Shown piece after piece: positions 1 to 64,000 of a DNA stretch of 64,000 nt (position 1 is the first letter of the stretch; each line of letters starts with the position of its first letter). The position numbers and the translations under genes are program-made. The notes beneath the pieces were generated by a model, which ran no database searches, was not told the DNA's origin, and was given only the letters and a program-made list of their open reading frames with translations. The DNA comes from Streptomyces sp. SID13031 (GTDB lineage: Bacteria > Actinomycetota > Actinomycetes > Propionibacteriales > Kribbellaceae), in assembly GCF_010548305.1 (NCBI RefSeq), contig NZ_JAAGLV010000025.1, positions 62,001 through 126,000 of the forward strand, written 5' to 3'.

Positions 1-566
1 CACAAGGATCTCCGCGCCAATCATCGAAGGGATCGTGGATCTCATCCCGGTGCTCCCGTTCCGCCAGCCAGAAGCCATGCAGCGCCTGGGTGGCCTAAGC
101 GTTACCCGATATTCCATTCGACGATGCGCCTCCACCCTGACGGCGAACATCGAGGAACACCCCGAGACCCACCCCCCAATTCCGACGAGGCCCGTCCGAC
201 GGGGGAATGTTGCGCGCGGTTCAACTCTGATCTTCCAGTCCGCCGGGCTGACGCCGGCCGCGCGCCGCGATCGAAGGAGGCGCCGCAGCCGCGCCATCGC
301 GCGACAATGACGTCCACCAGCGTGGTGCACGGCAGGCCCGGTGACGGGCGTGGCCTAGACGCATAGAGGCGGTCATCGCGTGATCCTTTGGAAGACCTTC
401 CACAGTGCTTCTGAAAGAGACAACGCGACGACCGCGAACACCAGTATCGGCAGGCGCCGAAATATTGGGGGTTTGTTCAGGTGGGTTCCCGCAGGTTGCA
501 AGAAGCCTTCACGGCGACGCTGGTAAGGGACAGGCAATCCCGTGATCGACCCTCTCCGAGGCTTCC
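1..566. other. Leading stretch without a convincing gene
   Basis: Open frames here are short, overlap on both strands and show no recognisable family. The last bases hold the promoter region and ribosome binding site (CCGAGG, about five bases before the ATG at 567) of the GH13 gene. I see no RNA gene. Confidence 0.5.
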
Positions 567-2264
567 ATGTCTACTGAGACCACTACGACCCGCATCCCGT
601 GGCGTACAGCACGCAACCAGCAGGACTGGTGGCGCAGCGCCGTCATCTATCAGGTCTACGTGCGCAGCTTCCAGGACTCCGACGGCGATGGCATCGGTGA
701 TCTGACCGGTGTCCGCGCCAGACTGCCGTACCTGCGCAGCCTCGGCGTCGACGGTATCTGGCTCAACCCGTTCTACCCGTCGCCGCAGCACGACCACGGG
801 TATGACGTATCCGACTACTTCTCGGTGCACCCCGACTACGGAACCCTCGAGTCCTTCGACCGGCTGGTCCACGACGCGCATCGACTCGACCTCAAGGTGC
901 TCATCGACATCGTCCCGAACCACTGCTCGATCGAGCATCCATGGTTCGCCGCGGCGCTGGCCGCCGGCCCAGGAAGCCTTGAACGTGAGCGGTTCCACTT
1001 CGCCGACGGCCGGGGCGAGAACGGCGAACTGCCGCCAAACAACTGGCGCTCAATCTTCGGCGGATCCGCCTGGCAGCGCGTCACAGAACCGGACGGATCA
1101 CCCGGTCAGTGGTACCTGCACAGCTTCGCGCCGGAGCAGGCCGACTTCAACTGGCTTCACCCGGACGTGACTGCGCATTTCGAGCAGGTACTGCGTTTCT
1201 GGCTGGACCGGGGCGTCGACGGGATCCGGATCGACGTGGCGCACGGGCTGCACAAGGCCGACGGATTGCCGGACCACGAGAACGCGATGGACGACGAGCT
1301 CACCGGCGATCCGCTCAATCCCCTGGCCTGGAACCAGCCCGCGGTGCACAAGGTGTGGCGCAGGTGGCGGACCATCGCCGAGGGATACACCATGCTGACC
1401 GGTCGCGAGCGCGTGCTGATCGGCGAGGTCGGCGTCCTCGACACCGAGCAACTGGCGCTCTACCAGCGTCCGGACGAGCTGCACCAGAGCTTCTACTTCG
1501 AGTTCCTGCGCGCGCACTGGGACCGGCAGACCCTCTACGACGTGGTGAATCGCGGCCTGGGCACGATCGCTGCCTCCGGCTCGTCGGTCGCCTGGGTGCT
1601 GAACAACCACGACATGCCGCGATCGGTCACCCGGTACGGCGGTGGCGCTCCCGGCGTCGATACGGGCGACGTCGATCTCGGCACCCTCCGGGCTAGGGCG
1701 GCCGCCCTGCTGATGCTCGCGCTGCCAGGAGCGGCGTACGTCTACCAAGGCGAGGAGCTCGGTCTGCCCGAGGTCACGGACCTACCCGTCGACGTCTTGG
1801 CCGATCCGATGTTTCACCGCAGCCAAGGCGTTCGGCGTGGCCGAGATGGTTGCCGGGTGCCCCTGCCGTGGGCCGCTTCCCAGGACGGCTTCGGCTTCTC
1901 CAGCGGTGATCCGTGGCTGCCGCAGCCGGACTGGTTCGCCGATCATGCCGTGGACCGGCAGCTGAGCTCGGGCGAGTCGATGCTCCACCTCTACCGCGAG
2001 ACGCTCGCCTTGCGGCAGCAGCGCCTTCCCGCGCTGGCCGGCGACGAGTTCCGCTGGTTGCGGACCGATCCGGGCGTGCTGGCCTTCACCAGAGGCGACG
2101 GATTCGCCTGCGTCGTCAATTGCTCATCGCGGGTCGTCCCCGCACCGGTGAACGGCGAACTGCTGCTCGCCAGTCATGAGGAGGCCGGCGAGAGGCTCCC
2201 TCCGAACAGCGCCGCATGGTACCTGCTTCCGGAATCAACCGAAGCAGTGGGTGAGGCCGCGTGA
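567..2264 (+). CDS. GH13 alpha-glucosidase (alpha-amylase family, subfamily 30-like)
   Basis: A 565-residue glycoside hydrolase of the alpha-amylase superfamily, expected to cut alpha-1,4 or alpha-1,6 glucosidic bonds in short oligosaccharides in the cytoplasm, since no signal peptide is visible. The (beta/alpha)8 barrel motifs are in order: IYQVYVRSF and DGDGIGDL near the N-terminus, VDGIWLNPFY, DIVPNH at about 114-119, GIRIDVAHG with the nucleophile Asp223, IGEVG with the acid/base Glu287, and NNHD with His348-Asp349. Length and motif spacing fit bacterial alpha-glucosidase/oligo-1,6-glucosidase. The start follows a CCGAGG ribosome binding site. Its stop overlaps the GTG start of the next ORF, so three genes are probably translated together. 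The exact substrate cannot be read from the sequence. Confidence 0.93.
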   Translation: MSTETTTTRIPWRTARNQQDWWRSAVIYQVYVRSFQDSDGDGIGDLTGVRARLPYLRSLGVDGIWLNPFYPSPQHDHGYDVSDYFSVHPDYGTLESFDRLVHDAHRLDLKVLIDIVPNHCSIEHPWFAAALAAGPGSLERERFHFADGRGENGELPPNNWRSIFGGSAWQRVTEPDGSPGQWYLHSFAPEQADFNWLHPDVTAHFEQVLRFWLDRGVDGIRIDVAHGLHKADGLPDHENAMDDELTGDPLNPLAWNQPAVHKVWRRWRTIAEGYTMLTGRERVLIGEVGVLDTEQLALYQRPDELHQSFYFEFLRAHWDRQTLYDVVNRGLGTIAASGSSVAWVLNNHDMPRSVTRYGGGAPGVDTGDVDLGTLRARAAALLMLALPGAAYVYQGEELGLPEVTDLPVDVLADPMFHRSQGVRRGRDGCRVPLPWAASQDGFGFSSGDPWLPQPDWFADHAVDRQLSSGESMLHLYRETLALRQQRLPALAGDEFRWLRTDPGVLAFTRGDGFACVVNCSSRVVPAPVNGELLLASHEEAGERLPPNSAAWYLLPESTEAVGEAA

Positions 2265-2353
2265 TCCCCGAAATGTGGGCGCTGATCGTCATCACCGCCA
2301 TCGTATTCGTCCTCATGGCCCGAGACCTCGCACGAGATCTGAGAGATCGCTGA
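2261..2353 (+). CDS. 30-residue single-span membrane peptide
   Basis: A small ORF starting at a GTG that overlaps the stop of the GH13 gene (GTGA) and ending in a TGATG overlap with the next gene. The product begins MIPEMWALIVITAIVFVLMA, one clear hydrophobic helix, followed by a charged tail rich in Arg and Asp. The double stop/start overlap argues for translational coupling and a real gene. Function is unknown; it could be a small membrane anchor or a coupling ORF. No family recognised. Confidence 0.55.
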   Translation: MIPEMWALIVITAIVFVLMARDLARDLRDR

Positions 2354-2673
2354 TGAACGCTCGTCCGCTGATCCTCGGCTACATCCGAGCACATATCCTC
2401 TTGACGAAGGAAGAGATCGACGCAGCGAAAGTGCGCCTAACGGTATTCGCGAGCGCCGAAGGCTACGTCCTCGGCACCGTCTACGTCGAACACGTCACCT
2501 CGGCACCAGCAGCGTTCCATGCCCTGCTGGACGAGGTGCGGCGCGACAACGACATCTGGGCCGTGGTGGTGCCGAGCCCGCAGCATCTGGCCGCCGGGGG
2601 ACGCCGGGCGATGACGAGCAGCCTCGAACACCAGGGGAGCGTGCACGTCCTAGTTGCGGAGCAACCCCACTAG
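2353..2673 (+). CDS. Resolvase-like small protein without catalytic serine
   Basis: A 106-residue protein whose ATG overlaps the stop of the preceding membrane peptide (TGATG). The pattern LGYIR, then a helix, TVYVEHV and AVVVPSPQHL, resembles the N-terminal fold of serine recombinases, seen in many stand-alone actinobacterial proteins. The catalytic serine expected just after the first strand is absent (GYIRAH), so recombination is unlikely. The role of this group is not established; regulation is possible. It is the last gene of the GH13 unit and is followed directly by a strong hairpin. The longer reading frame that opens at 2176 lies inside the GH13 gene, so the coupled ATG is preferred. 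Confidence 0.6.
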   Translation: MNARPLILGYIRAHILLTKEEIDAAKVRLTVFASAEGYVLGTVYVEHVTSAPAAFHALLDEVRRDNDIWAVVVPSPQHLAAGGRRAMTSSLEHQGSVHVLVAEQPH

Positions 2674-2676
2674 ACC

Positions 2677-2728
2677 GGCGGACCTGGCGCCATGAGAGCT
2701 CACACACCGCCTCGGCGCCAGGTCCGCC
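2677..2728 (+). terminator. Strong hairpin after the GH13 operon
   Basis: Perfect 15-base inverted repeat: left arm 2677-2691 (GGCGGACCTGGCGCC), right arm 2714-2728 (GGCGCCAGGTCCGCC), with a 22-base loop. It starts four bases after the stop codon. No T-run follows, as is common in actinomycetes. It probably acts as a transcription terminator. Confidence 0.8.
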
Positions 2729-2875
2729 TACAACCCACCCTCCCTGCACTCTTCGCCATGAATCACGCGGCCTCCGGTCAACCGGATCGGGGCGTTGTGC
2801 CAACGCGTTCCCAGCGTCATCCGGACTACGCGAGCATCACCAACTTCCGGGGTCTGGCCAACATCAGCGGTGCCG

Positions 2876-2980
2876 ATCGTGCTCGCCGAGATCGGCGACG
2901 ACCGCTTCCGCTCGCCGACGATCAAGCGCTTCGGGCCTCCACCGGCTCCGGTGACCCGGGCCTGGGCAAATCCCACACGT
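2876..2980 (+). pseudogene. IS110-family transposase remnant
   Basis: In one forward frame the translation reads VLAEIGDDRFRS followed about ten residues later by APVTRA. This matches the conserved C-terminal region (LAEIGD, A-APVTRASG) of IS110-type transposases (Transposase_20). The match then shifts frame: GKSHT appears in the neighbouring frame. There is no full-length ORF, so this is a short, decayed fragment. No terminal repeats were found, as expected for this family. Confidence 0.55.
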
Positions 2981-3570
2981 GCCCCTTCGCCCAGTGTGCC
3001 CCTCGCGGATTAAGCGAACATCAAAGGAGCTTGCCGAGTACCTCAAATAGTCGAGCGGTGAGAGCCCCGCCCACCGAAGGTTGGCCCCGGTCGATGGGTC
3101 TGGACACATCCACCCCTAGGCAGCATCCAGCGACCGAAACGCTGCTTGACCACTCAAGATTCTTGCCGACCGACGCGTCGAGGTCCGGCTTGACCGTGGA
3201 TCGCTGCTGGGTGGACTCGATCAAGTCGCGGAGCGCGCGCAACCAGACGCGATCTCCTGACCCTTGCCAGGTGGCTGGGCCCATGACGGCAGGGCTGTCC
3301 AGCAAGCGCCCTGCTGAACACCAGCCTCAGCCGGCTCCGCGCCTCCGCCGAGCAGTTCTGGCAACGCTCTCCCATCCGTAGAGTTCACAACCTTGGTGTG
3401 AACAAGAGCGGGCCCACGCGCACCCAACCAGCGACGCGGAAGCCCTCCGTGGCGCATCTGTTCGCAGCGAGCCGATCGGCTCATCGAGCAGCATGGCGAG
3501 GGGCAGGCTTCGGGCTCGCTGGGCTGCGGGCACCGCGGCTGCAGCGAATCGAAGCAGACGAGGCCGCCTG
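2981..3570. other. Intergenic, degenerate
   Basis: No convincing gene. Long open frames here exist in several frames at once, as usual in high-GC noncoding DNA. A single CACCCCTAGG (3111-3120) matches half of the repeat motif found upstream of several cluster genes, but no gene lies in a position to use it. Decay of the IS110 copy probably accounts for part of the stretch. Confidence 0.4.
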
Positions 3571-4638
3571 CTATCGAAGGGTGCGGAGTGCTTTCTGGAT
3601 CGCCGCAAGGGTTGGATGGGTGTCGGCGACGGTCCCGGTAAGGATGCCTTCTGCTCTTTCGTAGAGCTGTCGCGCAGTGGCGGGATCGTCTTGGAGTCGG
3701 CGGAGTAGGGCGAGGTTGGCGAGGGTGGGTGCCAGGTCGGGGTGGTTGGCGCCGAGGAGGGCTTCTTTGATGGTCATGGAGCGGCGGAAGAGCTGTTCGG
3801 ACTCGGGGAGATTTCCTCGCTTGCGTGCGATAGCGGCGAGGTTGTGGACAGTGACGGCTACCTCGTAGTGAACCGGGCCGTAGGTGTTCTCGAATGTGCC
3901 AAGTGCCGCTCGAAGGATCTTGTCGGCTTCATCGAGGTGGCCGAGCTCCAGCAGGATCGGAGCGAGTGCAGCACGGTCGGCCGCTACGGCCAGGTGATCG
4001 GAACCCAGGACCTGCTCACGGATCTGTACGGCGCGACGCGCGGGCGCTTCGGCGGTGATGTAGTCACCGCGGGCGTGTGCCAGACCACCGATGTTGTGAA
4101 GGATCGTAGCGATCTCGAGGTCATCTCGGACCGGAGAGTTCTCCAGCAGAGTCAATGCGCGGTTGTATAGGTTGGCGGCCTCGTCGAAGTTGCCGCTGTA
4201 TTTGAAGGTTACGGCGAGCTCGTTGCAGACGAGAGCAACGGCCTCGGCGGATACGCCGGCGACGTCATCGACGACCCTCAATGCCTGGCGCAGGGCCGAT
4301 TCAGCATGGGAGTAGTCACCTGTCGTGCGGCGCAGCGCGCCCAAGTTGATCAGCGCCCGCACCTGCAGTTCTGCGCTGTCCGGCTCGGAGCGAGCCTGCG
4401 AGGCCGTCGCCGCGGCAGCCTGGAACATCATCCTGGCGAGCCCGCCGTCGTCGCTGTCCTGGGCGAGGACACCGCGAACCAGCTCCGTCTCTGCTCTGGC
4501 CAAACCGCCCGCGGCCACGGCCAACGGCCAAGCCTGCGAGATCAATCTGTCCGCGGTCGCCTGATCGCCATGCTCTCGGGCCTGCATGCAACCGCTGAGC
4601 AGCGACGCCAGCTGGGGCTCATCTCGATGGTGCTTCAT
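3571..4638 (-). CDS. Tetratricopeptide-repeat protein (kinesin light chain type)
   Basis: 355 residues, almost wholly alpha-helical. Tandem TPR units run from about residue 85 to the end. Typical signatures are A-INLGALRRTTGDYSHAE, NELAVTFKYSGNFDEA, ILHNIGGLAHARGDY, VHNLAAIARKRGNLPESE and LANLALLRRL, with THP/NHPDLA linkers as in kinesin-light-chain-like (TPR_10/12) proteins. There is no enzyme domain, signal peptide or DNA-binding domain, so a protein-protein scaffold role is likely. A shorter paralogue lies at 6039-6884 and a fragment at 26275-26558, so this family was duplicated within the region. No CTAGGGG repeat was seen upstream of this copy. Confidence 0.85.
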   Translation of the reverse strand: MKHHRDEPQLASLLSGCMQAREHGDQATADRLISQAWPLAVAAGGLARAETELVRGVLAQDSDDGGLARMMFQAAAATASQARSEPDSAELQVRALINLGALRRTTGDYSHAESALRQALRVVDDVAGVSAEAVALVCNELAVTFKYSGNFDEAANLYNRALTLLENSPVRDDLEIATILHNIGGLAHARGDYITAEAPARRAVQIREQVLGSDHLAVAADRAALAPILLELGHLDEADKILRAALGTFENTYGPVHYEVAVTVHNLAAIARKRGNLPESEQLFRRSMTIKEALLGANHPDLAPTLANLALLRRLQDDPATARQLYERAEGILTGTVADTHPTLAAIQKALRTLR

Positions 4639-4889
4639 GACAACGTCTCCCGTTGTGACAAATCGAGATGATCACCTCGATCGGGTCGGGCCGCACACTG
4701 CTCGCAGCTGCATCCGACCGTGCCGACAGCGAACCCGGCTCAGTACTTAGAACGTGTCTCACGAAGGTTGACAGGCTCCGCGCAGCTTCTCCTTGCCCAT
4801 GGACTTCATAATGAACATCCGTTCGGAAAGTCCTGGTCCCGGATATCCGTCAACACGGGTTTCAAGCCGTGGCCAACAGAACAACAGCC
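4639..4889. other. Intergenic between TPR gene and secreted-protein gene
   Basis: About 250 bases upstream of the TPR gene. No ORF with family resemblance and no clear promoter elements. It ends at the hairpin that follows the secreted-protein gene. Confidence 0.4.
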
Positions 4890-4925
4890 GGCCGGGTAGC
4901 ACGGGCGCAGCGTGCGTACCCGGCC
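4890..4925 (-). terminator. Hairpin terminator of the secreted-protein gene
   Basis: Inverted repeat GGCCGGGTA (4890-4898) and TACCCGGCC (4917-4925). The arms are extended inward by GCACG/CGTGC with one bulged base. It lies 14 bases past the stop codon of the minus-strand gene at 4939-5289 and is well placed to end that transcript. Confidence 0.75.
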
Positions 4926-4938
4926 ATCCCAGAGGTTG

Positions 4939-5289
4939 TCAGTCCAGCAACACTGTCTCGTTGTGGTTGTAGCTGCCTACCATGTAGATGGACGCATCGA
5001 ATGCGGGGTTACTGCCGGACGCGACGATCGTTGCAGTAGCGCCGTGGTTGCTGTTTCTGGCTGTGACATCGAAGGCACAATTGTTGTGCGCTGACTTGTA
5101 CGTGAATGACGCCGAGGTTTCCTGTCCCTGCACCGGTGTCGCCGTGGACGAGGATCCGGAGTAGCCGGTGCCCGAGAAGTATTCAAAACAGCCAGGGGCG
5201 GCGGAAGCGGGCGCTGAGGTCAAGCCCATAGCGAGGGCAGTGACGCTCGCCCCGGTGGCCACAATGGTAGTGAGCTTACGACGGTTCAT
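4939..5289 (-). CDS. Small secreted protein of unknown function
   Basis: The start at 5289 is chosen because AGGAAGGA lies a few bases upstream. The 116-residue product opens MNRRKLTTIVATG, a classic signal peptide: Lys/Arg n-region, hydrophobic core, and an APASA-A cleavage site near residue 31. The mature part is about 85 residues, Ser/Thr/Asn rich, with two cysteines (in APGCFEYF and NNCAFD) that may form a disulfide. It looks like a compact extracellular beta-rich domain. I do not recognise the family. It stands alone, has its own terminator, and carries a CTAGGGG-type direct repeat about 145 bases upstream. That repeat is shared with the diterpenoid operons, so co-regulation is plausible. 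Confidence 0.75.
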   Translation of the reverse strand: MNRRKLTTIVATGASVTALAMGLTSAPASAAPGCFEYFSGTGYSGSSSTATPVQGQETSASFTYKSAHNNCAFDVTARNSNHGATATIVASGSNPAFDASIYMVGSYNHNETVLLD

Positions 5290-6038
5290 GCGTGGTCCTT
5301 CCTCAATTGGCCCTGGGCACTCGTACCCGAGCCACGGTTGGTAAGAAATGACTGGTTCGAGGCGGCAGTCACGGACCAGCAAATTCCTTTAGCCTTATCT
5401 CACTCCTGTGGACGAGCGGCCTCATCGGGGACGACCCCAGTATTTACCCCTAGAGAGCCCTGGCGAAGAGGGAGTCCTACCCGCGATGTGCCCGATCTGG
5501 TGCTGTTCAGGCGGCATCCACCGATTCATCTGCGTTCAATTGGCCGTGCCCGGGCACCTAGCGAACGCCATCGAATCTTCTGTTGCAGGCCTGTTCCCAG
5601 ACATCGGTCTGCTAAGGCGCGACCCGCTTCCGGAGTGGCTGAAGTCGTCAGGCTATGACCGATAAATGCACGGCAGCCATGCTGCCCGTAGTCCATACGA
5701 GTGTCACCGTGTGTCCCGGTGCCGGCGTCGCAGGTGCGTCTTCACCGTTGCGCCAAGGGATTCAGTCACCTGCGAGAACCTTCCGAGCTTGGCGCTCCCT
5801 GCAGTTCCGAAATGCAGCGGCTGGGCAGGGTAGGGTGGCACGCGGGAAATTTGGGCGACATTGACGGTCAGAATCTAGTATGCCTGCGCTTGGAGGGCCC
5901 CAGTGCTGCCGTGGTCGTTCTTGAGTTTCTGATAGCTCAAAGGTCGGCCAGAGTCGTCACGAGGTCTGGATGGTTTGAACCGAGCGGTATTGCTTGATCG
6001 TCAGGGTTTCGTGGGGCAGGTGCTCCGCAGTGACTAAA
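5290..6038. other. Intergenic with promoter region of the secreted-protein gene
   Basis: About 750 bases. It holds the upstream region of the secreted-protein gene, including the repeat motif at 5434-5453. A forward 85-codon frame at 5408-5665 has no recognisable family or convincing ribosome binding site, and I do not call it. Nothing else is visible. Confidence 0.45.
5434..5453 (-). promoter_or_regulatory. CTAGGGG-type direct repeat upstream of secreted-protein gene
   Basis: On the minus strand this reads CTAGGGGTAAATACTGGGGT: TAGGGGT and CTGGGGT in direct orientation, 12 bases start to start. It is 145 bases before the ATG at 5289. Similar pairs precede four other minus-strand transcription units in the window. 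Confidence 0.5.
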
Positions 6039-6884
6039 TCATCGTGCTGCCCCAGCGATTGCGGCGAGGTTATTGAGCATCAATGCAACTTCGTAGTGGT
6101 CTTCGCCGTATGTCCGTTTGTACACCTTCAGCGCGTGCCGGAGCAGCTTCTCGGCTTCGTCCAACTGACCGAGGCCGGCAAGTATCGAGGCCAACATGGC
6201 CTGGTCGGAGACCGTGGCTATGTGGTCAGGGCCATGCGTGCGTTGCCTGATCTCGACTGCTCGGCGTGCTGGGATCTCGGCCGCTGCGTAATTGCCACGG
6301 GCATGGGCTAGGCCGGCGAGGTTGTGATAGATGGTGGCAACTGCGGGATGGTCGACACCATCCGCACGGTTGAGCAAGCTCAGCGCCCGTTCGTACGACG
6401 AGAGTGCGAGATCGAACCGTCCCGTGCATTTGAAGACCATGCCGAGTTCGTTGCAGATCAACGAGACGAAGTCCGGGCCGATAGCTGGGGCCTCCTCCGC
6501 AGCTGTCAGAGCTATTCGGAGTAGGTGTTCAGCGTCGCTGTAGCGGCCCTGCTCACGTCTCACGCTCCCCAGGAAGGTACGGGCCTGCACGAGCACTTCG
6601 AATGTGTTGGGAGTCCACGGCTTGCTGGAGAGGTTCGCCTCAAGCCACTCGAACGATTCGACAGCGGTCGCGATGTCGCCGGTGTGGTGAGCTAATAGGC
6701 CGCGCATGAGGGCGACCTGTGCGACTGCGGCATCGTCGGCCGTCTCGCTCAGCACCTGCGCAAAGCCGATCATTCTTTCGGCCCGCCCATGGTCTCCACT
6801 ATCGATGGCGAGTCGGCACTCGGCGAGCAGCCGTTGGACAAGGAGTTCGTCACCCGTGGACTGCTGAGTCCTCCTCCTACTCAC
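6039..6884 (-). CDS. Tetratricopeptide-repeat protein, C-terminally short paralogue
   Basis: 281 residues, clearly related to the protein at 3571-4638. Shared signatures are CNELGMVFKCTGRFDLA, IYHNLAGLAHARGNYAAAE, IPARRAVEIR and NNLAAIAGAAR. In the longer paralogue the same point reads NLAAIARKRGNLPESE and continues about 75 residues. Here the ORF stops after AAIAGAAR, so one and a half TPR units are missing. The stop may reflect a deletion, or a naturally short form. No other domain is visible. A CTAGGGG-type direct repeat lies 217 bases upstream. A scaffold or partner-binding role is inferred from the family only. Confidence 0.8.
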   Translation of the reverse strand: MSRRRTQQSTGDELLVQRLLAECRLAIDSGDHGRAERMIGFAQVLSETADDAAVAQVALMRGLLAHHTGDIATAVESFEWLEANLSSKPWTPNTFEVLVQARTFLGSVRREQGRYSDAEHLLRIALTAAEEAPAIGPDFVSLICNELGMVFKCTGRFDLALSSYERALSLLNRADGVDHPAVATIYHNLAGLAHARGNYAAAEIPARRAVEIRQRTHGPDHIATVSDQAMLASILAGLGQLDEAEKLLRHALKVYKRTYGEDHYEVALMLNNLAAIAGAAR

Positions 6885-7346
6885 GATGCCTCCGGCTCAA
6901 GTATTTGCGATAGGGAATGATGCGACTGCGCCGACGCCACATAGCCTTTGGCCAGGCCCGCGTGCTCGGAGCTGTGCGGGCAACTCCGGTAGGGAGGCTG
7001 GTGGGACGGTCCTCAGACTGCGGTCCTCGGGGCAACGACCACAACCGCCCCACCATCGTCCATAGTCGACAACTTTTGATCGGTCGGCATCCGGGGGTTC
7101 ACCTAGCTGCCACCCCTAGGCGATCTATCCGCGTCATCAGAATGCTGCTTAGACAGGTAAGTTCGCGGTACTGAGCGGGAGGCCGGTCTTGGGTTCAATA
7201 GATTGGCGAGTGGTGCACTCGTTCGTCTCGTGGTCCCGCTGATCTTGGTAACCCGACTGCCGGCGATCGCCTTCGTGACCGAGCCGGCAATCCCGGTGTC
7301 CTCGGCACTCTCGTCCGCCCAGCCTGATTGTCTGCCTTGACGGAGG
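6885..7346. other. Intergenic upstream of TPR gene
   Basis: No gene seen. It contains the repeat motif at 7101-7120. The stretch next to 7346 lies downstream of the NUDIX gene and shows no clear hairpin. Confidence 0.4.
7101..7120 (-). promoter_or_regulatory. CTAGGGG-type direct repeat upstream of short TPR gene
   Basis: Minus strand CCTAGGGGTGGCAGCTAGGT: TAGGGGT and TAGGTGA in direct orientation, 13 bases apart, 217 bases before the start at 6884. It belongs to the set described at 5434, 17951, 25313 and 28081. Confidence 0.45.
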
Positions 7347-8213
7347 TCAGCGAGAGTCGTTGGCAGGCTGGTGCGTTCCGGCGTCGACGGTGGCGAGGTC
7401 GTAGCCGGGATCGCCGGGAAGTATCGATCGCAGCCCGGCGTCAGAGAGAGAAAGCCGCGGGATGATCGGCTGAACGAGACGTTCGATGGACATCACCTCA
7501 GAGACGCAACCGAACGAAGTCAGTTCGGTCAACGTCGCCCAAGTCGATGGCAACAGTCCACAGAGGCCGCGTTCCCACCTGCGGAGCAGTTCGCCAGGGG
7601 TCTGCCAGCTTGTCGGGTCGGCTTCTGATGTCTGTCCGTCGGCGGCCTGGTTGGCAGGCGCAGTGGCGACGAAGAACCGCGTGTCGTACCGTCGCGACAG
7701 CTCGAGGGGCGTCATCCAGCGTGCCCACGGCCTGAGGAGATCGGCACGGAGCACGAGATCGTTCGTCACGAGGAACTCGCTGAGCGAGATCAGCTTGTGG
7801 GTCAACGCCTGCCGTGCCGCCGCGTGGGTCTCCGTCAGCGTTGTGACCGTCGGTGTCGCGCCGGCGAGGAGTACTCCGGACTCCTCGAAGAGTTCGCGCA
7901 CCGCGGCCTGGATCAGGCTGATCGCGAACTGCCGTGAACACAGGAGGTACGTCGCCCAACGGGTGGGACTCGGGCCGAACCATCGCGCCCCCGGCTCCGA
8001 GTCCGAAGGCTCGACTCCGCCGCCCGGGAATACAGTCATGCCACCTGCGAATACCTTCCTTGGGACCTGGCGTTGGGTGAATACCTCCAGACCCGCGGGT
8101 CCGTCGCGGAGGAGGGCGACCGTGACTGCGTCGCGCGCTAGCGTCGGTTCGCCGTGGTGCAGGTCGCGAATGAACCTGTCGGGAAGATAGAGGTCGGGCG
8201 GGAGCTGAACCAT
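7347..8213 (-). CDS. NUDIX hydrolase, NUDT19-like
   Basis: 288 residues. A split Nudix box is visible: FPGGGVEP is followed by a long insertion and then AAVRELFEESGVLL, which satisfies the REUXEEXGU core. The insertion between the glycine part and the helix is typical of NUDT7/NUDT19-like enzymes, which cut CoA or other nucleoside-diphosphate-linked compounds. The start has AAGGA five to six bases upstream. It is last in a minus-strand series AtuA-like, NRDE, methyltransferase, NUDIX, with 33 bases to the methyltransferase. Whether it handles a prenyl diphosphate, CoA ester or nucleotide cannot be told. Confidence 0.8.
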   Translation of the reverse strand: MVQLPPDLYLPDRFIRDLHHGEPTLARDAVTVALLRDGPAGLEVFTQRQVPRKVFAGGMTVFPGGGVEPSDSEPGARWFGPSPTRWATYLLCSRQFAISLIQAAVRELFEESGVLLAGATPTVTTLTETHAAARQALTHKLISLSEFLVTNDLVLRADLLRPWARWMTPLELSRRYDTRFFVATAPANQAADGQTSEADPTSWQTPGELLRRWERGLCGLLPSTWATLTELTSFGCVSEVMSIERLVQPIIPRLSLSDAGLRSILPGDPGYDLATVDAGTHQPANDSR

Positions 8214-8246
8214 GAGGTGTCCTTGGGGGCTTGACCGTTGACGGGT

Positions 8247-9312
8247 TTAGCGCTGCGCCACCATCACCCGGGAGAAGGCTGTCGTCGCCGTGAGTTGGAA
8301 GTTCTGAAAGCCGGCAGCGTCGAGCAGTCGGTGCCACGTGCTGGTCGGCACCTGATTGCCCATCGCCGAGTTTGGCCGTTGGGCAGCTCCCGGTGTGCAC
8401 AACATCGACGACGACCCGTAGGCGATCCGACTCACGGGGTCGCCAACCGCCAAGGTCACATGTTCCTTCGCCATCGGTTCGACGATGAACACGATTCCGT
8501 CCTCAGCCAACTGGTGATGCGCACGGGCTAGGGCGGCGCTGGGGTTCGGCAAGTCGTGCAATGCGTTGAAGAAGAACACGACGTCGTAGGGACCACCGGC
8601 AAAGGCCGCCGCGTCCTCTCTCCGAAACTCCGTTTGGCTTGACAGACCGAGGTTGCCGGCTCGCGAAGCAGCCTCGTCGAGCGACTTCTGATGGCTATCG
8701 ATTCCGACGGCCTGAGTAGCTGGGAAGGCTTGGGCGACGAGTAGGAGTGGCTCCCCGAGTCCACAGCCGATGTCGGCGACGCGGGCTCCGTTCGCTAGTC
8801 GTTTCGCTAGCCCGTCCACTGCCGGGATCCAGCACGCAACAAGCTCAGTGCGGTAGAGCCGGAGCAGGCAGCGGCTCAGCGTGGACGAGAGCCGTTCGGA
8901 TCGGTCCGACCACGGCATGCATCTATCGGTGCGGAAGGCGGTCTCGACTCGGTCGAGGTCGAGGTCCATGGCGGCTAGTAGAGCGGCACTACCGCCCATG
9001 AACTCCGGTGCTTCCTCGTCGACGAGGGTCGACGCGTGAGCCAGCGGCAACGAGTAGCGGGCAGACTGGACGTCTAGCCGCAGGTACCCGTTCGCGACCT
9101 GTCCGTTGAGCCATTCTTCAACCAGCCGGGCATCGCACCCGGTGTTTGATGCCAACTCCGTCGGTCGATGGCCCATTCCGAAACAGCGCTCGATACAGTC
9201 CCAGTCGGTCGCCGACGTGAATCGACATAATCGACCAGGCACCGGCCAACTCGAGCGTCAGTCGGCCCGCGAACTCTTCCTGATCGTTGAGATCCGCTTC
9301 ATTTCCGGCCAT
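8247..9312 (-). pseudogene. SAM-dependent methyltransferase, frameshifted
   Basis: Two frames together give one family-length methyltransferase (about 355 codons; the span is 1066 bases, one more than a multiple of three). The N-terminal part (9312 to about 9170) reads through WSIMSIHVGDRLGLYRAL, the winged-helix start typical of Rv2258c-like methyltransferases. The rest is in the other frame from TELASNTG through VEEWLNGQV to the SAM motif VADIGCGLGEPLLLVAQAF, then VGIDSHQKSLDEA and DVVFFFNALHDLP. The shift lies near 9165-9180. All catalytic landmarks survive, so a sequencing error is as likely as a dead gene. It starts six bases after the NRDE gene. The substrate is unknown; tailoring of the diterpenoid is possible. 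Confidence 0.8.
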
Positions 9313-9318
9313 GTCGAG

Positions 9319-10107
9319 TCAAACCGCCCGGGAGGCGGAGGCTTCAGCGTTGGTTCGTACCTGGTACCACGCGTGCTTCCCTCCTGGGCATGTGGTGAAG
9401 TCGTAACGAAGTCCATTGGGGCCGAGCGCTATTAGGCTCACAGACGACGTACCCCAGGGCCGGCCGGATCGGGCCTGCCGGACCACCAGCGCCCGGGAAT
9501 CAGTCGGCTCGAGCAGATCGCCGTTGGCCAGATCAAACCATCCGTCCCAGGCTTGCGCAGTCCCCGTGACCGCCCCAGCGGGTGCAGGCCTGGGCTGCGT
9601 CTGAAACCGGGGCCCGAAATGCGCGACACGCGGAGCGACCCACTCTCCTTCGGCGCTCCCCAATCCGTAGTTTGTCGCGAAATGCAGCCCTGGCCCTAGA
9701 GGTTGTGTGGATGCGCGAAGGCCATCCCAACTCATCATCTGGGCACCTGCCATATCAGCGACGATCAGGTGGAATGGGTCGAACGCACGCAGCTCATCCG
9801 AATCCGGCTCGGGCGCTTCGTCTGACAACGCGAGGAGCGGCAGTTCGCCGCGCGAGCGTCGATCGGGCTCGCCGCATGGGCGGCCAGGCGCGTTCAGCAG
9901 CATCGCTGCGCGCGGACAACCCTCCTTCTGGGTGATGGCCACCCAGGTTCCACCTGCCTCGCAGTCCTGCCCGCCGATGGCGTATGGACGAGGGGCCCAG
10001 TGCGGCCCTGGCCCGATCCAGGATCGGTCGAGGAACTCGTCTCGGGTGAACAGGATCAACACGGGGTCGCGAGCCGTTGGATCGATTGAGATGACACAGG
10101 TGCACAT
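9319..10107 (-). CDS. NRDE/TANGO2-family protein
   Basis: 262 residues beginning MCTCVISID, with the conserved cysteine near the N-terminus. The family signature appears as TRDEFLDR at about 25-32 (an NRDE variant). Later blocks are GGTWVAI, LLNAPG, ATNYGLGS and DLANGDLLEP. Bacterial members resemble Ntn hydrolases and may act as amidohydrolases, but no substrate is established. It sits between the broken AtuA-like gene and the methyltransferase, with a six-base gap to the latter, so the two are probably co-transcribed. Confidence 0.82.
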   Translation of the reverse strand: MCTCVISIDPTARDPVLILFTRDEFLDRSWIGPGPHWAPRPYAIGGQDCEAGGTWVAITQKEGCPRAAMLLNAPGRPCGEPDRRSRGELPLLALSDEAPEPDSDELRAFDPFHLIVADMAGAQMMSWDGLRASTQPLGPGLHFATNYGLGSAEGEWVAPRVAHFGPRFQTQPRPAPAGAVTGTAQAWDGWFDLANGDLLEPTDSRALVVRQARSGRPWGTSSVSLIALGPNGLRYDFTTCPGGKHAWYQVRTNAEASASRAV

Positions 10108-10237
10108 CGCGAATCACCTGACTCCTGGGCCGGACAGCAACAGATGCTCACGAGCCAATCAGTTGGACGTGAACCTGTCCTGGGGGAGGACCCCGAGCCG
10201 GACCCCGAACATTGCGCAGTCGGTCGGTCTTCGGGCC
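10108..10237. other. Short intergenic gap
   Basis: About 130 bases between the AtuA-like stop and the NRDE start. It contains a forward GGTCC-rich stretch but no clear hairpin or promoter. Confidence 0.3.
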
Positions 10238-12001
10238 CTAGCGGGTCCTCAAGAGGTTGGCCGGGACCAGAATCTCTCGGGATCGCAGGTATTCGCCGAG
10301 CGCCTTACCTGCTGGGTCGATGCGGAGATTGCCCGCCGCGCAAGGCCCGAGGAGGTCGTGGACAACGAAGTGCACAGCGTGCAGGAAAGGGAACTCGTGG
10401 CGGACGACGATAAGATCTCGAGTCTCCGGTATGAGTTCTCGTAGCGCCGCGCAGGTCAGGAACTGCCTGATCCACGGCCATGCTCCAGCATCGCGGGCCC
10501 AAACCCCGATATCACAATGGCCGCCCTTGTCCCCACTGCGTGTGTGCGCGATTCGGCCGAGGGGCACCCGGGATGATCCGACCCGTCCGGCTGCCGGCCG
10601 CGGTTCGGTGTGAACGGGCTGGAAGACCTCTTCCGTAGTCGCCGCTGGAGCGACTTTCAGCGTCCGGCCATCGTCGAACACGACTTGGTGCCGGATCTCT
10701 GTTACCGGCAGAAGCGCAGGCCAGTAGGCGACTCTTGGCCGAGGCATGGTCTGGGTGGGTGCGGCGTAGTCCAAGAAGTAGCCGGGGATGCTTTGGAGGT
10801 AAAGGCTCGCGAGTCTTCCAGAGAGGTCGAGGTCAATGAGAGCTGCCTCGGTGTCGGCCGCAGCAATGACTCGTACCGCGACCGTGACTTCCCACTGCGA
10901 TTCCGGCTCGACTGCAGCACGCCGAGTTGCGTGATGTCGAGCTCGGTGACGGCCGAGGGGAGGTCAAACTCGAGCTGTGCGCGCAGTAGATCGACCTTCT
11001 CAGCGACATCGGGTGCTGTTACGAACGTTGAGCCGACGACGGTGTAACCGGACTGCGCGAAGATCGCGACCTTCGCTGTGGCCGTTGGCGGAGACCTTGT
11101 CGCTCCGCTGACGCGTACTCGGTCCTCGGCGATTTGTTCGAGGCTGACGGCGTCCAGACGTAGTGTCACGTCGGGGTTCAGATATCGGGGCCCCTGGATC
11201 TCGTAGAGGATCTGCGCGGTGACGGTGTCCACCGTGACCGCGCCGCCGTGGGCGGCGTTCTTGCAGATGACGCTGGTGCCATCAGCGGCGATCTCGGCCG
11301 TCGGGAAGCCCGGATGACGCAGGTCAGTCATCTCCTGGAATCCCGCGAAGTTTCCGCCGACCGTCTGGGGGCCGCACTCGATGATGTGTCCGGCCAGTAC
11401 GGCGCCGGCGAGGGCGTCCCAGTCGTCCGGCCGCCAACCATGCCACCAGGCCGCCGGGCCCAGTACGAGAGATGCGTCCGTGACCCGCCCGCAGATCACG
11501 ATGTCCACGCCGTCGGCCAGCGCTGCGGCGATGCCCCACCCTCCGAGGTAGGCATTCGCGGCGACAGGAGCCAACGGCCAATCGGCCAACGCCGTACCCC
11601 GTGTCGCAATGTCGAAACGTATGGCCTTGTTGTCGCAGGTCGGTCAACCTGTCCATCAGGTTGTCACCGTCGACGTGCGCGACCCGTAGCGGCAGGCCCT
11701 GCGTGGAAATCTCAGAGCGGACTATCTCGGCCAACCCAGCCGGGTCGAATCCACCCGCGTTGGTCACAAGTTTCATGCCTCGACTGGCAAGGCCCTCCAG
11801 CATTGGTGTCAACTGATCGACAAAATATCCAACGTACCCGCTCGCGACGCCACCTCTGAACGGCACGGACAGCGTCGCGAGCGATGCTTCCGCCAGATAG
11901 TCGCCTACGGCCACGACTGAGGATCCCGACATCACCTCGGCGAGCGCCTCAAAGCGGTCGCCGAGATAGCCGGAGAAATTAGCGATCCGAACGGGTATCA
12001 T
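10238..12001 (-). pseudogene. AtuA-family (DUF1446) protein, broken by two frameshifts
   Basis: Three frames join into a 588-codon gene, about the family's length and an exact multiple of three, which suggests two compensating indels. Segment 1 (12001 to about 11595) starts MIPVRIANFSGYLGDR and includes LVTNAGGFDPAGLAE and VDGDNLMDRL. Segment 2 (about 11600 to 10920) holds VAANAYLGGWGIAAALADG, VICGRVTDASLVLGPAAWW and GGNFAGFQEM. Segment 3 (about 10920 to 10238) holds YFLDYAAPTQTMPRPRVAYW, LGRIAHTRSGDKGGHCDIGV and FVVHDLLG. The first segment is the DUF1446 domain and the last the small AtuA C-terminal domain. The family is named for acyclic terpene utilisation in Pseudomonas; the reaction is not settled. 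Frameshift sites are near 11590-11598 and 10910-10925. Assembly error is possible. Confidence 0.8.
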
Positions 12002-12716
12002 GATCGCGCGGCAACGCGGCGGCGGAGGCCTGTGCGAATCTCAATGCAAAGGAAAGACGAATCGCGCCGTTGGCGAGCGAGGTGCGCTATGGAGGCAGCA
12101 TGATCCGCCGCGGAGCGTTCCAGATCCAAACCGTGGAGTAGGACTTGCCAGTCGCGGTGCTCACCGGAGCGCCCGACTTCCGCCGTCCTGATCTCGTCGA
12201 GGTGAGCGTTCATCTGGTCGATCCATGTTGGATGGAGCAGGTTGTTCGCGCCGCCCGGGTCCAGGACGTCGACGGCCCTTCCTGGAGTTTGGCGTCACCT
12301 GCGTGCCGCAGCGTGGGCATCAAGCTCAGCTCGTCCTCGGATCGTGGCCGACAGGTCTATTGCGATCAAACGATCGCGTTATACGAGGGCTTCTCACATT
12401 CGCGAAACCCCTGCGGCGTACCCCAAACTTTGCGGCTTTGTGGAAGAATTACGCCGCGTTGGCGGCGGGTGAGCCGATCACCCCGCGGGATGCCAGCCGC
12501 GGTGGGGCGGGGTCGATGCGCGGCTTTTGTAGATCCAAGGGTCGCGGTCTCGGATAGACCCTTATGTCAATGAGTGCTGGGTCGAGCGCTCCGGGCAACG
12601 TCGCCGGGCGGTGGCGATCCGTTAGGTGAGTCACCGGCCCGCGACGGATCAGCGCTGCCCACTCAGGAGGCATCGTGAGGCAGACGTTGAACCGAATGAT
12701 CTCAGCGGCGCGGCGC
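12002..12716. other. Intergenic between AtuA-like gene and GGPP synthase
   Basis: About 700 bases. Open frames are present on both strands but none shows family resemblance, a ribosome binding site or codon bias better than the antisense frame. It serves as the 3' flank of the isoprenoid operon and the 5' flank of the AtuA-like gene. No CTAGGGG repeat was seen. Confidence 0.4.
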
Positions 12717-13769
12717 TTACCACGTCCTTGTGCCGGCGAAGTCGATGAGAGCCAGCAACTCTTCTCTGCCGGTAGCGCTCAGGTGCGCCTCATCCAGGCT
12801 GCGAGTGGCCGCCTGCAGGTGTTGGTCGGTTTCGGCTCGGGTCCAGGCGAGGGCGCCGAGCGCCCCCAACCGCGCAGTCACCGACCGGATCTGTTCGTCG
12901 TCTGGCACGTGCGATTGGGTGTAGAACTCGGTGAGATCGTCGCTGGGTTCGGCGATGGAGAGCGCGAACGCAACCGGCAGGGATTTCTTGCGGGTGCGAA
13001 TGTCGGCGCCAACGGGCTTGCCCGTCCGTGCCGGGTTACCCCAGATGCCGAGCACGTCGTCGACGAGTTGGAAGGCCAGACCGAGATGCCGCCCGAAGGC
13101 CTCCAGAGCCGTGGTTGTCGCCGTGTCCGCGCCGCCGAGGACGGCACCGAGTCGTGCGGCGCAGGCAAGCAGCGATGCGGTCTTGCCGTCGGCCATGCGG
13201 TAGCAGTCCTCGGTTGTAACGCTGCTGCGTGCCTCGAAGTCGAGGTCAAGGACTTGGCCGACGACGAGCCGCTGGTAGGTCTCGGCCAGGGCATTGGCTG
13301 CGGTTACACGGCTGGCGCTGCCGTGTCGCAGGAGCACGCTGAGTGCGAGGACGATGAGTGCATCCCCGGCCAGGAGGGCTGCCGATTCGCCGAATACCGT
13401 CCATGCTGTTGGCCGGTGCCGTCGAAGGCGGTCGTGGTCCATCACGTCGTCTTGGAGGAGCGAGCTGTTGTGCGCCAGCTCGACTGCGACCGCGCCCGGC
13501 AGGGCGGAGTCCCAGGATCCTCCGACGGCTTGGGCACATCGGATCACGATGGCCGGCCGCAGCATCTTTCCGCAGTCGCCGTTGGATGGCTGGCCATCGG
13601 CGGTGGTCCACCCGAAGTGGTAACTCACAACTCGGCGCACAGGCTCGTCCAGTTCGAGCACCGCGACGCGAAGCCCGGCGTCTACGCGCCGTTTGAACTC
13701 GTCGATCGCACCAGCGGCGGCCGCTTGCTCTATGACTGGCGCAGCTACCGTGGTCGGTTTGAGGTCCAC
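12717..13769 (-). CDS. Polyprenyl diphosphate synthase (probable GGPP synthase)
   Basis: All-trans prenyltransferase that condenses IPP with allylic diphosphates. The first aspartate-rich motif is QDDVMDHD (Asp107, Asp108, Asp111 from the chosen start). The second is QLVDDVLGIWG, a DDxxG variant seen in many actinobacterial GGPP synthases. The GKMLRP region for IPP binding and RPTAWTVFGE are also present. The start GTG at 13769 is chosen because AGAGGAG lies six bases upstream; the frame is open to 13784, immediately after the ispH stop. As last gene of dxs-ispG-ispH-GGPPS it delivers the C20 substrate for the two cyclases at 20-25 kb. C20 chain length is inferred from that context rather than read directly. 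Confidence 0.9.
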   Translation of the reverse strand: MDLKPTTVAAPVIEQAAAAGAIDEFKRRVDAGLRVAVLELDEPVRRVVSYHFGWTTADGQPSNGDCGKMLRPAIVIRCAQAVGGSWDSALPGAVAVELAHNSSLLQDDVMDHDRLRRHRPTAWTVFGESAALLAGDALIVLALSVLLRHGSASRVTAANALAETYQRLVVGQVLDLDFEARSSVTTEDCYRMADGKTASLLACAARLGAVLGGADTATTTALEAFGRHLGLAFQLVDDVLGIWGNPARTGKPVGADIRTRKKSLPVAFALSIAEPSDDLTEFYTQSHVPDDEQIRSVTARLGALGALAWTRAETDQHLQAATRSLDEAHLSATGREELLALIDFAGTRTW

Positions 13770-13784
13770 GGCGACTCCTCTCAC

Positions 13785-14750
13785 TTACTCGTCTCGGGAA
13801 TGCGGGCGTCGGGCCAGCGAGGGCGGGGCAAAGTAGACAGATTCGGTGCTTGTGATCCGCTCCTCGATGTCGAGTGGGCCGAGAGTTCGCAGCGCCTCCA
13901 GCACACCAGCGAGCAGATGCGGTGGTGCGGAGGCGCCGCCGGTGAGCCCAATGGTGGTCACCGCGTCGAACCATTCGGATCTCAGCTGTGTGGCGTCTTC
14001 GATCAGCCAGGCAGCCACGCCCTCCCGGCGGGCGACGTCGACCAGGCGCTGAGAGTTGGAGGAGTTTGTCGAGCCGACGACGAGCACAAGATCAGCCTCA
14101 GCGGCGACAGCCCGCACCGCGTTCTGGCGATTCGTGGTGGCATAACAAATGTCGTCGTCCGGAGGGGCCTGCAGCTCAGGGAACCTGCGCTGTAGGACCT
14201 CCACAACCGCTGCGGCTTCGTTCGTGGCGAGGGTGGTTTGGGTGAGGTACGCGACGCGCCGCGGGTCGTCGACCGAGACGGTGGCAGCGTCGTCGGCGGT
14301 CTCGATGATAATGATGTTGTCGGGTGCCTCGCCGTAGGTGCCATCGGTTTCCTCGTGTTCGGCATGGCCCACCAGAAGGATGGTCTTTCCTTGCGCGGCA
14401 AACCGGCGCGCTTCAGAGTGGACCTTGGACACGAGCGGACAGGTGGCATCGACCGTGTCCAGTCGGCGCTGCTGGGCCTGCTCGTGGATAGCGGGTGCAA
14501 CGCCGTGCGCGGAGAACACGACGCGGGCACCTTCCGGGACTTCGGTCAGTTCGTCGACGAAGATCGCACCTTTGTCGCGCAGGTCAGCCACCACATGGGA
14601 GTTGTGGACGATCTCTTTGCGCACATAAATCGGCGGGCCGTGGAGGGCGAGTAAGTTCTGCACGGTGTCGATCGCGCGTTCCACGCCGGCGCAGAAGGCC
14701 CGCGGCGAGGCCAGCAGCACCCGGCGGGTCGGGCCTTGACCAGCCATCAC
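13785..14750 (-). CDS. ispH: 4-hydroxy-3-methylbut-2-enyl diphosphate reductase
   Basis: Last step of the MEP pathway: reduces HMBPP to IPP and DMAPP using a [4Fe-4S] cluster. The three cluster cysteines are visible: Cys20 in SPRAFCAGV, Cys104 in [10 protein letters not shown] and Cys202 in DDICYATTN. Active-site signatures [17 protein letters not shown] and [10 protein letters not shown] are present. At 321 residues it is the usual length. Its GTG start at 14750 overlaps the ispG stop by four bases; an ATG follows immediately at 14747. It is probably a cluster-dedicated second copy that boosts precursor flow, since actinomycetes normally carry a housekeeping ispH elsewhere. Confidence 0.96.
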
Positions 14751-15919
14751 AACACCCTGCCGTCGGCAACAACCAGCGGCGGCCCAGCCTCCGCGTTGTC
14801 AACAGGTCGCTGGTCGGCGAGCCGGAGCGCTTCCTCGATCAGCGTCTCCACGATCTTGGACTCGGGCACTGTTTTGATGACCTCGCCATTGACGAAGATT
14901 TGGCCCTTGCCGTTGCCGGAGGCGACCCCCAGGTCGGCCTCGCGGGCCTCACCCGGCCCGTTCACCACGCAGCCCATGACCGCGACCCGCAGCGGCACGT
15001 CCATGCCTTCGAGCCCGGCTTGGACCTGCTCTGCGAGGGTGTAGACGTCGACCTGAGCCCGCCCGCAGGACGGGCAGGACACGATCTCCAGACGGCGCTG
15101 GCGAAGGCCGAGCGACTCGAGGATCCCGATGCCGACCTTGACTTCCTCGACCGGAGGCGCCGACAGCGAGACCCGGATTGTGTCGCCGATACCCTCGGCC
15201 AATAGTGCGCCGAAGGCCACCGCTGACTTGATCGTGCCCTGGAACGCGGGTCCAGCCTCGGTCACGCCTAGGTGCAGCGGGTAGTCGCAGCTCTGCGCGA
15301 GCAGGCGGTAGGCGTTGATCATCGTCACCGGGTCGTTGTGCTTGACGGAAATCTTGAAGTCATGGAAGTCGTGCTCCTCGAATAGCGAGGCCTCCCACAG
15401 AGCCGACTCGACCAGCGCCTCCGCGGTAGGCCTGCCGTACTTGGCCAGCAGCCGCTTGTCCAGCGACCCGGCGTTGACACCGATCCGAAGCGCCACACCG
15501 GCGTCCTTGGCAGCTCGCGCAATCTCGCCGACCCGGTCGTCGAACTTCCTAATATTGCCCGGGTTGACCCGCACAGCCGCGCAACCTGCATCGATCGCGG
15601 CGAACACGTACTTGGGCTGGAAATGGATGTCAGCGATCACCGGGATCTGCGACTTCTTGGCGATCGCGGGCAGTGCGTCCGCGTCGTCCTGGCTTGGTAC
15701 CGCGACCCGGACGATCTGACAGCCCGCCGCAGTCAGCTCAGCGATCTGCTGCAGAGTGGCTTCAATGTCGGCGGTCTGCGTCGTAGTCATCGACTGCACA
15801 CTGACCGGCGTATCCCCACCCACCGGCACCCCACCGACGTTAACCTGCCGGCTCTTGCGCCGCCCCGCCCGCGCCCGCGCTGCAACGGCCGGTGTCGGTA
15901 TCCCCAGGAACGTTGTCAT
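14747..15919 (-). CDS. ispG: 4-hydroxy-3-methylbut-2-en-1-yl diphosphate synthase
   Basis: MEP-pathway enzyme that converts methylerythritol cyclodiphosphate to HMBPP. The 390-residue bacterial form shows the TIM-barrel N-terminal half ([26 protein letters not shown]) and the C-terminal [4Fe-4S] domain with Cys282 and Cys285 in SCPSCGR and Cys317 in [10 protein letters not shown]. Its ATG overlaps the dxs stop (ATGA, four bases), and its own stop overlaps the ispH start, so the three genes are translationally coupled. As with ispH, it is likely a pathway-specific duplicate. Confidence 0.96.
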
Positions 15920-17853
15920 GCCGCCTGGCCCTCTCCGTCGGTGATAGGCGGCGTCGTGTGGGCCTGCCGTTCGAGCCCGGCGAGGGTGTCAGCGATCCCC
16001 TGTGCCATGTGCTGTGCGGTGAGGCCTACCTCGGTGAGAACCTCTGACCGTGTGCCCTGGGAAAGGAACCGCTGCGGTATGCCGAGGTTCAGCATGGGTG
16101 TCCAAACCGCGGCATCACGTAGCGCCTGGGACAGCGCGGCACCCACGCCACCGGTGCGACCGCTGTCCTCGACGGTCACCACCAGCCGGGCGCCGGACGC
16201 GAAGGTGGCCAGGGCGGGGTTGATTGGCTTGACCCAGCGGGGGTCGACGACCGTACAGCTCGTCCCCGCCTCGGCGAGCTGGTCCGCGGCGGCAAGGCAT
16301 GCTTGCGCCGCTGCACCCACCGACACGATCAGCACATCGGTCATGCGCTGCGTCGAGCGCAACACATCTATGCCCGCAACCCGATCTGTCGCCGCAATGT
16401 CGGCACCGACGGCCCCCTTTGGAAACCGCACCGCCGTGGGACCGTCTTCCACAGCGATCGCCTCGCGTAATTCCTCGCGCAACGTCGCCCCGTCGCGCGG
16501 GGCCGCGAGCCGCAGCCCGGGCACCAGTTGCAGCAACGACATATCCCACATGCCGTTGTGGCTCGGCCCGTCATCTCCAGTGATCCCAGCCCGGTCCAAC
16601 ACAAACGTCACGCCGCAGCGGTGCAAGGCCACGTCTAGCAAGACCTGGTCGAACGCCCGATTCAGGAACGTCGAATATAGGCACACGACCGGATGCAAAC
16701 CTCCGATTGCCAGCCCGGCCGCAGACGCCACGGCGTGCTGTTCGGCGATCCCCACATCAAAAATGCGCTTCGGGAACCGGCGCCCGAACTCCACCAGGCC
16801 CACAGGCCCGGGCATCGCGGCCGTGATCGCCACCACACGACGATTGGTTGCAGCGATGTCGACCAGCTCAGCACCGAACACCGACGTCCAGGTCCTCTGG
16901 CCTGATACCCGCGGCGCGCCGGAGCTCGGGTCGAACGGCGGCGGCCCGTGCATGCAATCGGCGTCATCCGCCTCGGCCGGACCGTATCCACGACCCTTCT
17001 GGGTGACGCAATGCACCACAACCGATCGGCCTCGGCCGCGCGCACAACGTAGCGCCGACTCCACGCTGGCCAGGTCATGCCCATCCACCGGCCCGATGTA
17101 GTCCAAACCCAAGGCCGTGAAGACGGTGCCATCGATACTCACGGCGCCGTCGCTTGCCTGGTACTCACCGGCACGCCGCCCCCGAACCTCGTGAAGGTGA
17201 GAGGCCACCCCGCCGACGGTCGGCGCATACGAGCGGCCGTTGTCATTGACCACCACAATCACGCCGAGCTCCGGCGCGGCACCCAGGTTGTTCAGCGCCT
17301 CCCAGGCCACGCCACCCGTTAGCGCTCCATCACCGATGACACACGCCACTCGACGGTCGGCCTCACCGCGCAACTGCCGGGCTTTCGCAAGGCCATCGGC
17401 ATACGCCAAACTCACCGATGCATGCGAATTCTCGATCACATCATGCGGCGACTCGGAACGACTCGGATAACCCGACAAGCCGCCCTGCGCGCGAAGCCGC
17501 CCGAATTTCTCGCGACGCCCTGTAAGTAGCTTGTGCACATATGCTTGATGCCCGGTATCCCACAAGATGGTGTCGAAAGGAGAATCGAAAACACGATGCA
17601 ACGCCAATGTCAACTCCACAACTCCGAGGTTGGGGCCTAGATGCCCACCTGAAGCCGACACCGAGGCCACCAAGAACTCCCGGATCTCCGCCGCGAGACC
17701 AAGCAAATTGTGCATGCCCAACCTACGAACATCGGCAGGCTCGCGGATCGTGGACAAGCAACCCGCTGCCCAGTCAACAATCTCTTCGCAGGCATCGAAC
17801 CGCTTGCCCATTTTGCCTACTCTCGCAATAGCTGGATAGATCGCTGCCGTCAT
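15916..17853 (-). CDS. dxs: 1-deoxy-D-xylulose-5-phosphate synthase
   Basis: Thiamine-diphosphate enzyme joining pyruvate and glyceraldehyde 3-phosphate, the flux-setting first step of the MEP pathway. At 645 residues it has the complete transketolase-like architecture: [25 protein letters not shown], the TPP motif [16 protein letters not shown], then the pyrimidine-binding domain with [11 protein letters not shown] and the C-terminal domain. It leads the four-gene operon. The ATG at 17853 is used; an internal ATG at 17814 preceded by AGTAGG is an alternative. A degenerate CTAGGGG-like pair lies about 100 bases upstream, close to the IS21 remnant. Confidence 0.95.
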
Positions 17854-17950
17854 CGGTCAACGCCTGCCACAGACAGCGAAGGAATCAGCTGGGCGAACTG
17901 TCCATCGTTTTAACACCGTGAGCTACGACACGCAGTGGAGCGTCGGGGGT

Positions 17951-17972
17951 GGCCCTTATGTCCCACCCCAAG
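17951..17972 (-). promoter_or_regulatory. Degenerate repeat motif upstream of dxs operon
   Basis: On the minus strand: TTGGGGT, six bases, then TAAGGGC, in direct orientation. It resembles the CTAGGGG pairs upstream of the cyclase operon and the QueA-like gene, but with mismatches. It is 98 bases before the dxs ATG. Weak on its own. Confidence 0.25.
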
Positions 17973-18045
17973 ATTTGAAGATAGCCCGCGAGGGGAGTTG
18001 AAAAGGTGGCTCGTCGGTTGCCCCACAGGCCCGGATCCAATGGCC

Positions 18046-19051
18046 ATGAGTTTCGCGCACTTCGGTGGGGTGCCGCAACGATCGTCTACGACCGGACCAA
18101 GCCGGTGGTCAAGCAGCATGTCGCGCCCGGGTCGCGGTTCCGCTGCAGCCGGAGGCCGCCGCGTTCGCCGAGCACTACGGGTTCACCATCGACGTGCTGG
18201 CCGCCTACCGGCCCACCAGCAAGGGCCGGGTCGAACGCCAGGCCGTCATCGTTCGCGACCACGTGCTCGCCGGACGGTCGTTCGACTCGGTCGGCGAGCT
18301 GGACAGCGCCTTCGAAGGGTGGTTGCCGATCCGCCGCGGCCAGGTGCACCGCACCCACGGGCAGGTGATCGCGGTCCGGGCCGAGACCGACCGGGCCGCG
18401 CTGCAACTGTTACCGACCCTGCCCTACCTGGTCGCCGACAAGCACCTGCGCCGGGTCGGCAAAGACTGTCTGCTGTCGTTCGAGGCCAGCTTCTACTCCG
18501 TCCCGGCCCGCCAAATCCGGCCCGGGCAGCGAGTCCAGTTGCAAACCGACGGCGCCGTCGTCACCATCCACGCCGTCGTCGCCGACGGCGGCCGGGCCAG
18601 CGTCCGTGGTTCCTGGGTCGTCGACCAGACCCACTGGGACGGGCTGCCCGACGGACACACCCGCGCCGTCACCCTTGACCCGCCAGGTGGACTTGCCGGC
18701 CCAACCTCTGTGCCACAACGGCCGGGCATCCCGGGTGCGCCGAGCCCGCTGGCGGCGTTGCTGGGCGCGAACCACGCCGCGGCCCCACCGGTCGCACGCC
18801 GGCCGCTGACCGACTACCAGGCCGCCGCCCTCGCCCACCCCATCCACCAGAACTGGCCGGAGCCGAACCCATGGCCAGCACACCCAGCAGCAACTCTGCC
18901 GACGTCACAGTCACCGGCTATGCAGCGACAAGCCTCGTGGAACTGCTCGACCACTGCGAACAGTTCCTCCGCACCGCCAGCCCGGTCGTGCGCACCGAAC
19001 TGGACACCTTCCTCACCCAGCAGCCTTCACGGTCCGACGCCGGCTGGCTGA
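18046..19051 (+). pseudogene. istA: istA transposase remnant
   Basis: The IS21 transposase core is spread over three frames. SFAHFGGVP starts at 18046, TIVYDRTKPVVKQHVAPG is in a second frame, and PEAAAFAEHYGFTIDVLAAY with RPTSKGRVERQ and RDHVLAGRSFDS is in the third, which then runs open to 19051. The DDE core's glutamate region (KGRVERQ) is visible, but the N-terminal HTH and the first two acidic residues are absent. The last 60 codons overlap the small ORF that follows and are probably read-through past a lost stop. Confidence 0.8.
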
Positions 19052-19140
19052 TCGACCTGCTCGGCTTCAACGCCCTTTACCTGCAGGGAAAACTCGCCCT
19101 TGCCGACACCCATACCGACCAGGCAGGAGACCGCTCGTGA
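18871..19140 (+). CDS. Small IS21 accessory ORF between istA and istB
   Basis: 89 residues, helical, with SLVELLDHCEQFLRTAS and SRSDAGWLIDLLGFNALYL. Similar short ORFs sit between istA and istB in actinobacterial IS21 elements. Its stop overlaps the GTG start of istB (GTGA), as expected for coupled translation. Function unknown. Confidence 0.6.
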   Translation: MASTPSSNSADVTVTGYAATSLVELLDHCEQFLRTASPVVRTELDTFLTQQPSRSDAGWLIDLLGFNALYLQGKLALADTHTDQAGDRS

Positions 19141-19961
19141 GCAGCCTGACCACCGACCGGATCCGCGACCACGCCACCAAGCTCGGACTGACCCACCTCA
19201 CCGAAGTCGTCACCCAGCTCGTCGAACGACCAGAGAACGCGCAGATGGGCTACCTCGACTTCGTCGACCTCCTCCTCGAAGAAGAACTCGGCCTGCGCGA
19301 GGGCCGCCGGTTCCGCAACGCACTCAAGCTATCCGGGCTGCCACACCACAAGAGCCTGGACGACTTCGACTTCGCGTTCCAGCCCGACCTCGACGCCCGC
19401 AAGGTCCGCGACCTGGCCACCCTCGAGTTCGTGAAAGCGAAGTCCAACGTCGTCCTGCTCGGACCGCCCGGGGTCGGCAAGACCATGCTCGCCGTCGCGC
19501 TCGCCATCGGAGCCTGCCAGGCACGGTTCTCCATCTACTTCACCACCCTGGACGACCTGGTCCGCCGGCTCCGCGCCGCCGAGGCCACCGGCCGGTTCAA
19601 GCGGCAACTCCAGGTCTACCTCCGCCCTGCCGTCCTCGTCGTGGACGAAGTTGGCTACCTCCCGCTCGACCAGGCCAAGGCCAACATGGTGTTCCAGCTC
19701 GTCTCCCGCCGCTACGAACGCGGCACGATGATCATCACGTCCCACAAGTCCTTCGCCGAATGGGGCGGCGTCCTCGGCGACGACGTCCTAGCCACCGCCA
19801 TCCTCGACCGGCTCCTCCACCACTGCGACGTCCTCAACATCAACAGCCCCAGCTACCGGCTCAAAGACCGCCTCAACCTCGTCACCGGAGGCGAATCCAT
19901 GCCACGATCACCACGCCGAGACCGACACATCAGGTCGTACACCAACCGACATACGAGGTAG
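19137..19961 (+). CDS. istB: IstB-like transposition helper ATPase
   Basis: 274 residues. AAA+ ATPase of the IstB/DnaC type with Walker A LLGPPGVGKTML, Walker B VLVVDEVGYLPL and sensor region MIITSHKSFAEWG. The N-terminal helical domain (HLTEVVTQL to LREGRRFRNALKLSGLP) is present. The gene looks full length and intact. It would assist IstA in target selection, but its partner is broken. The GTG start overlaps the preceding ORF's stop. Confidence 0.92.
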   Translation: MSSLTTDRIRDHATKLGLTHLTEVVTQLVERPENAQMGYLDFVDLLLEEELGLREGRRFRNALKLSGLPHHKSLDDFDFAFQPDLDARKVRDLATLEFVKAKSNVVLLGPPGVGKTMLAVALAIGACQARFSIYFTTLDDLVRRLRAAEATGRFKRQLQVYLRPAVLVVDEVGYLPLDQAKANMVFQLVSRRYERGTMIITSHKSFAEWGGVLGDDVLATAILDRLLHHCDVLNINSPSYRLKDRLNLVTGGESMPRSPRRDRHIRSYTNRHTR

Positions 19962-20089
19962 TACGCCGACAACGAGGGGATAGCGCCGCGCCGGTAGGCA
20001 AGCTCCAAGGCAGCTGGGACTCGGGAGTCGGGCGCGTGCCTCACCTGGCGTTCGAGGGAACTGCGACCAAGGTCGAGAAGCGCCCTTCA
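19962..20089. other. Right flank of the IS21 remnant
   Basis: About 130 bases between istB and the stop of the class I terpene synthase. No terminator hairpin or clear terminal repeat was recognised. Confidence 0.3.
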
Positions 20090-20992
20090 TCACGACAGGT
20101 GGAACTGTCCGTTTGACGCGTAATATCCGGTGACCCAGTAGATCAGCCGACGAATTCCAATGGCGGTTTGCACACCAGAGGCTATCAACGGCTTCAGAAC
20201 GGAACTGCAAGAGTCGACATGAAAATTGATTTGCTTGGTGACCCAGACCGGGTCTGCACCCAACATCATGATGTTCAGCGGCGCAAAGTCATCACGCTCG
20301 TGGCTACGGCCATACAGATCGTTGGCCAAACGTCCAGCCAGGCTGTAGTGCCTGAGCGCGATCCTAATTCGACACAGCCACGGCAGAATATCACGGTCCT
20401 CCGTCAATATTAGCCTGCCCAAGTGAATGAAGTCCCCACCAAATGACCACCTGGCGTAACGGAGATATTCGTCGATGCTGGGAGGGGCTTTGCCGCAGCG
20501 TATGTCAATTCCCGCAATCCGTTCATAGAGCGTCGCATCCAGATTTCGATCAAACGCCTCCCGCCATAGCGATCCGACTGCGTGGAACAGCGGACGTTGA
20601 GACAGATCCCGGCGGATCTCACAGAGCAACGTCGCGAATTCGTCACCGTGGCCCAATCTCGCGCCATCAGCGATAGCGCGATAGCGCGCTTGGACCCCTT
20701 CGAACTCCGACATGGACATGGCACTCCGATCGAGTATGTGGTCGCCAGCGAGGAACCACATCGTTGACTTTGCACCCCGGACTAAATCATCTGTCGCCAT
20801 GCCCGGCCACGAAAATGAATGCGCGACCCCGACTGGAACCACATAGGGCAATATACTTGGATATGGCGTAGCCCACTCCTCAAGCGCCCTAGTCAACTGG
20901 GTGACTCGAATTCCTATCGGAAGGAACGAGGACACCTCCGCCGCCATATCGATTTCGTCATTCAACCGGACCTCCACGTGGATATTCGTCAT
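20090..20992 (-). CDS. Class I terpene synthase (probable diterpene synthase)
   Basis: 300 residues of the alpha-domain terpene synthase fold. The metal-binding motif is non-canonical: FLAGDHILD has Asp84 and Asp88 (DxxxD) where DDxxD is usual. The second motif RLANDLYGRSHERDD gives Asn224 and Glu232, with Gly at the central Ser/Thr position of NSE. Such variation is common among bacterial class I enzymes that ionise copalyl-type diphosphates. The SD sequence GTAGGAGG overlaps the P450 stop 12 bases upstream, so it is the last gene of the core operon. Next to a class II cyclase it probably takes the bicyclic diphosphate and makes a labdane-related olefin or alcohol. The product cannot be predicted. 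Confidence 0.8.
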   Translation of the reverse strand: MTNIHVEVRLNDEIDMAAEVSSFLPIGIRVTQLTRALEEWATPYPSILPYVVPVGVAHSFSWPGMATDDLVRGAKSTMWFLAGDHILDRSAMSMSEFEGVQARYRAIADGARLGHGDEFATLLCEIRRDLSQRPLFHAVGSLWREAFDRNLDATLYERIAGIDIRCGKAPPSIDEYLRYARWSFGGDFIHLGRLILTEDRDILPWLCRIRIALRHYSLAGRLANDLYGRSHERDDFAPLNIMMLGADPVWVTKQINFHVDSCSSVLKPLIASGVQTAIGIRRLIYWVTGYYASNGQFHLS

Positions 20993-21004
20993 TGCCCAAA
21001 CCTC

Positions 21005-22279
21005 CTACCGCCTGCTCATCTCCATACGCACGTTGCGACCGAGGCCCATCGCTGGCCCGCGTTGTTGCGGGACCCCTTGCTTCGGGTTAGGGCAAACAAA
21101 TACCACCTGCCTCACCATCGCAGCAACGACCATACGAAGCTCCATCATCGCCAGATCGGATCCGAGGCATCGCCGAACGCCTCCACCGAACGGAAAAAAC
21201 TCGGAGGAAGACCGACGTGTCTTCAGAAATCGATCCGCGTCGAAACGCAATGGGCCGGGATAAATATCCGGCTGATGGTGCGCCAAATAGATGCACGGCG
21301 TTATCTTGGTTCCCGCCGGCAGCCCGCGCCCGAAATATTCCCCATCCTCGCCCAGAATGCGGCTTCCCGCAATCGTGGCCGGCGGCGAGATGCGGAGAGA
21401 CTCCCGACACACCGCATCGAGAAGCGGAACGTCTCTGCCGTCGGATCCATCGGAAGTCGTCGACTCAAGTTCTTCTCGAAGATCCGAATTCAATGCGGGG
21501 TTTTGGTCCAGCCAAAATAGTGTCCATGCGATCGCCGATGCTGTCGTCTCGTGTCCGGCAAAGAGAAGGGACATGATCTGGTCGACAAGTTCCTCATCGG
21601 GCAACATACCTAATGCGTGGTCACCCAAAATTAACAACTTGGCAAGACTTAAGTCGCCACTAGATACACAACGGTGCGCTTCAGCGAGCAACTCGCGGCG
21701 CAGTTGAGCTCGTCGATGAATGAACGGCCCCCAGGGCTGTACCAACGAACTCGGACCTCGGAGATAGCGATATGCCAAGGCCTTTCTGCGGGTGCCAAGC
21801 GCGCCATCGACCCAAGCGCCATAGCGATCAAGGATGCTATCGGTGGCACGTTCCCCGCCGACAACTATCCTTCCGACAATGTGCAGTGCAAGGCTTCTCG
21901 CCCAGTCAGCAAGAAGAAGTACAGTCGGTGTCCGAGATAGCTTCTCTATCGCATCGTCTGCAACAGAAGAAATGAGCGCGCGATAACCCATCAAAGAGCG
22001 GCCACGCATGGCCGGACCCAGTACTGCACGATATTCTACGTGGCGCTGGCCGTTAGCGAAGAGCAACGACGAGTTGCCAACCAACGGGCCCAGCGTCTGG
22101 CTACCTTCCGCGCACATTCGGGTGCCAGATCGAAATATCTGACCAACCGAATCCGGATCCCAGACCAGCAAATCGGGGGCCGACCTGTTTCCGAGGTTCA
22201 GTAATCCGACTTGGTCAGGCGGCAGCGAGTCCAGGAATCGCTGACCTCGGAGTGCGAAAAGGAGCCTGTTTCTATTCAC
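21005..22279 (-). CDS. Cytochrome P450 monooxygenase
   Basis: 424-residue soluble bacterial P450. The I-helix reads FAGHETTAS (241-246 for AGHETT), the ExxR motif is CRESLRISPP (Glu293, Arg296), and the heme loop is FFPFGGGVRRCLG with ligand Cys371. It starts at GTG 22279 with a weak SD. It lies between the second P450 (59-base gap) and the class I synthase (12-base gap), so it most likely oxidises the diterpene scaffold. FAGHETT with FGGGVRRC resembles the CYP families related to CYP102/CYP110-like or plant-type enzymes more than CYP105/107; I would not assign a family number. Confidence 0.92.
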   Translation of the reverse strand: MNRNRLLFALRGQRFLDSLPPDQVGLLNLGNRSAPDLLVWDPDSVGQIFRSGTRMCAEGSQTLGPLVGNSSLLFANGQRHVEYRAVLGPAMRGRSLMGYRALISSVADDAIEKLSRTPTVLLLADWARSLALHIVGRIVVGGERATDSILDRYGAWVDGALGTRRKALAYRYLRGPSSLVQPWGPFIHRRAQLRRELLAEAHRCVSSGDLSLAKLLILGDHALGMLPDEELVDQIMSLLFAGHETTASAIAWTLFWLDQNPALNSDLREELESTTSDGSDGRDVPLLDAVCRESLRISPPATIAGSRILGEDGEYFGRGLPAGTKITPCIYLAHHQPDIYPGPLRFDADRFLKTRRSSSEFFPFGGGVRRCLGSDLAMMELRMVVAAMVRQVVFVCPNPKQGVPQQRGPAMGLGRNVRMEMSRR

Positions 22280-22338
22280 AATGCCAACCTAGGTAGCTCA
22301 ATCATGTGGTTTCGCATGGCGGCGGTCGGCCATGCCGA

Positions 22339-23583
22339 TCACCAGCAGACGGGCAGCTCACGTAGTCCGCGAAGCAGCATCGCGGGACGCCAGGCGAGCG
22401 TACTCACAGGCACAGACAGTCGCAAATTCGGCAATCGGGTAAATAGTGCCTCGACCGCTATCCTGCCTTGCATTTTAGCTAGTGGAGCGCCAACGCACCT
22501 ATGGATTCCGTGACCGAAAGCCAAGTGGGACTCTTTACCAATAAGCACATCCAATGTTCGGTTCGGCAATGGGCCCGCCGGATTCCGGTTCGCCGACGCT
22601 AGTGACACGAGAACGACCTGGCCCGCCGGAATGGTCACTGATCCGATGCGTACAGGTTCCACCGTAAAGCGGCGCATTGTAGTCTCGACGGGACTTCGCA
22701 ATCGAAGTGCTTCCTCGATGACGTTCTCTGCTAGGTTCATATCTTTGAGAAGCGGGCCGATCTGCTCACGGTGGGTCAGGAGAAGATAGACACTGTTACC
22801 GATCAGGTGGGCCGCAGTCTCGAAACCAGACACTATAAGCAGAAAAAGTGTGGAGACAAGCTCCTCATCGTCGATTTCGCTCGAGCTTCTTGAGGCGATG
22901 ATCAAGGCGGATATCAGATCGTCCCTACTACTGAGCTTTTGTTTTTCTTTGATGGTGTTGGTCAAATATTCGTTAAGCGAGCGACTGGCTGAGAGTCGGG
23001 TAACTGCGTTCGTTTCGCCGTTGGTGAGATTCTCCGTCCACCTACGTAGGTTTTCGGCGTCCCCAGCAGGGAGGCCAAGAAGCTTGCAAAGCATGCGCAG
23101 AGGCAATGGCAGGGCGAAATCAGTGATCAGGTCCGCGGTGCGATCGGGCGACTGCTCCATGCGGTCAATCAAATCCTCTGCAAGCTGGCTCACCTTCAGG
23201 TCGAGCGAAGCAATCTTCCGCGGGGTGAATTCGCGTGCTATAGCCCGGCGAAGTCGCGTGTGATCGGGTGGATCAGCATTATGCATGTGCTTGCCCATGT
23301 ATATTCTGGTCTCTATCGGCACTCGCGAGGACTCTCGGCCGCCGGGGAGCATGTCGAGGTTCTTCGATAGCCTCAGGTCTGCGAGAGCTTGCTTTGCATC
23401 GGCATAGCGGGTCACCAGCCACACCCTTCCGGCAGGCGTGCTTATCGGGCGAACGGGTCCAATGTAAAGCTCCGGATTGTAGTACGGCCCAGGATCTGTG
23501 AGGAATTCGGCCTGGTCGACCTCAGAGGACCTCTTCATGACGGAATACAGTTCATGTGGAATGCGCTCCAGTTTCCGGCTCAT
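22339..23583 (-). CDS. Cytochrome P450 monooxygenase, CYP105/107-like
   Basis: About 414 residues. Hallmarks are HMHNADPPDHTRLRR (the class II bacterial PPDHTRLR block), I-helix IVSGFETAAH, ExxR in EEALRLRSP, and heme loop FGHGIHRCVGAPLA with Cys363. In the I-helix the second threonine is replaced by Ala (ETA), which is tolerated in some P450s. The ATG at 23583 is used; the frame is open to a TTG at 23598. Either start lies inside the 3' end of the class II cyclase gene (32-47 base overlap), so the two are coupled. Likely role: second oxidation of the diterpene. Confidence 0.92.
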   Translation of the reverse strand: MSRKLERIPHELYSVMKRSSEVDQAEFLTDPGPYYNPELYIGPVRPISTPAGRVWLVTRYADAKQALADLRLSKNLDMLPGGRESSRVPIETRIYMGKHMHNADPPDHTRLRRAIAREFTPRKIASLDLKVSQLAEDLIDRMEQSPDRTADLITDFALPLPLRMLCKLLGLPAGDAENLRRWTENLTNGETNAVTRLSASRSLNEYLTNTIKEKQKLSSRDDLISALIIASRSSSEIDDEELVSTLFLLIVSGFETAAHLIGNSVYLLLTHREQIGPLLKDMNLAENVIEEALRLRSPVETTMRRFTVEPVRIGSVTIPAGQVVLVSLASANRNPAGPLPNRTLDVLIGKESHLAFGHGIHRCVGAPLAKMQGRIAVEALFTRLPNLRLSVPVSTLAWRPAMLLRGLRELPVCW

Positions 23584-25192
23584 TTTCAGCGCGGGCAATG
23601 AGTGGAATATTTGACATTGCGGCCAATATGTCCGGCTGGCTGATTGCCATATATAGTGAGCTGATCCGCGCCGCCTTTACCACCGCAAGCGGTGTATACA
23701 ATTCCTTGTCGTGCCAGAGCGGCGGATGATCGTCAAGGCCGGTATGTGTAATGAGGAAGCCGGCGCCATGGGCAATAGCGGATTTTATGGCAAGAGACCG
23801 GTTTGGGATCTCCAAAGTGATCAGCGTCCGCACGGCGTAGGCTGTCTCCTCCACGGTGCCCTGCCAGCGCCCCCAAGACCCGTCTATGCGCTGAGTGTCC
23901 AGTATCCATCTCACTGTTCTAGTGAGGGTCGATGTTGCACTTAGCCCTAACCGCACCAGCGAAAGCGTGCAGCACATGGTGGCATAGTAAGGTGAGGCGT
24001 GCCATTTGTCTTGCCATGCGCCATCGCGCCCCTGGACATCTATCAACCAATGCATTACTTTGCTTATTGCGCCGCGCCGTCGACGTTCGGACACCGTTGC
24101 AAACAATCGGCGATCAGGCAGTATATCGAGGATGTGCGCATTGGTACTTGTAGATGGTGTCCGCTCACCCTCGAAGCACTGGAAGTATTCATCGCCCTCA
24201 TAGTGAAAAAGGCAATCCGCGCTATGCGGCGCCCCTAGCTTTGAGAGGGCGTAGAGTGCTCCAGCAGTGTCGTCGGAGTCGGGTGGAAGTCCAAGTCCTG
24301 CTGGCGCGCCCTTGGTCGTGATCGACTGACTCAACTGCCGCAACATACGGGGCGAGACCGACACATCAACAGAGGCGGATGCGAACGATGACAGAACCCA
24401 AGCGACCTCGAAGACTGAGATTGGGCTGACGCCTGGGACTGGCCCTCCCAGGCGAGCCTGCGCCTCAACCAGGTAACTGACGGAGGATGAATCACTTTGT
24501 CGAGGGCTGCGCCCGAGCCAGGCCGCGGTGGCAGCCGGGGAACAGCCGACGCTGCCGTTTACTGGGAGGACGAACGATGCGTGGTGCGCACTGTCGCCCA
24601 AGAACTCGAGCGAGTGCCAGAACTTGGGTCCGATCGCGATGCCCCGGCGAGCACGGTCACGAAGTGCGTTGAGTAACTGGTCGTCCATGTGGGAGCGCGC
24701 GACGACGGCATGCGCCGGCATGACGTGCTTTCCTTGAGATCGCAACTCCTCCAGTCGATCATTGACTTCGCTGGCTAACCACGGAACAAGCAACTCCCAT
24801 GCAATCATATCGGGCTCATCCGGTGCTGACGGAGAATTGTGGGAAGCTGCTAGTGATCTCAATCCCAGATCTATAGCCTCTCGACAAACAGGATCCGCGT
24901 CGTCGTCACGCCTGAATTCGACCAGCAGTGCCTCGATCGCACTTAAAGTGGGGGCAAGGGTGTAGCCAGCAGGACCGCCCCACGTACCGTCATCTTGTTG
25001 GCGGTCGATCAAGAATCGCACACGGCTGGCGTGCCCATCGAGCCACGGGGCAGACGAGACTAGGCGGGCTGACTCATAGACGGAGGGCGAAACGAGGCTG
25101 CCTGCTTCGGCGGCCAGCTCGTCGACGAGCTGCTGTGCCTCGTTGGCCAGTGTCGTGCGATGGTGGACAGCTTGGTAACTGCATTGCTCCAT
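23552..25192 (-). CDS. Class II diterpene cyclase (copalyl diphosphate synthase-like)
   Basis: Squalene-cyclase-fold protein of about 546 residues that protonates GGPP to a bicyclic labdadienyl/copalyl-type diphosphate. The class II acid motif DxDD is present as LPPDSDDTAGALYALS (Asp305, Asp307, Asp308 from this start). QW-like repeats RQQDDGTWGG and QRIDGSWGRW are present. The ATG at 25192 is chosen because AGAAGGG lies five to six bases upstream; the frame is open to 25243. It heads the operon class II cyclase, P450, P450, class I synthase. A class II plus class I pair is the defining set for labdane-related diterpenoids. Stereochemistry cannot be read. Confidence 0.9.
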   Translation of the reverse strand: MEQCSYQAVHHRTTLANEAQQLVDELAAEAGSLVSPSVYESARLVSSAPWLDGHASRVRFLIDRQQDDGTWGGPAGYTLAPTLSAIEALLVEFRRDDDADPVCREAIDLGLRSLAASHNSPSAPDEPDMIAWELLVPWLASEVNDRLEELRSQGKHVMPAHAVVARSHMDDQLLNALRDRARRGIAIGPKFWHSLEFLGDSAHHASFVLPVNGSVGCSPAATAAWLGRSPRQSDSSSVSYLVEAQARLGGPVPGVSPISVFEVAWVLSSFASASVDVSVSPRMLRQLSQSITTKGAPAGLGLPPDSDDTAGALYALSKLGAPHSADCLFHYEGDEYFQCFEGERTPSTSTNAHILDILPDRRLFATVSERRRRGAISKVMHWLIDVQGRDGAWQDKWHASPYYATMCCTLSLVRLGLSATSTLTRTVRWILDTQRIDGSWGRWQGTVEETAYAVRTLITLEIPNRSLAIKSAIAHGAGFLITHTGLDDHPPLWHDKELYTPLAVVKAARISSLYMAISQPDILAAMSNIPLIARAENEPETGAHST

Positions 25193-25312
25193 GGCAGCCC
25201 TTCTATCCATTCGGGTCGATCGCAACGAGATCCGGCGAGTCATCGGAGCCTGCCTAGCGTTATCCCGCGGCGCCGCTTCGACGTTGACATCTCAGGTGCC
25301 GTGTCACATGAG

Positions 25313-25337
25313 GGACTCCCCCTAACCTGCCCCCTAG
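25313..25337 (-). promoter_or_regulatory. CTAGGGGG direct repeat upstream of diterpene cyclase operon
   Basis: On the minus strand: TAGGGGG, CAGGT, TAGGGGG, then AGTCC. Two identical heptamers are 12 bases apart, 121 bases before the cyclase ATG. The best match is the pair at 28081 upstream of the QueA-like gene. Proposed binding site for a shared activator. Confidence 0.55.
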
Positions 25338-25369
25338 AGGTCTAGGTCCGGCGGAGCCGGAGTTTTGGG

Positions 25370-26300
25370 TCAAGTTTCAGGCTGCGAGTCCAGCTTTTTG
25401 GGCGAGGTTGTCGAGGGCGGTCTGGTAGGCGCGGGTGGCTGTGGCGAGTGGGCCTGTGTTGGGGTGGCGAGTTGTGCGAGGCCGGTGCGGAGTAGCCGGT
25501 CGTGAGATTTGGTGAGGAAGAGGACGTGGTGGAGGCCGGTGTCGGTGACGTGGTAGCGGTGGGTGTGGGGGATGCGGGTGATCAGGCCGTGCTCACGGAG
25601 GCGGCGCAGGTCGTAGGTCATCTGGCCGGCGGATACCTGTTCGGGTTGTTTACCGAGTAGTGGTGCGGTGAGTTCGCGCAGGTCGCGGTTGCTGAAACCG
25701 TGGGGCAGTAACGGAAGACCAGTAGGGCGCCGAGCAGGGCATGAGCGCGTGGATCGGCGAAGCGCAGCCCGGCGACGCGTTTGCCGTTGCTGGTGGCGAC
25801 CGGGTCGTTGACGGTGTGGAAGACCTCCGCGCCGCGGGCGGGATCATGGCTGAGTCGTTGGACGCCGAGCAGGCGCCGGTTGGCGGAGAAGCCGATCTCC
25901 CGCAGGGCGGGCAGATTACTCAGCCGTTTCCCGATCTCGAAATCGCGGGTGTCGTTCATGGTGGTCTCGGTTCGTAGCGCCCGGCCTTCCTTGTGGTACT
26001 GCTTGATCGTGGCGTGCTTGTAGTCGACGTGCAGGCTCGGGGTGACTCCTCGGTGATGACGCGGGTGCGGAACCGTCCCGGGGTGGTGCGCGGTCCGGTT
26101 CGTTTGAGTCTGCGGTCGAAGACCAGGCTGACCTGGTCGGGGCGGCCGATGTCGAGGTTGTCGCGGATGACTTGTCCGAAGAAGATCCGTCCCGACACCG
26201 GCCGGTCCAGCATCTGGGTCAAGGAGAACTCGGCCTGCAGGATCTCGGCGATGTCCAACAAGCTGAGCAGATGTACACCGCAGTCGCTCGAGCGACATCC
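25370..26300 (-). pseudogene. Frameshifted conserved actinobacterial ORF with C-terminal winged helix
   Basis: Pieces of one protein lie in three frames. LDRPVSGRIFFGQVIRDNLD is the N-terminal part (near 26200). VDYKHATIKQYHKEGRALRT with EIGFSANRRLLGVQRL follows in a second frame to about 25700. GFSNRDLRELTAPLLG leads into QMTYDLRRLREHGLI in the third, ending at 25370. The last part looks like a winged helix. I know similar uncharacterised proteins from actinomycete genomes, often near mobile DNA, but no function. Its left end abuts a TPR fragment, suggesting it arrived with a rearrangement that cut that gene. Confidence 0.6.
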
Positions 26301-26558
26301 CCACAAAGCTCCAACCGAATCCTGCGGCGACTATATTTTCAGGCACTGGTCGGGCTCGAGGGAGTCGCTCTGGCACGGTTCGACTACCATCGCGCTGAGT
26401 CGATTCTCAGTACGGCGCTATCGATCGGTCACTCAGCAGGAGCCACTCGGCACGAGCGTGCCCGCGCTCACAACGACCTTGCGATGACGTTCAAATACTC
26501 AGGTAATTCCAGCGAGGCGGCCATCCACAACCAACTGGCGCTCGACCTTCTCACCTAG
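26275..26558 (+). pseudogene. TPR-protein fragment (third paralogue)
   Basis: The forward frame ending at 26558 reads YFQALVGLEGVALARFDYHR, AESILSTALSIGHSAG, and then NDLAMTFKYSGNSSEAA. These match NELAVTFKYSGNFDEAA in the intact TPR gene at 3571-4638. Only about 90 residues of the middle remain; both ends are lost. Together with 3571-4638 and 6039-6884 it makes a series of the same family in three states. Confidence 0.65.
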
Positions 26559-26851
26559 CTGCTGGGCGCGCCACCACGCCGAGTTGGCCGCCATACAGCA
26601 AAACCTTGGTGTCCATCTTGGTGAACCTTGCGGTGCTCCGCCGTCGCGCTCACGGAGCTCGCGCGGGTCGAGTAGAGCATAGTACGACCTGGGTGCGCAC
26701 CTGCAGTACGGTCTCGGCGATGGCCAACTCGTAGTCGCGGAAACACAGATGCGGATGTCCATACGTCGATCGGCTGGACTGAGCATCTGTTCGTGACGAC
26801 GAACTCAACGGTCCAGCTTGCGACTCTCGACGACCAGTCTTGCGTCCGGCA
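26559..26851. other. Intergenic, no gene seen
   Basis: About 290 bases between the TPR fragment and the QueA-like gene's stop. No family resemblance, RNA or hairpin recognised. Confidence 0.35.
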
Positions 26852-27994
26852 TCAGCTCGCTGAAGTCGGCGTGTGATCTCCGATGACGAGCATCGAGTCG
26901 CCGTGGATGCCAAAGCCATAGCGGTATTCAATGGACTGTCTGTAGGCCTCACGGATGAGGTCGGCGGGTGCGAATGTGGCGGCCATGACGATGTGGGTCG
27001 CCATCGAGTTGTGGAGATTGGTCAAAAGACCCGAGCAGTACTTGAGTTTGGTTCCTGGCGAGAGAAAGAGGTTGGTACGGGAGTCGCACGCGGCCGCGGG
27101 TACCGGAAGTGACTCCAGTACGCGCACCGAACTGGTACCGATACCGATGAGCCGCCTGCCTGTCCCCACGACGTCCCGGATCTGCCCGGCCGCTCGGTCG
27201 GTGACTGCGTACTCCTCGAAGTTCATCTTGTTGTCCGACAGCGGCATGTCGCCGTAGTCCGAGTCCCAGAAGTTCCAGCCGAACGACATCCACAGCGACA
27301 CGCTGATCGTGTCGATCCCTCGCCCAGCCATCTCGACGAGCATCTCTGGAGTCAGTCTGCGGGCCGGCTCCGACACCAACACTGCACCGAGCCGCCGCGT
27401 CGTGATCGGGTTCAGTTCGTCCTCAGCGAGGTGCTCATGGTTGGTGTACCACGGATACATGAAAGCGCCATGTACGTCCAGCGATTGCCTGAGCTGGTCC
27501 TTCGTTGCCGCACAACGGATGAGCGCACGATAGCCGTGATAGCGATCCCGTTCGATCCAGTACTGGGCATCGAACTCAGCGATCCGATCGGGACCGAATG
27601 CGCTCACCGGTCCCAGGACCTCGCCGTCAATACCACCAGCCAGAGTGAACCGTCCCTCAGCCGGAGGGAATCCATCATCGGAGAGAACCATCGCCTCCCA
27701 AAGGTGTGAATCTTCCTGCAGGACGAAACAGACGTCCAGCGGTTGACCGGACTCGGCGAACCCGCACAGCCGGGATCGTGAGATCCCTGCGTCGTTGAGG
27801 ACTATCGCGTCGTCGTCGGCCAGGAAGTCTCCCAGGTTGCGAAATCGGTCGTGCACGATGGTCTCGGAAGCAGCGTCCACCACGACCAGTTTCGCTTCGT
27901 CAGCTCCGCGGTGCTCTGAGTTGCGGAACAGCTCTTTGGGGATGTCGAACGCGAAGTCCGAGAAGCGCAGGTTCCCATCTGAAATATTGGACAT
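26852..27994 (-). CDS. QueA-like S-adenosylmethionine ribosyltransferase-isomerase paralogue
   Basis: 380 residues matching the QueA fold end to end. The N-terminus reads LRFSDFAFDIPKELF and VVVDAASETIVHDRFRNLGD, then DAIVLNDAGISRSRL. The middle has EDELNPITTRRLGAVL. The C-terminus has GIGTSSVRVLESL, LLTNLHNSMATHIVMAATFA and YRYGFGIHGDSMLVIGD. True QueA moves the ribosyl of SAM onto 7-aminomethyl-deazaguanine in tRNA, and its neighbours are normally tgt or queC-E. None are here. Several canonical residues differ (FDIPKEL for FDLPEEL; YPWYTNHEHL in the central region). The SD is AAGGA seven bases before the ATG. It shares the upstream direct repeat with the diterpene operon, so a natural-product role is inferred. 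Confidence 0.82.
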   Translation of the reverse strand: MSNISDGNLRFSDFAFDIPKELFRNSEHRGADEAKLVVVDAASETIVHDRFRNLGDFLADDDAIVLNDAGISRSRLCGFAESGQPLDVCFVLQEDSHLWEAMVLSDDGFPPAEGRFTLAGGIDGEVLGPVSAFGPDRIAEFDAQYWIERDRYHGYRALIRCAATKDQLRQSLDVHGAFMYPWYTNHEHLAEDELNPITTRRLGAVLVSEPARRLTPEMLVEMAGRGIDTISVSLWMSFGWNFWDSDYGDMPLSDNKMNFEEYAVTDRAAGQIRDVVGTGRRLIGIGTSSVRVLESLPVPAAACDSRTNLFLSPGTKLKYCSGLLTNLHNSMATHIVMAATFAPADLIREAYRQSIEYRYGFGIHGDSMLVIGDHTPTSAS

Positions 27995-28080
27995 GGGTCG
28001 GATCCTTTGAGTCGTCCAAGGCGCCAGGATGGCTGTCCCTCCTCCGTTGTACTGACGGGTCTTACCCGCAACGACAGGAA

Positions 28081-28103
28081 CTCCCCTAGGACTTCCCCCT
28101 AGG
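28081..28103 (-). promoter_or_regulatory. CCTAGGGG direct repeat upstream of QueA-like gene
   Basis: On the minus strand: CCTAGGGG, GAAGT, CCTAGGGG, then AG. Two identical octamers are 13 bases apart, 87 bases before the ATG at 27994. This is the clearest example of the motif set. Confidence 0.6.
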
Positions 28104-28240
28104 AATGGACCGTTCCCACTTCGGTGGACCCGTGAGTAGCTGCCGCAGGGAACCCGTCCGCAACCACGGCGAGATAGGCAGCATCGCGGACCCTATGTTC
28201 CGCCTCTGGACGACCGACAGCAGCGGTCAGCAGGGCCGGT

Positions 28241-28502
28241 GACCCTTACCCCGAGTTGCGCGCACAATCGAATTTCAGCTTTCTCGACGGCGCCTCGTCT
28301 CCCCGAGCATCTAATCGAGGTCTCGGTACGGCTGGGTCTGCACGCGATCGCGTTGACCGATCACGACGGTTTCTACGGCGCGGCCCGCTTCGCCGAGACC
28401 GCTGCGACCTACGACGTGACCACCGTCAACCGCACCGAGTTCTCGCTGAGCCTTTCCGGCTCGCAGAACGGGGTCGCGGACCCTGAGGGCAGTCGCCCGT
28501 AG
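28241..28502 (+). pseudogene. dnaE2: dnaE2 remnant (error-prone DNA polymerase PHP domain)
   Basis: The first frame reads DPYPELRAQSNFSFLDGASS, the start of the DnaE2 PHP domain. After a shift near 28305 the next frame continues VSVRLGLHAIALTDHDGFYG and SLSLSGSQNGVADPEG, then stops. The expected HxH metal motif (LHxHSNFSFLDG) is RAQ here, so both histidines are replaced. Only about 85 of roughly 1100 codons survive. This is a true fragment rather than a sequencing artefact. Confidence 0.75.
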
Positions 28503-28933
28503 GACGTACGCGACAGGTCCGGCGCCGAGACGTCCGTATGGATTCGGCCGACCAACTGCCCATTCTCTGTGCGCGGCTCGATCCCTTGACGCGGCCCCAG
28601 GCTCCGACGCCCGAAGATTAGATAGAGCGGGACCGGAGTTCTGCCCAGGACACTCACGACCCGTCCATCGGCACCTTGACCATCTAGGGAGAGAAAACTC
28701 GAGTCGACTAGATCACACGCCGACCGCCCCCCGAGCACTCGGCACTCGGCGAAAGCAGGCCGAGGCCTAGTCAGGCTACCGAGCCGGCAGCAGGTTATCC
28801 ACAGGATCGGACCGATAGTCCTGCCTCGTCAGCCGTCGAATCAGTAGCTTAGTGGCGAGTAACGGGTGGATCGGGAGGCCGACGGCGTCTCACTTCGCCG
28901 CAAAATGTCCGCAAATGTCTTAGGTTAGGTTTT
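28503..28933. other. Intergenic before the XRE regulator
   Basis: No gene seen. The stretch near 28910-28933 contains the TTAGGTTAGG repeat just upstream of the GTG start and may be part of the promoter or leader of the XRE gene. Confidence 0.35.
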
Positions 28934-29680
28934 GTGGCGAACGAACGGTTGCGGGCGGCGATGGTGGAGCAGGGGCTCACCAATCTCGCGCTCGCCGAAG
29001 AGCTCGATGTGAACGTGAAGACAGTCGTGCGTTGGGTCGTGGGTGACATCGTTCCCTTTCCCCGGAGCCGGCATCGGCTGGCGACCAGGCTAGGCCGCGA
29101 CGAATCCTATCTCTGGCCGGACGCCCTGCCGCGGGACCGGGTCACCGCCGTATCGGAGAGCGAGATCATCCGGGTCTATCCGCACCGCTCCGACATGCCG
29201 AGAGATGACTGGCTTCGACTGTTCGAGTCGGCCACCAAAGAGATCGGGGTCTTGGTGTACGCCGGGCTCTTCTTTGCCGAGGACACCGGTCTCGAGCGGA
29301 TCCTTCTCAAGAAGGCGAAGGCGGGGATCCGGGTCCGGATGATCCTCGGCGACCCGGACGACGCGCACATCGCCGAGCGCGGCGAAGAAGAGGGCATCGG
29401 CGACGGAGTCGCTTCCAAGATCCGCAACGCCCTACGCCTCTTTCGCAGGCTCAGAACGACCGACGGCATCGAATTCCGGCTACATCGCACAGTCCTCTAC
29501 AACTCGATCTACGTCGTCGACGACCAACTACTGGTCAACACGCACATCTACGGACTGCCCGCAGCACGAGCCCCGATCTGGCATCTCAGGAAGGTGCCCG
29601 GAGGCGAGCTCGCGCACCTCTACCGGGAGAGCTTCGAGCACGTCTGGGATCTCGCCGTCCCACTGCCCGAGGAGGACTGA
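28934..29680 (+). CDS. XRE-type HTH protein with DUF5919/PLD-like C-terminal domain
   Basis: 248 residues from a GTG start. Residues 1-60 are a helix-turn-helix (LRAAMVEQGLTNLALAEELD, then VNVKTVVRWVVGD). Residues 85-245 match the DUF5919 domain: EIGVLVYAGLFFAED, RVRMILGDPDDAHI and LLVNTHIYGLPAARAP, with a weak phospholipase-D-like fold. This architecture is common in actinomycetes next to a NUDIX gene, as here, where the stop and next ATG overlap (TGATG). The pair may sense or hydrolyse a nucleotide-like molecule. That role is inference. Confidence 0.8.
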   Translation: MANERLRAAMVEQGLTNLALAEELDVNVKTVVRWVVGDIVPFPRSRHRLATRLGRDESYLWPDALPRDRVTAVSESEIIRVYPHRSDMPRDDWLRLFESATKEIGVLVYAGLFFAEDTGLERILLKKAKAGIRVRMILGDPDDAHIAERGEEEGIGDGVASKIRNALRLFRRLRTTDGIEFRLHRTVLYNSIYVVDDQLLVNTHIYGLPAARAPIWHLRKVPGGELAHLYRESFEHVWDLAVPLPEED

Positions 29681-30156
29681 TGGCCAGGAGAATCGACTAC
29701 TACGACGACCCCGAGGCGCCGGCCGCGAACAGCATGGCGCCGTCGACCAACGTCATCATCGAGAACGACGCCGGCGAAATTCTGATGATCCGCCGCTCCG
29801 ACAACGGTAACTGGGCCGTTCCCGGAGGCGCGATAGACCTCGGCGAATCACTCGCCCAAGCCGCGATGCGCGAGACGAAAGAAGAGTCCGGCATCGACTG
29901 TGAGGTGATCGATGTGGTCGGCATCTACACAGACCCCAAACACATCATCCTCTACACGAGCAACGGCGAGGCTCGCCAAGAGTTCTCGATCGTCGTACGG
30001 GCCCGGGCGACTGGCGGAGAGCTCACCCCGAGCTCCGAGTCCACCGAGGTCCGCTGGATATCCCGATCCGAACTCGCCGGCCTGACGATGGACCGCTCGA
30101 TGCGACGCCGCATCGAGTACTACCTCCAGAACCCGGCCACGCCGTACATCGACTGA
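29680..30156 (+). CDS. NUDIX hydrolase
   Basis: 158 residues with a complete Nudix box from GGAIDLGESLAQAAMRET to KEESGI (about residues 47-69), which carries the REUXEEXGU metal-binding helix. The rest is a single MutT-type domain. The ATG overlaps the stop of the XRE-DUF5919 gene, so both are made together. The substrate is not evident; the family cleaves nucleoside diphosphates linked to other groups. Confidence 0.88.
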   Translation: MARRIDYYDDPEAPAANSMAPSTNVIIENDAGEILMIRRSDNGNWAVPGGAIDLGESLAQAAMRETKEESGIDCEVIDVVGIYTDPKHIILYTSNGEARQEFSIVVRARATGGELTPSSESTEVRWISRSELAGLTMDRSMRRRIEYYLQNPATPYID

Positions 30157-30160
30157 CCCG

Positions 30161-30601
30161 TCAATCGCCGAAGGACAGCAGCGGTACGTCGTACAAGTCA
30201 GAACGCGGGATCCGAGTAGACCTCGGCGACTTCACCTCGACGACATACATCTCGGTCAGAAACTGGATCCTCGCGCCGAGGAGATGACTGGTATGCGCGG
30301 TGGCCGACTGCGCCTTCAGGCCAACTGACACGTGGATGTGGGGCCGCACAGTGCCTGTGGCCTTGTCATACGCCAGAGTGCCACCGCCGAACGCCTCGAC
30401 GTTCTCGAGGTGAACTGAACTCCAGACCGGCGCATCTGGGTTGTCCAGCTTCTCGCAGGTGCCAACGAGCTGGACCTCGCGCAGGCCGGCGATGAACATC
30501 GGGATGAAACCCTGCCGGACGTCATGCTCGGCGCAGAACTCGGCCAGAGCGGTGTAGAAGTCGTCGCCATGGTCGAAGTGGACAGCGAAGGTCCGGCCCA
30601 T
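30161..30601 (-). CDS. PPC (DUF296)-domain protein
   Basis: 146 residues from the ATG at 30601; the frame is open to 30676, but that would overlap the upstream gene's stop at 30609. Blocks are AVHFDHGDDFYTALAEFC, GFIPMFIAGLREVQL and GTVRPHIHVSVGLKAQ, typical of the PPC/DUF296 fold, including the HIHVS metal-site histidines. The fold forms trimers; some members bind DNA and others are of unknown enzymatic type. It is convergent with the NUDIX gene (four bases between stops). Confidence 0.72.
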   Translation of the reverse strand: MGRTFAVHFDHGDDFYTALAEFCAEHDVRQGFIPMFIAGLREVQLVGTCEKLDNPDAPVWSSVHLENVEAFGGGTLAYDKATGTVRPHIHVSVGLKAQSATAHTSHLLGARIQFLTEMYVVEVKSPRSTRIPRSDLYDVPLLSFGD

Positions 30602-30608
30602 GGTGAGC

Positions 30609-31031
30609 TCAGCTGCATGCAAGATAGGTTCCTTCGATCGCATCGATGTGGGCCACGTAACGGACCGCGGTATCAAGACCTCGAGTGGACAGATGACGAC
30701 TCCGCGGCCGAGCGATCCCGTCGAGGCCCGCTACAGCCAACTCTTCACACCTGCCCCGGAACCACCGCCAGGACACGCCGAGGTAGTCAGCCATCGCTTC
30801 CAGCCTCCCCGCCGAGCACTCGAAGGCGATCATCGACTCTGCCGCAAGACGCCTGTCGATGTCCCGGTACGCCGAGTTGCGCCGTGGCCGGGCATCAACC
30901 CGCCAGATCCCCTCACCACCCAGCCAGTTGGCCTCGATCGCCTCATCCGCGAGAACAAAACCTCCAACCTCACCCATCGTGGAATCGGTGGTCAGCTCCA
31001 CCGTGATCCCGAACGACTCCATCAGAGCCAT
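30609..31031 (-). CDS. Putative regulator or hypothetical protein
   Basis: About 140 residues if started at 31031; the frame is open to 31271, but the upstream part looks like chance. It contains VGGFVLADEAIEANWLGGEG, a YRDIDRRL helix and ADYLGVSWRWFRGRCEELA followed by GIARPRSRHL. The layout resembles C-terminal halves of actinobacterial transcriptional regulators that I recall only vaguely. The stop is eight bases upstream of the preferred PPC start, suggesting an operon. It may be a 5'-truncated gene. Confidence 0.45.
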   Translation of the reverse strand: MALMESFGITVELTTDSTMGEVGGFVLADEAIEANWLGGEGIWRVDARPRRNSAYRDIDRRLAAESMIAFECSAGRLEAMADYLGVSWRWFRGRCEELAVAGLDGIARPRSRHLSTRGLDTAVRYVAHIDAIEGTYLACS

Positions 31032-31450
31032 CGCAAGCAAGAGAAGGACGTGCCATCGTGGTACCAGCCGGTGTCGCGAGAGTTGCTCGTCGAAATCACC
31101 GCCTACCGCGAGCGATACGCCGCAAAAGGTCGACGCCCGATTGGCGAACAGCCATCGGCCGACGCCTTCGCCCAAACGGCCCACTACCAACGTCTCAAGG
31201 CACTCCTGGACAGAAGTGCATGGCCGACGGACCTCGCCCGCACGGAGTCGATCGACGACTCGAAGATGCAAGTGGCCGATCGCATACCCGATAGTCGATC
31301 GACCGACGTCCAGAACCGTACGCCGTAGCGGTCACCGCCTTGCCTTTGCCGCCAGATCTGTGCCCAGTAGCGCCCCACAACCGGGGCACAAACCCGAACG
31401 CCTTCCGGTCACTGACTAGGAAGGGCTCAACGCTGCGATCGAGCCGGCGC
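31032..31450. other. Mostly non-coding, possible remnant
   Basis: A forward frame near 31056-31220 reads SWYQPVSRELLVEITAYRER and so on. It could be the tail of a larger protein cut by rearrangement, but I do not recognise it. Nothing else is visible before the TspO-like gene's stop. Confidence 0.3.
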
Positions 31451-31906
31451 TCACTGCCGGTTGAGCCGCCACAGCGCGCGGGTCCACGCGACGTCATACA
31501 ACACCCACGCCAGATAAAGCGCGACCAGGATCGCCGACAGCGGGTCGTCGACGGCAGTAGTCAGTAGCCCGACTACCAGAACTCCAAAGACGAGCATTCC
31601 AAAGAACCCGGCGCGCGGACTGCGTCGTCCGAAGAACAACGCGTTCCATGCCTCATTGCCGATCACCACCACCACGGCCAAAACGGTCGCGCCACGGTCG
31701 CCCCGATCCAGCGACCGATACAGGACCACGGCTATCAAAACGTAGTAGATCGGGCCGACAAACAGGAACGCCCGGTACGGGATCAGCCACCACGGCCACT
31801 GAAGTTCGCGGAACCAGCGTAGAGCAGCCTTCGGCACGAACAGGTTTCCAAGCACTGCCGCCAACACCACAACGCCAGCCGTTAGCCCCGTCGCGACCCA
31901 GTTCAC
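31451..31906 (-). CDS. TspO/MBR-family tryptophan-rich membrane protein
   Basis: 151 residues with five hydrophobic segments (about 7-25, 43-62, 73-90, 99-117, 123-141). Aromatic clusters are typical of TspO: ALRWFRELQWPWWLIPYRAF in the first loop, GNEAWNALFFGRRSP, and AWVLYDVAWTRALWRLN at the end. TspO proteins bind porphyrins and related ligands in the cytoplasmic membrane. No neighbour explains its role. The start ATG is at 31906. Confidence 0.72.
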   Translation of the reverse strand: MNWVATGLTAGVVVLAAVLGNLFVPKAALRWFRELQWPWWLIPYRAFLFVGPIYYVLIAVVLYRSLDRGDRGATVLAVVVVIGNEAWNALFFGRRSPRAGFFGMLVFGVLVVGLLTTAVDDPLSAILVALYLAWVLYDVAWTRALWRLNRQ

Positions 31907-32119
31907 CCAGGTACTCTAACTGAGTGGGCCGGGCGGCCGAGCAGATCTCTTCCGACTGTCCAGCCGCCACGTCGACGCGGAGCGGGCCGACCTCCTGCCG
32001 CAACGGTTGCTCCAGATGATCCCGTGCGCTTTCGATGACGTCGCTGAGTCCATCAAGGGGCCTCGAGGTGAACCACCGCCGTTAATCGCCAGTTGTATTC
32101 GCATGAGGCGCTCGGCGCA

Positions 32120-32922
32120 GGTCGGCCGGGATCCCCGCCGACGTCGAGTTCACAACCAAACCAGCGCTGGACGCCGGCGTGACCGCGCGCTGGGTCGCCG
32201 GTGACGAGGTTTATGGCGCCGACCCGAAACTGCGTAAGACAGTGGAAGACCTCGGGTATGTGCTCGCGGTCGCCTATAGCCACCCGGTCCGCACCGGCGT
32301 GGGCAAGGTCCGCGCCGATCAACTCGCAGCCAGTCTGCCACGCAAGGCATGGCAGCGACTATCAGCCGGTCACGCCTCCAAGGGGCCGAGGTTCTACGAC
32401 TCGGCCTGGATCAGCATCGAACCCGAACACAGTGACGCTCAAGGGCAGCGGCGACTGCTGATTCGCCGCAACAACACCACCGGCGAGCTCGCCTACTACC
32501 GCTGCAGGTCACCGACACCAGTGCCGCTACGCGAACTGGTCGGTGTCGCCGGCCGCCGCTGGACGATCGAGGAATCCTTCCAAACCAGCAAGACCCTCAC
32601 CGAGCTCGACCAGTACCAGGTCGGCCGCTGGGACAGCTGACACCGCTGGACCATCCTCGCGATGCTCGCCTACGCCTTCCTCGCCGTCCTCACCGCGACC
32701 GAACGAGCCCAAACCTCAACCCCACCAGGCCTCATCGCGTTGACCCGCAACGAAATCCACCGCCTGTTCAACACCCTCATCACCGAACCGATACAAAACC
32801 TACGACACCGACTGCACTGGTCAACCCGGAGACGCCGACACCAACACCGCGCCCGAACCAGCCACTACCACCGCCAACAAGCCACCCCAACCACAGATCA
32901 CGAACTACGACTGCCGTACTAG
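32120..32922 (+). pseudogene. IS701-family transposase remnant
   Basis: The C-terminal two thirds of an IS701 DDE transposase are recognisable: WVAGDEVYGADPKLR, SWISIEP-like block, LLIRRNNTTGELAYYRC, LVGVAGRRWTIEESFQTSK, then after an in-frame TGA at 32638-32640 HRWTILAMLAYAFLAVL. The expected RWTSWHRW shows that the TGA replaces a tryptophan codon. The N-terminal third is missing, so the element is dead. No terminal repeats were identified. Confidence 0.8.
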
Positions 32923-33067
32923 GAAGCTTCACGACTCCTATCGCCCAAGCTTCCTAGAAGTAGGGGAGATCTTAGGGGCGAGCCCACATGTTCGCGTGGT
33001 GACCCGGCATTGATGCTGGACCATCTGGTCCGCAGCAAGAGCGGACCTCATCCCAGAGGTGCCGACC

Positions 33068-33700
33068 ATGTCAACAGCAGTCAACTCGTACCTGAACGTC
33101 CTCGTCGAAGAGAACGAGGCCTCGATGAGGCGTTTCAACGAAAGCGCACTGATGAGACTTCTGCGGGAGTCGGCGATTGAGAATGAGGCGGCGCAGACCC
33201 GATTCCTCGACTACTTCCAGTCCTGGTCCGATGAGTTTCAGCGAGTTATCGTGGTTCGAGCCAATTGTGAGGAGGGCGATGGGCCGCACGCGGAGCTGGC
33301 GCGTGAGCACCTCACTGAAGAGGTCGGCCACAACGAGATTCTTGCCGCCGATCGCGGCGCTGGTCGGCCCGCGAGGTGGGATCCGGTCGTCGCATGTGCA
33401 TCAGCGTGGTTCGTGGATACGATGCGGGAGATCGACTCGCCGAACCGAACAGCTCTCGCGCACTTGGTGCTCGAAGGTTCGGGACTTGTATTCGCCACAG
33501 CTGCATGCAAAGTTTTGCCGGGGAAGTTCTTCGAGTTGCATGAAGGCGCGGACTTCGAGCACCTCAACATGGGGATTGAGCTCCTCGGCCGGGACCCGTC
33601 CTGGCTTCTGGAGGATTTGCTTGTCACTCTTCGCCAGGGCTGGGACGTAATCACCTTGCTGTGCAGTAGGTTGGCGTTCCTTGCGACTCGGGATGAATGA
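33068..33700 (+). CDS. Heme-oxygenase-fold iron-containing protein
   Basis: About 210 residues from the ATG at 33068, which has AGAGGTG a few bases upstream (a GTG at 33059 is also in frame). The all-helical sequence has EEGDGPHAELAREHLTEEVG with His and Glu spaced as in TenA/PqqC-like and heme-oxygenase-like diiron oxidases, and a later helix FELHEGADFEHLNMGIELL with further His/Glu residues. This fits the 'iron-containing redox enzyme' group. The reaction is unknown, and it has no operon partner. Confidence 0.6.
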   Translation: MSTAVNSYLNVLVEENEASMRRFNESALMRLLRESAIENEAAQTRFLDYFQSWSDEFQRVIVVRANCEEGDGPHAELAREHLTEEVGHNEILAADRGAGRPARWDPVVACASAWFVDTMREIDSPNRTALAHLVLEGSGLVFATAACKVLPGKFFELHEGADFEHLNMGIELLGRDPSWLLEDLLVTLRQGWDVITLLCSRLAFLATRDE

Positions 33701-33740
33701 GATCTGTCGCCAACGGCCTCGCGTGATGCATTGCATCGTT

Positions 33741-33952
33741 CTACGCTGTGAGCGCGGGTATGCGAAGCATAGTGAAGCCTCCGCGCTGATCCGCCCAGTC
33801 CCGGCCGTCCACACCCAGTAAGACCGGCCGGTGTTCGCGCAGTTCCGCAAGATGGTCGCGGTCGCGCCGGAACGGATGTCCTCGCCGGCACGCAAACCAG
33901 TTCGGGCAGTATCCAGCGACTCAACGAGCCGGGCAAGCGCCTCCCTGTGCAT
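33741..33952 (-). pseudogene. Frameshifted fragment of unknown protein
   Basis: One frame reads MHREALARLVESLDTARTGL to GATATIL. The next frame completes it with REHRPVLLGVDGRDWADQRG and FTMLRIPALTA before a stop at 33741. The join is plausible because sequence continuity is better than chance, but I cannot name the family. Confidence 0.35.
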
Positions 33953-34638
33953 CACTGCTCGGCGGGGGAAGCTTCGCGCCGAGCGGGTCTGGAAGTGAAG
34001 GAGGCACACACCTCTCCTTAGAAGTGGCGAAGGCTGAGCGTCGTACTGCGCGACCGCAGCCCGGCTGACCAGGTCCCTATCACCGAAAGTGATCGGAAAT
34101 GGGTCATGATGGCCGTCCAAGGAGGTGTCTCTTAGTGTTCGGACCGCATAACAGGCTGGTTGAGGCCGCGCTTGCGTACGCCGCTGCGGGGATTGCAATT
34201 AGACCGGACGCTGCACTCGTACGGACGGCGACGCGCCTCTTTACGCACCTCAATCAGCGCGAGAGGATGGTTAGCCAAGAGAACCTACGAGCCGCGAACC
34301 CCGCCCCAAACCCTTACCAGCAAGCGGTTTCGCGCATCACCGACAATCAACGAGCAACCTCGGCCGCAAATCCTTGGGTCGCGGGTTCGAGTCCCACCCG
34401 CCCGACCATATGGTGAACCACAATGCGGCGGGCGCTGCCCTCACCTGCCGTGCATCCGCGCTCAAAGCGCGTGGATCCGGAATCGCCGGATACCGGCGGA
34501 TACTTGCCGGGGAATGAGTCAGCGCCCCCGACCCGAGGGCCGAGGGTGCTGATCTCTGAAAGCTTGTCGCTGTCGCTGGACGTGCCTGTTTCGGAGTGAC
34601 TCATCGTCGTCAGTTGCCAGGCTGTGAGCGTCTGGACT
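33953..34638. other. Intergenic with tRNA 3'-end piece
   Basis: No intact gene. A block at 34235-34259 is nearly identical to 46709-46733, and the tRNA-like 3' piece lies at 34362-34408. These are the only interpretable signals. Confidence 0.4.
34362..34408 (+). other. tRNA 3'-end fragment, possible attachment site
   Basis: The sequence GCGGGTTCGAGTCCCACCCG followed by CCCGACCA has the T-arm/T-loop (TTCGAGT), a near-complete five-base T-stem with one mismatch, a 3' acceptor strand and an encoded CCA. No matching 5' acceptor strand (CGGGCGG) is present upstream, so only about the last 45 bases of a tRNA gene remain. Such pieces are left by integrative elements that use tRNA genes. Confidence 0.55.
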
Positions 34639-35088
34639 CTAGTTGTGGTTGCCGAGGATGAACCCGTCGATGAGGTAGATGGCGAGGTAGGCCATAGAGG
34701 CCAAGGCCCCGAGCACTACCGCCGCGATCGAGGCACGCGCTCCCGATGCCGCGCGGCGGCCGGCGAAACCCACCATGGCGCCGGCGACTCCGAGGACAAG
34801 CGGCAAGCCCGACCAGAACGCGGGCAGTGTGACCAGCGCGGCCGGCAGCGACAGGGCCAGAGCCGTGCCGCCCGCGCTCGTTCGCATCAGCGCTCTGGGC
34901 AAGACGAGGCCGTACACCCCGATGACCGCGACAAGGATGATCGGCGAGACGATGAGGATCTCGGTCAGATCATGTGCCCCGTAGACGGTTAACGCGAGGG
35001 AGACGACCGTAACCGCGATCGCCGCGACGGGGATGGCGCGGGAGCCATCATGTGAGCCGGGGGTGGTGACTTGGTGCGTGGTGGTCAT
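34639..35088 (-). CDS. Four-span membrane protein of unknown function
   Basis: 149 residues. After a polar N-terminus there are four hydrophobic segments (IPVAAIAVTVVSLALTVYGA; LIVSPIILVAVIGVYGLVL; ALSLPAALVTLPAFW to MVGFAG; SIAAVVLGALASMAYLAIYL). It is divergent from the sensor kinase at 35251, sharing about 160 bases of promoter region, and may be the kinase system's target. No family recognised. Confidence 0.65.
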   Translation of the reverse strand: MTTTHQVTTPGSHDGSRAIPVAAIAVTVVSLALTVYGAHDLTEILIVSPIILVAVIGVYGLVLPRALMRTSAGGTALALSLPAALVTLPAFWSGLPLVLGVAGAMVGFAGRRAASGARASIAAVVLGALASMAYLAIYLIDGFILGNHN

Positions 35089-35250
35089 GATCTGTGTCCT
35101 TTGTGAGGTGACCCGATGCCTTGAGTGTTCGCGGTCCGTGGTCTCAGGTCGTCCGCCTCGGGAGCGGTAGCGAGGTCACTCGTGCGGGCGATGCCGGTGT
35201 CATGCGCTGGAGTGATCACAGTTCGCTCGTTCGCGCCTACCGTGGTTCCC

Positions 35251-36420
35251 ATGAACGCCGTCGAGCGGCTCCGGCACCAACCAGACACGGTGCTGTCGGT
35301 GACTCTCGCGGCAATCATTGCCGTGGAGGTTTCGGCGTTCGAACCCGCAGAGCAGACAAAGGCGCTCCCTTTCGCTATCGTCGCCGGCCTAGCTCTGGCT
35401 CTGCGCCGCCGCCTGCCTCTGCTCGCCTTCCTCCTCGCGTGGCTCGGCCTCGCCGGTCTGTCCGTGTTCGCGATCGGGTTCGACAACGACTCGCTGTCGT
35501 TCGTCGCGATCTTCCTGATCGCGCACTACTCACTCGGCCGGTGGACTACCGGCGTCGAGGCGGGCGCGGGAGTGGTGTGCGTCCTCGCCTCGACGGTGGC
35601 CTTTACCCTCGGCGATGCGGCGACCAATGACGGCGTGTCGAATATCGATGTGGGAGACATCGCCTTCGCGCTCGGGATCGTCGCCGGCCCCTGGGCGGCA
35701 GGGCTCGCAATCCGACTACGCCAAGAGCGTGAAGTCGCCCTGAAATCCGTCAATCAGCGGCTCGAGACCGAGCGGAACGAGTTGGCCCGCCGCGCCGTGA
35801 TCGCCGAGCGAGCCCGAATCGCCCGGGATCTGCATGACGTTGTCTCCCACGCCATCTCGGTGACCGTCATCCAAGCCCGAGGCGCTCGCCGGACACTCGG
35901 CCACGACGAGGAAGGGGTACGGCGCGCGCTCGATGCCATCGAACACACCAACGCCCAAGCCCTCGGCGACATGCGCCGATTGCTCGCCGTTCTCCGCGAC
36001 GCCGAGGGCGACAGCCCGGCCAGCCCGCCTCCGTCGTTGACCAGGCTGGACGACTTGCTCGACGACGTACGGCGATCCGGACTCGACATCACCCTCGAAG
36101 ACAACGGCCACGGTCCCGATATACCGCCAGGCGTCGACCTGTCCGCATACCGGATCGTGCAGGAAGCGTTGACTAACGTGCTCAAACACGCCGACGCAGC
36201 GACGGTGCGGATACGCCTGGAGTACAACGCCGACTCACTGACCCTGACTGTCTCGGACGATGGAACCCTTCCCCCAACCGACGGGCAACCACCAGGACAC
36301 GGACTCATCGGCATCCGCGAGCGAGTCTCCGTTATCGGTGGTGAGGTCGAGGCCGGCCCCGCGCCAGGAGGCGGCTACATCATCACGGCGCGCCTGCCGT
36401 ACTTCGTGGAGTCATCGTGA
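35251..36420 (+). CDS. NarL-type sensor histidine kinase
   Basis: 389 residues from the ATG at 35251 (the frame is open to 35125). N-terminal membrane part has about five spans (to residue ~150). The dimerisation/phospho-acceptor helix (HisKA_3) reads ERARIARDLHDVVSHAISV with His195. The HATPase domain has YRIVQEALTNVLKHADA (N box), SDDG and GHGLIGIRERV. It signals to the response regulator at 36417, whose GTG start overlaps its stop by four bases. The stimulus is unknown. Confidence 0.9.
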   Translation: MNAVERLRHQPDTVLSVTLAAIIAVEVSAFEPAEQTKALPFAIVAGLALALRRRLPLLAFLLAWLGLAGLSVFAIGFDNDSLSFVAIFLIAHYSLGRWTTGVEAGAGVVCVLASTVAFTLGDAATNDGVSNIDVGDIAFALGIVAGPWAAGLAIRLRQEREVALKSVNQRLETERNELARRAVIAERARIARDLHDVVSHAISVTVIQARGARRTLGHDEEGVRRALDAIEHTNAQALGDMRRLLAVLRDAEGDSPASPPPSLTRLDDLLDDVRRSGLDITLEDNGHGPDIPPGVDLSAYRIVQEALTNVLKHADAATVRIRLEYNADSLTLTVSDDGTLPPTDGQPPGHGLIGIRERVSVIGGEVEAGPAPGGGYIITARLPYFVESS

Positions 36421-37091
36421 TCCGCGTCGTCATCGCCGACGACCAGCCGTTGGTCCGCACTGGACTACGCATGATCCTGGCCGTCGAGCCCGACATTGAG
36501 GTGGTCGGCGAGGCGGCCGACGGCATCGAGGCCGCGACACGATGCTCCGAAACCAAGCCAGATGTCGTACTCATGGACGTCCGAATGCCGCACATGGACG
36601 GCATCGCATCGACCCGGCTGATCACTGCTCAGACAGACCCGCCGCGGGTGCTGATGCTCACCACCTACGACCTCGACGAAGTGGTGTACGACGCCTTGCG
36701 GGCTGGCGCGAGCGGCTTCCTGCTCAAGGACGCGCCGGAGGAGCGGCTTACCACCGCGATCCGCGTGGTCGCCGATGGCGGCGCGCTCTTCGCGCCGAGC
36801 GTGACCAAGCGACTCATCGAAGAATTCGCCCGCCAGCAGCCAGCGCAGCCGGCAGCGACCCTCAGCGACCTGACCGTCCGGGAGACCGAAGTACTGCGCC
36901 TGATCGCACGCGGTCTCAGCAACACGGAGATCAGTGCGGCCCTGTACGTCACCGAAAACACCGTGAAGACCCACGTAGCCCGGATCCTCATGAAACTCGA
37001 ACTGCGGGACCGAGTGCAGGCCGTGGTCGTGGCCTACGAGTCCGGGCTAATACGACCCTCCGGCAGCCAGGCAGGAAACAAGTCGCGATAG
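36417..37091 (+). CDS. LuxR/NarL-family response regulator
   Basis: 224 residues from a GTG that overlaps the kinase stop. Receiver domain: IRVVIADDQPLVRTGL with the acidic pair, phospho-acceptor Asp54 in VVLMDVRMPHMDG, LMLTTYDLD and GFLLKDAPEE. C-terminal LuxR HTH: LTVRETEVLRLIARGLSN through NTVKTHVARILMKL. It is the partner of the kinase at 35251-36420. The divergent membrane-protein gene at 34639-35088 is a candidate target. Confidence 0.93.
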   Translation: MIRVVIADDQPLVRTGLRMILAVEPDIEVVGEAADGIEAATRCSETKPDVVLMDVRMPHMDGIASTRLITAQTDPPRVLMLTTYDLDEVVYDALRAGASGFLLKDAPEERLTTAIRVVADGGALFAPSVTKRLIEEFARQQPAQPAATLSDLTVRETEVLRLIARGLSNTEISAALYVTENTVKTHVARILMKLELRDRVQAVVVAYESGLIRPSGSQAGNKSR

Positions 37092-37441
37092 CCAGCGGCC
37101 CACGACACAACAGGCAGCCACCGCACTCGGAACGAGTCTTTCACCGTCGTGGGCGCTCCCTGCGCGCCAGCGTCATCTGCCACCGCACGATCCTTCTGCC
37201 GTTCAGGCACTCCCGTACGCCAACGAAGGGACGCTGCACTAATCACACGATCCCAACTGCCGCGGGCCAGACGTCCTCGACGCTCGGGCAAGTTGAGGCC
37301 GTCTGCGCGCAGGCCTACCCAGGTCTGCGCGTCGGAGTCCATCGAGCAACTGTGGAGCACTTTGTGGAACGAGCTGGCAAGTAACAGAGTTTCTGAAGTC
37401 GACAAGAGCCGGACTCATCGTGGTTCTTGAGGCTCAAATCG
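37092..37441. other. Intergenic after the two-component operon
   Basis: No gene supported. Several short overlapping frames lack family resemblance. It ends at a tRNA-like sequence. Confidence 0.35.
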
Positions 37442-37509
37442 GCCCCTGCCGATGCGGTCCGGCGGCCTTTGATCCGGTGGTCGCAGGTTCGAGTCCTGCC
37501 GGGGGCGCC
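37442..37509 (+). other. Degenerate tRNA-like sequence
   Basis: GCCCCTG at 37442-37448 can pair with CGGGGGC at 37500-37506 to give a seven-base acceptor stem (one G-T). A perfect T-arm GCAGG-TTCGAGT-CCTGC follows the variable region, and the piece ends GCC then T, so CCA is incomplete. The D-arm and anticodon arm are too short or mispaired for a working tRNA (about 66 bases in all). It is either a decayed tRNA gene or an attachment-site relic. Confidence 0.5.
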
Positions 37510-37752
37510 TTTGGTGACCAGGGCATATGCCTCACCCGACATGTGCCCTGCTTCGGTTGTGGAAAGGTTTGTGAAACAGACGAACCTAGACTGTCCCCGC
37601 AGGGGTGGGGAGAGTTGCGTTCCAGCCGGTGCGGCTGTCCGCCGGCACAGTGCAAGGCGTGCGAGACGGCTTGGTGAATGCGATCGGTTGGCGCGGACCG
37701 AGCCGGGCGATCGGCTCGGACCGACCAGGGAGTGCAATGGTGGGACCGAGAG

Positions 37753-38064
37753 GTGCAGGCAGTCGTCTTTGACCTTGACGGTGTTCTGGTGGACTCCGAG
37801 CAGCAGTGGGACGAGGTCCGTCGCGGGGTCGCCGTCGAAGCTGGCCGGCCTTGGCCCGACGGCGCGACCCGTGCATTGCAGGGTATGAGCACGCCAGAGC
37901 AGTCGGCCTACCGGTCCGCAGCGCCGGCGCCCGACCACGGCCACCCTCCGGGTCGAGCGGCCGTCCGCATGGCGTCGGACGCACCGCGCCGGTCGGAAGG
38001 CATACCGGGGTCAGGACGCTATGCCGGAATCGTCCGAGGCGGCAGCTATCTTCACGCTTCGTGA
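37753..38064 (+). pseudogene. HAD-hydrolase N-terminal fragment
   Basis: From a GTG at 37753 the frame reads VQAVVFDLDGVLVDSEQQWD with the catalytic DxD motif (DLDGV) of the haloacid dehalogenase superfamily, then AVEAGRPWPDGATRALQGMS typical of the beta-phosphoglucomutase-like cap. After about 57 residues the resemblance ends and unrelated sequence runs to a stop at 38064. Three quarters of the gene is missing. Confidence 0.65.
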
Positions 38065-38525
38065 AGGTAGCCGATCTGTCCATGGAGCAGTTCGTATCGT
38101 GGCGTTTGAACAGAATGTTCGATGACGCACCGCAGATCTGGCCGAGCTGGACAACCCCGAGTCGACGCGGTTCCGCGTCCAGCCGCAGTTGTCTGGCTGC
38201 TGGCGCTCCCGACGCGACGGGACCGTGTCTTACGTCGGCTTGCTTTGGCCGCCGAGAACGCGCGGGACATCCGCCAGGATGGACGATGTAGGTCGCGAGA
38301 TGCGCGGCCGAGCACACCAGCCGGACCTAGCGTCACTATGCGAAGCGGAAGAAGGATGGAGCGAACCAGCCTCAGGAGGCCAGCTCGTCGGGCTACCTGC
38401 GGACCATCGTCCAGACCAGGCCCGATGCAGGATGGAGGCTGACCAGGGTCGAGTTCCTCCAAGTCGGTCATTCATAGCGCACCGCCGTCGTAGCATGAAA
38501 GGAACCAGACTCGGCAGGGGGACGC
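38065..38525. other. Intergenic before the WD40/STAND module
   Basis: No gene supported. It contains the upstream region of the small protein at 38526, whose ribosome binding site is AGGGGG. Confidence 0.35.
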
Positions 38526-38924
38526 ATGGATCCCGTCACTCTCATCGTCACCGCACTCGCTGCGGGAGCAACGGCCGGACTCGGCGACACGGTCTCGCAG
38601 GCGATCAAGGACGCGTACGGCGCGCTCAAATCGTTGATCCGCGTGCGACTTCGCGAGCGGGCTGACGGCGACCTGGTTCTTGACCGCTATGAGAAGGCGC
38701 CAAAGACCTGGGAAGAACCACTCAAGTCCGAACTCGAGGAGGCCGGCGTCGGTGCGGATGCTGAGCTGATAGCAACCGCAGGGCGACTCATCGAACTCAT
38801 CAAGGCCGAGAACCCCGGCGCCCTGATGAAGTACAACGTCGACGCGAGCTCGGCCCAGGGGGTCCAGATCGGCGACCACGGCACGCAGCACAATGTGTTT
38901 CCAGACAGACCGGGACCGCCGTAG
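38526..38924 (+). CDS. Small putative effector with C-terminal amyloid-signalling-like motif
   Basis: 132 residues. The N-terminal helix is hydrophobic and glycine/alanine rich (DPVTLIVTALAAGATAGLGD), followed by amphipathic helices to about residue 97 (SQAIKDAYGALKSLI, TWEEPLKSELEEAG, LIATAGRLIELI). The C-terminus carries YNVDASSAQ-GVQIGDHGTQHNVF (residues 103-125). The same motif recurs in the next, broken ORF and near the N-terminus of the STAND/WD40 protein downstream. Shared short motifs of this type, between a small helical protein and an NLR-like receptor, are the signature of bacterial amyloid signalling sequences (BASS), described for NLR-associated effectors. The hydrophobic first helix would suit a membrane-perforating (Bell/HeLo-like) domain; that is inference. 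Confidence 0.72.
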   Translation: MDPVTLIVTALAAGATAGLGDTVSQAIKDAYGALKSLIRVRLRERADGDLVLDRYEKAPKTWEEPLKSELEEAGVGADAELIATAGRLIELIKAENPGALMKYNVDASSAQGVQIGDHGTQHNVFPDRPGPP

Positions 38925-38965
38925 GCCTCGCCGAGGCAAGCACACCTGGCAACTGGAGGAACGAC

Positions 38966-39356
38966 ATGGCCGATGACACCGATGACGTCACTCCAGTCGA
39001 CCCGAGCGATGATGGAGTGAGTACGAGGTCGACGCGCCGGACGCATCCGGGGTGCAGGTCGGGGACCGCAATACCCGGGTGAACTACTTCGGGCCGTCGG
39101 TCACGCCCAGTGCGTCCGACGGCTGTCCTGCACCTACCGGCCGGGCGGCCGTGCGGTCGCGAATGGCAACACCTCCTCGACCACGCCGGCGGCTCCCCAT
39201 CACTGCTCGCGACAACCTGACCGCCCAACCCACCGGGCCCAACCAACGAACCGTGGAACACCCTGACTGCAAGGTAGGGCGCCAACCCTGGTCCGTACCC
39301 GGACACCCGCCAAGTATCCCGAGGCCCCGACCCTCGGCTCTTCCGTCCGAGGCTTA
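38966..39356 (+). pseudogene. Second motif-bearing small ORF, frameshifted
   Basis: Starts ATG at 38966 with GGAGG about ten bases upstream and reads MADDTDDVTPVDPSDDG. After a shift near 39016-39022 the neighbouring frame continues EYEVDAPDAS and GVQVGDRNTRVNYFGPS, a close copy of the motif in the preceding gene. That frame then runs open to 39357 without recognisable sequence. It may be a second effector or an adaptor; the frameshift could be an assembly error. Confidence 0.55.
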
Positions 39357-39538
39357 GTGTGCACGTTCTGGGTTCTGACGCGTATCAGTCTGGTCTGTTG
39401 GCCCTCATGGGGTAGAGACGAGCGAAGAGGGCAGACGACCGCGACTTCGGCGAGTTGTTCAAGGTACCAGGGGTTACGTCGCGACCGGACTTACCCCAGA
39501 CTGACCGTGGGATCTCTAGACGAGAAGGCTGGCGATCA

Positions 39539-42500
39539 ATGAGTCCAGGTTCCGATCCGCGGCGTCCTGATTTCGATCAGGGTGCTGCATCGGACGTCAC
39601 GAAGTCCGACGACCCCACGGAAGCTTCCTCAGGTCCACAGCCAGTCGACGCTCGCGGCGCAATGGGTCTACAGGTCGGCGACAGCAACATCCAGTACGTC
39701 TACACGTACAACCGGTCCTCCGATACGGACGATGCTTTCCCACCCGCCATGACCGTTTCTGGGACGGTAGAGTCACCGTACCGTGGTCTGAACGCGTTCG
39801 ACGAACGCGATGCAGTGTTTTTTTTCGGTCGCGAAGCCGCAACAGCAGCGGTACTGGAGCGGATGTCGGCACAGCTACACGCGTCTGGACCGTTGGTGGT
39901 TTCAGGTGTTTCTGGTGCTGGCAAGTCGTCCCTGCTGCAGGCCGGAGTCCTCCCTCTGCTCCGCGGGAAGGGCCTGAGGGCCGTACAAGAAGCAGCAGTG
40001 TGGCCATGCCTCATGTTTACACCTGGCTCTGCGCCTCTGGACGAACTCGCTGTCGCTGTCGCATCGCTGGCCGGCAGCGACGCTGCGGAGCTCCGGCGAG
40101 GTCTAGGCTCAGATCCTGGCAGCTTCAGGCTTACCGCCCGTCAGGCCGCTGCTTCGCGACGAGGCGACGGCAGTCAGCCTCGACTCGTGCTGGTGATCGA
40201 TCAGTTCGAGCAGCTATTCACGCAATGCCAGGATGAGGTTGAACGCGAAGCGTTCCTCACGGCGATCGACAGCGCGACAGCTGCGGTCAATGGGCACGCT
40301 GCGGCGGCGTTGGTCATCCTCAGCGTCCGGGCCGATTTCGAAGCACGTTGCGCTGAGTATCCGACATTGAAGGAATCCATCCAGAACAGGTACCTCGTCA
40401 CGTCGATGACGGATCGGCAACTCGAGCTGGCCGTTACGGAACCCCCCAAGAAGCTGGACGCTCACGTCGATAACGAGCTCGTCGAAGCCTTGCTGCGTGA
40501 GATGAAAGGCCGCAAAACAGCCATCAGAGCTGCGTCGTCGCCCACGTCAGGAGGCGTGTTCGGCGCTGGTGTGCTGCCACTGCTCTCACATTCCCTCGAC
40601 CAAGCGTGGCGGACCCGTGTCGATCCGAAGAACCTCACATTGGCTGACTACGAGCGAGCCGGCGGCATCGAGGGAGCCGTCAGAACCAGCGCGGGTAGCG
40701 CCTACGCCAAACTCACCCCGAGCCAGCAACCGATGGCGCGACAGGTCTTCATCCGGCTAACCACGACGACTGCCGACGGCGTGGACGCCGCCGACCGAGT
40801 CAACCGCGACGACCTGATTCGGGACGTTGTGGGTGCACCCGCCAAGGATGTCGAGGCGGTGTTGGAAGGGTTCGCGGCTGAGCGCCTCGTGACTCTGGGA
40901 AGCCGCACTGTAGAGATAGCTCACGAAGTGCTGCTGACGGCCTGGCCGCTCTTGCGTGATTGGCTGGTCGAAACTCACGCTGATCGAGTGGTGCGTAGCC
41001 GCATTCACCACGCCGCAACTGAATGGCTCGGCCACAACCATGATCCGTCGTATCTCTATCGTGGAACTCCTCTCGACCTTGCTACCGAAACGGTCGATCG
41101 ACTCGGCGCTGATCCAGCCCGATATCCGCCACTTAGCGAAATTGACCGGGACTTCCTCAACGCAGGCCTCCGAGCCCGCCGCCGAGAGTCCCAGCGACGG
41201 CACGCATTCACCGGAGCACTGATGGGTCTGGTTCTCGCAACCGGCTTAGTCGCTGTCCTGGCGATTCGTGCCAGCCAAACGGCGAGCCAGCAACGTGACA
41301 TTGCGGTATCCCAGCAGTTGATAAGAGAAGGTGAGGATCTGGGCGGTGCTGACCCTGCTAACGCGCGGCTGAAAAGCCTTGCGGCCTGGCGCATCCATCC
41401 TTCCGACGGTGCGCGGTACGCCATGATTGCAGCTGCATCGCTACCGGGCATCGCCGTCATGACCGGTCACACCGGTAGCGTTTTTTCGGCGGCGTTCAGC
41501 CCGGACGGCAAAACCCTCGCCAGCGGTGCTTACGACAAGTGGCTGCGGGTGTGGGATGTGGCCGGCCGCCAGCCGGTTAGTTCCCTGCTGACCGGTCCAC
41601 AGACCGGTGCCGTGTTGTCGGTGGCGTTCAGCCCGGACGGCGAAACCCTCGCCAGCGGCGGCTGGGACCGCACCGTACGACTGTGGGATGTGGCCAGCCA
41701 CCGGCCAATCGGTTCCCCGCTGACCGGCCACGTGGGTGCAATCGAGTCGGTGGCATTCAGCCCCGACGGCAACACCCTCGCCAGCGGCGGCCGGGACAGC
41801 ACCGTACGACTGTGGGATGTGGCCAGCCACCGCCCGATCGGCTCCCCGCTGACCGGCCACGTGGGTGCAATCGAGTCGGTGGCATTCAGCCCGGACGGCA
41901 AGACCCTCGCCAGCGGCGGCTGGGACGACACGATACGAATGTGGGATGTGGCCAGCCACCGCCCGATCGGCTCCCCGCTCACCGGTCACGGCGATTACGT
42001 TGAGTCGGTCACGTTCAGCCCGGACGGCAAAACCCTCGCCAGCGGCGGCTGGGACGACACGATACGAATGTGGGATGTGGCCAGCCACCGCCCGATCGGT
42101 TCCCGGCTCACCGGTCACACCGGTGGCGTTTGGTCGGTGGCGTTCAGCCCGGACGGCAAGACCCTCGCCAGCGGTGGCCGGGAAAGCACGATATTACTGT
42201 GGGATGTGGCCAGCCACCGGCGAATCGGCTCACCGCTCACCGGCCACGTGGGTCCTATCTTCGCGGTGGCGTTCAGCCCGGACGGCGAAACCCTCGCCAG
42301 CGGCGGCTGGGACAGCACCGTACGACTGTGGGATGTGGCCAGCCACCGCCCGACCGGATCCCCGCTCACCGGTCACACCGGTGACGTTGAGGCGGTGGCG
42401 TTCAGCCCGGACGGCGAAACTCTCGCCAGCGGCGGCTGGGACAGCACCGTACGACTGTGGGATGTGGCCGGCCACCGGCCGATCGGATCCCCGATCAAAA

Positions 42501-43357
42501 GTCACCGGGGTCCTGTCGAGTCGGTGGCGTTCAGCCCCGACGGCGAAACCCTCGCCAGCGGCGGCCGGGACAGCACCGTACGACTGTGGGATGTGGCCAG
42601 CCACCGCCCGACCGGATCCCCGATCACCGGTCACACCGGTGGCGTTTCGTCGGTGGCGTTCAGCCCCGACGGCAAAACCCTCGCCAGCGGCGGCCGGGAC
42701 AGCACCGTACGACTGTGGGACGTGGCCAGCCACAGGCGAATCGGCTCCCCGCTCACCGGCCACGGGGGTCCTGTCAACTCGGTGGCGTTCAGCCCGGACG
42801 GCAAAACCCTCGCCAGCGGCAGCTCGGACAACACGACACGACTGTGGGATGTGGCCAGCCACCGCCCGACCGGATCCCCGCTCACCCCTAACCACGCCGG
42901 TAGCGTCGAGTCGGTCACGTTCAGCCCGGACGGCAAAACCCTCGCCAGCGGCAGCGTCGACCAGTCGGTGCGGCTGTGGGATATGGCCAGCCAGCGGCTG
43001 GTCGGTTCCCCCCTCGTCGGCCACACCGGTCAGGTCGAGTCGGTGGCGTTCAGCCCCGACGGCAAGACCCTCGCCAGCGGCGGCCGGGACAGCACCGTAC
43101 GGCTGTGGGATGTGCCCAGCCAGCGGCCAATCGGATCCCCTCTCACCGGCCACGTAGGTCCTGTCAACTCGGTGGCGTTCGGCCCGGACGGCAGTACCTT
43201 CGCCAGCGCCAGATACGACACGGTGCAGGTATGGAACCTTCCTCATTTGGCCGACCCGGCATCATTTCTCTGCAAATCCGTCGGGCAATCCTTCACTTCC
43301 GACCAGTGGCATAGCCTTGTGCCCGAGGGCCCCAGGTACCGCCCGCTTTGCCCGTAA
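39539..43357 (+). CDS. STAND NTPase receptor with N-terminal signalling motif and 14 WD40 repeats
   Basis: 1272 residues from the ATG at 39539, behind GAGAAGG; the frame is open to 39455. Near the N-terminus VDARGAM-GLQVGDSNIQYVYTY (about 38-58) copies the motif of the two upstream ORFs. Next is a conserved nSTAND1-type start (SPYRGLNAFDERDAVFFFGR), Walker A GVSGAGKSSLL (about 123-133) and Walker B LVLVIDQFEQLF (216-227). A winged-helix/arm region ends in a single hydrophobic segment (about 556-577, GALMGLVLATGLVAVLAIRA). Fourteen WD40 repeats (about 635-1250) follow, enough for two seven-bladed propellers. The architecture is that of NLR-like receptors: the propellers sense a ligand, the NTPase oligomerises, and the motif templates the effector. 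The ligand is unknown. Confidence 0.85.
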   Translation: MSPGSDPRRPDFDQGAASDVTKSDDPTEASSGPQPVDARGAMGLQVGDSNIQYVYTYNRSSDTDDAFPPAMTVSGTVESPYRGLNAFDERDAVFFFGREAATAAVLERMSAQLHASGPLVVSGVSGAGKSSLLQAGVLPLLRGKGLRAVQEAAVWPCLMFTPGSAPLDELAVAVASLAGSDAAELRRGLGSDPGSFRLTARQAAASRRGDGSQPRLVLVIDQFEQLFTQCQDEVEREAFLTAIDSATAAVNGHAAAALVILSVRADFEARCAEYPTLKESIQNRYLVTSMTDRQLELAVTEPPKKLDAHVDNELVEALLREMKGRKTAIRAASSPTSGGVFGAGVLPLLSHSLDQAWRTRVDPKNLTLADYERAGGIEGAVRTSAGSAYAKLTPSQQPMARQVFIRLTTTTADGVDAADRVNRDDLIRDVVGAPAKDVEAVLEGFAAERLVTLGSRTVEIAHEVLLTAWPLLRDWLVETHADRVVRSRIHHAATEWLGHNHDPSYLYRGTPLDLATETVDRLGADPARYPPLSEIDRDFLNAGLRARRRESQRRHAFTGALMGLVLATGLVAVLAIRASQTASQQRDIAVSQQLIREGEDLGGADPANARLKSLAAWRIHPSDGARYAMIAAASLPGIAVMTGHTGSVFSAAFSPDGKTLASGAYDKWLRVWDVAGRQPVSSLLTGPQTGAVLSVAFSPDGETLASGGWDRTVRLWDVASHRPIGSPLTGHVGAIESVAFSPDGNTLASGGRDSTVRLWDVASHRPIGSPLTGHVGAIESVAFSPDGKTLASGGWDDTIRMWDVASHRPIGSPLTGHGDYVESVTFSPDGKTLASGGWDDTIRMWDVASHRPIGSRLTGHTGGVWSVAFSPDGKTLASGGRESTILLWDVASHRRIGSPLTGHVGPIFAVAFSPDGETLASGGWDSTVRLWDVASHRPTGSPLTGHTGDVEAVAFSPDGETLASGGWDSTVRLWDVAGHRPIGSPIKSHRGPVESVAFSPDGETLASGGRDSTVRLWDVASHRPTGSPITGHTGGVSSVAFSPDGKTLASGGRDSTVRLWDVASHRRIGSPLTGHGGPVNSVAFSPDGKTLASGSSDNTTRLWDVASHRPTGSPLTPNHAGSVESVTFSPDGKTLASGSVDQSVRLWDMASQRLVGSPLVGHTGQVESVAFSPDGKTLASGGRDSTVRLWDVPSQRPIGSPLTGHVGPVNSVAFGPDGSTFASARYDTVQVWNLPHLADPASFLCKSVGQSFTSDQWHSLVPEGPRYRPLCP
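41458..43240 (+). repeat. Fourteen tandem WD40-coding repeats of about 129 bases
   Basis: Units of about 43 codons follow each other, most with the core FSPDGKTLASGG-DSTVRLWDVASHRP and TGHTG. Long nucleotide blocks are identical between units (for example GACTGTGGGATGTGGCCAG). Differences concentrate at a few positions such as the residues after TGH and before SVAF. High internal identity of this kind suggests recent duplication and gene conversion, as seen in WD40 receptors of fungal HET-type genes. Confidence 0.9.
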
Positions 43358-44195
43358 GCGTGGAATGAACGCTCAACCCTGTCATTAGGCCCCAGCCGTT
43401 GTGTCCGCCACGGCCTGCATGGTCGTCGGTCCAGGTCTGCCCGACCTGGTCTCGCCTGCAGCCAGGCACATCGGGCCGCGCGGCGATGACGCGGATCTAG
43501 CGAAGTTCGGCAGAGATCAGCTTGGCCGTGCCGGTCTCCGGCGGTTCCGCGGCGGCATTGCCGACGGTGTGCTCCGTGGCGGCGAGCTCGACCCGGCCGG
43601 GTTGGCGCCAGCCATTGGACAGGTGCACCCGGTGGCCGCGAAGCCGAGCACGATCTCGGCGCCAAGAAGGGTGCGCATCACGTGACCTTAAGCTACCGCT
43701 GAGATCTCGCCCGCCGCACGTGGCGGCTCCGCCTCATCTCAGTCGCTACGAGCGCTGCGGGCTGAGCCAACGCTCACCAGTTCAGCGTGGGAACGCTCTG
43801 GGAACCAAGAGAGGTCGATTCAAGGCAACTGGAGTCGGGACTGACCGAACTGGTGTTGACTGGTCCCGCCAGGAGAGGAGCAGGTCGGTGGGGACGCGTC
43901 GGTTTCCTAAACCGAGCATCCCTCAACTGAACTGGCAGCTGAGCGATATACCATGCCGACCGTCGGGTGGGCAATTTGGGACAGTCTCCCCTCGGCCGGT
44001 CCCGCCGAGCCTGAATCCTCGCCCCCCGTTGAGTGCCCGCGACTACCCGGCCGATTGCACACAAGTTGCCCGCTGAGCCAATCCCCAGCTTTAGCTCGCG
44101 AGCTGACAGAGTCCGCGACTTTCAGAGGGATGACTCCATCACAAGCAACTAGAGGCGGAGACCCTGCTCGGCGCATCAGGACTGCCGCGCCACAA
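43358..44195. other. Intergenic after the STAND gene
   Basis: About 840 bases. Open frames exist on both strands without family resemblance or good ribosome binding sites. No terminator was recognised with certainty. Confidence 0.4.
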
Positions 44196-44618
44196 CTAAC
44201 TGAAGTCCGTCGGGCCGCCGAACTGGTTCGGAGAAAGTATGCCTATGGCCGTGGCCGTATAGCTGAACCGGTATAGCCAGCCGTCGCTGTCGCTCACGGC
44301 TAGCTTCACAGTGAGCCGTATCCGCTCGTCGAGCTCCCCCACGGCCTCCCCCTGCCAGCCACATCTGTCTACCGCAGCCCCCGCGTTTACCGCGTTACCT
44401 TTGTTGAACCAAGCCGCGAGGGCTGCCATAGACGCAACGTCATCGATCTGTCGCCAGACCGGCCCGATGTTGACATAGAAATCGTCTCTTTCGAACGATC
44501 CACCAATGCCCTTAAAGTTCGCATGCGCCGTCCCTGACATCACCACTAGGTCGCGCCCATCGCCTGTCTTGGTAACCAACCTCTGGCCGTTAGTAACCGT
44601 CCTGACTGTGATTCCCAT
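44196..44618 (-). CDS. Hypothetical protein
   Basis: 140 residues from the ATG at 44618, chosen because GGGAGGG lies four to five bases upstream; the frame is open to 44768. The protein starts MGITVRTVTNGQRLVTK and contains DDFYVNIGPVWRQIDDVA and VDRCGWQGEAVGELDER. It looks like a soluble, beta-rich protein with no signal peptide. I do not recognise it. It stands alone on the minus strand. Confidence 0.55.
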   Translation of the reverse strand: MGITVRTVTNGQRLVTKTGDGRDLVVMSGTAHANFKGIGGSFERDDFYVNIGPVWRQIDDVASMAALAAWFNKGNAVNAGAAVDRCGWQGEAVGELDERIRLTVKLAVSDSDGWLYRFSYTATAIGILSPNQFGGPTDFS

Positions 44619-45014
44619 GCCACCCTCCCGGTCTTTACAACCCACCCGTCCCCACTCCTCTGAATTGATCGAGAGGTCCAGCCTGAGCGCGTCCTTACAG
44701 ATCCAACTCGGTCGATCACTGCTTGTATGGGTTGGTCGAATTCGCCGCCTACGAGGTACCCGGATCACGGGTGAAATAGATCAAACATATGAACACAAAG
44801 CTGACCGATTGCGGCGAAACCTGCCCTATTGGTCAGGCTACTCCCGAGCTGTCTTATAGTCGAGGCCAGCGCTACCATGGTCAGTTTCGAAACGAATGGA
44901 CTGTACGACTGCGCCTGAAGAGCGCCATGTCGATGGTTGACTCGGTTTCCTGAATTACATCCGTGGGCCTACAGCGGTGGCCAGAACCATCAGCATGGGA
45001 CGATCGTGGTGCGG
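44619..45014. other. Intergenic
   Basis: Upstream region of the hypothetical gene. No other feature recognised. Confidence 0.3.
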
Positions 45015-45190
45015 TCAGCTGACCCCACCACGATCGGAGCGGCGGTCTTCAGAAGCTTCGCCCGCCACTGTTGCGCGTACACCACGAGCGGGTTTAACGA
45101 GGCAGGCCCCGACCAGGACAGCGACAGCCCGATGCGCGGTGCTCAGCGCGACTCCGTAGCGCTCCGCCAGCGGCGGCGCTGGTCGGATAC
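45015..45190 (-). pseudogene. GntR-type winged-helix remnant
   Basis: The minus-strand frame ending at 45015 reads LAERYGVALSTAHRAVAVLV, then KPARGVRATV. This matches the recognition-helix part of GntR regulators (LAERYGVSxxTxxRAL..L...GL). The expected first helix and any effector domain are missing or out of frame. Confidence 0.45.
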
Positions 45191-45442
45191 GCCCGCGCCT
45201 CGACCCGCGAACAGAAGCACCACCGCAAGGTCGGCGGCCGGCTATCCGGCTTCCATTGCTTCGGGCGCCTGGCGCTGCGTCGATGTTCAGGTCCCCGACG
45301 CAAGACCTGCTGCAGAACCGTGCCCCACCAGATGTTCTTCTCTGCCAGCCAAACCACCATATATCCGAACCCAACAGCAGTAACCAACGCAAGGCCACGT
45401 CGCTGGGACCGCTGAACTGGTCGACGATCGAGCGGCGGGTCC

Positions 45443-45946
45443 TCAATGAGCGTGAAGTTCGGACAGTATGGCCTCGATCATCTCATCGCGGGCGCTGTTG
45501 TTGCTTGGCAGGAAATTGGGACTTCCTATGCTCTTTAGAACTCCGATTTCCAGCCGACGACCGTCCGCGAACTCCAGGACCAGGGATGGCGGGTGCGAAA
45601 GTGCCGCATTTCTTCCGCGGATGACACCAACAATTTCGGAGGTGTTGATCGCGCCGGCCAGGCTGTCGCCGTAGGCAGTCGAGTAGTCGAGCGCTTTGTC
45701 AACGACTTTCCCCAGAATCGCCAGGTCGCCCGGCAGAAACTCAACACCGTCCTTGATCATCTTCGCTACGCCACTGGTGTCGAGCGGACGGAAGAGCAGC
45801 CGCTGATTCGTCAGGGCGAACTGCCCGCCCCACATAGCCTTGCCGTTGACCATATAGGAGGCAACCTGTTGGCGAATCATTTGCTCTCCGCCCAGTAGCG
45901 GGGCCGCGGTGTACGGATCCTTCGGGCGACTGAATATCCCACTCAT
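45443..45946 (-). CDS. GRAM/PH-like domain protein
   Basis: 167 residues from the ATG at 45946, preceded by GGAAGGAG; the frame is open to 45979. The pattern MVNGKAMWGGQFALTNQRLL with LLFRPLD, then LAGAINTSEIVGVIRGRNA and LVLEFADGRRLEIGV, fits the GRAM/bacterial PH fold, where LTNQRLLF is the hallmark strand. The protein has no signal peptide or membrane span. GRAM domains bind lipids or proteins; no specific function is known here. Confidence 0.65.
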   Translation of the reverse strand: MSGIFSRPKDPYTAAPLLGGEQMIRQQVASYMVNGKAMWGGQFALTNQRLLFRPLDTSGVAKMIKDGVEFLPGDLAILGKVVDKALDYSTAYGDSLAGAINTSEIVGVIRGRNAALSHPPSLVLEFADGRRLEIGVLKSIGSPNFLPSNNSARDEMIEAILSELHAH

Positions 45947-46196
45947 AACATCAAGCTCCTTCCGTCGGCGCGCCACCACAGCCTGCGGGCACTGAAGGTC
46001 GCGCTACCCCGAGCCTGCGCCAAGAATCGCGTCTCCACCAGCCTTGAGGCAGCCTGACCACCAATCCGGGCGCTGACACACCATCGTTGTAGTCCGCAGT
46101 TGGGCATCTGGTTCGGCGGCGGACTGTTGCTGGCGGTGGTCTGTGGATTGACAGATCCAGTCGGCGGCCACTCCTTTTCGCGGGCGGGCGAGGTCG

Positions 46197-46349
46197 TCAC
46201 CCGTTACACAGTAGTTGTAGTGACCTTCGTCGTTCGTACGGCTTTAGCTGGCAAGCGGGATTCTCGGCTCTCCCTGACATTGATTGCAGCGCACGAGGCG
46301 TCACGGAGGACCTCAGCCAGTTGTCGCGAAACTGATTGAGGTCAAACAT
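46197..46349 (-). CDS. 50-residue peptide, possible precursor-like
   Basis: ATG at 46349 with a strong SD, GGAGGAAGG, five to six bases upstream. The product begins MFDLNQFRDNWLRSSVTPRA, a leader-like acidic/amphipathic stretch, then SMSGRAENPACQL and ends LLCNG, with two cysteines in the C-terminal part. No modification enzyme lies nearby, so a ribosomal peptide pathway is not supported beyond the shape of the peptide. It may be a short regulatory or orphan peptide. Confidence 0.4.
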   Translation of the reverse strand: MFDLNQFRDNWLRSSVTPRALQSMSGRAENPACQLKPYERRRSLQLLCNG

Positions 46350-46841
46350 AGACACCTTCCTCCGACGCAGGCTCGATCGTTCCTGTAAGCCAGCGTGACT
46401 CCTGTGATGCTCAACGCCGAGGCATGGGTCCCGAGACACTGTGTGATGCAACTAGCGCTGTGTGCCAAATCATCCGCCGGCGCGGCCGTCGGCGACAGGC
46501 CACGGCGCGCAGCGGATGCCTGTTTCTGGAGCGCTCTAGTTGACCGGAAGTCGGACGTCTTGCCTCCGCCAAGCAGCGCGAAGGCCTGAATGAGCGACCT
46601 GGGCTACTACGCACAGTAGCTAGGAACCGCGCGAGCATCGGCAGTCCACAGGTCTACTGGCAGCGTTCGCCCTACTTTGGCAGAGTTGGGTTATGGCTGA
46701 ATCCACACACCTCCTTACGCACCTCATTCAACGATCAGCGATGAAAGACCACGAGAAACGTCGGAGGGTCCGATCAGATAAATCCGCAGGTCACGAGCTA
46801 TTTCGGCAATTGATGGCAGATGCTGAACAGTGGGCGCAGGA
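46350..46841. other. Intergenic before the tRNA 3' end
   Basis: A forward frame at 46693 (MAESTHLLTHLIQRSAMKDH and on) could be the tail of a lost gene. Its 46709-46733 stretch matches 34235-34259 closely. Otherwise nothing is recognised. Confidence 0.35.
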
Positions 46842-46883
46842 AATCAGCGGGTTCGGGGTTCAAGTCCCTGGCGGCGCACCAAC
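46842..46883 (+). other. tRNA 3'-end fragment with encoded CCA, probable island boundary
   Basis: TTCGGGGTTCAAGTCCCTGG gives a complete T-arm (CGGGG/CCCTG with one G-T) and T-loop, followed by the acceptor 3' strand GCGGCGC, discriminator A and CCA. A terminator hairpin follows within ten bases, as after real tRNA genes. No 5' half (GCGCCGC) is present upstream. This is what remains on the far side of an element that integrated into a tRNA gene. Confidence 0.6.
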
Positions 46884-46886
46884 ACG

Positions 46887-46925
46887 AAGGCCCCGGCAGA
46901 CATCGCAATCTGCTCCGGGGCCTTT
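46887..46925 (+). terminator. Hairpin terminator after the tRNA fragment
   Basis: AAGGCCCCGG with CAGA pairs with TCTG and CCGGGGCCTT around an eight-base loop, followed by TTTG. Typical Rho-independent structure for a tRNA transcript. Confidence 0.75.
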
Positions 46926-47091
46926 GTGTTTCCCCGGGCACGACAGATACCCCTTCGGCGTCACGAAGATCGCCTGGTAAGCGTCCTTGCCTACCGGTAC
47001 GACGGACGCGGCGTACCAGGTCGAACGTCGGCGGCACCACGAGGAATCGGCTTGCGGTAACAACGAGAACGGCGGTCTGGTTCGATGGGAA

Positions 47092-47724
47092 TCAGCGGGT
47101 TCGGGCTGAGGTAGCGACCTTGGCCGGAAGCGCGGGGAGGATGATCCGGACCCCGCTGAGCTCCGCCAGCACTTCCTCGGTGGCCGCTCTGTTCGAGCCG
47201 GACTGATCGCCCGCCGACCAGCGATTCGAGGCGTACTCGAGCGTTGCGAACACGACCATCGCCGTCAGTGCGACCTCCAGGGCCAACTTGTCGCCGCCGG
47301 TCCGCTCGGCGATGGCTGCGGCCAGCCCGTCGCGGCTCTCGGCCATGAAGTCCCAAAGCTTCGCGCGCGGACCGGGCGTGTTGTCGATCACGCGGCGGAT
47401 GGCGGCGAACCGATCGGCCTCGGCAGCATTGGTGTTGGTCAGCTCGAGCAGTATCGCGCCGAGTGACTCGGCCAGCGGCTCATCGATCGGGCGGCTTCGC
47501 AACACGTCTCCCAGCTCGAGGTGCATGCGCAACGGTTCGAGCGCGAGCACGTCCTTGCTGGGGAAGTAGCGATAGAGGGTCGTGGAGCCGACCTCGGCCT
47601 GCTCCGCGATCTGCTCCATCGTGGTCTCCTCGAACCCTTGTCCGAGGAACAGATCGGTCGCCACCTCGGCGATCCGCCGGCGCGTCCGCTCCGCCTTGAG
47701 CTCTCGCAGTCCCATGCGCCCCAT
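47092..47724 (-). CDS. TetR-family transcriptional regulator
   Basis: 210 residues. N-terminal HTH: RTRRRIAEVATDLFLGQGFE then TTMEQIAEQAEVGSTTLYRYFPSKD. The C-terminal ligand domain is generic (LELTNTNAAEADRFAAIRRV). GAGG lies five to six bases before the ATG at 47724. It is divergent from the sugar-isomerase/GMC operon (start 47880) and probably regulates it. The intergenic stretch holds a possible promoter TTGATT (47748) with TACATT (47770). Its last codons fall in the direct repeat AATCAGCGGGTTCGGG, so the C-terminus may have been altered by recombination. Confidence 0.9.
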   Translation of the reverse strand: MGRMGLRELKAERTRRRIAEVATDLFLGQGFEETTMEQIAEQAEVGSTTLYRYFPSKDVLALEPLRMHLELGDVLRSRPIDEPLAESLGAILLELTNTNAAEADRFAAIRRVIDNTPGPRAKLWDFMAESRDGLAAAIAERTGGDKLALEVALTAMVVFATLEYASNRWSAGDQSGSNRAATEEVLAELSGVRIILPALPAKVATSARTR

Positions 47725-47879
47725 TCTAACCTCATGCCCACTCGGGCTTGATTACCAATCGGGTATCAGTACATTATGGGTTAGAGACCCACATTTACCG
47801 GGAGTACGTCCGCGCTGGGCCGTCATACGCCGGTGCCCGCGACTGTCAGACCCTTGATCAAGCAGTAAGGAGTACGACC

Positions 47880-48812
47880 ATGTCCGTACTGTCCGTTTCG
47901 ACCTACAGCCTCCGGGAGCAACTCGGTCCGCTGTCGTTCGACTTCACCGATGCCGATGGCAACGACCTGCACTTCGGACTGCCCTACCAGAAGCTGCTGG
48001 ACCTGTCCGGGTTCCCGCAGCGTGCCCGGGACGAACTCGGCGTCCAGACGATCGAGACGGTCGCGTTCCAGTTCGGGGACCCGGACAACCCCGAGCTCGA
48101 CAAGTTCGCCGCGGCCCTGGTGGCCAGCGGCGTACGGCTCCTGAACTGCGCGATCGACGCGGGGGACCTGCTGGAGACCGACGCGGACAAGCGGGCCGCG
48201 GATGTTGCCCTGCTCAAGCGATGGATCGACCGGTTCGTCGCGATGGACTCGGCCTTCATCCGGGTGAACGCGGGATCGCCACTCAGTCCGCACAACGACG
48301 GGGGTACTCCGCCGGACCACCTGGTCGAGGCGCTCGTCGAGCTCGGCACGTACGCCGCGGCGAAGGGCGCCCGGCTGCTGGTGGAGAACCATGGTGGTCC
48401 GAGCAGCGACCCCGTGTGGATGAGCGCAGTACTGGATGCAGTGGGCCGCGAGCACCTCGGCCTGCTCCTGGATCTGGGCAACTTCGACGTCCTCACCAAG
48501 CCGATGATGGGAGCCCTTCTCGGTGGCGGCGCCCTGCCGACGTTCGACTCGATCGCCCTGACTCCTTTGTACGAGGGCATCGAAGCACTCGCTCCACGTG
48601 CCGAACTCGTGCACGTGAAGGTCAATGACGTCGACGACTCCGGAACGATCGGCGCGGTCGACCTGGAGCGCGCACTCAAGATCCTCGCGGCGCAGGGGTA
48701 CGACGGCCCGCTCACCGTCGAGTACGAGGGCAACGGCGGCGATCCATGGCAGAAGACCCGCCACATCGTCGACGTCACCCGATCCCTCGCCCCGACCGCG
48801 GAAGCGCACTGA
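47880..48812 (+). CDS. Sugar phosphate isomerase/epimerase family TIM-barrel protein
   Basis: 310 residues from the ATG at 47880 with AAGGAG seven bases upstream; the frame is open further upstream. Xylose-isomerase-like barrel: ETVAFQFGD, RLLNCAIDAGD, IRVNAGSPLS, RLLVENHGG (Glu and His metal ligands), LLLDLGNFDVLT (Asp), LVHVKVND (His) and LTVEYEGNGGDPW (Glu). The metal-ligand set is complete. It starts an operon with the GMC oxidoreductase (gap one base). Relatives act as epimerases on 3-keto sugars or as the barrel subunit of C-glycoside deglycosidases, so action on an oxidised glycoside is a reasonable inference. Confidence 0.85.
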   Translation: MSVLSVSTYSLREQLGPLSFDFTDADGNDLHFGLPYQKLLDLSGFPQRARDELGVQTIETVAFQFGDPDNPELDKFAAALVASGVRLLNCAIDAGDLLETDADKRAADVALLKRWIDRFVAMDSAFIRVNAGSPLSPHNDGGTPPDHLVEALVELGTYAAAKGARLLVENHGGPSSDPVWMSAVLDAVGREHLGLLLDLGNFDVLTKPMMGALLGGGALPTFDSIALTPLYEGIEALAPRAELVHVKVNDVDDSGTIGAVDLERALKILAAQGYDGPLTVEYEGNGGDPWQKTRHIVDVTRSLAPTAEAH

Positions 48813-48813
48813 G

Positions 48814-50343
48814 ATGACCGAGCAGGTGGACGTCCTGATCGTCGGCTCGGGCCCCGCGGGTTCGACGTACGCGCGCACGATCGGCGACGCCGTACCGACG
48901 GCACGGATCCTGATGGTCGAGGTGGGGCCGAGAATCCCGGGCACGCGCGGCGAGCACACACTCAACATGAGCGAAGAAGCGCGGGTCGCCGCACAGTTGC
49001 TCACGCAGGGACCCGAGGCCGGCGTCGAGCGGGCCAAGGCGCTGGCGGACATCGGCGACGGGATCGACCCGAGTCTCGAGTTCCGGCAGACGATCCTGCC
49101 GGGCCTGTTCTTCCTCGACCCGCGGCCGAAGCTCGAGGACGGAGAGGTCGGGTTGTCGGCGGCGAGCATGGCCAGTGGCGTCGGCGGAATGGGCATCCAC
49201 TGGGGCACGTCGTCGCCGCGGCCGCACCAGTCCGAACGGATCCCGTTCATCCCGGCCGACGAACTCGACGCTGCGCTCGACCACGCCGAACAGCTCCTCC
49301 GGGTCACCAAGTGGGACGGACCCGGCACCGGACTGTCCGCGAAGATCCGGCTGCAGATGGCGGAGGAGTTCGACGGTCCAGGTCTGACCCCGGCCGGCTT
49401 CATGCCGAGCTCCCTGCACTGGGAGAACGGCAGACCGCAGTTCTCGGGCACGGGCGTCATTCTCGGCGATCTCGAGAGCAAGGTCAGCGGGTTCGAGTTG
49501 CGGGCCGAAACGCTCGCGCGCCGGGTCATCGTGGAGGACGGGGTCGCAGTCGGCGCAGTACTGGAGGACCGCAGGACGGGAGAGTCGTACGAGGTGCGCG
49601 CCGAGCATGTCGTGGTGTGTGCCGACGGTTTGCGTACACCGCAGGTCCTGTTCGCGTCGGGGGTGCGCCCGACCGCGCTCGGGCATTATCTGAACGAGCA
49701 TTTCCAGGTCGGCGCCTTCGGGTATCTGGACGACGAGTTCGATCCCGCCCGGTTCGAGGACGAGCCGGAGCACCTCGGGTACGTGCTCGTGCCGTTCTCC
49801 GATGCCCGTCCGATGCAGGGTGGGATCACGGCGATCGGCAACTCGCCGTACTCGATAAGCCTCGGCGACCCGGCCCTCGCGTCGAAGCTGATGGCGTGTC
49901 CCTGGTACGGCGCCAAGGACATCCAGTACCGCGATCGGGTGGAGTTCAGCGAGACCGAGACCGACTTCTACGGCATGCCGAAGATGACCATCCACTACTC
50001 CCGGACAGACACCGACCTGGTGACTATCCAGCAGCTGAAGGAGAACGCCGCCCGCAGCGCCGCCCGGATCGGCACTCTCGCCGAGGAACCCGCGCTCGCG
50101 GCCGGCGGCTCGTCGATCCACTACCAGGGCACGGTCCGGATGGGCGCGACCAACGACGGACTCTCGGTCTGCGACCAGTACCTCAAGGTCTGGGACGTCG
50201 AGAACCTGTACGTCGGCGGCAATGGCGTCATCCCCACCTCAACTGCCTCCAACCCCACCCTCACCACCGTCGCCCTGGCCTGGCGAGCCGCCACCGAGCT
50301 GGCAACTCACCTGCCCAGCGAATGCTCGCGGAGGCTTTGGTGA
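48814..50343 (+). CDS. GMC oxidoreductase, pyranose-oxidase/glycoside-3-oxidase-like
   Basis: 509 residues from the ATG at 48814. FAD site: VDVLIVGSGPAGSTYAR (residues 5-21). GGMGIHWGTSSPRPH parallels the FAD-binding loop of pyranose 2-oxidases (STHWTCATPR), where the histidine carries the flavin. The catalytic His-Asn pair appears as SSIHYQGTVRMG and TASNPTLTTVALAWRAA. Bacterial enzymes of this type oxidise the C3 (or C2) hydroxyl of free sugars or glycosides. Directly behind a TIM-barrel isomerase and among beta-glucosidases, it probably starts an oxidative route of glycoside breakdown. The electron acceptor and position of attack are not determined. Confidence 0.88.
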   Translation: MTEQVDVLIVGSGPAGSTYARTIGDAVPTARILMVEVGPRIPGTRGEHTLNMSEEARVAAQLLTQGPEAGVERAKALADIGDGIDPSLEFRQTILPGLFFLDPRPKLEDGEVGLSAASMASGVGGMGIHWGTSSPRPHQSERIPFIPADELDAALDHAEQLLRVTKWDGPGTGLSAKIRLQMAEEFDGPGLTPAGFMPSSLHWENGRPQFSGTGVILGDLESKVSGFELRAETLARRVIVEDGVAVGAVLEDRRTGESYEVRAEHVVVCADGLRTPQVLFASGVRPTALGHYLNEHFQVGAFGYLDDEFDPARFEDEPEHLGYVLVPFSDARPMQGGITAIGNSPYSISLGDPALASKLMACPWYGAKDIQYRDRVEFSETETDFYGMPKMTIHYSRTDTDLVTIQQLKENAARSAARIGTLAEEPALAAGGSSIHYQGTVRMGATNDGLSVCDQYLKVWDVENLYVGGNGVIPTSTASNPTLTTVALAWRAATELATHLPSECSRRLW

Positions 50344-50347
50344 TCGC

Positions 50348-51005
50348 GTGAACCTCACTCGACAGCGCAGCGCACTGAGGCGCCAAGTCACGGGTCTGCT
50401 CAGTCGCCGATTGGTTTCGCCGCTGCTTGCCTACCCGCAAAAGGCGCGTCGCGATCAGTTCGAGGCCGCCGGAATGCCACCGCGGCGGATCGTCCTGCTC
50501 GGCGACAGCATCACCCAGTTCGGCAACTGGGATGTTGTTCCCGGCCCAACCGATCCTCAACCGAGGTATCGGCGGAGAGAAAACGGCGGACCTGCCTTGC
50601 CGTCTGGACACCGCCATCAACGACCCGCGCGGAGTGCTGCTCTTGATCGGCACCAATGACCTGACAGCTGCGGTAGCGCGCGACGAGATTCTGGCGAATC
50701 TGCGGGAGATCCTGAGCGGAATCGAGAGTCGTGCTCCTGGTGTTCCGGTGGTCGTCCAGAGCGTCATGCCGCGTAGCCGGTCCTATGCGCGAGAGGTGCG
50801 CGAACTCAACCTCGGCTACCAGGCGGTGGTATCGGAAGCGGTCACGCCGGCACGGTATCTCGACCTCTGGCCGACGCTCAGCGCGGACGATGGGTCACTG
50901 CGTCGAGATCTCACCCGCGACAACCTTCACCTCAACGGCAACGGCTACCGCGAGTGGGCCGCACTCCTGCAGCCGATCGTTGACAACTGGAGTCTGTCGC
51001 CCTGA
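50348..51005 (+). pseudogene. SGNH/GDSL hydrolase, single frameshift
   Basis: The frame from GTG 50348 reads RRIVLLGDSITQFGNWD (block I with the catalytic Ser). Near 50530-50540 it shifts, and the next frame supplies LFPAQPILNRGIGGEKTADL (block II Gly), VLLLIGTNDLTAA (block III Asn) and DNLHLNGNGYREWAALL (block V Asp and His). Total length is 658 bases, one more than a multiple of three, so a single extra base in GGGATGTTGTTCCC explains it. All catalytic residues survive. In an otherwise intact operon this could well be a sequencing error. Confidence 0.82.
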
Positions 51006-51019
51006 CGAAGGAGATACAC

Positions 51020-51802
51020 ATGACTCGAATCAACGTTGTGACCGGTGCCGCGTCCGGTATCGGTCTTGCGACGAAGCAACTGCTGGAGCGTCGAGGGGAG
51101 TCGGTCATCGGCGTCGACATTCGCGACGCCGATGTGCTTGTCGACCTGACCTCACCCCAGGATCGCGAGCGGATGGTCGAGGAGGTCGGGGCAAGGTCCG
51201 GAGGCTCGATTGACACCATCGTGGCTGTCGCGGGGCTTGCAGCACCGATTCCGGCCACGGCGGCCGTCAACTACTTCGGCATGGTTGCCACTTTGGAGGG
51301 TCTGCGCCCCCTCCTGGCTGGTTCCGATTCGCCGCGTGCGGTCGGAGTCGCATCTTTTGCCGGCATTGCACCCGGCGACGAGGCTCTCATCGCCGCGTTC
51401 CGTGCCGCGGACGAACCGACGGCTCTGGCACGAGCAACAGCGCTGGCTGCAGAACCTCTGACCACAGGAACGTTGATCTACCCCTCCAGCAAAGCCGCCT
51501 TCGCGCAGTGGGTTCGCCGTTCCTCGACAACCGACATCTGGGCTGGGTCCGGCATCCCCCTGAATGCGATCGCTCCGGGCGTGGTTTCGACGCCGATGAT
51601 GGACGGCGCTCTCTCGTCACAAGAAGGTCGCGACGCGATCGCGTCAGCGGTGCCGATGCCGCTCAACGGATTTGCCGACGCGCAGGTACCCGCACGCCTA
51701 CTGGCCTGGCTTGTCAGCGTCGAGAACAGTCACCTGTGCGGCCAGGTGATCTTTGTGGACGGCGGTAGCGACGCGTCCGTCCGGGGCGACTCTGTCTGGT
51801 AG
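51020..51802 (+). CDS. Short-chain dehydrogenase/reductase
   Basis: 260 residues. NAD(P) site VVTGAASGIGLATK, Asp at the end of strand 2 (VDIRDADV, favouring NAD), AVAGLA in place of NNAG, and the catalytic YPSSKAA motif (Tyr, Lys). AAGGAG lies nine bases before the ATG. Last gene of the run started at 47880. It may reduce or oxidise the sugar or the aglycone; the substrate is unknown. Confidence 0.88.
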   Translation: MTRINVVTGAASGIGLATKQLLERRGESVIGVDIRDADVLVDLTSPQDRERMVEEVGARSGGSIDTIVAVAGLAAPIPATAAVNYFGMVATLEGLRPLLAGSDSPRAVGVASFAGIAPGDEALIAAFRAADEPTALARATALAAEPLTTGTLIYPSSKAAFAQWVRRSSTTDIWAGSGIPLNAIAPGVVSTPMMDGALSSQEGRDAIASAVPMPLNGFADAQVPARLLAWLVSVENSHLCGQVIFVDGGSDASVRGDSVW

Positions 51803-51825
51803 CCGATGCCGCAGCGCTCGAACAC

Positions 51826-52584
51826 TCAGCGACCGTTGACCGAACCTCCATTGAGGTGGATGGTCTGCCCGGTCACCCAGGAACCCGGTTCGGAGCACAG
51901 CCAAAGAACCGCGCCGCCGACATCCGACGGCTTGCCGAGGCGGCCGACCGGTATGCCGTCGAGGAGCGTCTGCAACGCCGGGCTGCCGGTTCCGCCGACG
52001 GACTCAGCGTTGTTGTCCATGAGTCCGAGTGCCAGCGAGTTCACGGTCACCCCCGAGCGCCCCACCTCCTGTGAGAGATGCCGAAGGAAGCCTTCGATCC
52101 CCGCCTTGCTGCCGCCGTAGAGTGAGACGCCGATGGGCAGCCCCACCGACGCGGCGCCGGAGGAGATCTGGATGACGCGCCCCCAGCCCCGTTCGGCCAT
52201 CCCCGGCAGAGCGGCGTGAATGACGTTCATCGACCCGATCATGTTGATGCCGATCTGGGTATGCCAGTCATCCGTCGTGCTGTCGAGGAACGGGCCTGTC
52301 CTGTTGCCCTCCGCGATGCCCGCATTGTTCACCACGACGTCGATCGGTCCCAGGTCTGCCTGGACCCGGGCGACGGCTGAGGCCACAGCGTCCGGATCGG
52401 TCACGTCGAACGGTGCTGAGACCGCGCTACCGCCGAGACCGCTGACCAGCTCCACGGTCTGCTTGGTGCGCTGGTCATCGAGGTCGTTCACGGCCACCCG
52501 GTATCCGGCCGCGGCGAGCGCGACGGCGATACCCTGCCCCACGTTTCGGCCCGCACCCGTCACGAGAGCGACTCGACTGGTCAC
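51826..52584 (-). CDS. Short-chain dehydrogenase/reductase
   Basis: 252 residues from the GTG at 52584, preceded by AGGAG. VALVTGAGRNVGQGIAVAL gives the Rossmann motif, VVNNAGIAEG the NNAG motif, ISSGAASVG the Ser, and YGGSKAG the Tyr-Lys pair. It ends GQTIHLNGG, typical of the family. Its start overlaps the stop of the GH3 gene by four bases, so the two are coupled. It is convergent with the other SDR (23 bases between stops). Confidence 0.9.
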   Translation of the reverse strand: MTSRVALVTGAGRNVGQGIAVALAAAGYRVAVNDLDDQRTKQTVELVSGLGGSAVSAPFDVTDPDAVASAVARVQADLGPIDVVVNNAGIAEGNRTGPFLDSTTDDWHTQIGINMIGSMNVIHAALPGMAERGWGRVIQISSGAASVGLPIGVSLYGGSKAGIEGFLRHLSQEVGRSGVTVNSLALGLMDNNAESVGGTGSPALQTLLDGIPVGRLGKPSDVGGAVLWLCSEPGSWVTGQTIHLNGGSVNGR

Positions 52585-54821
52585 GTTGTACTCCTGTCGG
52601 TTGTGGAGGACTTCGATGTCGTCTTCACCGGGGGTAGTCCGAGGATGCGCTCGGCGGTGATCGCTGACGGGTCGCCGGACCAGGACGCTGCCTCGACCCG
52701 CAGGATGGTGAGGTCGGTGGTGAAGCCGTCGCGCGTCCAGCGCTGCAGAGGCCGGGTACTGCAGTCCACGGTCACGGTCCGCGTCTCGTCGGGTGCTACG
52801 TCGGGCACGACCTGGAAGCCGACCAGTACCCGCACGGTCCGCTCCTGGCCGAGCAGGTGGGCGTAGATCTGGACGACATGCCGACCGGTGCGCCGACCCG
52901 AGTTGGTCACCGACACGGTCACGGTGAAGCGTTCGTTCTCGACTGGTCCGATCCATAGCTCGGCAAGTGTGAAGGTGGTGTAGCCCAGGCCGAAGCCGAA
53001 CGGGTACGCCGCGGTGGTGCCGTCCCGGTCGAGCTTGCGCTGCCCCCACCACCGCCCGTAGGCCACGGTGCGGGCGTTCCAGTCCACGACCGGAAGATCT
53101 TCGCGATGGCGCGGAAATGCCACCGGCAGTCGCCCGCCGGGTTCGGCGTCACCGAGCAGCAGATCGGCGATCGCCCGCCCACCTTCCATGCCGGGGTACC
53201 AGGCCAGCAGGATCCCGGCGACCTCGCGCTCCCACTGATCCACCACGACAGCGCCGCCGGCGATCAGCACGACGACGGTTCGCGGGTTGACCGCGGCCAC
53301 GGCCCGAATCAATGCGACATCCTCAGCATGCAGGTGCAGGTCGTGCCGGTCCCCACCCCGCTGGTTCCGGGCGCCGGCCGACAAGGCCTTGCTCAACGCC
53401 TTGGCGACGCCGGGGATGCGGGTGATCCCGCCCAGGGTCTGGAGCAACTCCGCATCGACCTCGGTCATGGCCTCGCCTTCGTCGGCGGAGGTGAGGCCGA
53501 CGACGACGACCGCGGCGTCGGCGGTGCGGCCGGCAGTCGTGGCCGCGGCGAGGTCCCTGGCGTGCACGACGCGGTCCCCGAGACGTTCGCGGAGGCCGGC
53601 CAGGACGCTGGCGGTGGACGGTGGGCGGACCTTCGAGGACCCCGTGTCCCCGAGGTTGGGCGCATCGGCCAGCCGCCCGACGACGGCAAGGCGACCAAGG
53701 GTGTCGGCGGAGAAGGGCAGGACCGTGGTGCCGCCGAGGTCCTCGTTGCGCAGCAGCACCGCCCCGCGGCGGGCGGCGTCACGGGCCAGGTCGCGGTGCG
53801 CGGAGGAGGCCACGATGTCGCGCGCGGGCGTGGGCCGGGCGCGAAGAGCGAGGCGGACCTGGGCGGTGAGGAGCCGGGTGGCGGCGGTCAGCAGATCGGC
53901 GCGGGCGAGGCGGCCGTCGACCAGTGCGGCGGGGAGAGCGCGGGCGCGCTGCTGGCGCAGTGGCATCTCGAGGTCCTGGCCTGCGGCAATGGACTCGATC
54001 GGCCGGCGCAGGCCGAACAGGAAGTCGGTCATGACGAACCCGCTGAAGCCCCAGGTGTCGCGCAGCACCTCGGTGAGCAGATGGCGACTCTCCCCTGCCC
54101 AGGTTCCGTTGACCGAGTTGTAGGAGCTCATGACGCAGTCCGCACCGGCTTCGACGATGGTGCGGAACTGGGGCAGGTAGACCTCGTGCAGCACGTCCTC
54201 GGCGACCTGGACGTCGATGGAGAAACGCGCCTCCTCCATGGAGTTCAGGGCGAAGTGCTTCACGCACGACATCACCCAGGGGTGGACTCCCTCGGTCATG
54301 GCCGCGCCCATGGCGCCGAGCAGGACCGGGTCCTCCCCGTAGGACTCCTGGCTGCGCCCCCAGCCAGGGGCGTAGACGAGGTTGACGCAGATGCCGGCGA
54401 ACAGGTTCGCGCCCAAGGCGCGGGCCTCCGCGCCGATGGCGTCGCCGATGGCACGTTCGAGGTCGGTGTCCCACGTAGCGGCGCGGGCGATCGCGGCAGG
54501 AAACGCGGTCGAGTTGCCCATCACCACACCCCGAGGTCCGTCGGTGAACCGGATCCCGGGGATCCCGAGGCGGTCGACCTGGCCGGCCCCGACGGGCACG
54601 CTGTTGTACGCCGAGGTCATCGCGCGGAACCCGGTCCGCAGGGTGAGATCCCCGTCGAGCAGCCACAGCAGCTCGTCGTCAGTCATCCGGCCGATCAGCC
54701 CCGCCACGGTGGTTGCCATCTCCTGGCCGGCCCGGACAGCGTCGACGGTGACCGCGAAGGCAGTGCCAGGCGGGCAGACAGGATCGGTCACGGGACCTCC
54801 AGCTGTGCGATGCAGTTTCAT
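52581..54821 (-). CDS. GH3 beta-glucosidase
   Basis: 746 residues, no signal peptide. GH3 N-terminal barrel: IRFTDGPRGVVMG, YAPGWGRSQESYGEDPVLLG, SCVKHFALNSMEEARF (the conserved KH) and VMTDFLFG, with the nucleophile Asp. The C-terminal domain (KALSAGARNQRGGD, VLIAGGAVVV, AWYPGMEGGRAIADLLLGDA) and fibronectin-III-like end (YPFGFGLGYTTF) are present. The GH3 nucleophile motif is usually SDW; TDF is a variant. SD AGGAAGGG precedes the ATG. A palindrome-like site at 54870 lies in its promoter. Likely releases glucose or another sugar from a small glycoside in the cytoplasm. Confidence 0.92.
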   Translation of the reverse strand: MKLHRTAGGPVTDPVCPPGTAFAVTVDAVRAGQEMATTVAGLIGRMTDDELLWLLDGDLTLRTGFRAMTSAYNSVPVGAGQVDRLGIPGIRFTDGPRGVVMGNSTAFPAAIARAATWDTDLERAIGDAIGAEARALGANLFAGICVNLVYAPGWGRSQESYGEDPVLLGAMGAAMTEGVHPWVMSCVKHFALNSMEEARFSIDVQVAEDVLHEVYLPQFRTIVEAGADCVMSSYNSVNGTWAGESRHLLTEVLRDTWGFSGFVMTDFLFGLRRPIESIAAGQDLEMPLRQQRARALPAALVDGRLARADLLTAATRLLTAQVRLALRARPTPARDIVASSAHRDLARDAARRGAVLLRNEDLGGTTVLPFSADTLGRLAVVGRLADAPNLGDTGSSKVRPPSTASVLAGLRERLGDRVVHARDLAAATTAGRTADAAVVVVGLTSADEGEAMTEVDAELLQTLGGITRIPGVAKALSKALSAGARNQRGGDRHDLHLHAEDVALIRAVAAVNPRTVVVLIAGGAVVVDQWEREVAGILLAWYPGMEGGRAIADLLLGDAEPGGRLPVAFPRHREDLPVVDWNARTVAYGRWWGQRKLDRDGTTAAYPFGFGLGYTTFTLAELWIGPVENERFTVTVSVTNSGRRTGRHVVQIYAHLLGQERTVRVLVGFQVVPDVAPDETRTVTVDCSTRPLQRWTRDGFTTDLTILRVEAASWSGDPSAITAERILGLPPVKTTSKSSTTDRSTT

Positions 54822-55043
54822 GGCTGCCCTTCCTGCTCCAGCGGAGGATGCGTCCTGGACACCACCAATCTAGAACGCGGTTTCAGATTTTGCAACGGTG
54901 GCCTCCACAGACCATGGGCATCTCATGGCCGGGCTGGTCTGCCGGAGAAACCGGATTCTCATGACCTTCGACGGTGCGGTGCAGGCAAGTCGCCCAAAGC
55001 CCATCCAGCAGGGCCGACAGGCTGGGTGGAGCGGCGACCCGGA
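54822..55043. other. Promoter region of the GH3/SDR operon
   Basis: Contains the putative TetR operator at 54870-54885. No gene. Confidence 0.4.
54870..54885. promoter_or_regulatory. Putative TetR operator upstream of GH3 gene
   Basis: CTAGAACGCGGTTTCA, an imperfect inverted repeat (TAGAAC / GTTTCA), 49 bases upstream of the GH3 ATG. A 13-of-16 match occurs at 55751-55766 beside the TetR gene at 55044-55724. Confidence 0.5.
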
Positions 55044-55724
55044 TCAGGACGAGGCGCGCGCCGAGCGATTCTTGCGCGACGAACCGGAGCGCCGGCCACG
55101 GGTGCTCACCAGAATGTCGGCGACACCTTGGACCTGGGTCAGCGCTTCGGTGAACGTGGCCCGTCCGTTGGACATGCGATTGACCGCATCCAACAGAACA
55201 CACCCGATCGCGAGTCCGATGTAGTAGACGTCATCGCCAGGTCCTGCTGCGAGCAGGTGATCGAACGCGGCATCGTAGGAGTTGCCGCTCTGCTGCAGGA
55301 GTTGCTGCACATCCGGATCGGACGAGGCCGCCATCTGCATCATGAGCACGGCCATCCCCGGGGCGCGATCGAACGCCTGCAGGACGCGGCGCAGAAAGTC
55401 ATTCACCAGCGACAGTGAATCGTCGCTCTCATCACGCTTCGACGACAGGATTCGGCGCGTGAGCTTGCCCTGCCACTCGATCAGTGCGGCGGCCAGGAGG
55501 TGGTCCTTCGACCGGAAGTACCGATACACGGTGCCCAGCGCCACGCCGGACCGGTCGGTCACGTCACGCATCTGGATCGACGTCGGGCCGGATTCGATGA
55601 CAAGCTCGATCACGGTCTCGATGAGCCGGGCCCGGCGGACGAGCTGACGACTTGTCATCATCTCGACGGGCAGCGGGACCTGCGAATCAGCGCCTGCCAC
55701 ATCAGTAGTTATACCACGCACCAT
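55044..55724 (-). CDS. TetR-family transcriptional regulator
   Basis: 226 residues. HTH: LIETVIELVIESGPTSIQMR, then DVTDRSGVALGTVYRYFRSKD. The ligand domain includes LRRVLQAFDRAPGMAVLMMQ. It lies between the GH3 operon and the divergent Gfo/Idh/MocA gene; similar operator-like sites are found in both promoter regions, so it likely controls both. An alternative start is the internal Met at about residue 22. Confidence 0.9.
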   Translation of the reverse strand: MVRGITTDVAGADSQVPLPVEMMTSRQLVRRARLIETVIELVIESGPTSIQMRDVTDRSGVALGTVYRYFRSKDHLLAAALIEWQGKLTRRILSSKRDESDDSLSLVNDFLRRVLQAFDRAPGMAVLMMQMAASSDPDVQQLLQQSGNSYDAAFDHLLAAGPGDDVYYIGLAIGCVLLDAVNRMSNGRATFTEALTQVQGVADILVSTRGRRSGSSRKNRSARASS

Positions 55725-55750
55725 CGCTCACCCGCCCGATCAGCACTGAG

Positions 55751-55766
55751 CTAGAATGGCGTTTCA
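55751..55766. promoter_or_regulatory. Putative TetR operator between regulator and dehydrogenase gene
   Basis: CTAGAATGGCGTTTCA, an imperfect inverted repeat that matches the site at 54870-54885 at 13 of 16 positions. It lies in the 95-base divergent intergenic region of the TetR gene and the gene at 55820. Confidence 0.5.
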
Positions 55767-55819
55767 CTTATCCGCTGTCAGCGGCCCAGTTTCCCCGGAT
55801 CTCATACCAGGACGGACCA

Positions 55820-56812
55820 ATGAGCAACCAGCTACGAATCGGCATCCTCGGCGCTGCCCGGATCTCGGCGAAGGCGATCCTCGCCCCGGCCTCGAGCAAC
55901 AACGACGTCGAGATCACCACGGTCGCCGCACGTGATCCACAGCGGGCCAAGGAGTACGCGGCCCAGCACGGCATCCCCAGAGTTGCTTCGAGCTACGAGG
56001 GACTGATCGCCGACCCGGCGATCGACGCGATCTACAACCCGCTACCCAACGGGTTGCACGGCCGGTGGACACTGGCCGCGCTCGCTGCGGGCAAGCACGT
56101 TCTCTGCGAAAAGCCGTTCACCGCGAACGCCGACGAGGCCCGGACGGTCGCCGACGCGGCCGAGAAGTCCGGACTGACCGTCATGGAGGCCTTCCACTAT
56201 CGGTACCACCCGCTGGCACAGCGGATGCAGGAGATCGTCGAATCCGGCGAGTTGGGCAAGCTTCAGCTGGTCGAGGCGAGCTTCTGCTTCCCACTGCCCA
56301 AGTTCAACGACATCCGCTACAACTTCGACCTTGCCGGCGGCGCCCTGATGGACGCCGGCTGCTACGCGGTGCACATGATCCGGCTGCTGGGCGGCGCGCA
56401 AACCAACGGTGAGCCGGAGGTCATCCAGGCCGACGCGAAGCTGCGTGGCGCGAACGTCGACCGGGCCATGCGCGCGGACCTGCGCTTCCCCGCCGGACAC
56501 ACCGGACGCATTCTCTGCTCGATGTGGTCGTCAGACCTGCTCAAGATCAGCGCGCGCGCTGTCGGCGAGCTGGGCGAGCTGAAGGTTTTCAATCCGCTCA
56601 CGGGGAACCGGCTTTCGGTGCGTACCCAGGACGGCAAACGGGTCGAGCGCTTCAGCAAACGGGCCACCTACGCCTACCAGCTGGACGCTTTCGTCGCAGC
56701 GGTCCTGCGCGGCGAACCCGTCCTCACGCCGCCGGCCGACTCGATCGCCAACATGACAGTCATCGACTCGATCTACACCTCGGCCGGACTGCCGATCCGG
56801 CAACCGAGCTGA
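55820..56812 (+). CDS. Gfo/Idh/MocA-family oxidoreductase
   Basis: 330 residues. N-terminal Rossmann fold: LRIGILGAARISAKAI, VAARDPQRAKEYA, AIYNPLPNGLHGRWTLAALA and the family motif GKHVLCEKPF with the conserved EKP. The C-terminal domain has MEAFHYRYHPL and GGALMDAGCYAVH (the DxGxH catalytic signature). These enzymes oxidise or reduce sugar carbons with NAD(P), often handling 3-keto sugars. It would complement the GMC oxidase in this locus. Confidence 0.92.
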   Translation: MSNQLRIGILGAARISAKAILAPASSNNDVEITTVAARDPQRAKEYAAQHGIPRVASSYEGLIADPAIDAIYNPLPNGLHGRWTLAALAAGKHVLCEKPFTANADEARTVADAAEKSGLTVMEAFHYRYHPLAQRMQEIVESGELGKLQLVEASFCFPLPKFNDIRYNFDLAGGALMDAGCYAVHMIRLLGGAQTNGEPEVIQADAKLRGANVDRAMRADLRFPAGHTGRILCSMWSSDLLKISARAVGELGELKVFNPLTGNRLSVRTQDGKRVERFSKRATYAYQLDAFVAAVLRGEPVLTPPADSIANMTVIDSIYTSAGLPIRQPS

Positions 56813-56818
56813 CTTTCG

Positions 56819-57475
56819 CTACTTGGTGGCCAGTACGGTTTCCCAGGCATGGAGCTCGGCGGTGATCAGCCGTTCGGTCAGTCGTTCGTCTTTCACGGTC
56901 CAGAGGTTGTTCAAGCACCGCTGCGCGAGCCCGAAGACAGCGTTCGTGGACGCGAGCGTTGTCTCGAGTGCGGGCAACCCGGGGTCGATGGAACCGTCTC
57001 GCTGGCCTTGGGCGAAAGCCGACAGGACCTCGTCGACCAGGCTGACGGTGAACGCCTCGTAGGTCTCGCGATCGGCCGCTGAGATGTATTCCTTGACGGC
57101 GAAGTCGAAGAAGCTGAGGAAGATCATCCGTTCGGGCTGCTCCATCGCGAGGTCCGCGATTCCGCGAAGCTGTCCGATGAAGCGGCTCAGACCGGACTCA
57201 TGGTGCGGCGCCGGCTCGGCTCGCATTCCGGTCAGAACCATCTTCTGGGTGTAGATGAGCGCGGCCTCGATCGACGAGAAGTACTTGTAGAAAGTCTTCC
57301 GGCTCATGCCGACGACGCGCACGAGGTCGCTCACGTTCACCGCGGCGAACCCGCTGGTGCCGACCAGTTCGATGAGGGCGTTGGCGATAGCGCCGCGCTG
57401 CCGCTCGCGGAAGGCGTCGAGATCTTCCGAGTCGGTGCCTGCGGCAACGACATCCTTGGACGTCCGTTCGGACAC
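56819..57475 (-). CDS. TetR-family transcriptional regulator
   Basis: 218 residues from the GTG at 57475, chosen because AAGGAGGGG is directly upstream; the frame is open to 57514. HTH: GAIANALIELVGTSGFAAVN, VSDLVRVVGMSRKTFYKYFS. The C-terminal domain contains FDFAVKEYISAADRETYEAF. It is divergent from the GH3 gene at 57580, and a clean palindrome lies between them, so it probably represses GH3, transporter and hydrolase genes until a glycoside is present. Confidence 0.9.
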   Translation of the reverse strand: MSERTSKDVVAAGTDSEDLDAFRERQRGAIANALIELVGTSGFAAVNVSDLVRVVGMSRKTFYKYFSSIEAALIYTQKMVLTGMRAEPAPHHESGLSRFIGQLRGIADLAMEQPERMIFLSFFDFAVKEYISAADRETYEAFTVSLVDEVLSAFAQGQRDGSIDPGLPALETTLASTNAVFGLAQRCLNNLWTVKDERLTERLITAELHAWETVLATK

Positions 57476-57523
57476 GTCCCCTCCTTGACAGATCGGACTG
57501 GCCGAACCTAGCATCCCGAACTA

Positions 57524-57544
57524 GGGGTAACACGTTGTTACCCC
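57524..57544. promoter_or_regulatory. Palindromic operator between TetR and GH3 genes
   Basis: Perfect 9-base inverted repeat GGGGTAACA and TGTTACCCC separated by CGT. It lies 48 bases from the TetR start and 35 bases from the GH3 start, the usual place for an autoregulated divergent operator. Confidence 0.7.
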
Positions 57545-57579
57545 CTCACTTTACCTCGACGAACGATGGGCCTCAATCG

Positions 57580-59853
57580 ATGACGCAAAACGATCGATCG
57601 CGCGCCGCAGCCTTCCAACTGCTCGCCGGACTGACGATCGACGAGAAGATCGCCCTACTGTCGGGTGCCTCCTCTTGGCAGACGGTCGGCTACCCGGACC
57701 GCGGCATCCGCTCGATGACCCTCAGCGACGGTCCCCACGGAATCGGCGCGGGCGCAGCGGGGGAACTGATCGGCACCCCGAACGCCCCCACCGCCATCTG
57801 TTTCCCCACCGCGTCCACACTGTCCTGCAGCTGGGACCGTGTTCTGGCTCGCACCCAGGGCGCGGCGCTCGCGGCCGAGGCCCGGCGGGCCGGCGTGGAT
57901 GTCGTGCTCGGACCGGGCATGAACCTCAAACGCACACCGCTGGGTGGCCGGAATTTCGAGTACTTCTCCGAGGACCCCTACTTGAGTGGTCGCCTCGCCG
58001 CAGCGGTCATCGCAGGCACCGAGTCGGGTGGTGTGGGCACGTGCGTCAAACACTTCGCGCTGAACAACCAGGAACACGATCGGTTCACGATCAGTGCCGA
58101 GGTCGACGAGCGTGCCCTGCGCGAGATCTACCTGCGCGGCTTCGAGATAGCGGTGACCGAGGGGCGCCCGGCAACGGTGATGGCCGCCTACAACGCGGTG
58201 AACGGTGTCCCATGCGCTGAGAACTCCCGCCTGCTGACCGGGATTCTTCGGGACGAGTGGGGCTTCGACGGCGTGGTCGTCAGCGACTGGGGTGCCGTGA
58301 GCGACCAAGTCGCCTCGCTCAAGGCGGGCATAGACCTGGAGATGCCGACTTCACAGGGGATGGGCGCCGCCGCGATCCGAGACGCGCTGAAGTCGGGCGA
58401 CGTGGGCGAGGAAGACATCGATCGCGCCGCTGCTCGCATCATCGAGCTGAGTTCCCGCTTCGCGCGCCAGGAACATCTCGAGCCGGCGGCGAGCAGCACG
58501 GCTGAACTGGTCGAGCTGGCCCGCATCGTTGCCCAGCAGTCGATCGTCCTGCTGCGCAACGAACGCAACACGCTTCCATTGGCCCGTACCGGCACGGTCG
58601 CACTCATCGGCGAGTTCGCCGAGAAGCCCCGGTTTCAAGGCGGTGGAAGCTCGAACGTCAATGTCGCCTCGTTCGCGACCGCACGCACCGAGATCGGCCG
58701 TTTCCTTGCCCCGCACCAGGTTCGCTACGCCCGGGGATACGACGGTGAGCAGGTCGACCAGGCACTGCTGCACGAGGCCGTTGCCGTGGCCTCGGAGGCC
58801 GATGTCGCGCTGCTGTTCGTCGGACTGACCGAGATGACTGAGTCGGAAGGCTTCGACCGCGAAACCCTCTCCTTGCCCGAGTCCCAGCTCGCGCTGATCG
58901 AGCAGGTCCGCGCGGTGAGTCCGCGGACGGTCGTGATCCTGCACAAGGGTTCGGTCGTCGATGTCACGCCCTGGCACGACACAGTCGACGCGATCCTCGA
59001 CCTCAACCTCGGCGGCCAGCAAGTGGCTGCGGCAGCTCTGGACATCGTCTTCGGTGATGTGAACCCCTCCGGCCGCACCAGCGAAACCGTTCCACTGCGG
59101 CTGGAAGACACGCCAGCCTATTTGGACTATCCCGGAGCACAGCGCCAAGTGCACTACCGGGAAAGCATCTGGGTCGGCTACCGCTACTACGACCGCCGGA
59201 AGCTGCCGGTGGCCTACCCGTTCGGGCACGGCCTGAGCTACACCGAATTCGACTACCTCGACCCGCGCGCCAGGGTCCACGACGACGAGACCGTCACCGT
59301 GGAGGTGACGGTCCGCAACGTGGGCGTACGCGACGGATCCGAGGTCGTGCAGGTCTATGTCCGCGACGACCTCAGCACCGTCCCGCGACCGGACCGCGAG
59401 CTGCGCGGGTTCAGCAAGATCTGGATCCCGGCCGGCGAAACCGTCACCACAAGCATCGACCTCGACCGACGCGACTTCGCGTTCTGGGACGAGTACCGTG
59501 ACCGCTGGGTGATCGAGAGTGGCACCTTCACCCTTGAGATCGGTCACTCATCCCGCGACATCCGCGCCCACGTCGGTGTCGAGCTGACCGGTGACACCGG
59601 CACCGTGGAGATCATCGACCGGCGCAGCCCCGTACGGCATTTCCTCAGCGACCCCGAGTTCGCCGTCACGGTCGCGCAGTTCGTGGCCGCCACTCCGCTG
59701 TTGGGCGATGGCTCCGACGCACTCTCCCCTCTGCAGCAGCAGATCGTGACCGAGGTGATCAACGGGATGCCACTGGAGACCCTTCGCCTCCTCTCCAGGG
59801 GCGCCTTCTCCGACGAGGACATCGACAAAGTGATCGCCCGCTTGTCCCGCTAG
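57580..59853 (+). CDS. GH3 beta-glucosidase
   Basis: 757 residues from the ATG at 57580; the frame is open to 57535. GH3 signatures: MTLSDGPHGIG, GPGMNLKRTPLGGRNFEYFS, CVKHFALNNQEHDR (KH), VMAAYNAVNG and VVSDWGAV with the nucleophile Asp (canonical SDW). The C-terminal domain has GFDRETLSLPESQLALI and GGQQVAAAALDIVFGDVNPSG, and the Fn3-like end FGHGLSYTEFDY. A further C-terminal helical stretch (SPLQQQIVTEVINGMPLETL) is found in GH3 members of this subgroup. No signal peptide, so intracellular. It heads an operon with the transporter and an SGNH hydrolase. Confidence 0.94.
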   Translation: MTQNDRSRAAAFQLLAGLTIDEKIALLSGASSWQTVGYPDRGIRSMTLSDGPHGIGAGAAGELIGTPNAPTAICFPTASTLSCSWDRVLARTQGAALAAEARRAGVDVVLGPGMNLKRTPLGGRNFEYFSEDPYLSGRLAAAVIAGTESGGVGTCVKHFALNNQEHDRFTISAEVDERALREIYLRGFEIAVTEGRPATVMAAYNAVNGVPCAENSRLLTGILRDEWGFDGVVVSDWGAVSDQVASLKAGIDLEMPTSQGMGAAAIRDALKSGDVGEEDIDRAAARIIELSSRFARQEHLEPAASSTAELVELARIVAQQSIVLLRNERNTLPLARTGTVALIGEFAEKPRFQGGGSSNVNVASFATARTEIGRFLAPHQVRYARGYDGEQVDQALLHEAVAVASEADVALLFVGLTEMTESEGFDRETLSLPESQLALIEQVRAVSPRTVVILHKGSVVDVTPWHDTVDAILDLNLGGQQVAAAALDIVFGDVNPSGRTSETVPLRLEDTPAYLDYPGAQRQVHYRESIWVGYRYYDRRKLPVAYPFGHGLSYTEFDYLDPRARVHDDETVTVEVTVRNVGVRDGSEVVQVYVRDDLSTVPRPDRELRGFSKIWIPAGETVTTSIDLDRRDFAFWDEYRDRWVIESGTFTLEIGHSSRDIRAHVGVELTGDTGTVEIIDRRSPVRHFLSDPEFAVTVAQFVAATPLLGDGSDALSPLQQQIVTEVINGMPLETLRLLSRGAFSDEDIDKVIARLSR

Positions 59854-59906
59854 GTCGAACTCATCAGGACAGCCCAAAGCGCACCTCCCCGACGAAGGGG
59901 CATTCC

Positions 59907-61334
59907 ATGTCGACTGCACCGCCGGGTGACGCGGCCACGAACACCGGCTTGACGGTGGCCGTTCGTTACCAGCCGAAGACCCGGGCCTTCCGCAGGTACA
60001 CACTTTTCTATGCTGTCGCAGGCCTGGGGATCACCCTGCTGTGGGGGTCGATGGGCACCATCCTGATTCCGCTGCACGTTCAGCAACTGGAATTCGCGCA
60101 CATCTTCACCGGGGCCGACACACAGGTGAACCTGCAGGCCCTCAACGACCTGAAGGCCCAGGTCGATGCGGGCACGCTGATCCCGACGGCGGATCAGAAT
60201 CGGTTACTGGGGCTCCTGGCCCGGTTCAACTCGGCACGGGCCGGCAGCCTCTCGCTCGTGACGTCGTCCGGGGTGTTCATCACGATGCTCATCCAGCCGG
60301 TCGTCGGAATGCTGTCGGACCGGACCCGGTCCCCGTGGGGCCGCCGAGCCCCCTGGATCGCCGCCGGCGGTGTCGCGGGCGCCGCGCTGGTCGCCTTGCT
60401 TCCGGTCGTGCCGAGCATCGCCATCCTGCTGATCGTCTGGTCCCTCGCGCAGCTCCTGGTGAGCGCTGCCCAAGGACCACTCATGGCCACGGTCGTCGAC
60501 CGCGTTCCGGACGATCGCATCGGCGCCATCTCCACGGTCACCGGCCTGATGGTGTACGTCGGCGGGATCGGCGGATCGGTTGTCGCCGGGGCCCTGTTCG
60601 CCGCGATCGGGCTCGCGTCGTACTTTCCGCTCGCCGTGGCGCTAGCGCTGGCGACGCTGTGCTTCGTACTGTTCGCCCGCGACCGATCGTCGCGGGAACT
60701 CGCCGTCGAACCGTTGCGGACCCGGATCTTCCTCACTTCCTACGTCCAGGCTCTCAGCGACCGGGACTACCGGTGGGCCTGGATCGCGAAGGTGCTGTTG
60801 TTCCTCGGCTACGGCATCGGGACCGTCTACGGGCTGTACATGTTGCAGAGCTATGTGACCCCCGCGCTGTCGGCCACCGAGGCGGCACGGGTCGCGCCGC
60901 TGATGCAACTCGCCGGCCTCCCCGCCGCGCTGATCGGGATGGTCGTCTCGGGCCGATGGTCCGACCGGATCGGCCGACGCAAGCCTTTCGTCGTCGCGGC
61001 CTCGCTCATCCTGGCCGCGTCGTTCCTCATCCCGTTCGCGTGGCCGACGGTGACCGCGATGTACCTTCAAGGCGTGGTCGCCGGAATCGGCATGGGCGTG
61101 TTCATCGTTGTCGACCAAGCGCTGTTCATCGACTTGCTGCCACACCGTGAGTCAGCCGGCCGCGACCTCGGCCTGTCGAACCTGGGCACGAACCTGGGCC
61201 AAGCCCTCGGCCCCATCCTCGCCGGAGTGATCGTCGTCGCGTCCGGCGGCGCCTACGGTCCGGTGTGGCCGGTCGCGTTCGTCCTTGTCCTCGGCGCCTT
61301 GTTCGCCATTCTCCCTGTCCGGCGGGCTCGCTGA
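59907..61334 (+). CDS. MFS sugar transporter, GPH/SUC-like
   Basis: 475 residues, twelve predicted membrane spans. The loop DRTRSPWGRRAPWI between spans 2 and 3 and SDRIGRRKPFVVAA in the second half are the paired signatures of the glycoside-pentoside-hexuronide/sucrose-transporter branch of the MFS. An extra soluble stretch of about 60 residues follows span 2-like segment 1 (FTGADTQVNLQALND and on). GAAGGGG lies six bases before the ATG. Likely proton-coupled import of the glycoside split by the GH3 enzymes. Confidence 0.88.
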   Translation: MSTAPPGDAATNTGLTVAVRYQPKTRAFRRYTLFYAVAGLGITLLWGSMGTILIPLHVQQLEFAHIFTGADTQVNLQALNDLKAQVDAGTLIPTADQNRLLGLLARFNSARAGSLSLVTSSGVFITMLIQPVVGMLSDRTRSPWGRRAPWIAAGGVAGAALVALLPVVPSIAILLIVWSLAQLLVSAAQGPLMATVVDRVPDDRIGAISTVTGLMVYVGGIGGSVVAGALFAAIGLASYFPLAVALALATLCFVLFARDRSSRELAVEPLRTRIFLTSYVQALSDRDYRWAWIAKVLLFLGYGIGTVYGLYMLQSYVTPALSATEAARVAPLMQLAGLPAALIGMVVSGRWSDRIGRRKPFVVAASLILAASFLIPFAWPTVTAMYLQGVVAGIGMGVFIVVDQALFIDLLPHRESAGRDLGLSNLGTNLGQALGPILAGVIVVASGGAYGPVWPVAFVLVLGALFAILPVRRAR

Positions 61335-61336
61335 AC

Positions 61337-62098
61337 ATGGTCAAGCCGATCAGTCCTCGCCGCTATGCCGCGCACCCGAGCGGGCGCCCCGTGCTCGTCT
61401 GCGCGGGTGACAGCATCACGCAAGGCGTGATCAGCGCGAACTGGGTCCGCCGGGTCGCGGCGGCCGTCGCCCCCACCGTTGACACCGTCAATGCCGGAAT
61501 CAGTGGGGATTTCGCCTGGAACCTGTTGGCCCGCCTCGACGACATCATCGCCTGCCGACCCGCGACTGTGACGGTGCTCATCGGCACCAACGACGCGGCC
61601 GCACAGATCTCACCTCGCTGGTCAGACGCGGCCATGAAGCACAAGCGTCTCCCGCAGCGTCCCACCGCGGAGTGGTACCGGGAGAACCTCCACCGGATCG
61701 TCGAGCGATTGAAGTCCGAGACATCCGCCAGTCTCGCGCTCATGTCGCTTCCGCCGCTGGGCGACACAGCCGACGGGCGATGGGCGGAGATCATTGCTCC
61801 GTACAACGCGATCCTCCATGACGTCGCAACACAGACCGCCGTACCAGTCCTACCGGTACACGACCTGATCGCCGACCTGATCACGGCGCACCAGACATCA
61901 ACACAGTGGGATGGAACCAGGAAACTCATGATCGCGGCGCTCGGACGCCGACTCCTCCTCCGGCAGACCTGGGACGCCATCGCAGGCCACAACGGTTTCA
62001 CCACAACCACCGACGGAGTACATCTCAACGAGCCCGCTGCCGCGCAGATCGCCACCCTGGTCGAACAGTTCGCCAGGATGCCGGGCGAAACCGGATGA
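61337..62098 (+). CDS. SGNH/GDSL-family hydrolase
   Basis: 253 residues from the ATG at 61337, two bases after the transporter stop. Block I VLVCAGDSITQGVIS (Ser), block II Gly in NAGISGDFAWNLL, block III VTVLIGTNDAAAQ (Asn), block V TTTDGVHLNEPAAA (Asp, His). Probably an esterase that removes acyl groups from the sugar or aglycone. The second SGNH protein of this locus is the frameshifted gene at 50348. Confidence 0.88.
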   Translation: MVKPISPRRYAAHPSGRPVLVCAGDSITQGVISANWVRRVAAAVAPTVDTVNAGISGDFAWNLLARLDDIIACRPATVTVLIGTNDAAAQISPRWSDAAMKHKRLPQRPTAEWYRENLHRIVERLKSETSASLALMSLPPLGDTADGRWAEIIAPYNAILHDVATQTAVPVLPVHDLIADLITAHQTSTQWDGTRKLMIAALGRRLLLRQTWDAIAGHNGFTTTTDGVHLNEPAAAQIATLVEQFARMPGETG

Positions 62099-62127
62099 AG
62101 CGGAAGCCCCAACGGCAACCAGTCCAG

Positions 62128-62604
62128 CTAGTGACGGGGCGCGGGGACCGGCCGTTCCGCGAGAGCAACCCCGGCCCGGTCGATGTCGCGCAGCTCGTCG
62201 AGGCTGTCGGCGAGGGTACGGCCTGCCAATGCGCCGAGGACGGCTGCCTCTGTCTCGTCGGTGAGCCTGACGAAGTACTCAGCGGAGTGGTTGGTGACCA
62301 GGCACTCCCGAGGCCCCTCCGCCCGGGGGGCCCACAGCGGCTTGTCGCCGATGGATGAGCGGTAGATCTCTCCCAGTGTGATCTGGTCCGCGGACCGGCC
62401 GAGGCGGACACCTCCGCTGCGGCCCTTGATGGACGCGACCAGAGCGTCCTGTACCAGCGGGACCATCAGCTTGCGCACCAGGCTCGGGTTCGTGTTCAGG
62501 CTCCTGGCGAGCTGGGTCGAGCTGAGGACAGGACTGCCCTCTTCCGCGCCATGGCCCAGCAGGAGCATGACCTTCAGCGCGCTGGAGAACCTCACGTCCA
62601 GCAT
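62128..62604 (-). CDS. Rrf2-family transcriptional regulator
   Basis: 158 residues from the ATG at 62604, preceded by AAGGGG; the frame is open upstream. N-terminal wHTH MLDVRFSSALKVMLLLG, then STQLARSLNTNPSLVRKLMV and KGRSGGVRLGRSADQITLGE, as in Rrf2/IscR proteins. Only one cysteine (ECLVTNH) is in the region where iron-sulfur members have three, so it is unlikely to hold a [2Fe-2S] cluster. It is divergent from the SnoaL-like gene, with a palindrome between them. Confidence 0.88.
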   Translation of the reverse strand: MLDVRFSSALKVMLLLGHGAEEGSPVLSSTQLARSLNTNPSLVRKLMVPLVQDALVASIKGRSGGVRLGRSADQITLGEIYRSSIGDKPLWAPRAEGPRECLVTNHSAEYFVRLTDETEAAVLGALAGRTLADSLDELRDIDRAGVALAERPVPAPRH

Positions 62605-62662
62605 GCTCGTACCCCTTTTCGTCCGCCGCGTGGTCCAGGTGGGCCCCGACGAACCCATAATA

Positions 62663-62679
62663 GCAACTCTCACAGTTGC
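62663..62679. promoter_or_regulatory. Inverted repeat between Rrf2 regulator and SnoaL-like gene
   Basis: GCAACT, CTCAC, AGTTGC: six-base perfect arms, five-base spacer, 59 bases from the Rrf2 start and 82 bases from the SnoaL-like start. Likely Rrf2 operator controlling the divergent pair. Confidence 0.6.
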
Positions 62680-62760
62680 ACTTCTGTCGAAGAATATGTA
62701 CTTTTCACACATGCAGATTTCGACTGCAGGCGGGCATCACAGGGAGAACCGGAGAACGTC

Positions 62761-63234
62761 ATGAGCACCGAGAACGAGATCAGAGAGATCGTTTCCCAAT
62801 ACACCCGGGCTGCGGACCAGCGCGACGGCGAGGCGATGGCAAAGCTCTACGAGACCGACGCCGTCGTCGAGGTCCACTACCGCGGGCCCGACGGGATGGA
62901 GCCGCTGGGAACCCTCTCCGGAGCAGCGCAGATCGCAGCGGCCGTGACCACGGCCATGGTGCCGCATCCACCCCTGGGCTGGAGCCACCACACCACCTAC
63001 GACCACCGGGTCTCCGTCGACGGCGACGAGGCCAGCATCGAAACCCAGTTCATCACCTTCGATGTCGTCGGAACCAGGAAGCCCGAGGGCGGGTGGCCCG
63101 CCGGCACCTTCGGCGCACAGGGCACCATCAAGCCCATCGAGTCCGGGTACTACACCTTCGACTTCCGACGGACCGACGGACCCTGGCGCATCCGCCGCAT
63201 GGGCATCGTTCACGACATCCCCTACGTCTTCTGA
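62761..63234 (+). CDS. SnoaL-like / NTF2-fold protein
   Basis: 157 residues from the ATG at 62761. The cone-shaped NTF2 fold is suggested by IREIVSQYTRAADQRDGEAM then KLYETDAVVEVHYRG, the middle HHTTYDHRVSVDGDEASIET, and the C-terminal GYYTFDFRRTDGPWRIRRMG. Members act as ketosteroid-isomerase-like or polyketide cyclases, or as dehydratases on aromatic compounds; with an Rrf2 regulator alongside, a detoxifying or catabolic role is possible. A strong hairpin follows. Confidence 0.8.
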   Translation: MSTENEIREIVSQYTRAADQRDGEAMAKLYETDAVVEVHYRGPDGMEPLGTLSGAAQIAAAVTTAMVPHPPLGWSHHTTYDHRVSVDGDEASIETQFITFDVVGTRKPEGGWPAGTFGAQGTIKPIESGYYTFDFRRTDGPWRIRRMGIVHDIPYVF

Positions 63235-63252
63235 TCACCTAGCGGCCGGTCC

Positions 63253-63277
63253 CCGACGCCCGCACAGCGGGCGTCGG
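63253..63277 (+). terminator. Hairpin terminator
   Basis: CCGACGCCCGC / GCGGGCGTCGG, 11-base perfect arms with a three-base loop, 18 bases after the SnoaL-like stop. It can also end the convergent MMPL transcript. Confidence 0.8.
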
Positions 63278-63342
63278 AGAGGTCATCACGCCGCCGAGCA
63301 ACCTGAGCTCGACGGCGCGATGGACCACGTCATTTTCTCAGC

Positions 63343-64000
63343 TCACGGCAGGCTGTCGGCTTTCTCCGGAGTGGCCGGTTCGTCGAGATGGCGGGTGAGG
63401 GTTTGGCCTTCGATGTCGAGGGCGGGCACGATCCGGTCCAGCCAGGACGGGAGTGACCACATGTGCCGGCCGACGATGGCCATCAGGGCCGGGACGAGCA
63501 TCATCCGGACGAGGAAGGCATCGGCGAGGACGCCGACCGCCAGGCCGAAGCCGATGCTTTTGATGATCACGTTGTCCCCCGTGGAGAAGGCACCGAAGAC
63601 GCCGATCATGATGATCGCGGCGGCGGTGACGACCCGGGCGCTGTGCTGGAATCCGACCGCGATCGCCTTGCGGGGAGTGGCGCCGTGCACGAACTCCTCC
63701 CGCATCCGGGTCACCAGGAAGACCTCGTAGTCCATCGCGAGGCCGAACAGGATGCCGGTCAGCAGCAGCGGCAGGATGAACACGACCGGTCCGGTCGAGT
63801 CGAGGCCGATGAGGTTCGCCAGCCATCCCCATTGGAAGACCGCCACGGTGGTGCCGAGGGAGATCCCGACGGACATCACGAACCCCAGCGCCGCCTTCAG
63901 CGGCACGAGCAGTGACCGGAACACCAGGACCAGCAGCAAGAACGCCAGCCCGACGACCACGATGAGGTAGATCGGGAACGCATCGCTCAAGCTGCCGGCG
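63343..64000 (-). CDS. MMPL/RND-family transporter, C-terminal part (runs off the window)
   Basis: The frame is open to the window edge at 64000, so only about the last 219 codons are seen. Membrane segments YLIVVVGLAFLLLVLVFRSL, LVPLKAALGFVMSVGISLG, FILPLLLTGILFGLAMDYEV, and IGVFGAFS through DAFLVRMMLVPALMAIVG are the C-terminal spans of MMPL proteins; GLAMDYEVFLVTRMREE is the family's conserved loop with the Asp-Tyr pair. Actinobacterial MMPL proteins export lipids or drugs. Substrate unknown. Confidence 0.9.
   Translation of the reverse strand, partial: AGSLSDAFPIYLIVVVGLAFLLLVLVFRSLLVPLKAALGFVMSVGISLGTTVAVFQWGWLANLIGLDSTGPVVFILPLLLTGILFGLAMDYEVFLVTRMREEFVHGATPRKAIAVGFQHSARVVTAAAIIMIGVFGAFSTGDNVIIKSIGFGLAVGVLADAFLVRMMLVPALMAIVGRHMWSLPSWLDRIVPALDIEGQTLTRHLDEPATPEKADSLP

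Follow-up and report, generated by a model that had tools for sequence, protein, structure and literature searches.

A divergent QueA-fold protein encoded beside diterpene biosynthesis genes in an actinobacterial genome without TGT

What might a QueA-like protein do when its gene lies beside a diterpene operon in a genome without TGT? Canonical QueA transfers the ribosyl part of SAM to the preQ1 base and isomerises it there, with release of adenine and methionine, and without TGT preQ1-tRNA cannot arise via the known route. To our knowledge, QueA is the only well-established enzyme that transfers the ribose of SAM, and preQ1 in tRNA is its only known acceptor. The gene considered here, referred to as QueAL, lies within a stretch of 64,000 nucleotides (the window), and the features discussed are collected in Table 1.

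Table 1. Features of the QueAL locus, with positions counted from the first letter of the window
Feature	Coordinates	Strand	Basis or remark
gcpE/ispG, precursor supply	14747..15919	-	PF04551, E 3.4e-145; possibly cluster member
dxs (DXP synthase), precursor supply	15916..17853	-	PF13292; possibly cluster member
IS21-type insertion sequence between dxs/gcpE and terpene genes	18065..19961	+	Mu-transpos_C_2, IstB_IS21
Class I terpene synthase	20090..20992	-	nearest solved relative Stt4548 (7e4m), E 5.5e-21
Cytochrome P450 b	21005..22279	-	PF00067
Cytochrome P450 a	22339..23598	-	PF00067; true start probably inside listed ORF
Class II diterpene cyclase, DxDD motif DSDD	23552..25243	-	nearest solved relative ent-CPP synthase 5bp8, E 1.9e-121
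Direct repeat TAGGGGGCAGGTTAGGGG	25319..25336	-	93 nt upstream of cyclase start
TPR-domain remnant, cyclase-QueAL spacer	26172..26558	+	TPR_12, E 2.9e-7; short ORF
QueAL, QueA-fold protein, 380 aa	26852..27994	-	PF02547, PDB QueA matches, AF2 model
Likely ribosome-binding site AAAGGA of QueAL	28003..28008	-	direct sequence reading
Direct repeat TAGGGGGAAGTCCTAGGGG	28083..28101	-	107 nt upstream of QueAL start; regulatory-type
Direct repeat TAGGGGAGATCTTAGGGG	32961..32978	+	107 nt upstream of ATG 33068
Orphan ORF, 210 aa, putative third regulon member	33068..33700	+	TAGGGG repeat upstream

Gene, fold and conserved residues of QueAL

The QueAL frame runs unbroken from ATG to stop over 380 codons, with coding-type GC contents of 0.62, 0.44 and 0.74 at the three codon positions and a Shine-Dalgarno-like AAAGGA 9–14 nt 5' of the ATG. 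Its product belongs to PF02547 (Queuosine_synth), matching positions 2–322 of the 322 in the profile (170.9 bits with a cut-off of 25, E 4.9e-50), which bears out the full-length QueA-like enzyme of a preliminary description made from the letters of this DNA, its ends and strand having been placed exactly. The QueA family and its fold have been described (PMC1282579), at a time when no structure of a QueA-SAM complex was available. The only QueA entries that we found in the PDB, 1vky, 1wdi and 1yy3, are also the PDB sequence matches of QueAL at E ≤ 0.001. An AlphaFold2 model (mean pLDDT 78.5, pTM 0.80), computed from an alignment of viral-contig QueA homologues, aligns with these three structures at Z 24.9–26.0 and with any non-QueA entry listed at Z ≤ 5.2, a weak similarity confined to the barrel domain. 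With sequence matches and structural alignment both leading to the three QueA structures, the matter of the fold can be regarded as settled, and it is virtually certain that QueAL has the QueA fold.

QueAL shares with the tRNA QueA proteins (TIGR00113 and the three structures) the same two-domain fold over its full length, as well as the Pfam family, and keeps their C-terminal core motifs GT(S/T)xxRxLE, TNxH and GDxM. It differs from them in being 22–29% identical, in missing the equivalog cut-offs, in having an insert at residues 132–151, which is poorly predicted in the model, and in its setting, as an orphan beside a diterpene operon in a genome without TGT. Furthermore, five blocks are substituted: AAAPTAGLHF has become a LVSEPARRL-like sequence, YQTV in the block YQTV(Y/F) has become LNPI, LPPYI is MYPWYT, TLHVG-GTF (aligned as TLHVGLG-TF) is SLWMSFGWNF, and H.MH.E is NKMNFEE. 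The low-confidence parts of the model (195–206 and 239–246) overlap these substituted blocks.

The preliminary description had remarked on changed residues in otherwise conserved blocks, and the extent of change proves considerable. In a reference set of 33 QueA sequences from viral contigs, 90 columns are conserved at ≥ 93%, and QueAL keeps 38 of these and substitutes 52, with H213R, H235W, H255N and H258N among the substitutions. It also lacks R31, Q195 and H235, which are conserved both in canonical QueA and in a TGT-less QueA-like clade discussed below. QueAL reaches less than half of the NCBIfam QueA equivalog cut-offs, scoring 150 bits against 324 for NF001140 and 121.5 bits against 267.45 for TIGR00113. 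Nine residues (L36, N67, G176, L234, E260, G286, T287, R291 and E294) do not vary in any of the 42 sequences compared, namely QueAL, 10 canonical QueA and 31 TGT-less-type homologues, and H328, Y351, G365 and D366 are kept in QueAL as well.

Queuosine context and relatives

The genome assembly spans 8.5 Mb in 134 contigs, with a completeness of 100%. It contains no match to TGT in a search that was positive in 14 of 14 control genomes, and the search for QueC returned just a 21-bit fragment of 61 residues and no real QueC. Because tgt and a real queC are both missing from the genome, an ordinary queuosine role is ruled out, and we consider it very likely that QueAL does not serve queuosine; a tgt or queuosine pathway elsewhere in the genome, for which the preliminary description had proposed a search, was not found. 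Within the genus, all 38 genomes carry a QueA-like gene of a type other than that of QueAL, and a partial TGT match (24–26 bits) is present in only three of them, such that QueA-like proteins independent of TGT evidently do exist. In three congeners a strong QueC lies beside a weak, partial TGT-like match (G012:C1:468546-472091, G013:C2:2043555-2047100 and G009:C1:897164-900733), and these loci are possibly 7-deazapurine nucleoside or DNA-modification clusters; the genus can therefore hold 7-deazapurine pathways.

One further QueA-like gene is present in the same genome, and it is a member of a TGT-less, SDR-coupled clade (L001 and 70 others) that is found throughout the class Actinomycetes in maximum-likelihood trees. 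QueAL resembles the members of this clade in belonging to PF02547, in coming from a genus without convincing TGT, and in having lost the LHF signature, but it falls outside the clade and is without the SDR coupling. An SDR gene lies beside the QueA-like gene in all 16 clade loci examined, and in the loci of the genus there is a FAD-linked oxidase nearby as well; neither an SDR nor a FAD-linked oxidase neighbour of QueAL was recognised in the window. The pairs of QueA-like and SDR genes are at L122:10119-11893 (contig C113 of the same genome) and at L123 to L137, and in the same genome the start and stop codons of the two genes overlap. The SDR-coupled family perhaps has a more general role than that of QueAL.

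Support for the clade excluding QueAL is 100/99 in a maximum-likelihood tree of 71 rows and 100/100 in one of 12 rows. The QueAL branch is very long, at 3.7–3.9 changes per column, and what the trees place is QueAL outside the TGT-less clade, not its attachment relative to canonical QueA. Both trees rule out that QueAL arose by recent duplication of the genome's second QueA-like gene, and as QueAL lies outside the clade to which that gene belongs it is not derived from it; the term paralogue, used in the preliminary description, does not hold in that sense.

No close relative of QueAL was found in 37 congeners, in more than 1,000 other actinobacterial genomes (the searches covered partly overlapping sets of 38, 392, 395, 366 and 327 genomes), or among 85,000 species scanned with a peptide pattern. 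Plasmids yielded only canonical QueA matches at 24–29% identity, and viral contigs yielded full-length matches no better than 26%, with short pieces reaching 38%. An identical gene in relatives without the diterpenoid cluster would have told against the link with diterpenoids proposed in the preliminary description, and neither an identical nor a close gene was found in the genomes searched. The family to which QueAL belongs is known, and within it QueAL is an orphan.

Diterpenoid genes and the TAGGGG repeat

The terpene genes lie downstream of QueAL on the same strand. A DxDD class II cyclase and a class I synthase are present together, as expected of a pimarane/labdane cluster, and the locus resembles the clusters terp1/sat and stt (PMC9814573) in combining these two enzymes with P450s. 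Stt4548, an isopimaradiene synthase (PMC9814573), is the closest solved relative of the class I enzyme, and cytochrome P450 b is 50–53% identical to P450s of several related diterpene clusters; judging from the genes present, the product is likely an oxidised pimarane-type diterpenoid. Among the annotated genes of the window we recognised no amine-forming step, and near QueAL no further biosynthetic genes that are obviously connected with QueA chemistry.

The locus differs from related clusters in the presence of QueAL itself. No QueA homologue of any type was found within ~10 kb of 100 related cyclase loci, some of which stop at contig ends; these comprise 20 loci from whole genomes and the loci of the best 80 cyclase matches in 85,000 genomes. 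The idea that labdane/pimarane clusters regularly include QueA is thus ruled out, and the pairing of QueA with diterpene genes has been seen once. The third-position GC content of QueAL is 0.74, compared with 0.59–0.64 in the four terpene genes, a difference that points to separate origins. The 1.6-kb spacer between the cyclase and QueAL (25250–26850) is full of short gene fragments, which are possibly the remains of a degraded cluster regulator.

A direct repeat of the form TAGGGG-N6/7-TAGGGG is present upstream of QueAL, of the cyclase, and of a third ORF, with each copy oriented as its gene. Counted in a looser form (TAGGGG-N5-8-TAGGGG) on the 126-kb contig, it occurs three times in the window, where 0.01 occurrences are expected and none of 100 shuffles reaches three, and is absent from the rest of the contig. 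A stricter form (TAGGGGG-N4-7-TAGGGG), which is the one counted genome-wide, occurs exactly twice in the 8.5-Mb genome, at the QueAL and cyclase promoters, and a reversed-pattern control gave three chance matches genome-wide. As the pattern was picked after the sites had been seen, the exact odds are soft. Even so, if some three sites arise by chance in the genome, one would fall on the right strand in the 150 nt before any given gene with odds of roughly 3 in 100,000. No copy of the element was found in the 2.3 Mb of sequence surrounding related cyclase and QueA-like genes, which sets this locus apart from the related labdane/pimarane clusters. A motif pattern with extra fixed bases misses the cyclase site, since the spacing there differs by one base.

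An ungapped similarity of 27 bp between the two promoters was also considered and is not significant (score 13, with 204 of 1,976 random pairs scoring equally or better), so that it is the internal direct repeat, together with its rarity, that carries the claim of a shared element. The preliminary description had reported a repeat common to QueAL and the cyclase operon; this survives in the form of the internal TAGGGG repeat, to which a third copy is now added, but not as plain ungapped similarity. The link that it drew between QueAL and the operon through this upstream element is upheld, as the promoter element supports co-regulation, and we think it probable that QueAL and the cyclase operon are regulated together. 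The simplest reading that the repeats support is that the three genes bearing them would form a small, cluster-specific regulon.

The third of these genes (33068–33700) has no match in Pfam, NCBIfam or the PDB. In Embleya, a cupin fusion protein has a C-terminal half with which the product shares 49% identity, and the neighbourhood of that Embleya gene contains no homologue of QueAL or of the window's diterpene genes. By eye, E..H-type motifs suggest that it is possibly a heme-oxygenase-like metal enzyme; we claim no fold for it because the single-sequence structure model (pLDDT 43) is too poor. Just upstream of the third TAGGGG site, at 32919–32957, is a perfect 11-bp inverted repeat (CTAGGAAGCTT / AAGCTTCCTAG, 17 nt apart), possibly an operator, a terminator or the end of an element.

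A proposed role and its alternatives

The reading that we favour, and to which we give an even chance, is one of recruitment: QueAL would be a divergent enzyme of the QueA fold, still dependent on SAM, that now serves in the regulon of a pimarane-type diterpenoid. A recruited SAM-dependent tailoring enzyme is preferred because the core is kept, such that SAM chemistry may persist, and because the loops are replaced, which suggests a different acceptor. From the residues retained, it seems slightly more probable than otherwise that QueAL is catalytic and SAM-dependent; that it acts on the diterpenoid itself is doubtful. Several points count against recruitment: the pairing with diterpene genes has been seen once, the third-position GC differs and a fragment-filled spacer intervenes, R31, Q195 and H235 are lost, the genomes searched yielded no orthologue by which purifying selection could be gauged, and the repeat pattern was picked with the sites already in view. 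In the mechanism proposed, SAM would still be bound via the retained core (N67, E260, G286-T287, R291, E294, H328, Y351 and G365-D366), deprotonation next to the sulfonium would proceed in QueA-like fashion with loss of adenine and methionine, and the C5 unit or another SAM-derived fragment would be transferred or rearranged onto a small-molecule acceptor of the pathway, with the substituted loops at about 195–214 and 235–258 accommodating a non-tRNA substrate. In its most far-reaching version, which we consider improbable, QueAL would be the first enzyme of the QueA type to pass a C5 unit (ribosyl or cyclopentyl) from SAM to a small molecule. The pimarane-type diterpenoid tailored in this way would then represent a new class of terpenoid conjugate with a SAM-derived part. 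That QueAL puts a SAM-derived ribosyl unit on the diterpenoid, as had been suggested in the preliminary description, is purely conjectural: several conserved QueA blocks are missing from it, an amine-forming step was not recognised in the annotated genes, and QueA homologues are absent from all 100 related diterpene clusters.

QueAL might instead be an active enzyme of an unrelated small-molecule pathway, with the repeat reflecting a local regulator and not a shared diterpene pathway. Its codon composition differs from that of the cyclase operon, gene fragments lie between the two, QueA homologues occur in none of the 100 related diterpene clusters, and the third repeat copy precedes an ORF without an assigned role, all of which would fit; however, the genome has scarcely any copies of the repeat outside these promoters, no other nearby biosynthetic genes with an obvious connection to QueA chemistry were recognised, and we regard this reading as unlikely. 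Somewhat less likely still, QueAL might be a QueA relative in decay or without catalytic activity, which came in by horizontal transfer and has persisted only by chance near a region rich in mobile elements. The very long branch, the loss of 52 of the 90 near-invariant columns, the insertion sequence and gene fragments around QueAL, and the lack of an orthologue in the genomes searched are all compatible with such decay, but the intact 380-codon frame has coding-type GC, a good ribosome-binding site and a promoter element, and the core residues common to all compared QueA lineages are kept, which random decay would not favour.

The two remaining alternatives involve nucleobases. QueAL could act on RNA, or on some other nucleobase, with no need of TGT; a 7-deazaguanine-like base formed elsewhere would be one example. 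Its QueA fold and the QueC genes beside TGT-like matches in three congeners might suggest such a role, but its own genome is without TGT and QueC, and it carries substitutions in the blocks that are specific to canonical QueA, making this very improbable. Finally, Pfam and fold membership are also what an ordinary tRNA QueA would show, but with no TGT in the genome, scores of 150 and 121.5 bits set against equivalog cut-offs of 324 and 267, and the signature blocks lost, that reading is close to refuted.

Nothing relevant was found in the literature on QueA in natural-product clusters or on QueA paralogues. If the recruitment of QueAL into the diterpenoid regulon is true, QueA chemistry has moved into specialised metabolism, and genome miners gain a new class of tailoring enzyme. 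The analysis also draws attention to the class-wide, SDR-coupled QueA-like proteins in genomes without TGT.

Two other genes in the window are of note. An nSTAND1 NTPase of 1,300 aa with a long array of WD40 repeats is encoded at 39455–43357, and an ORF of the AtuA family (acyclic terpene utilisation) is present at 10702–11589; the latter may be truncated, as its start falls inside the family profile.
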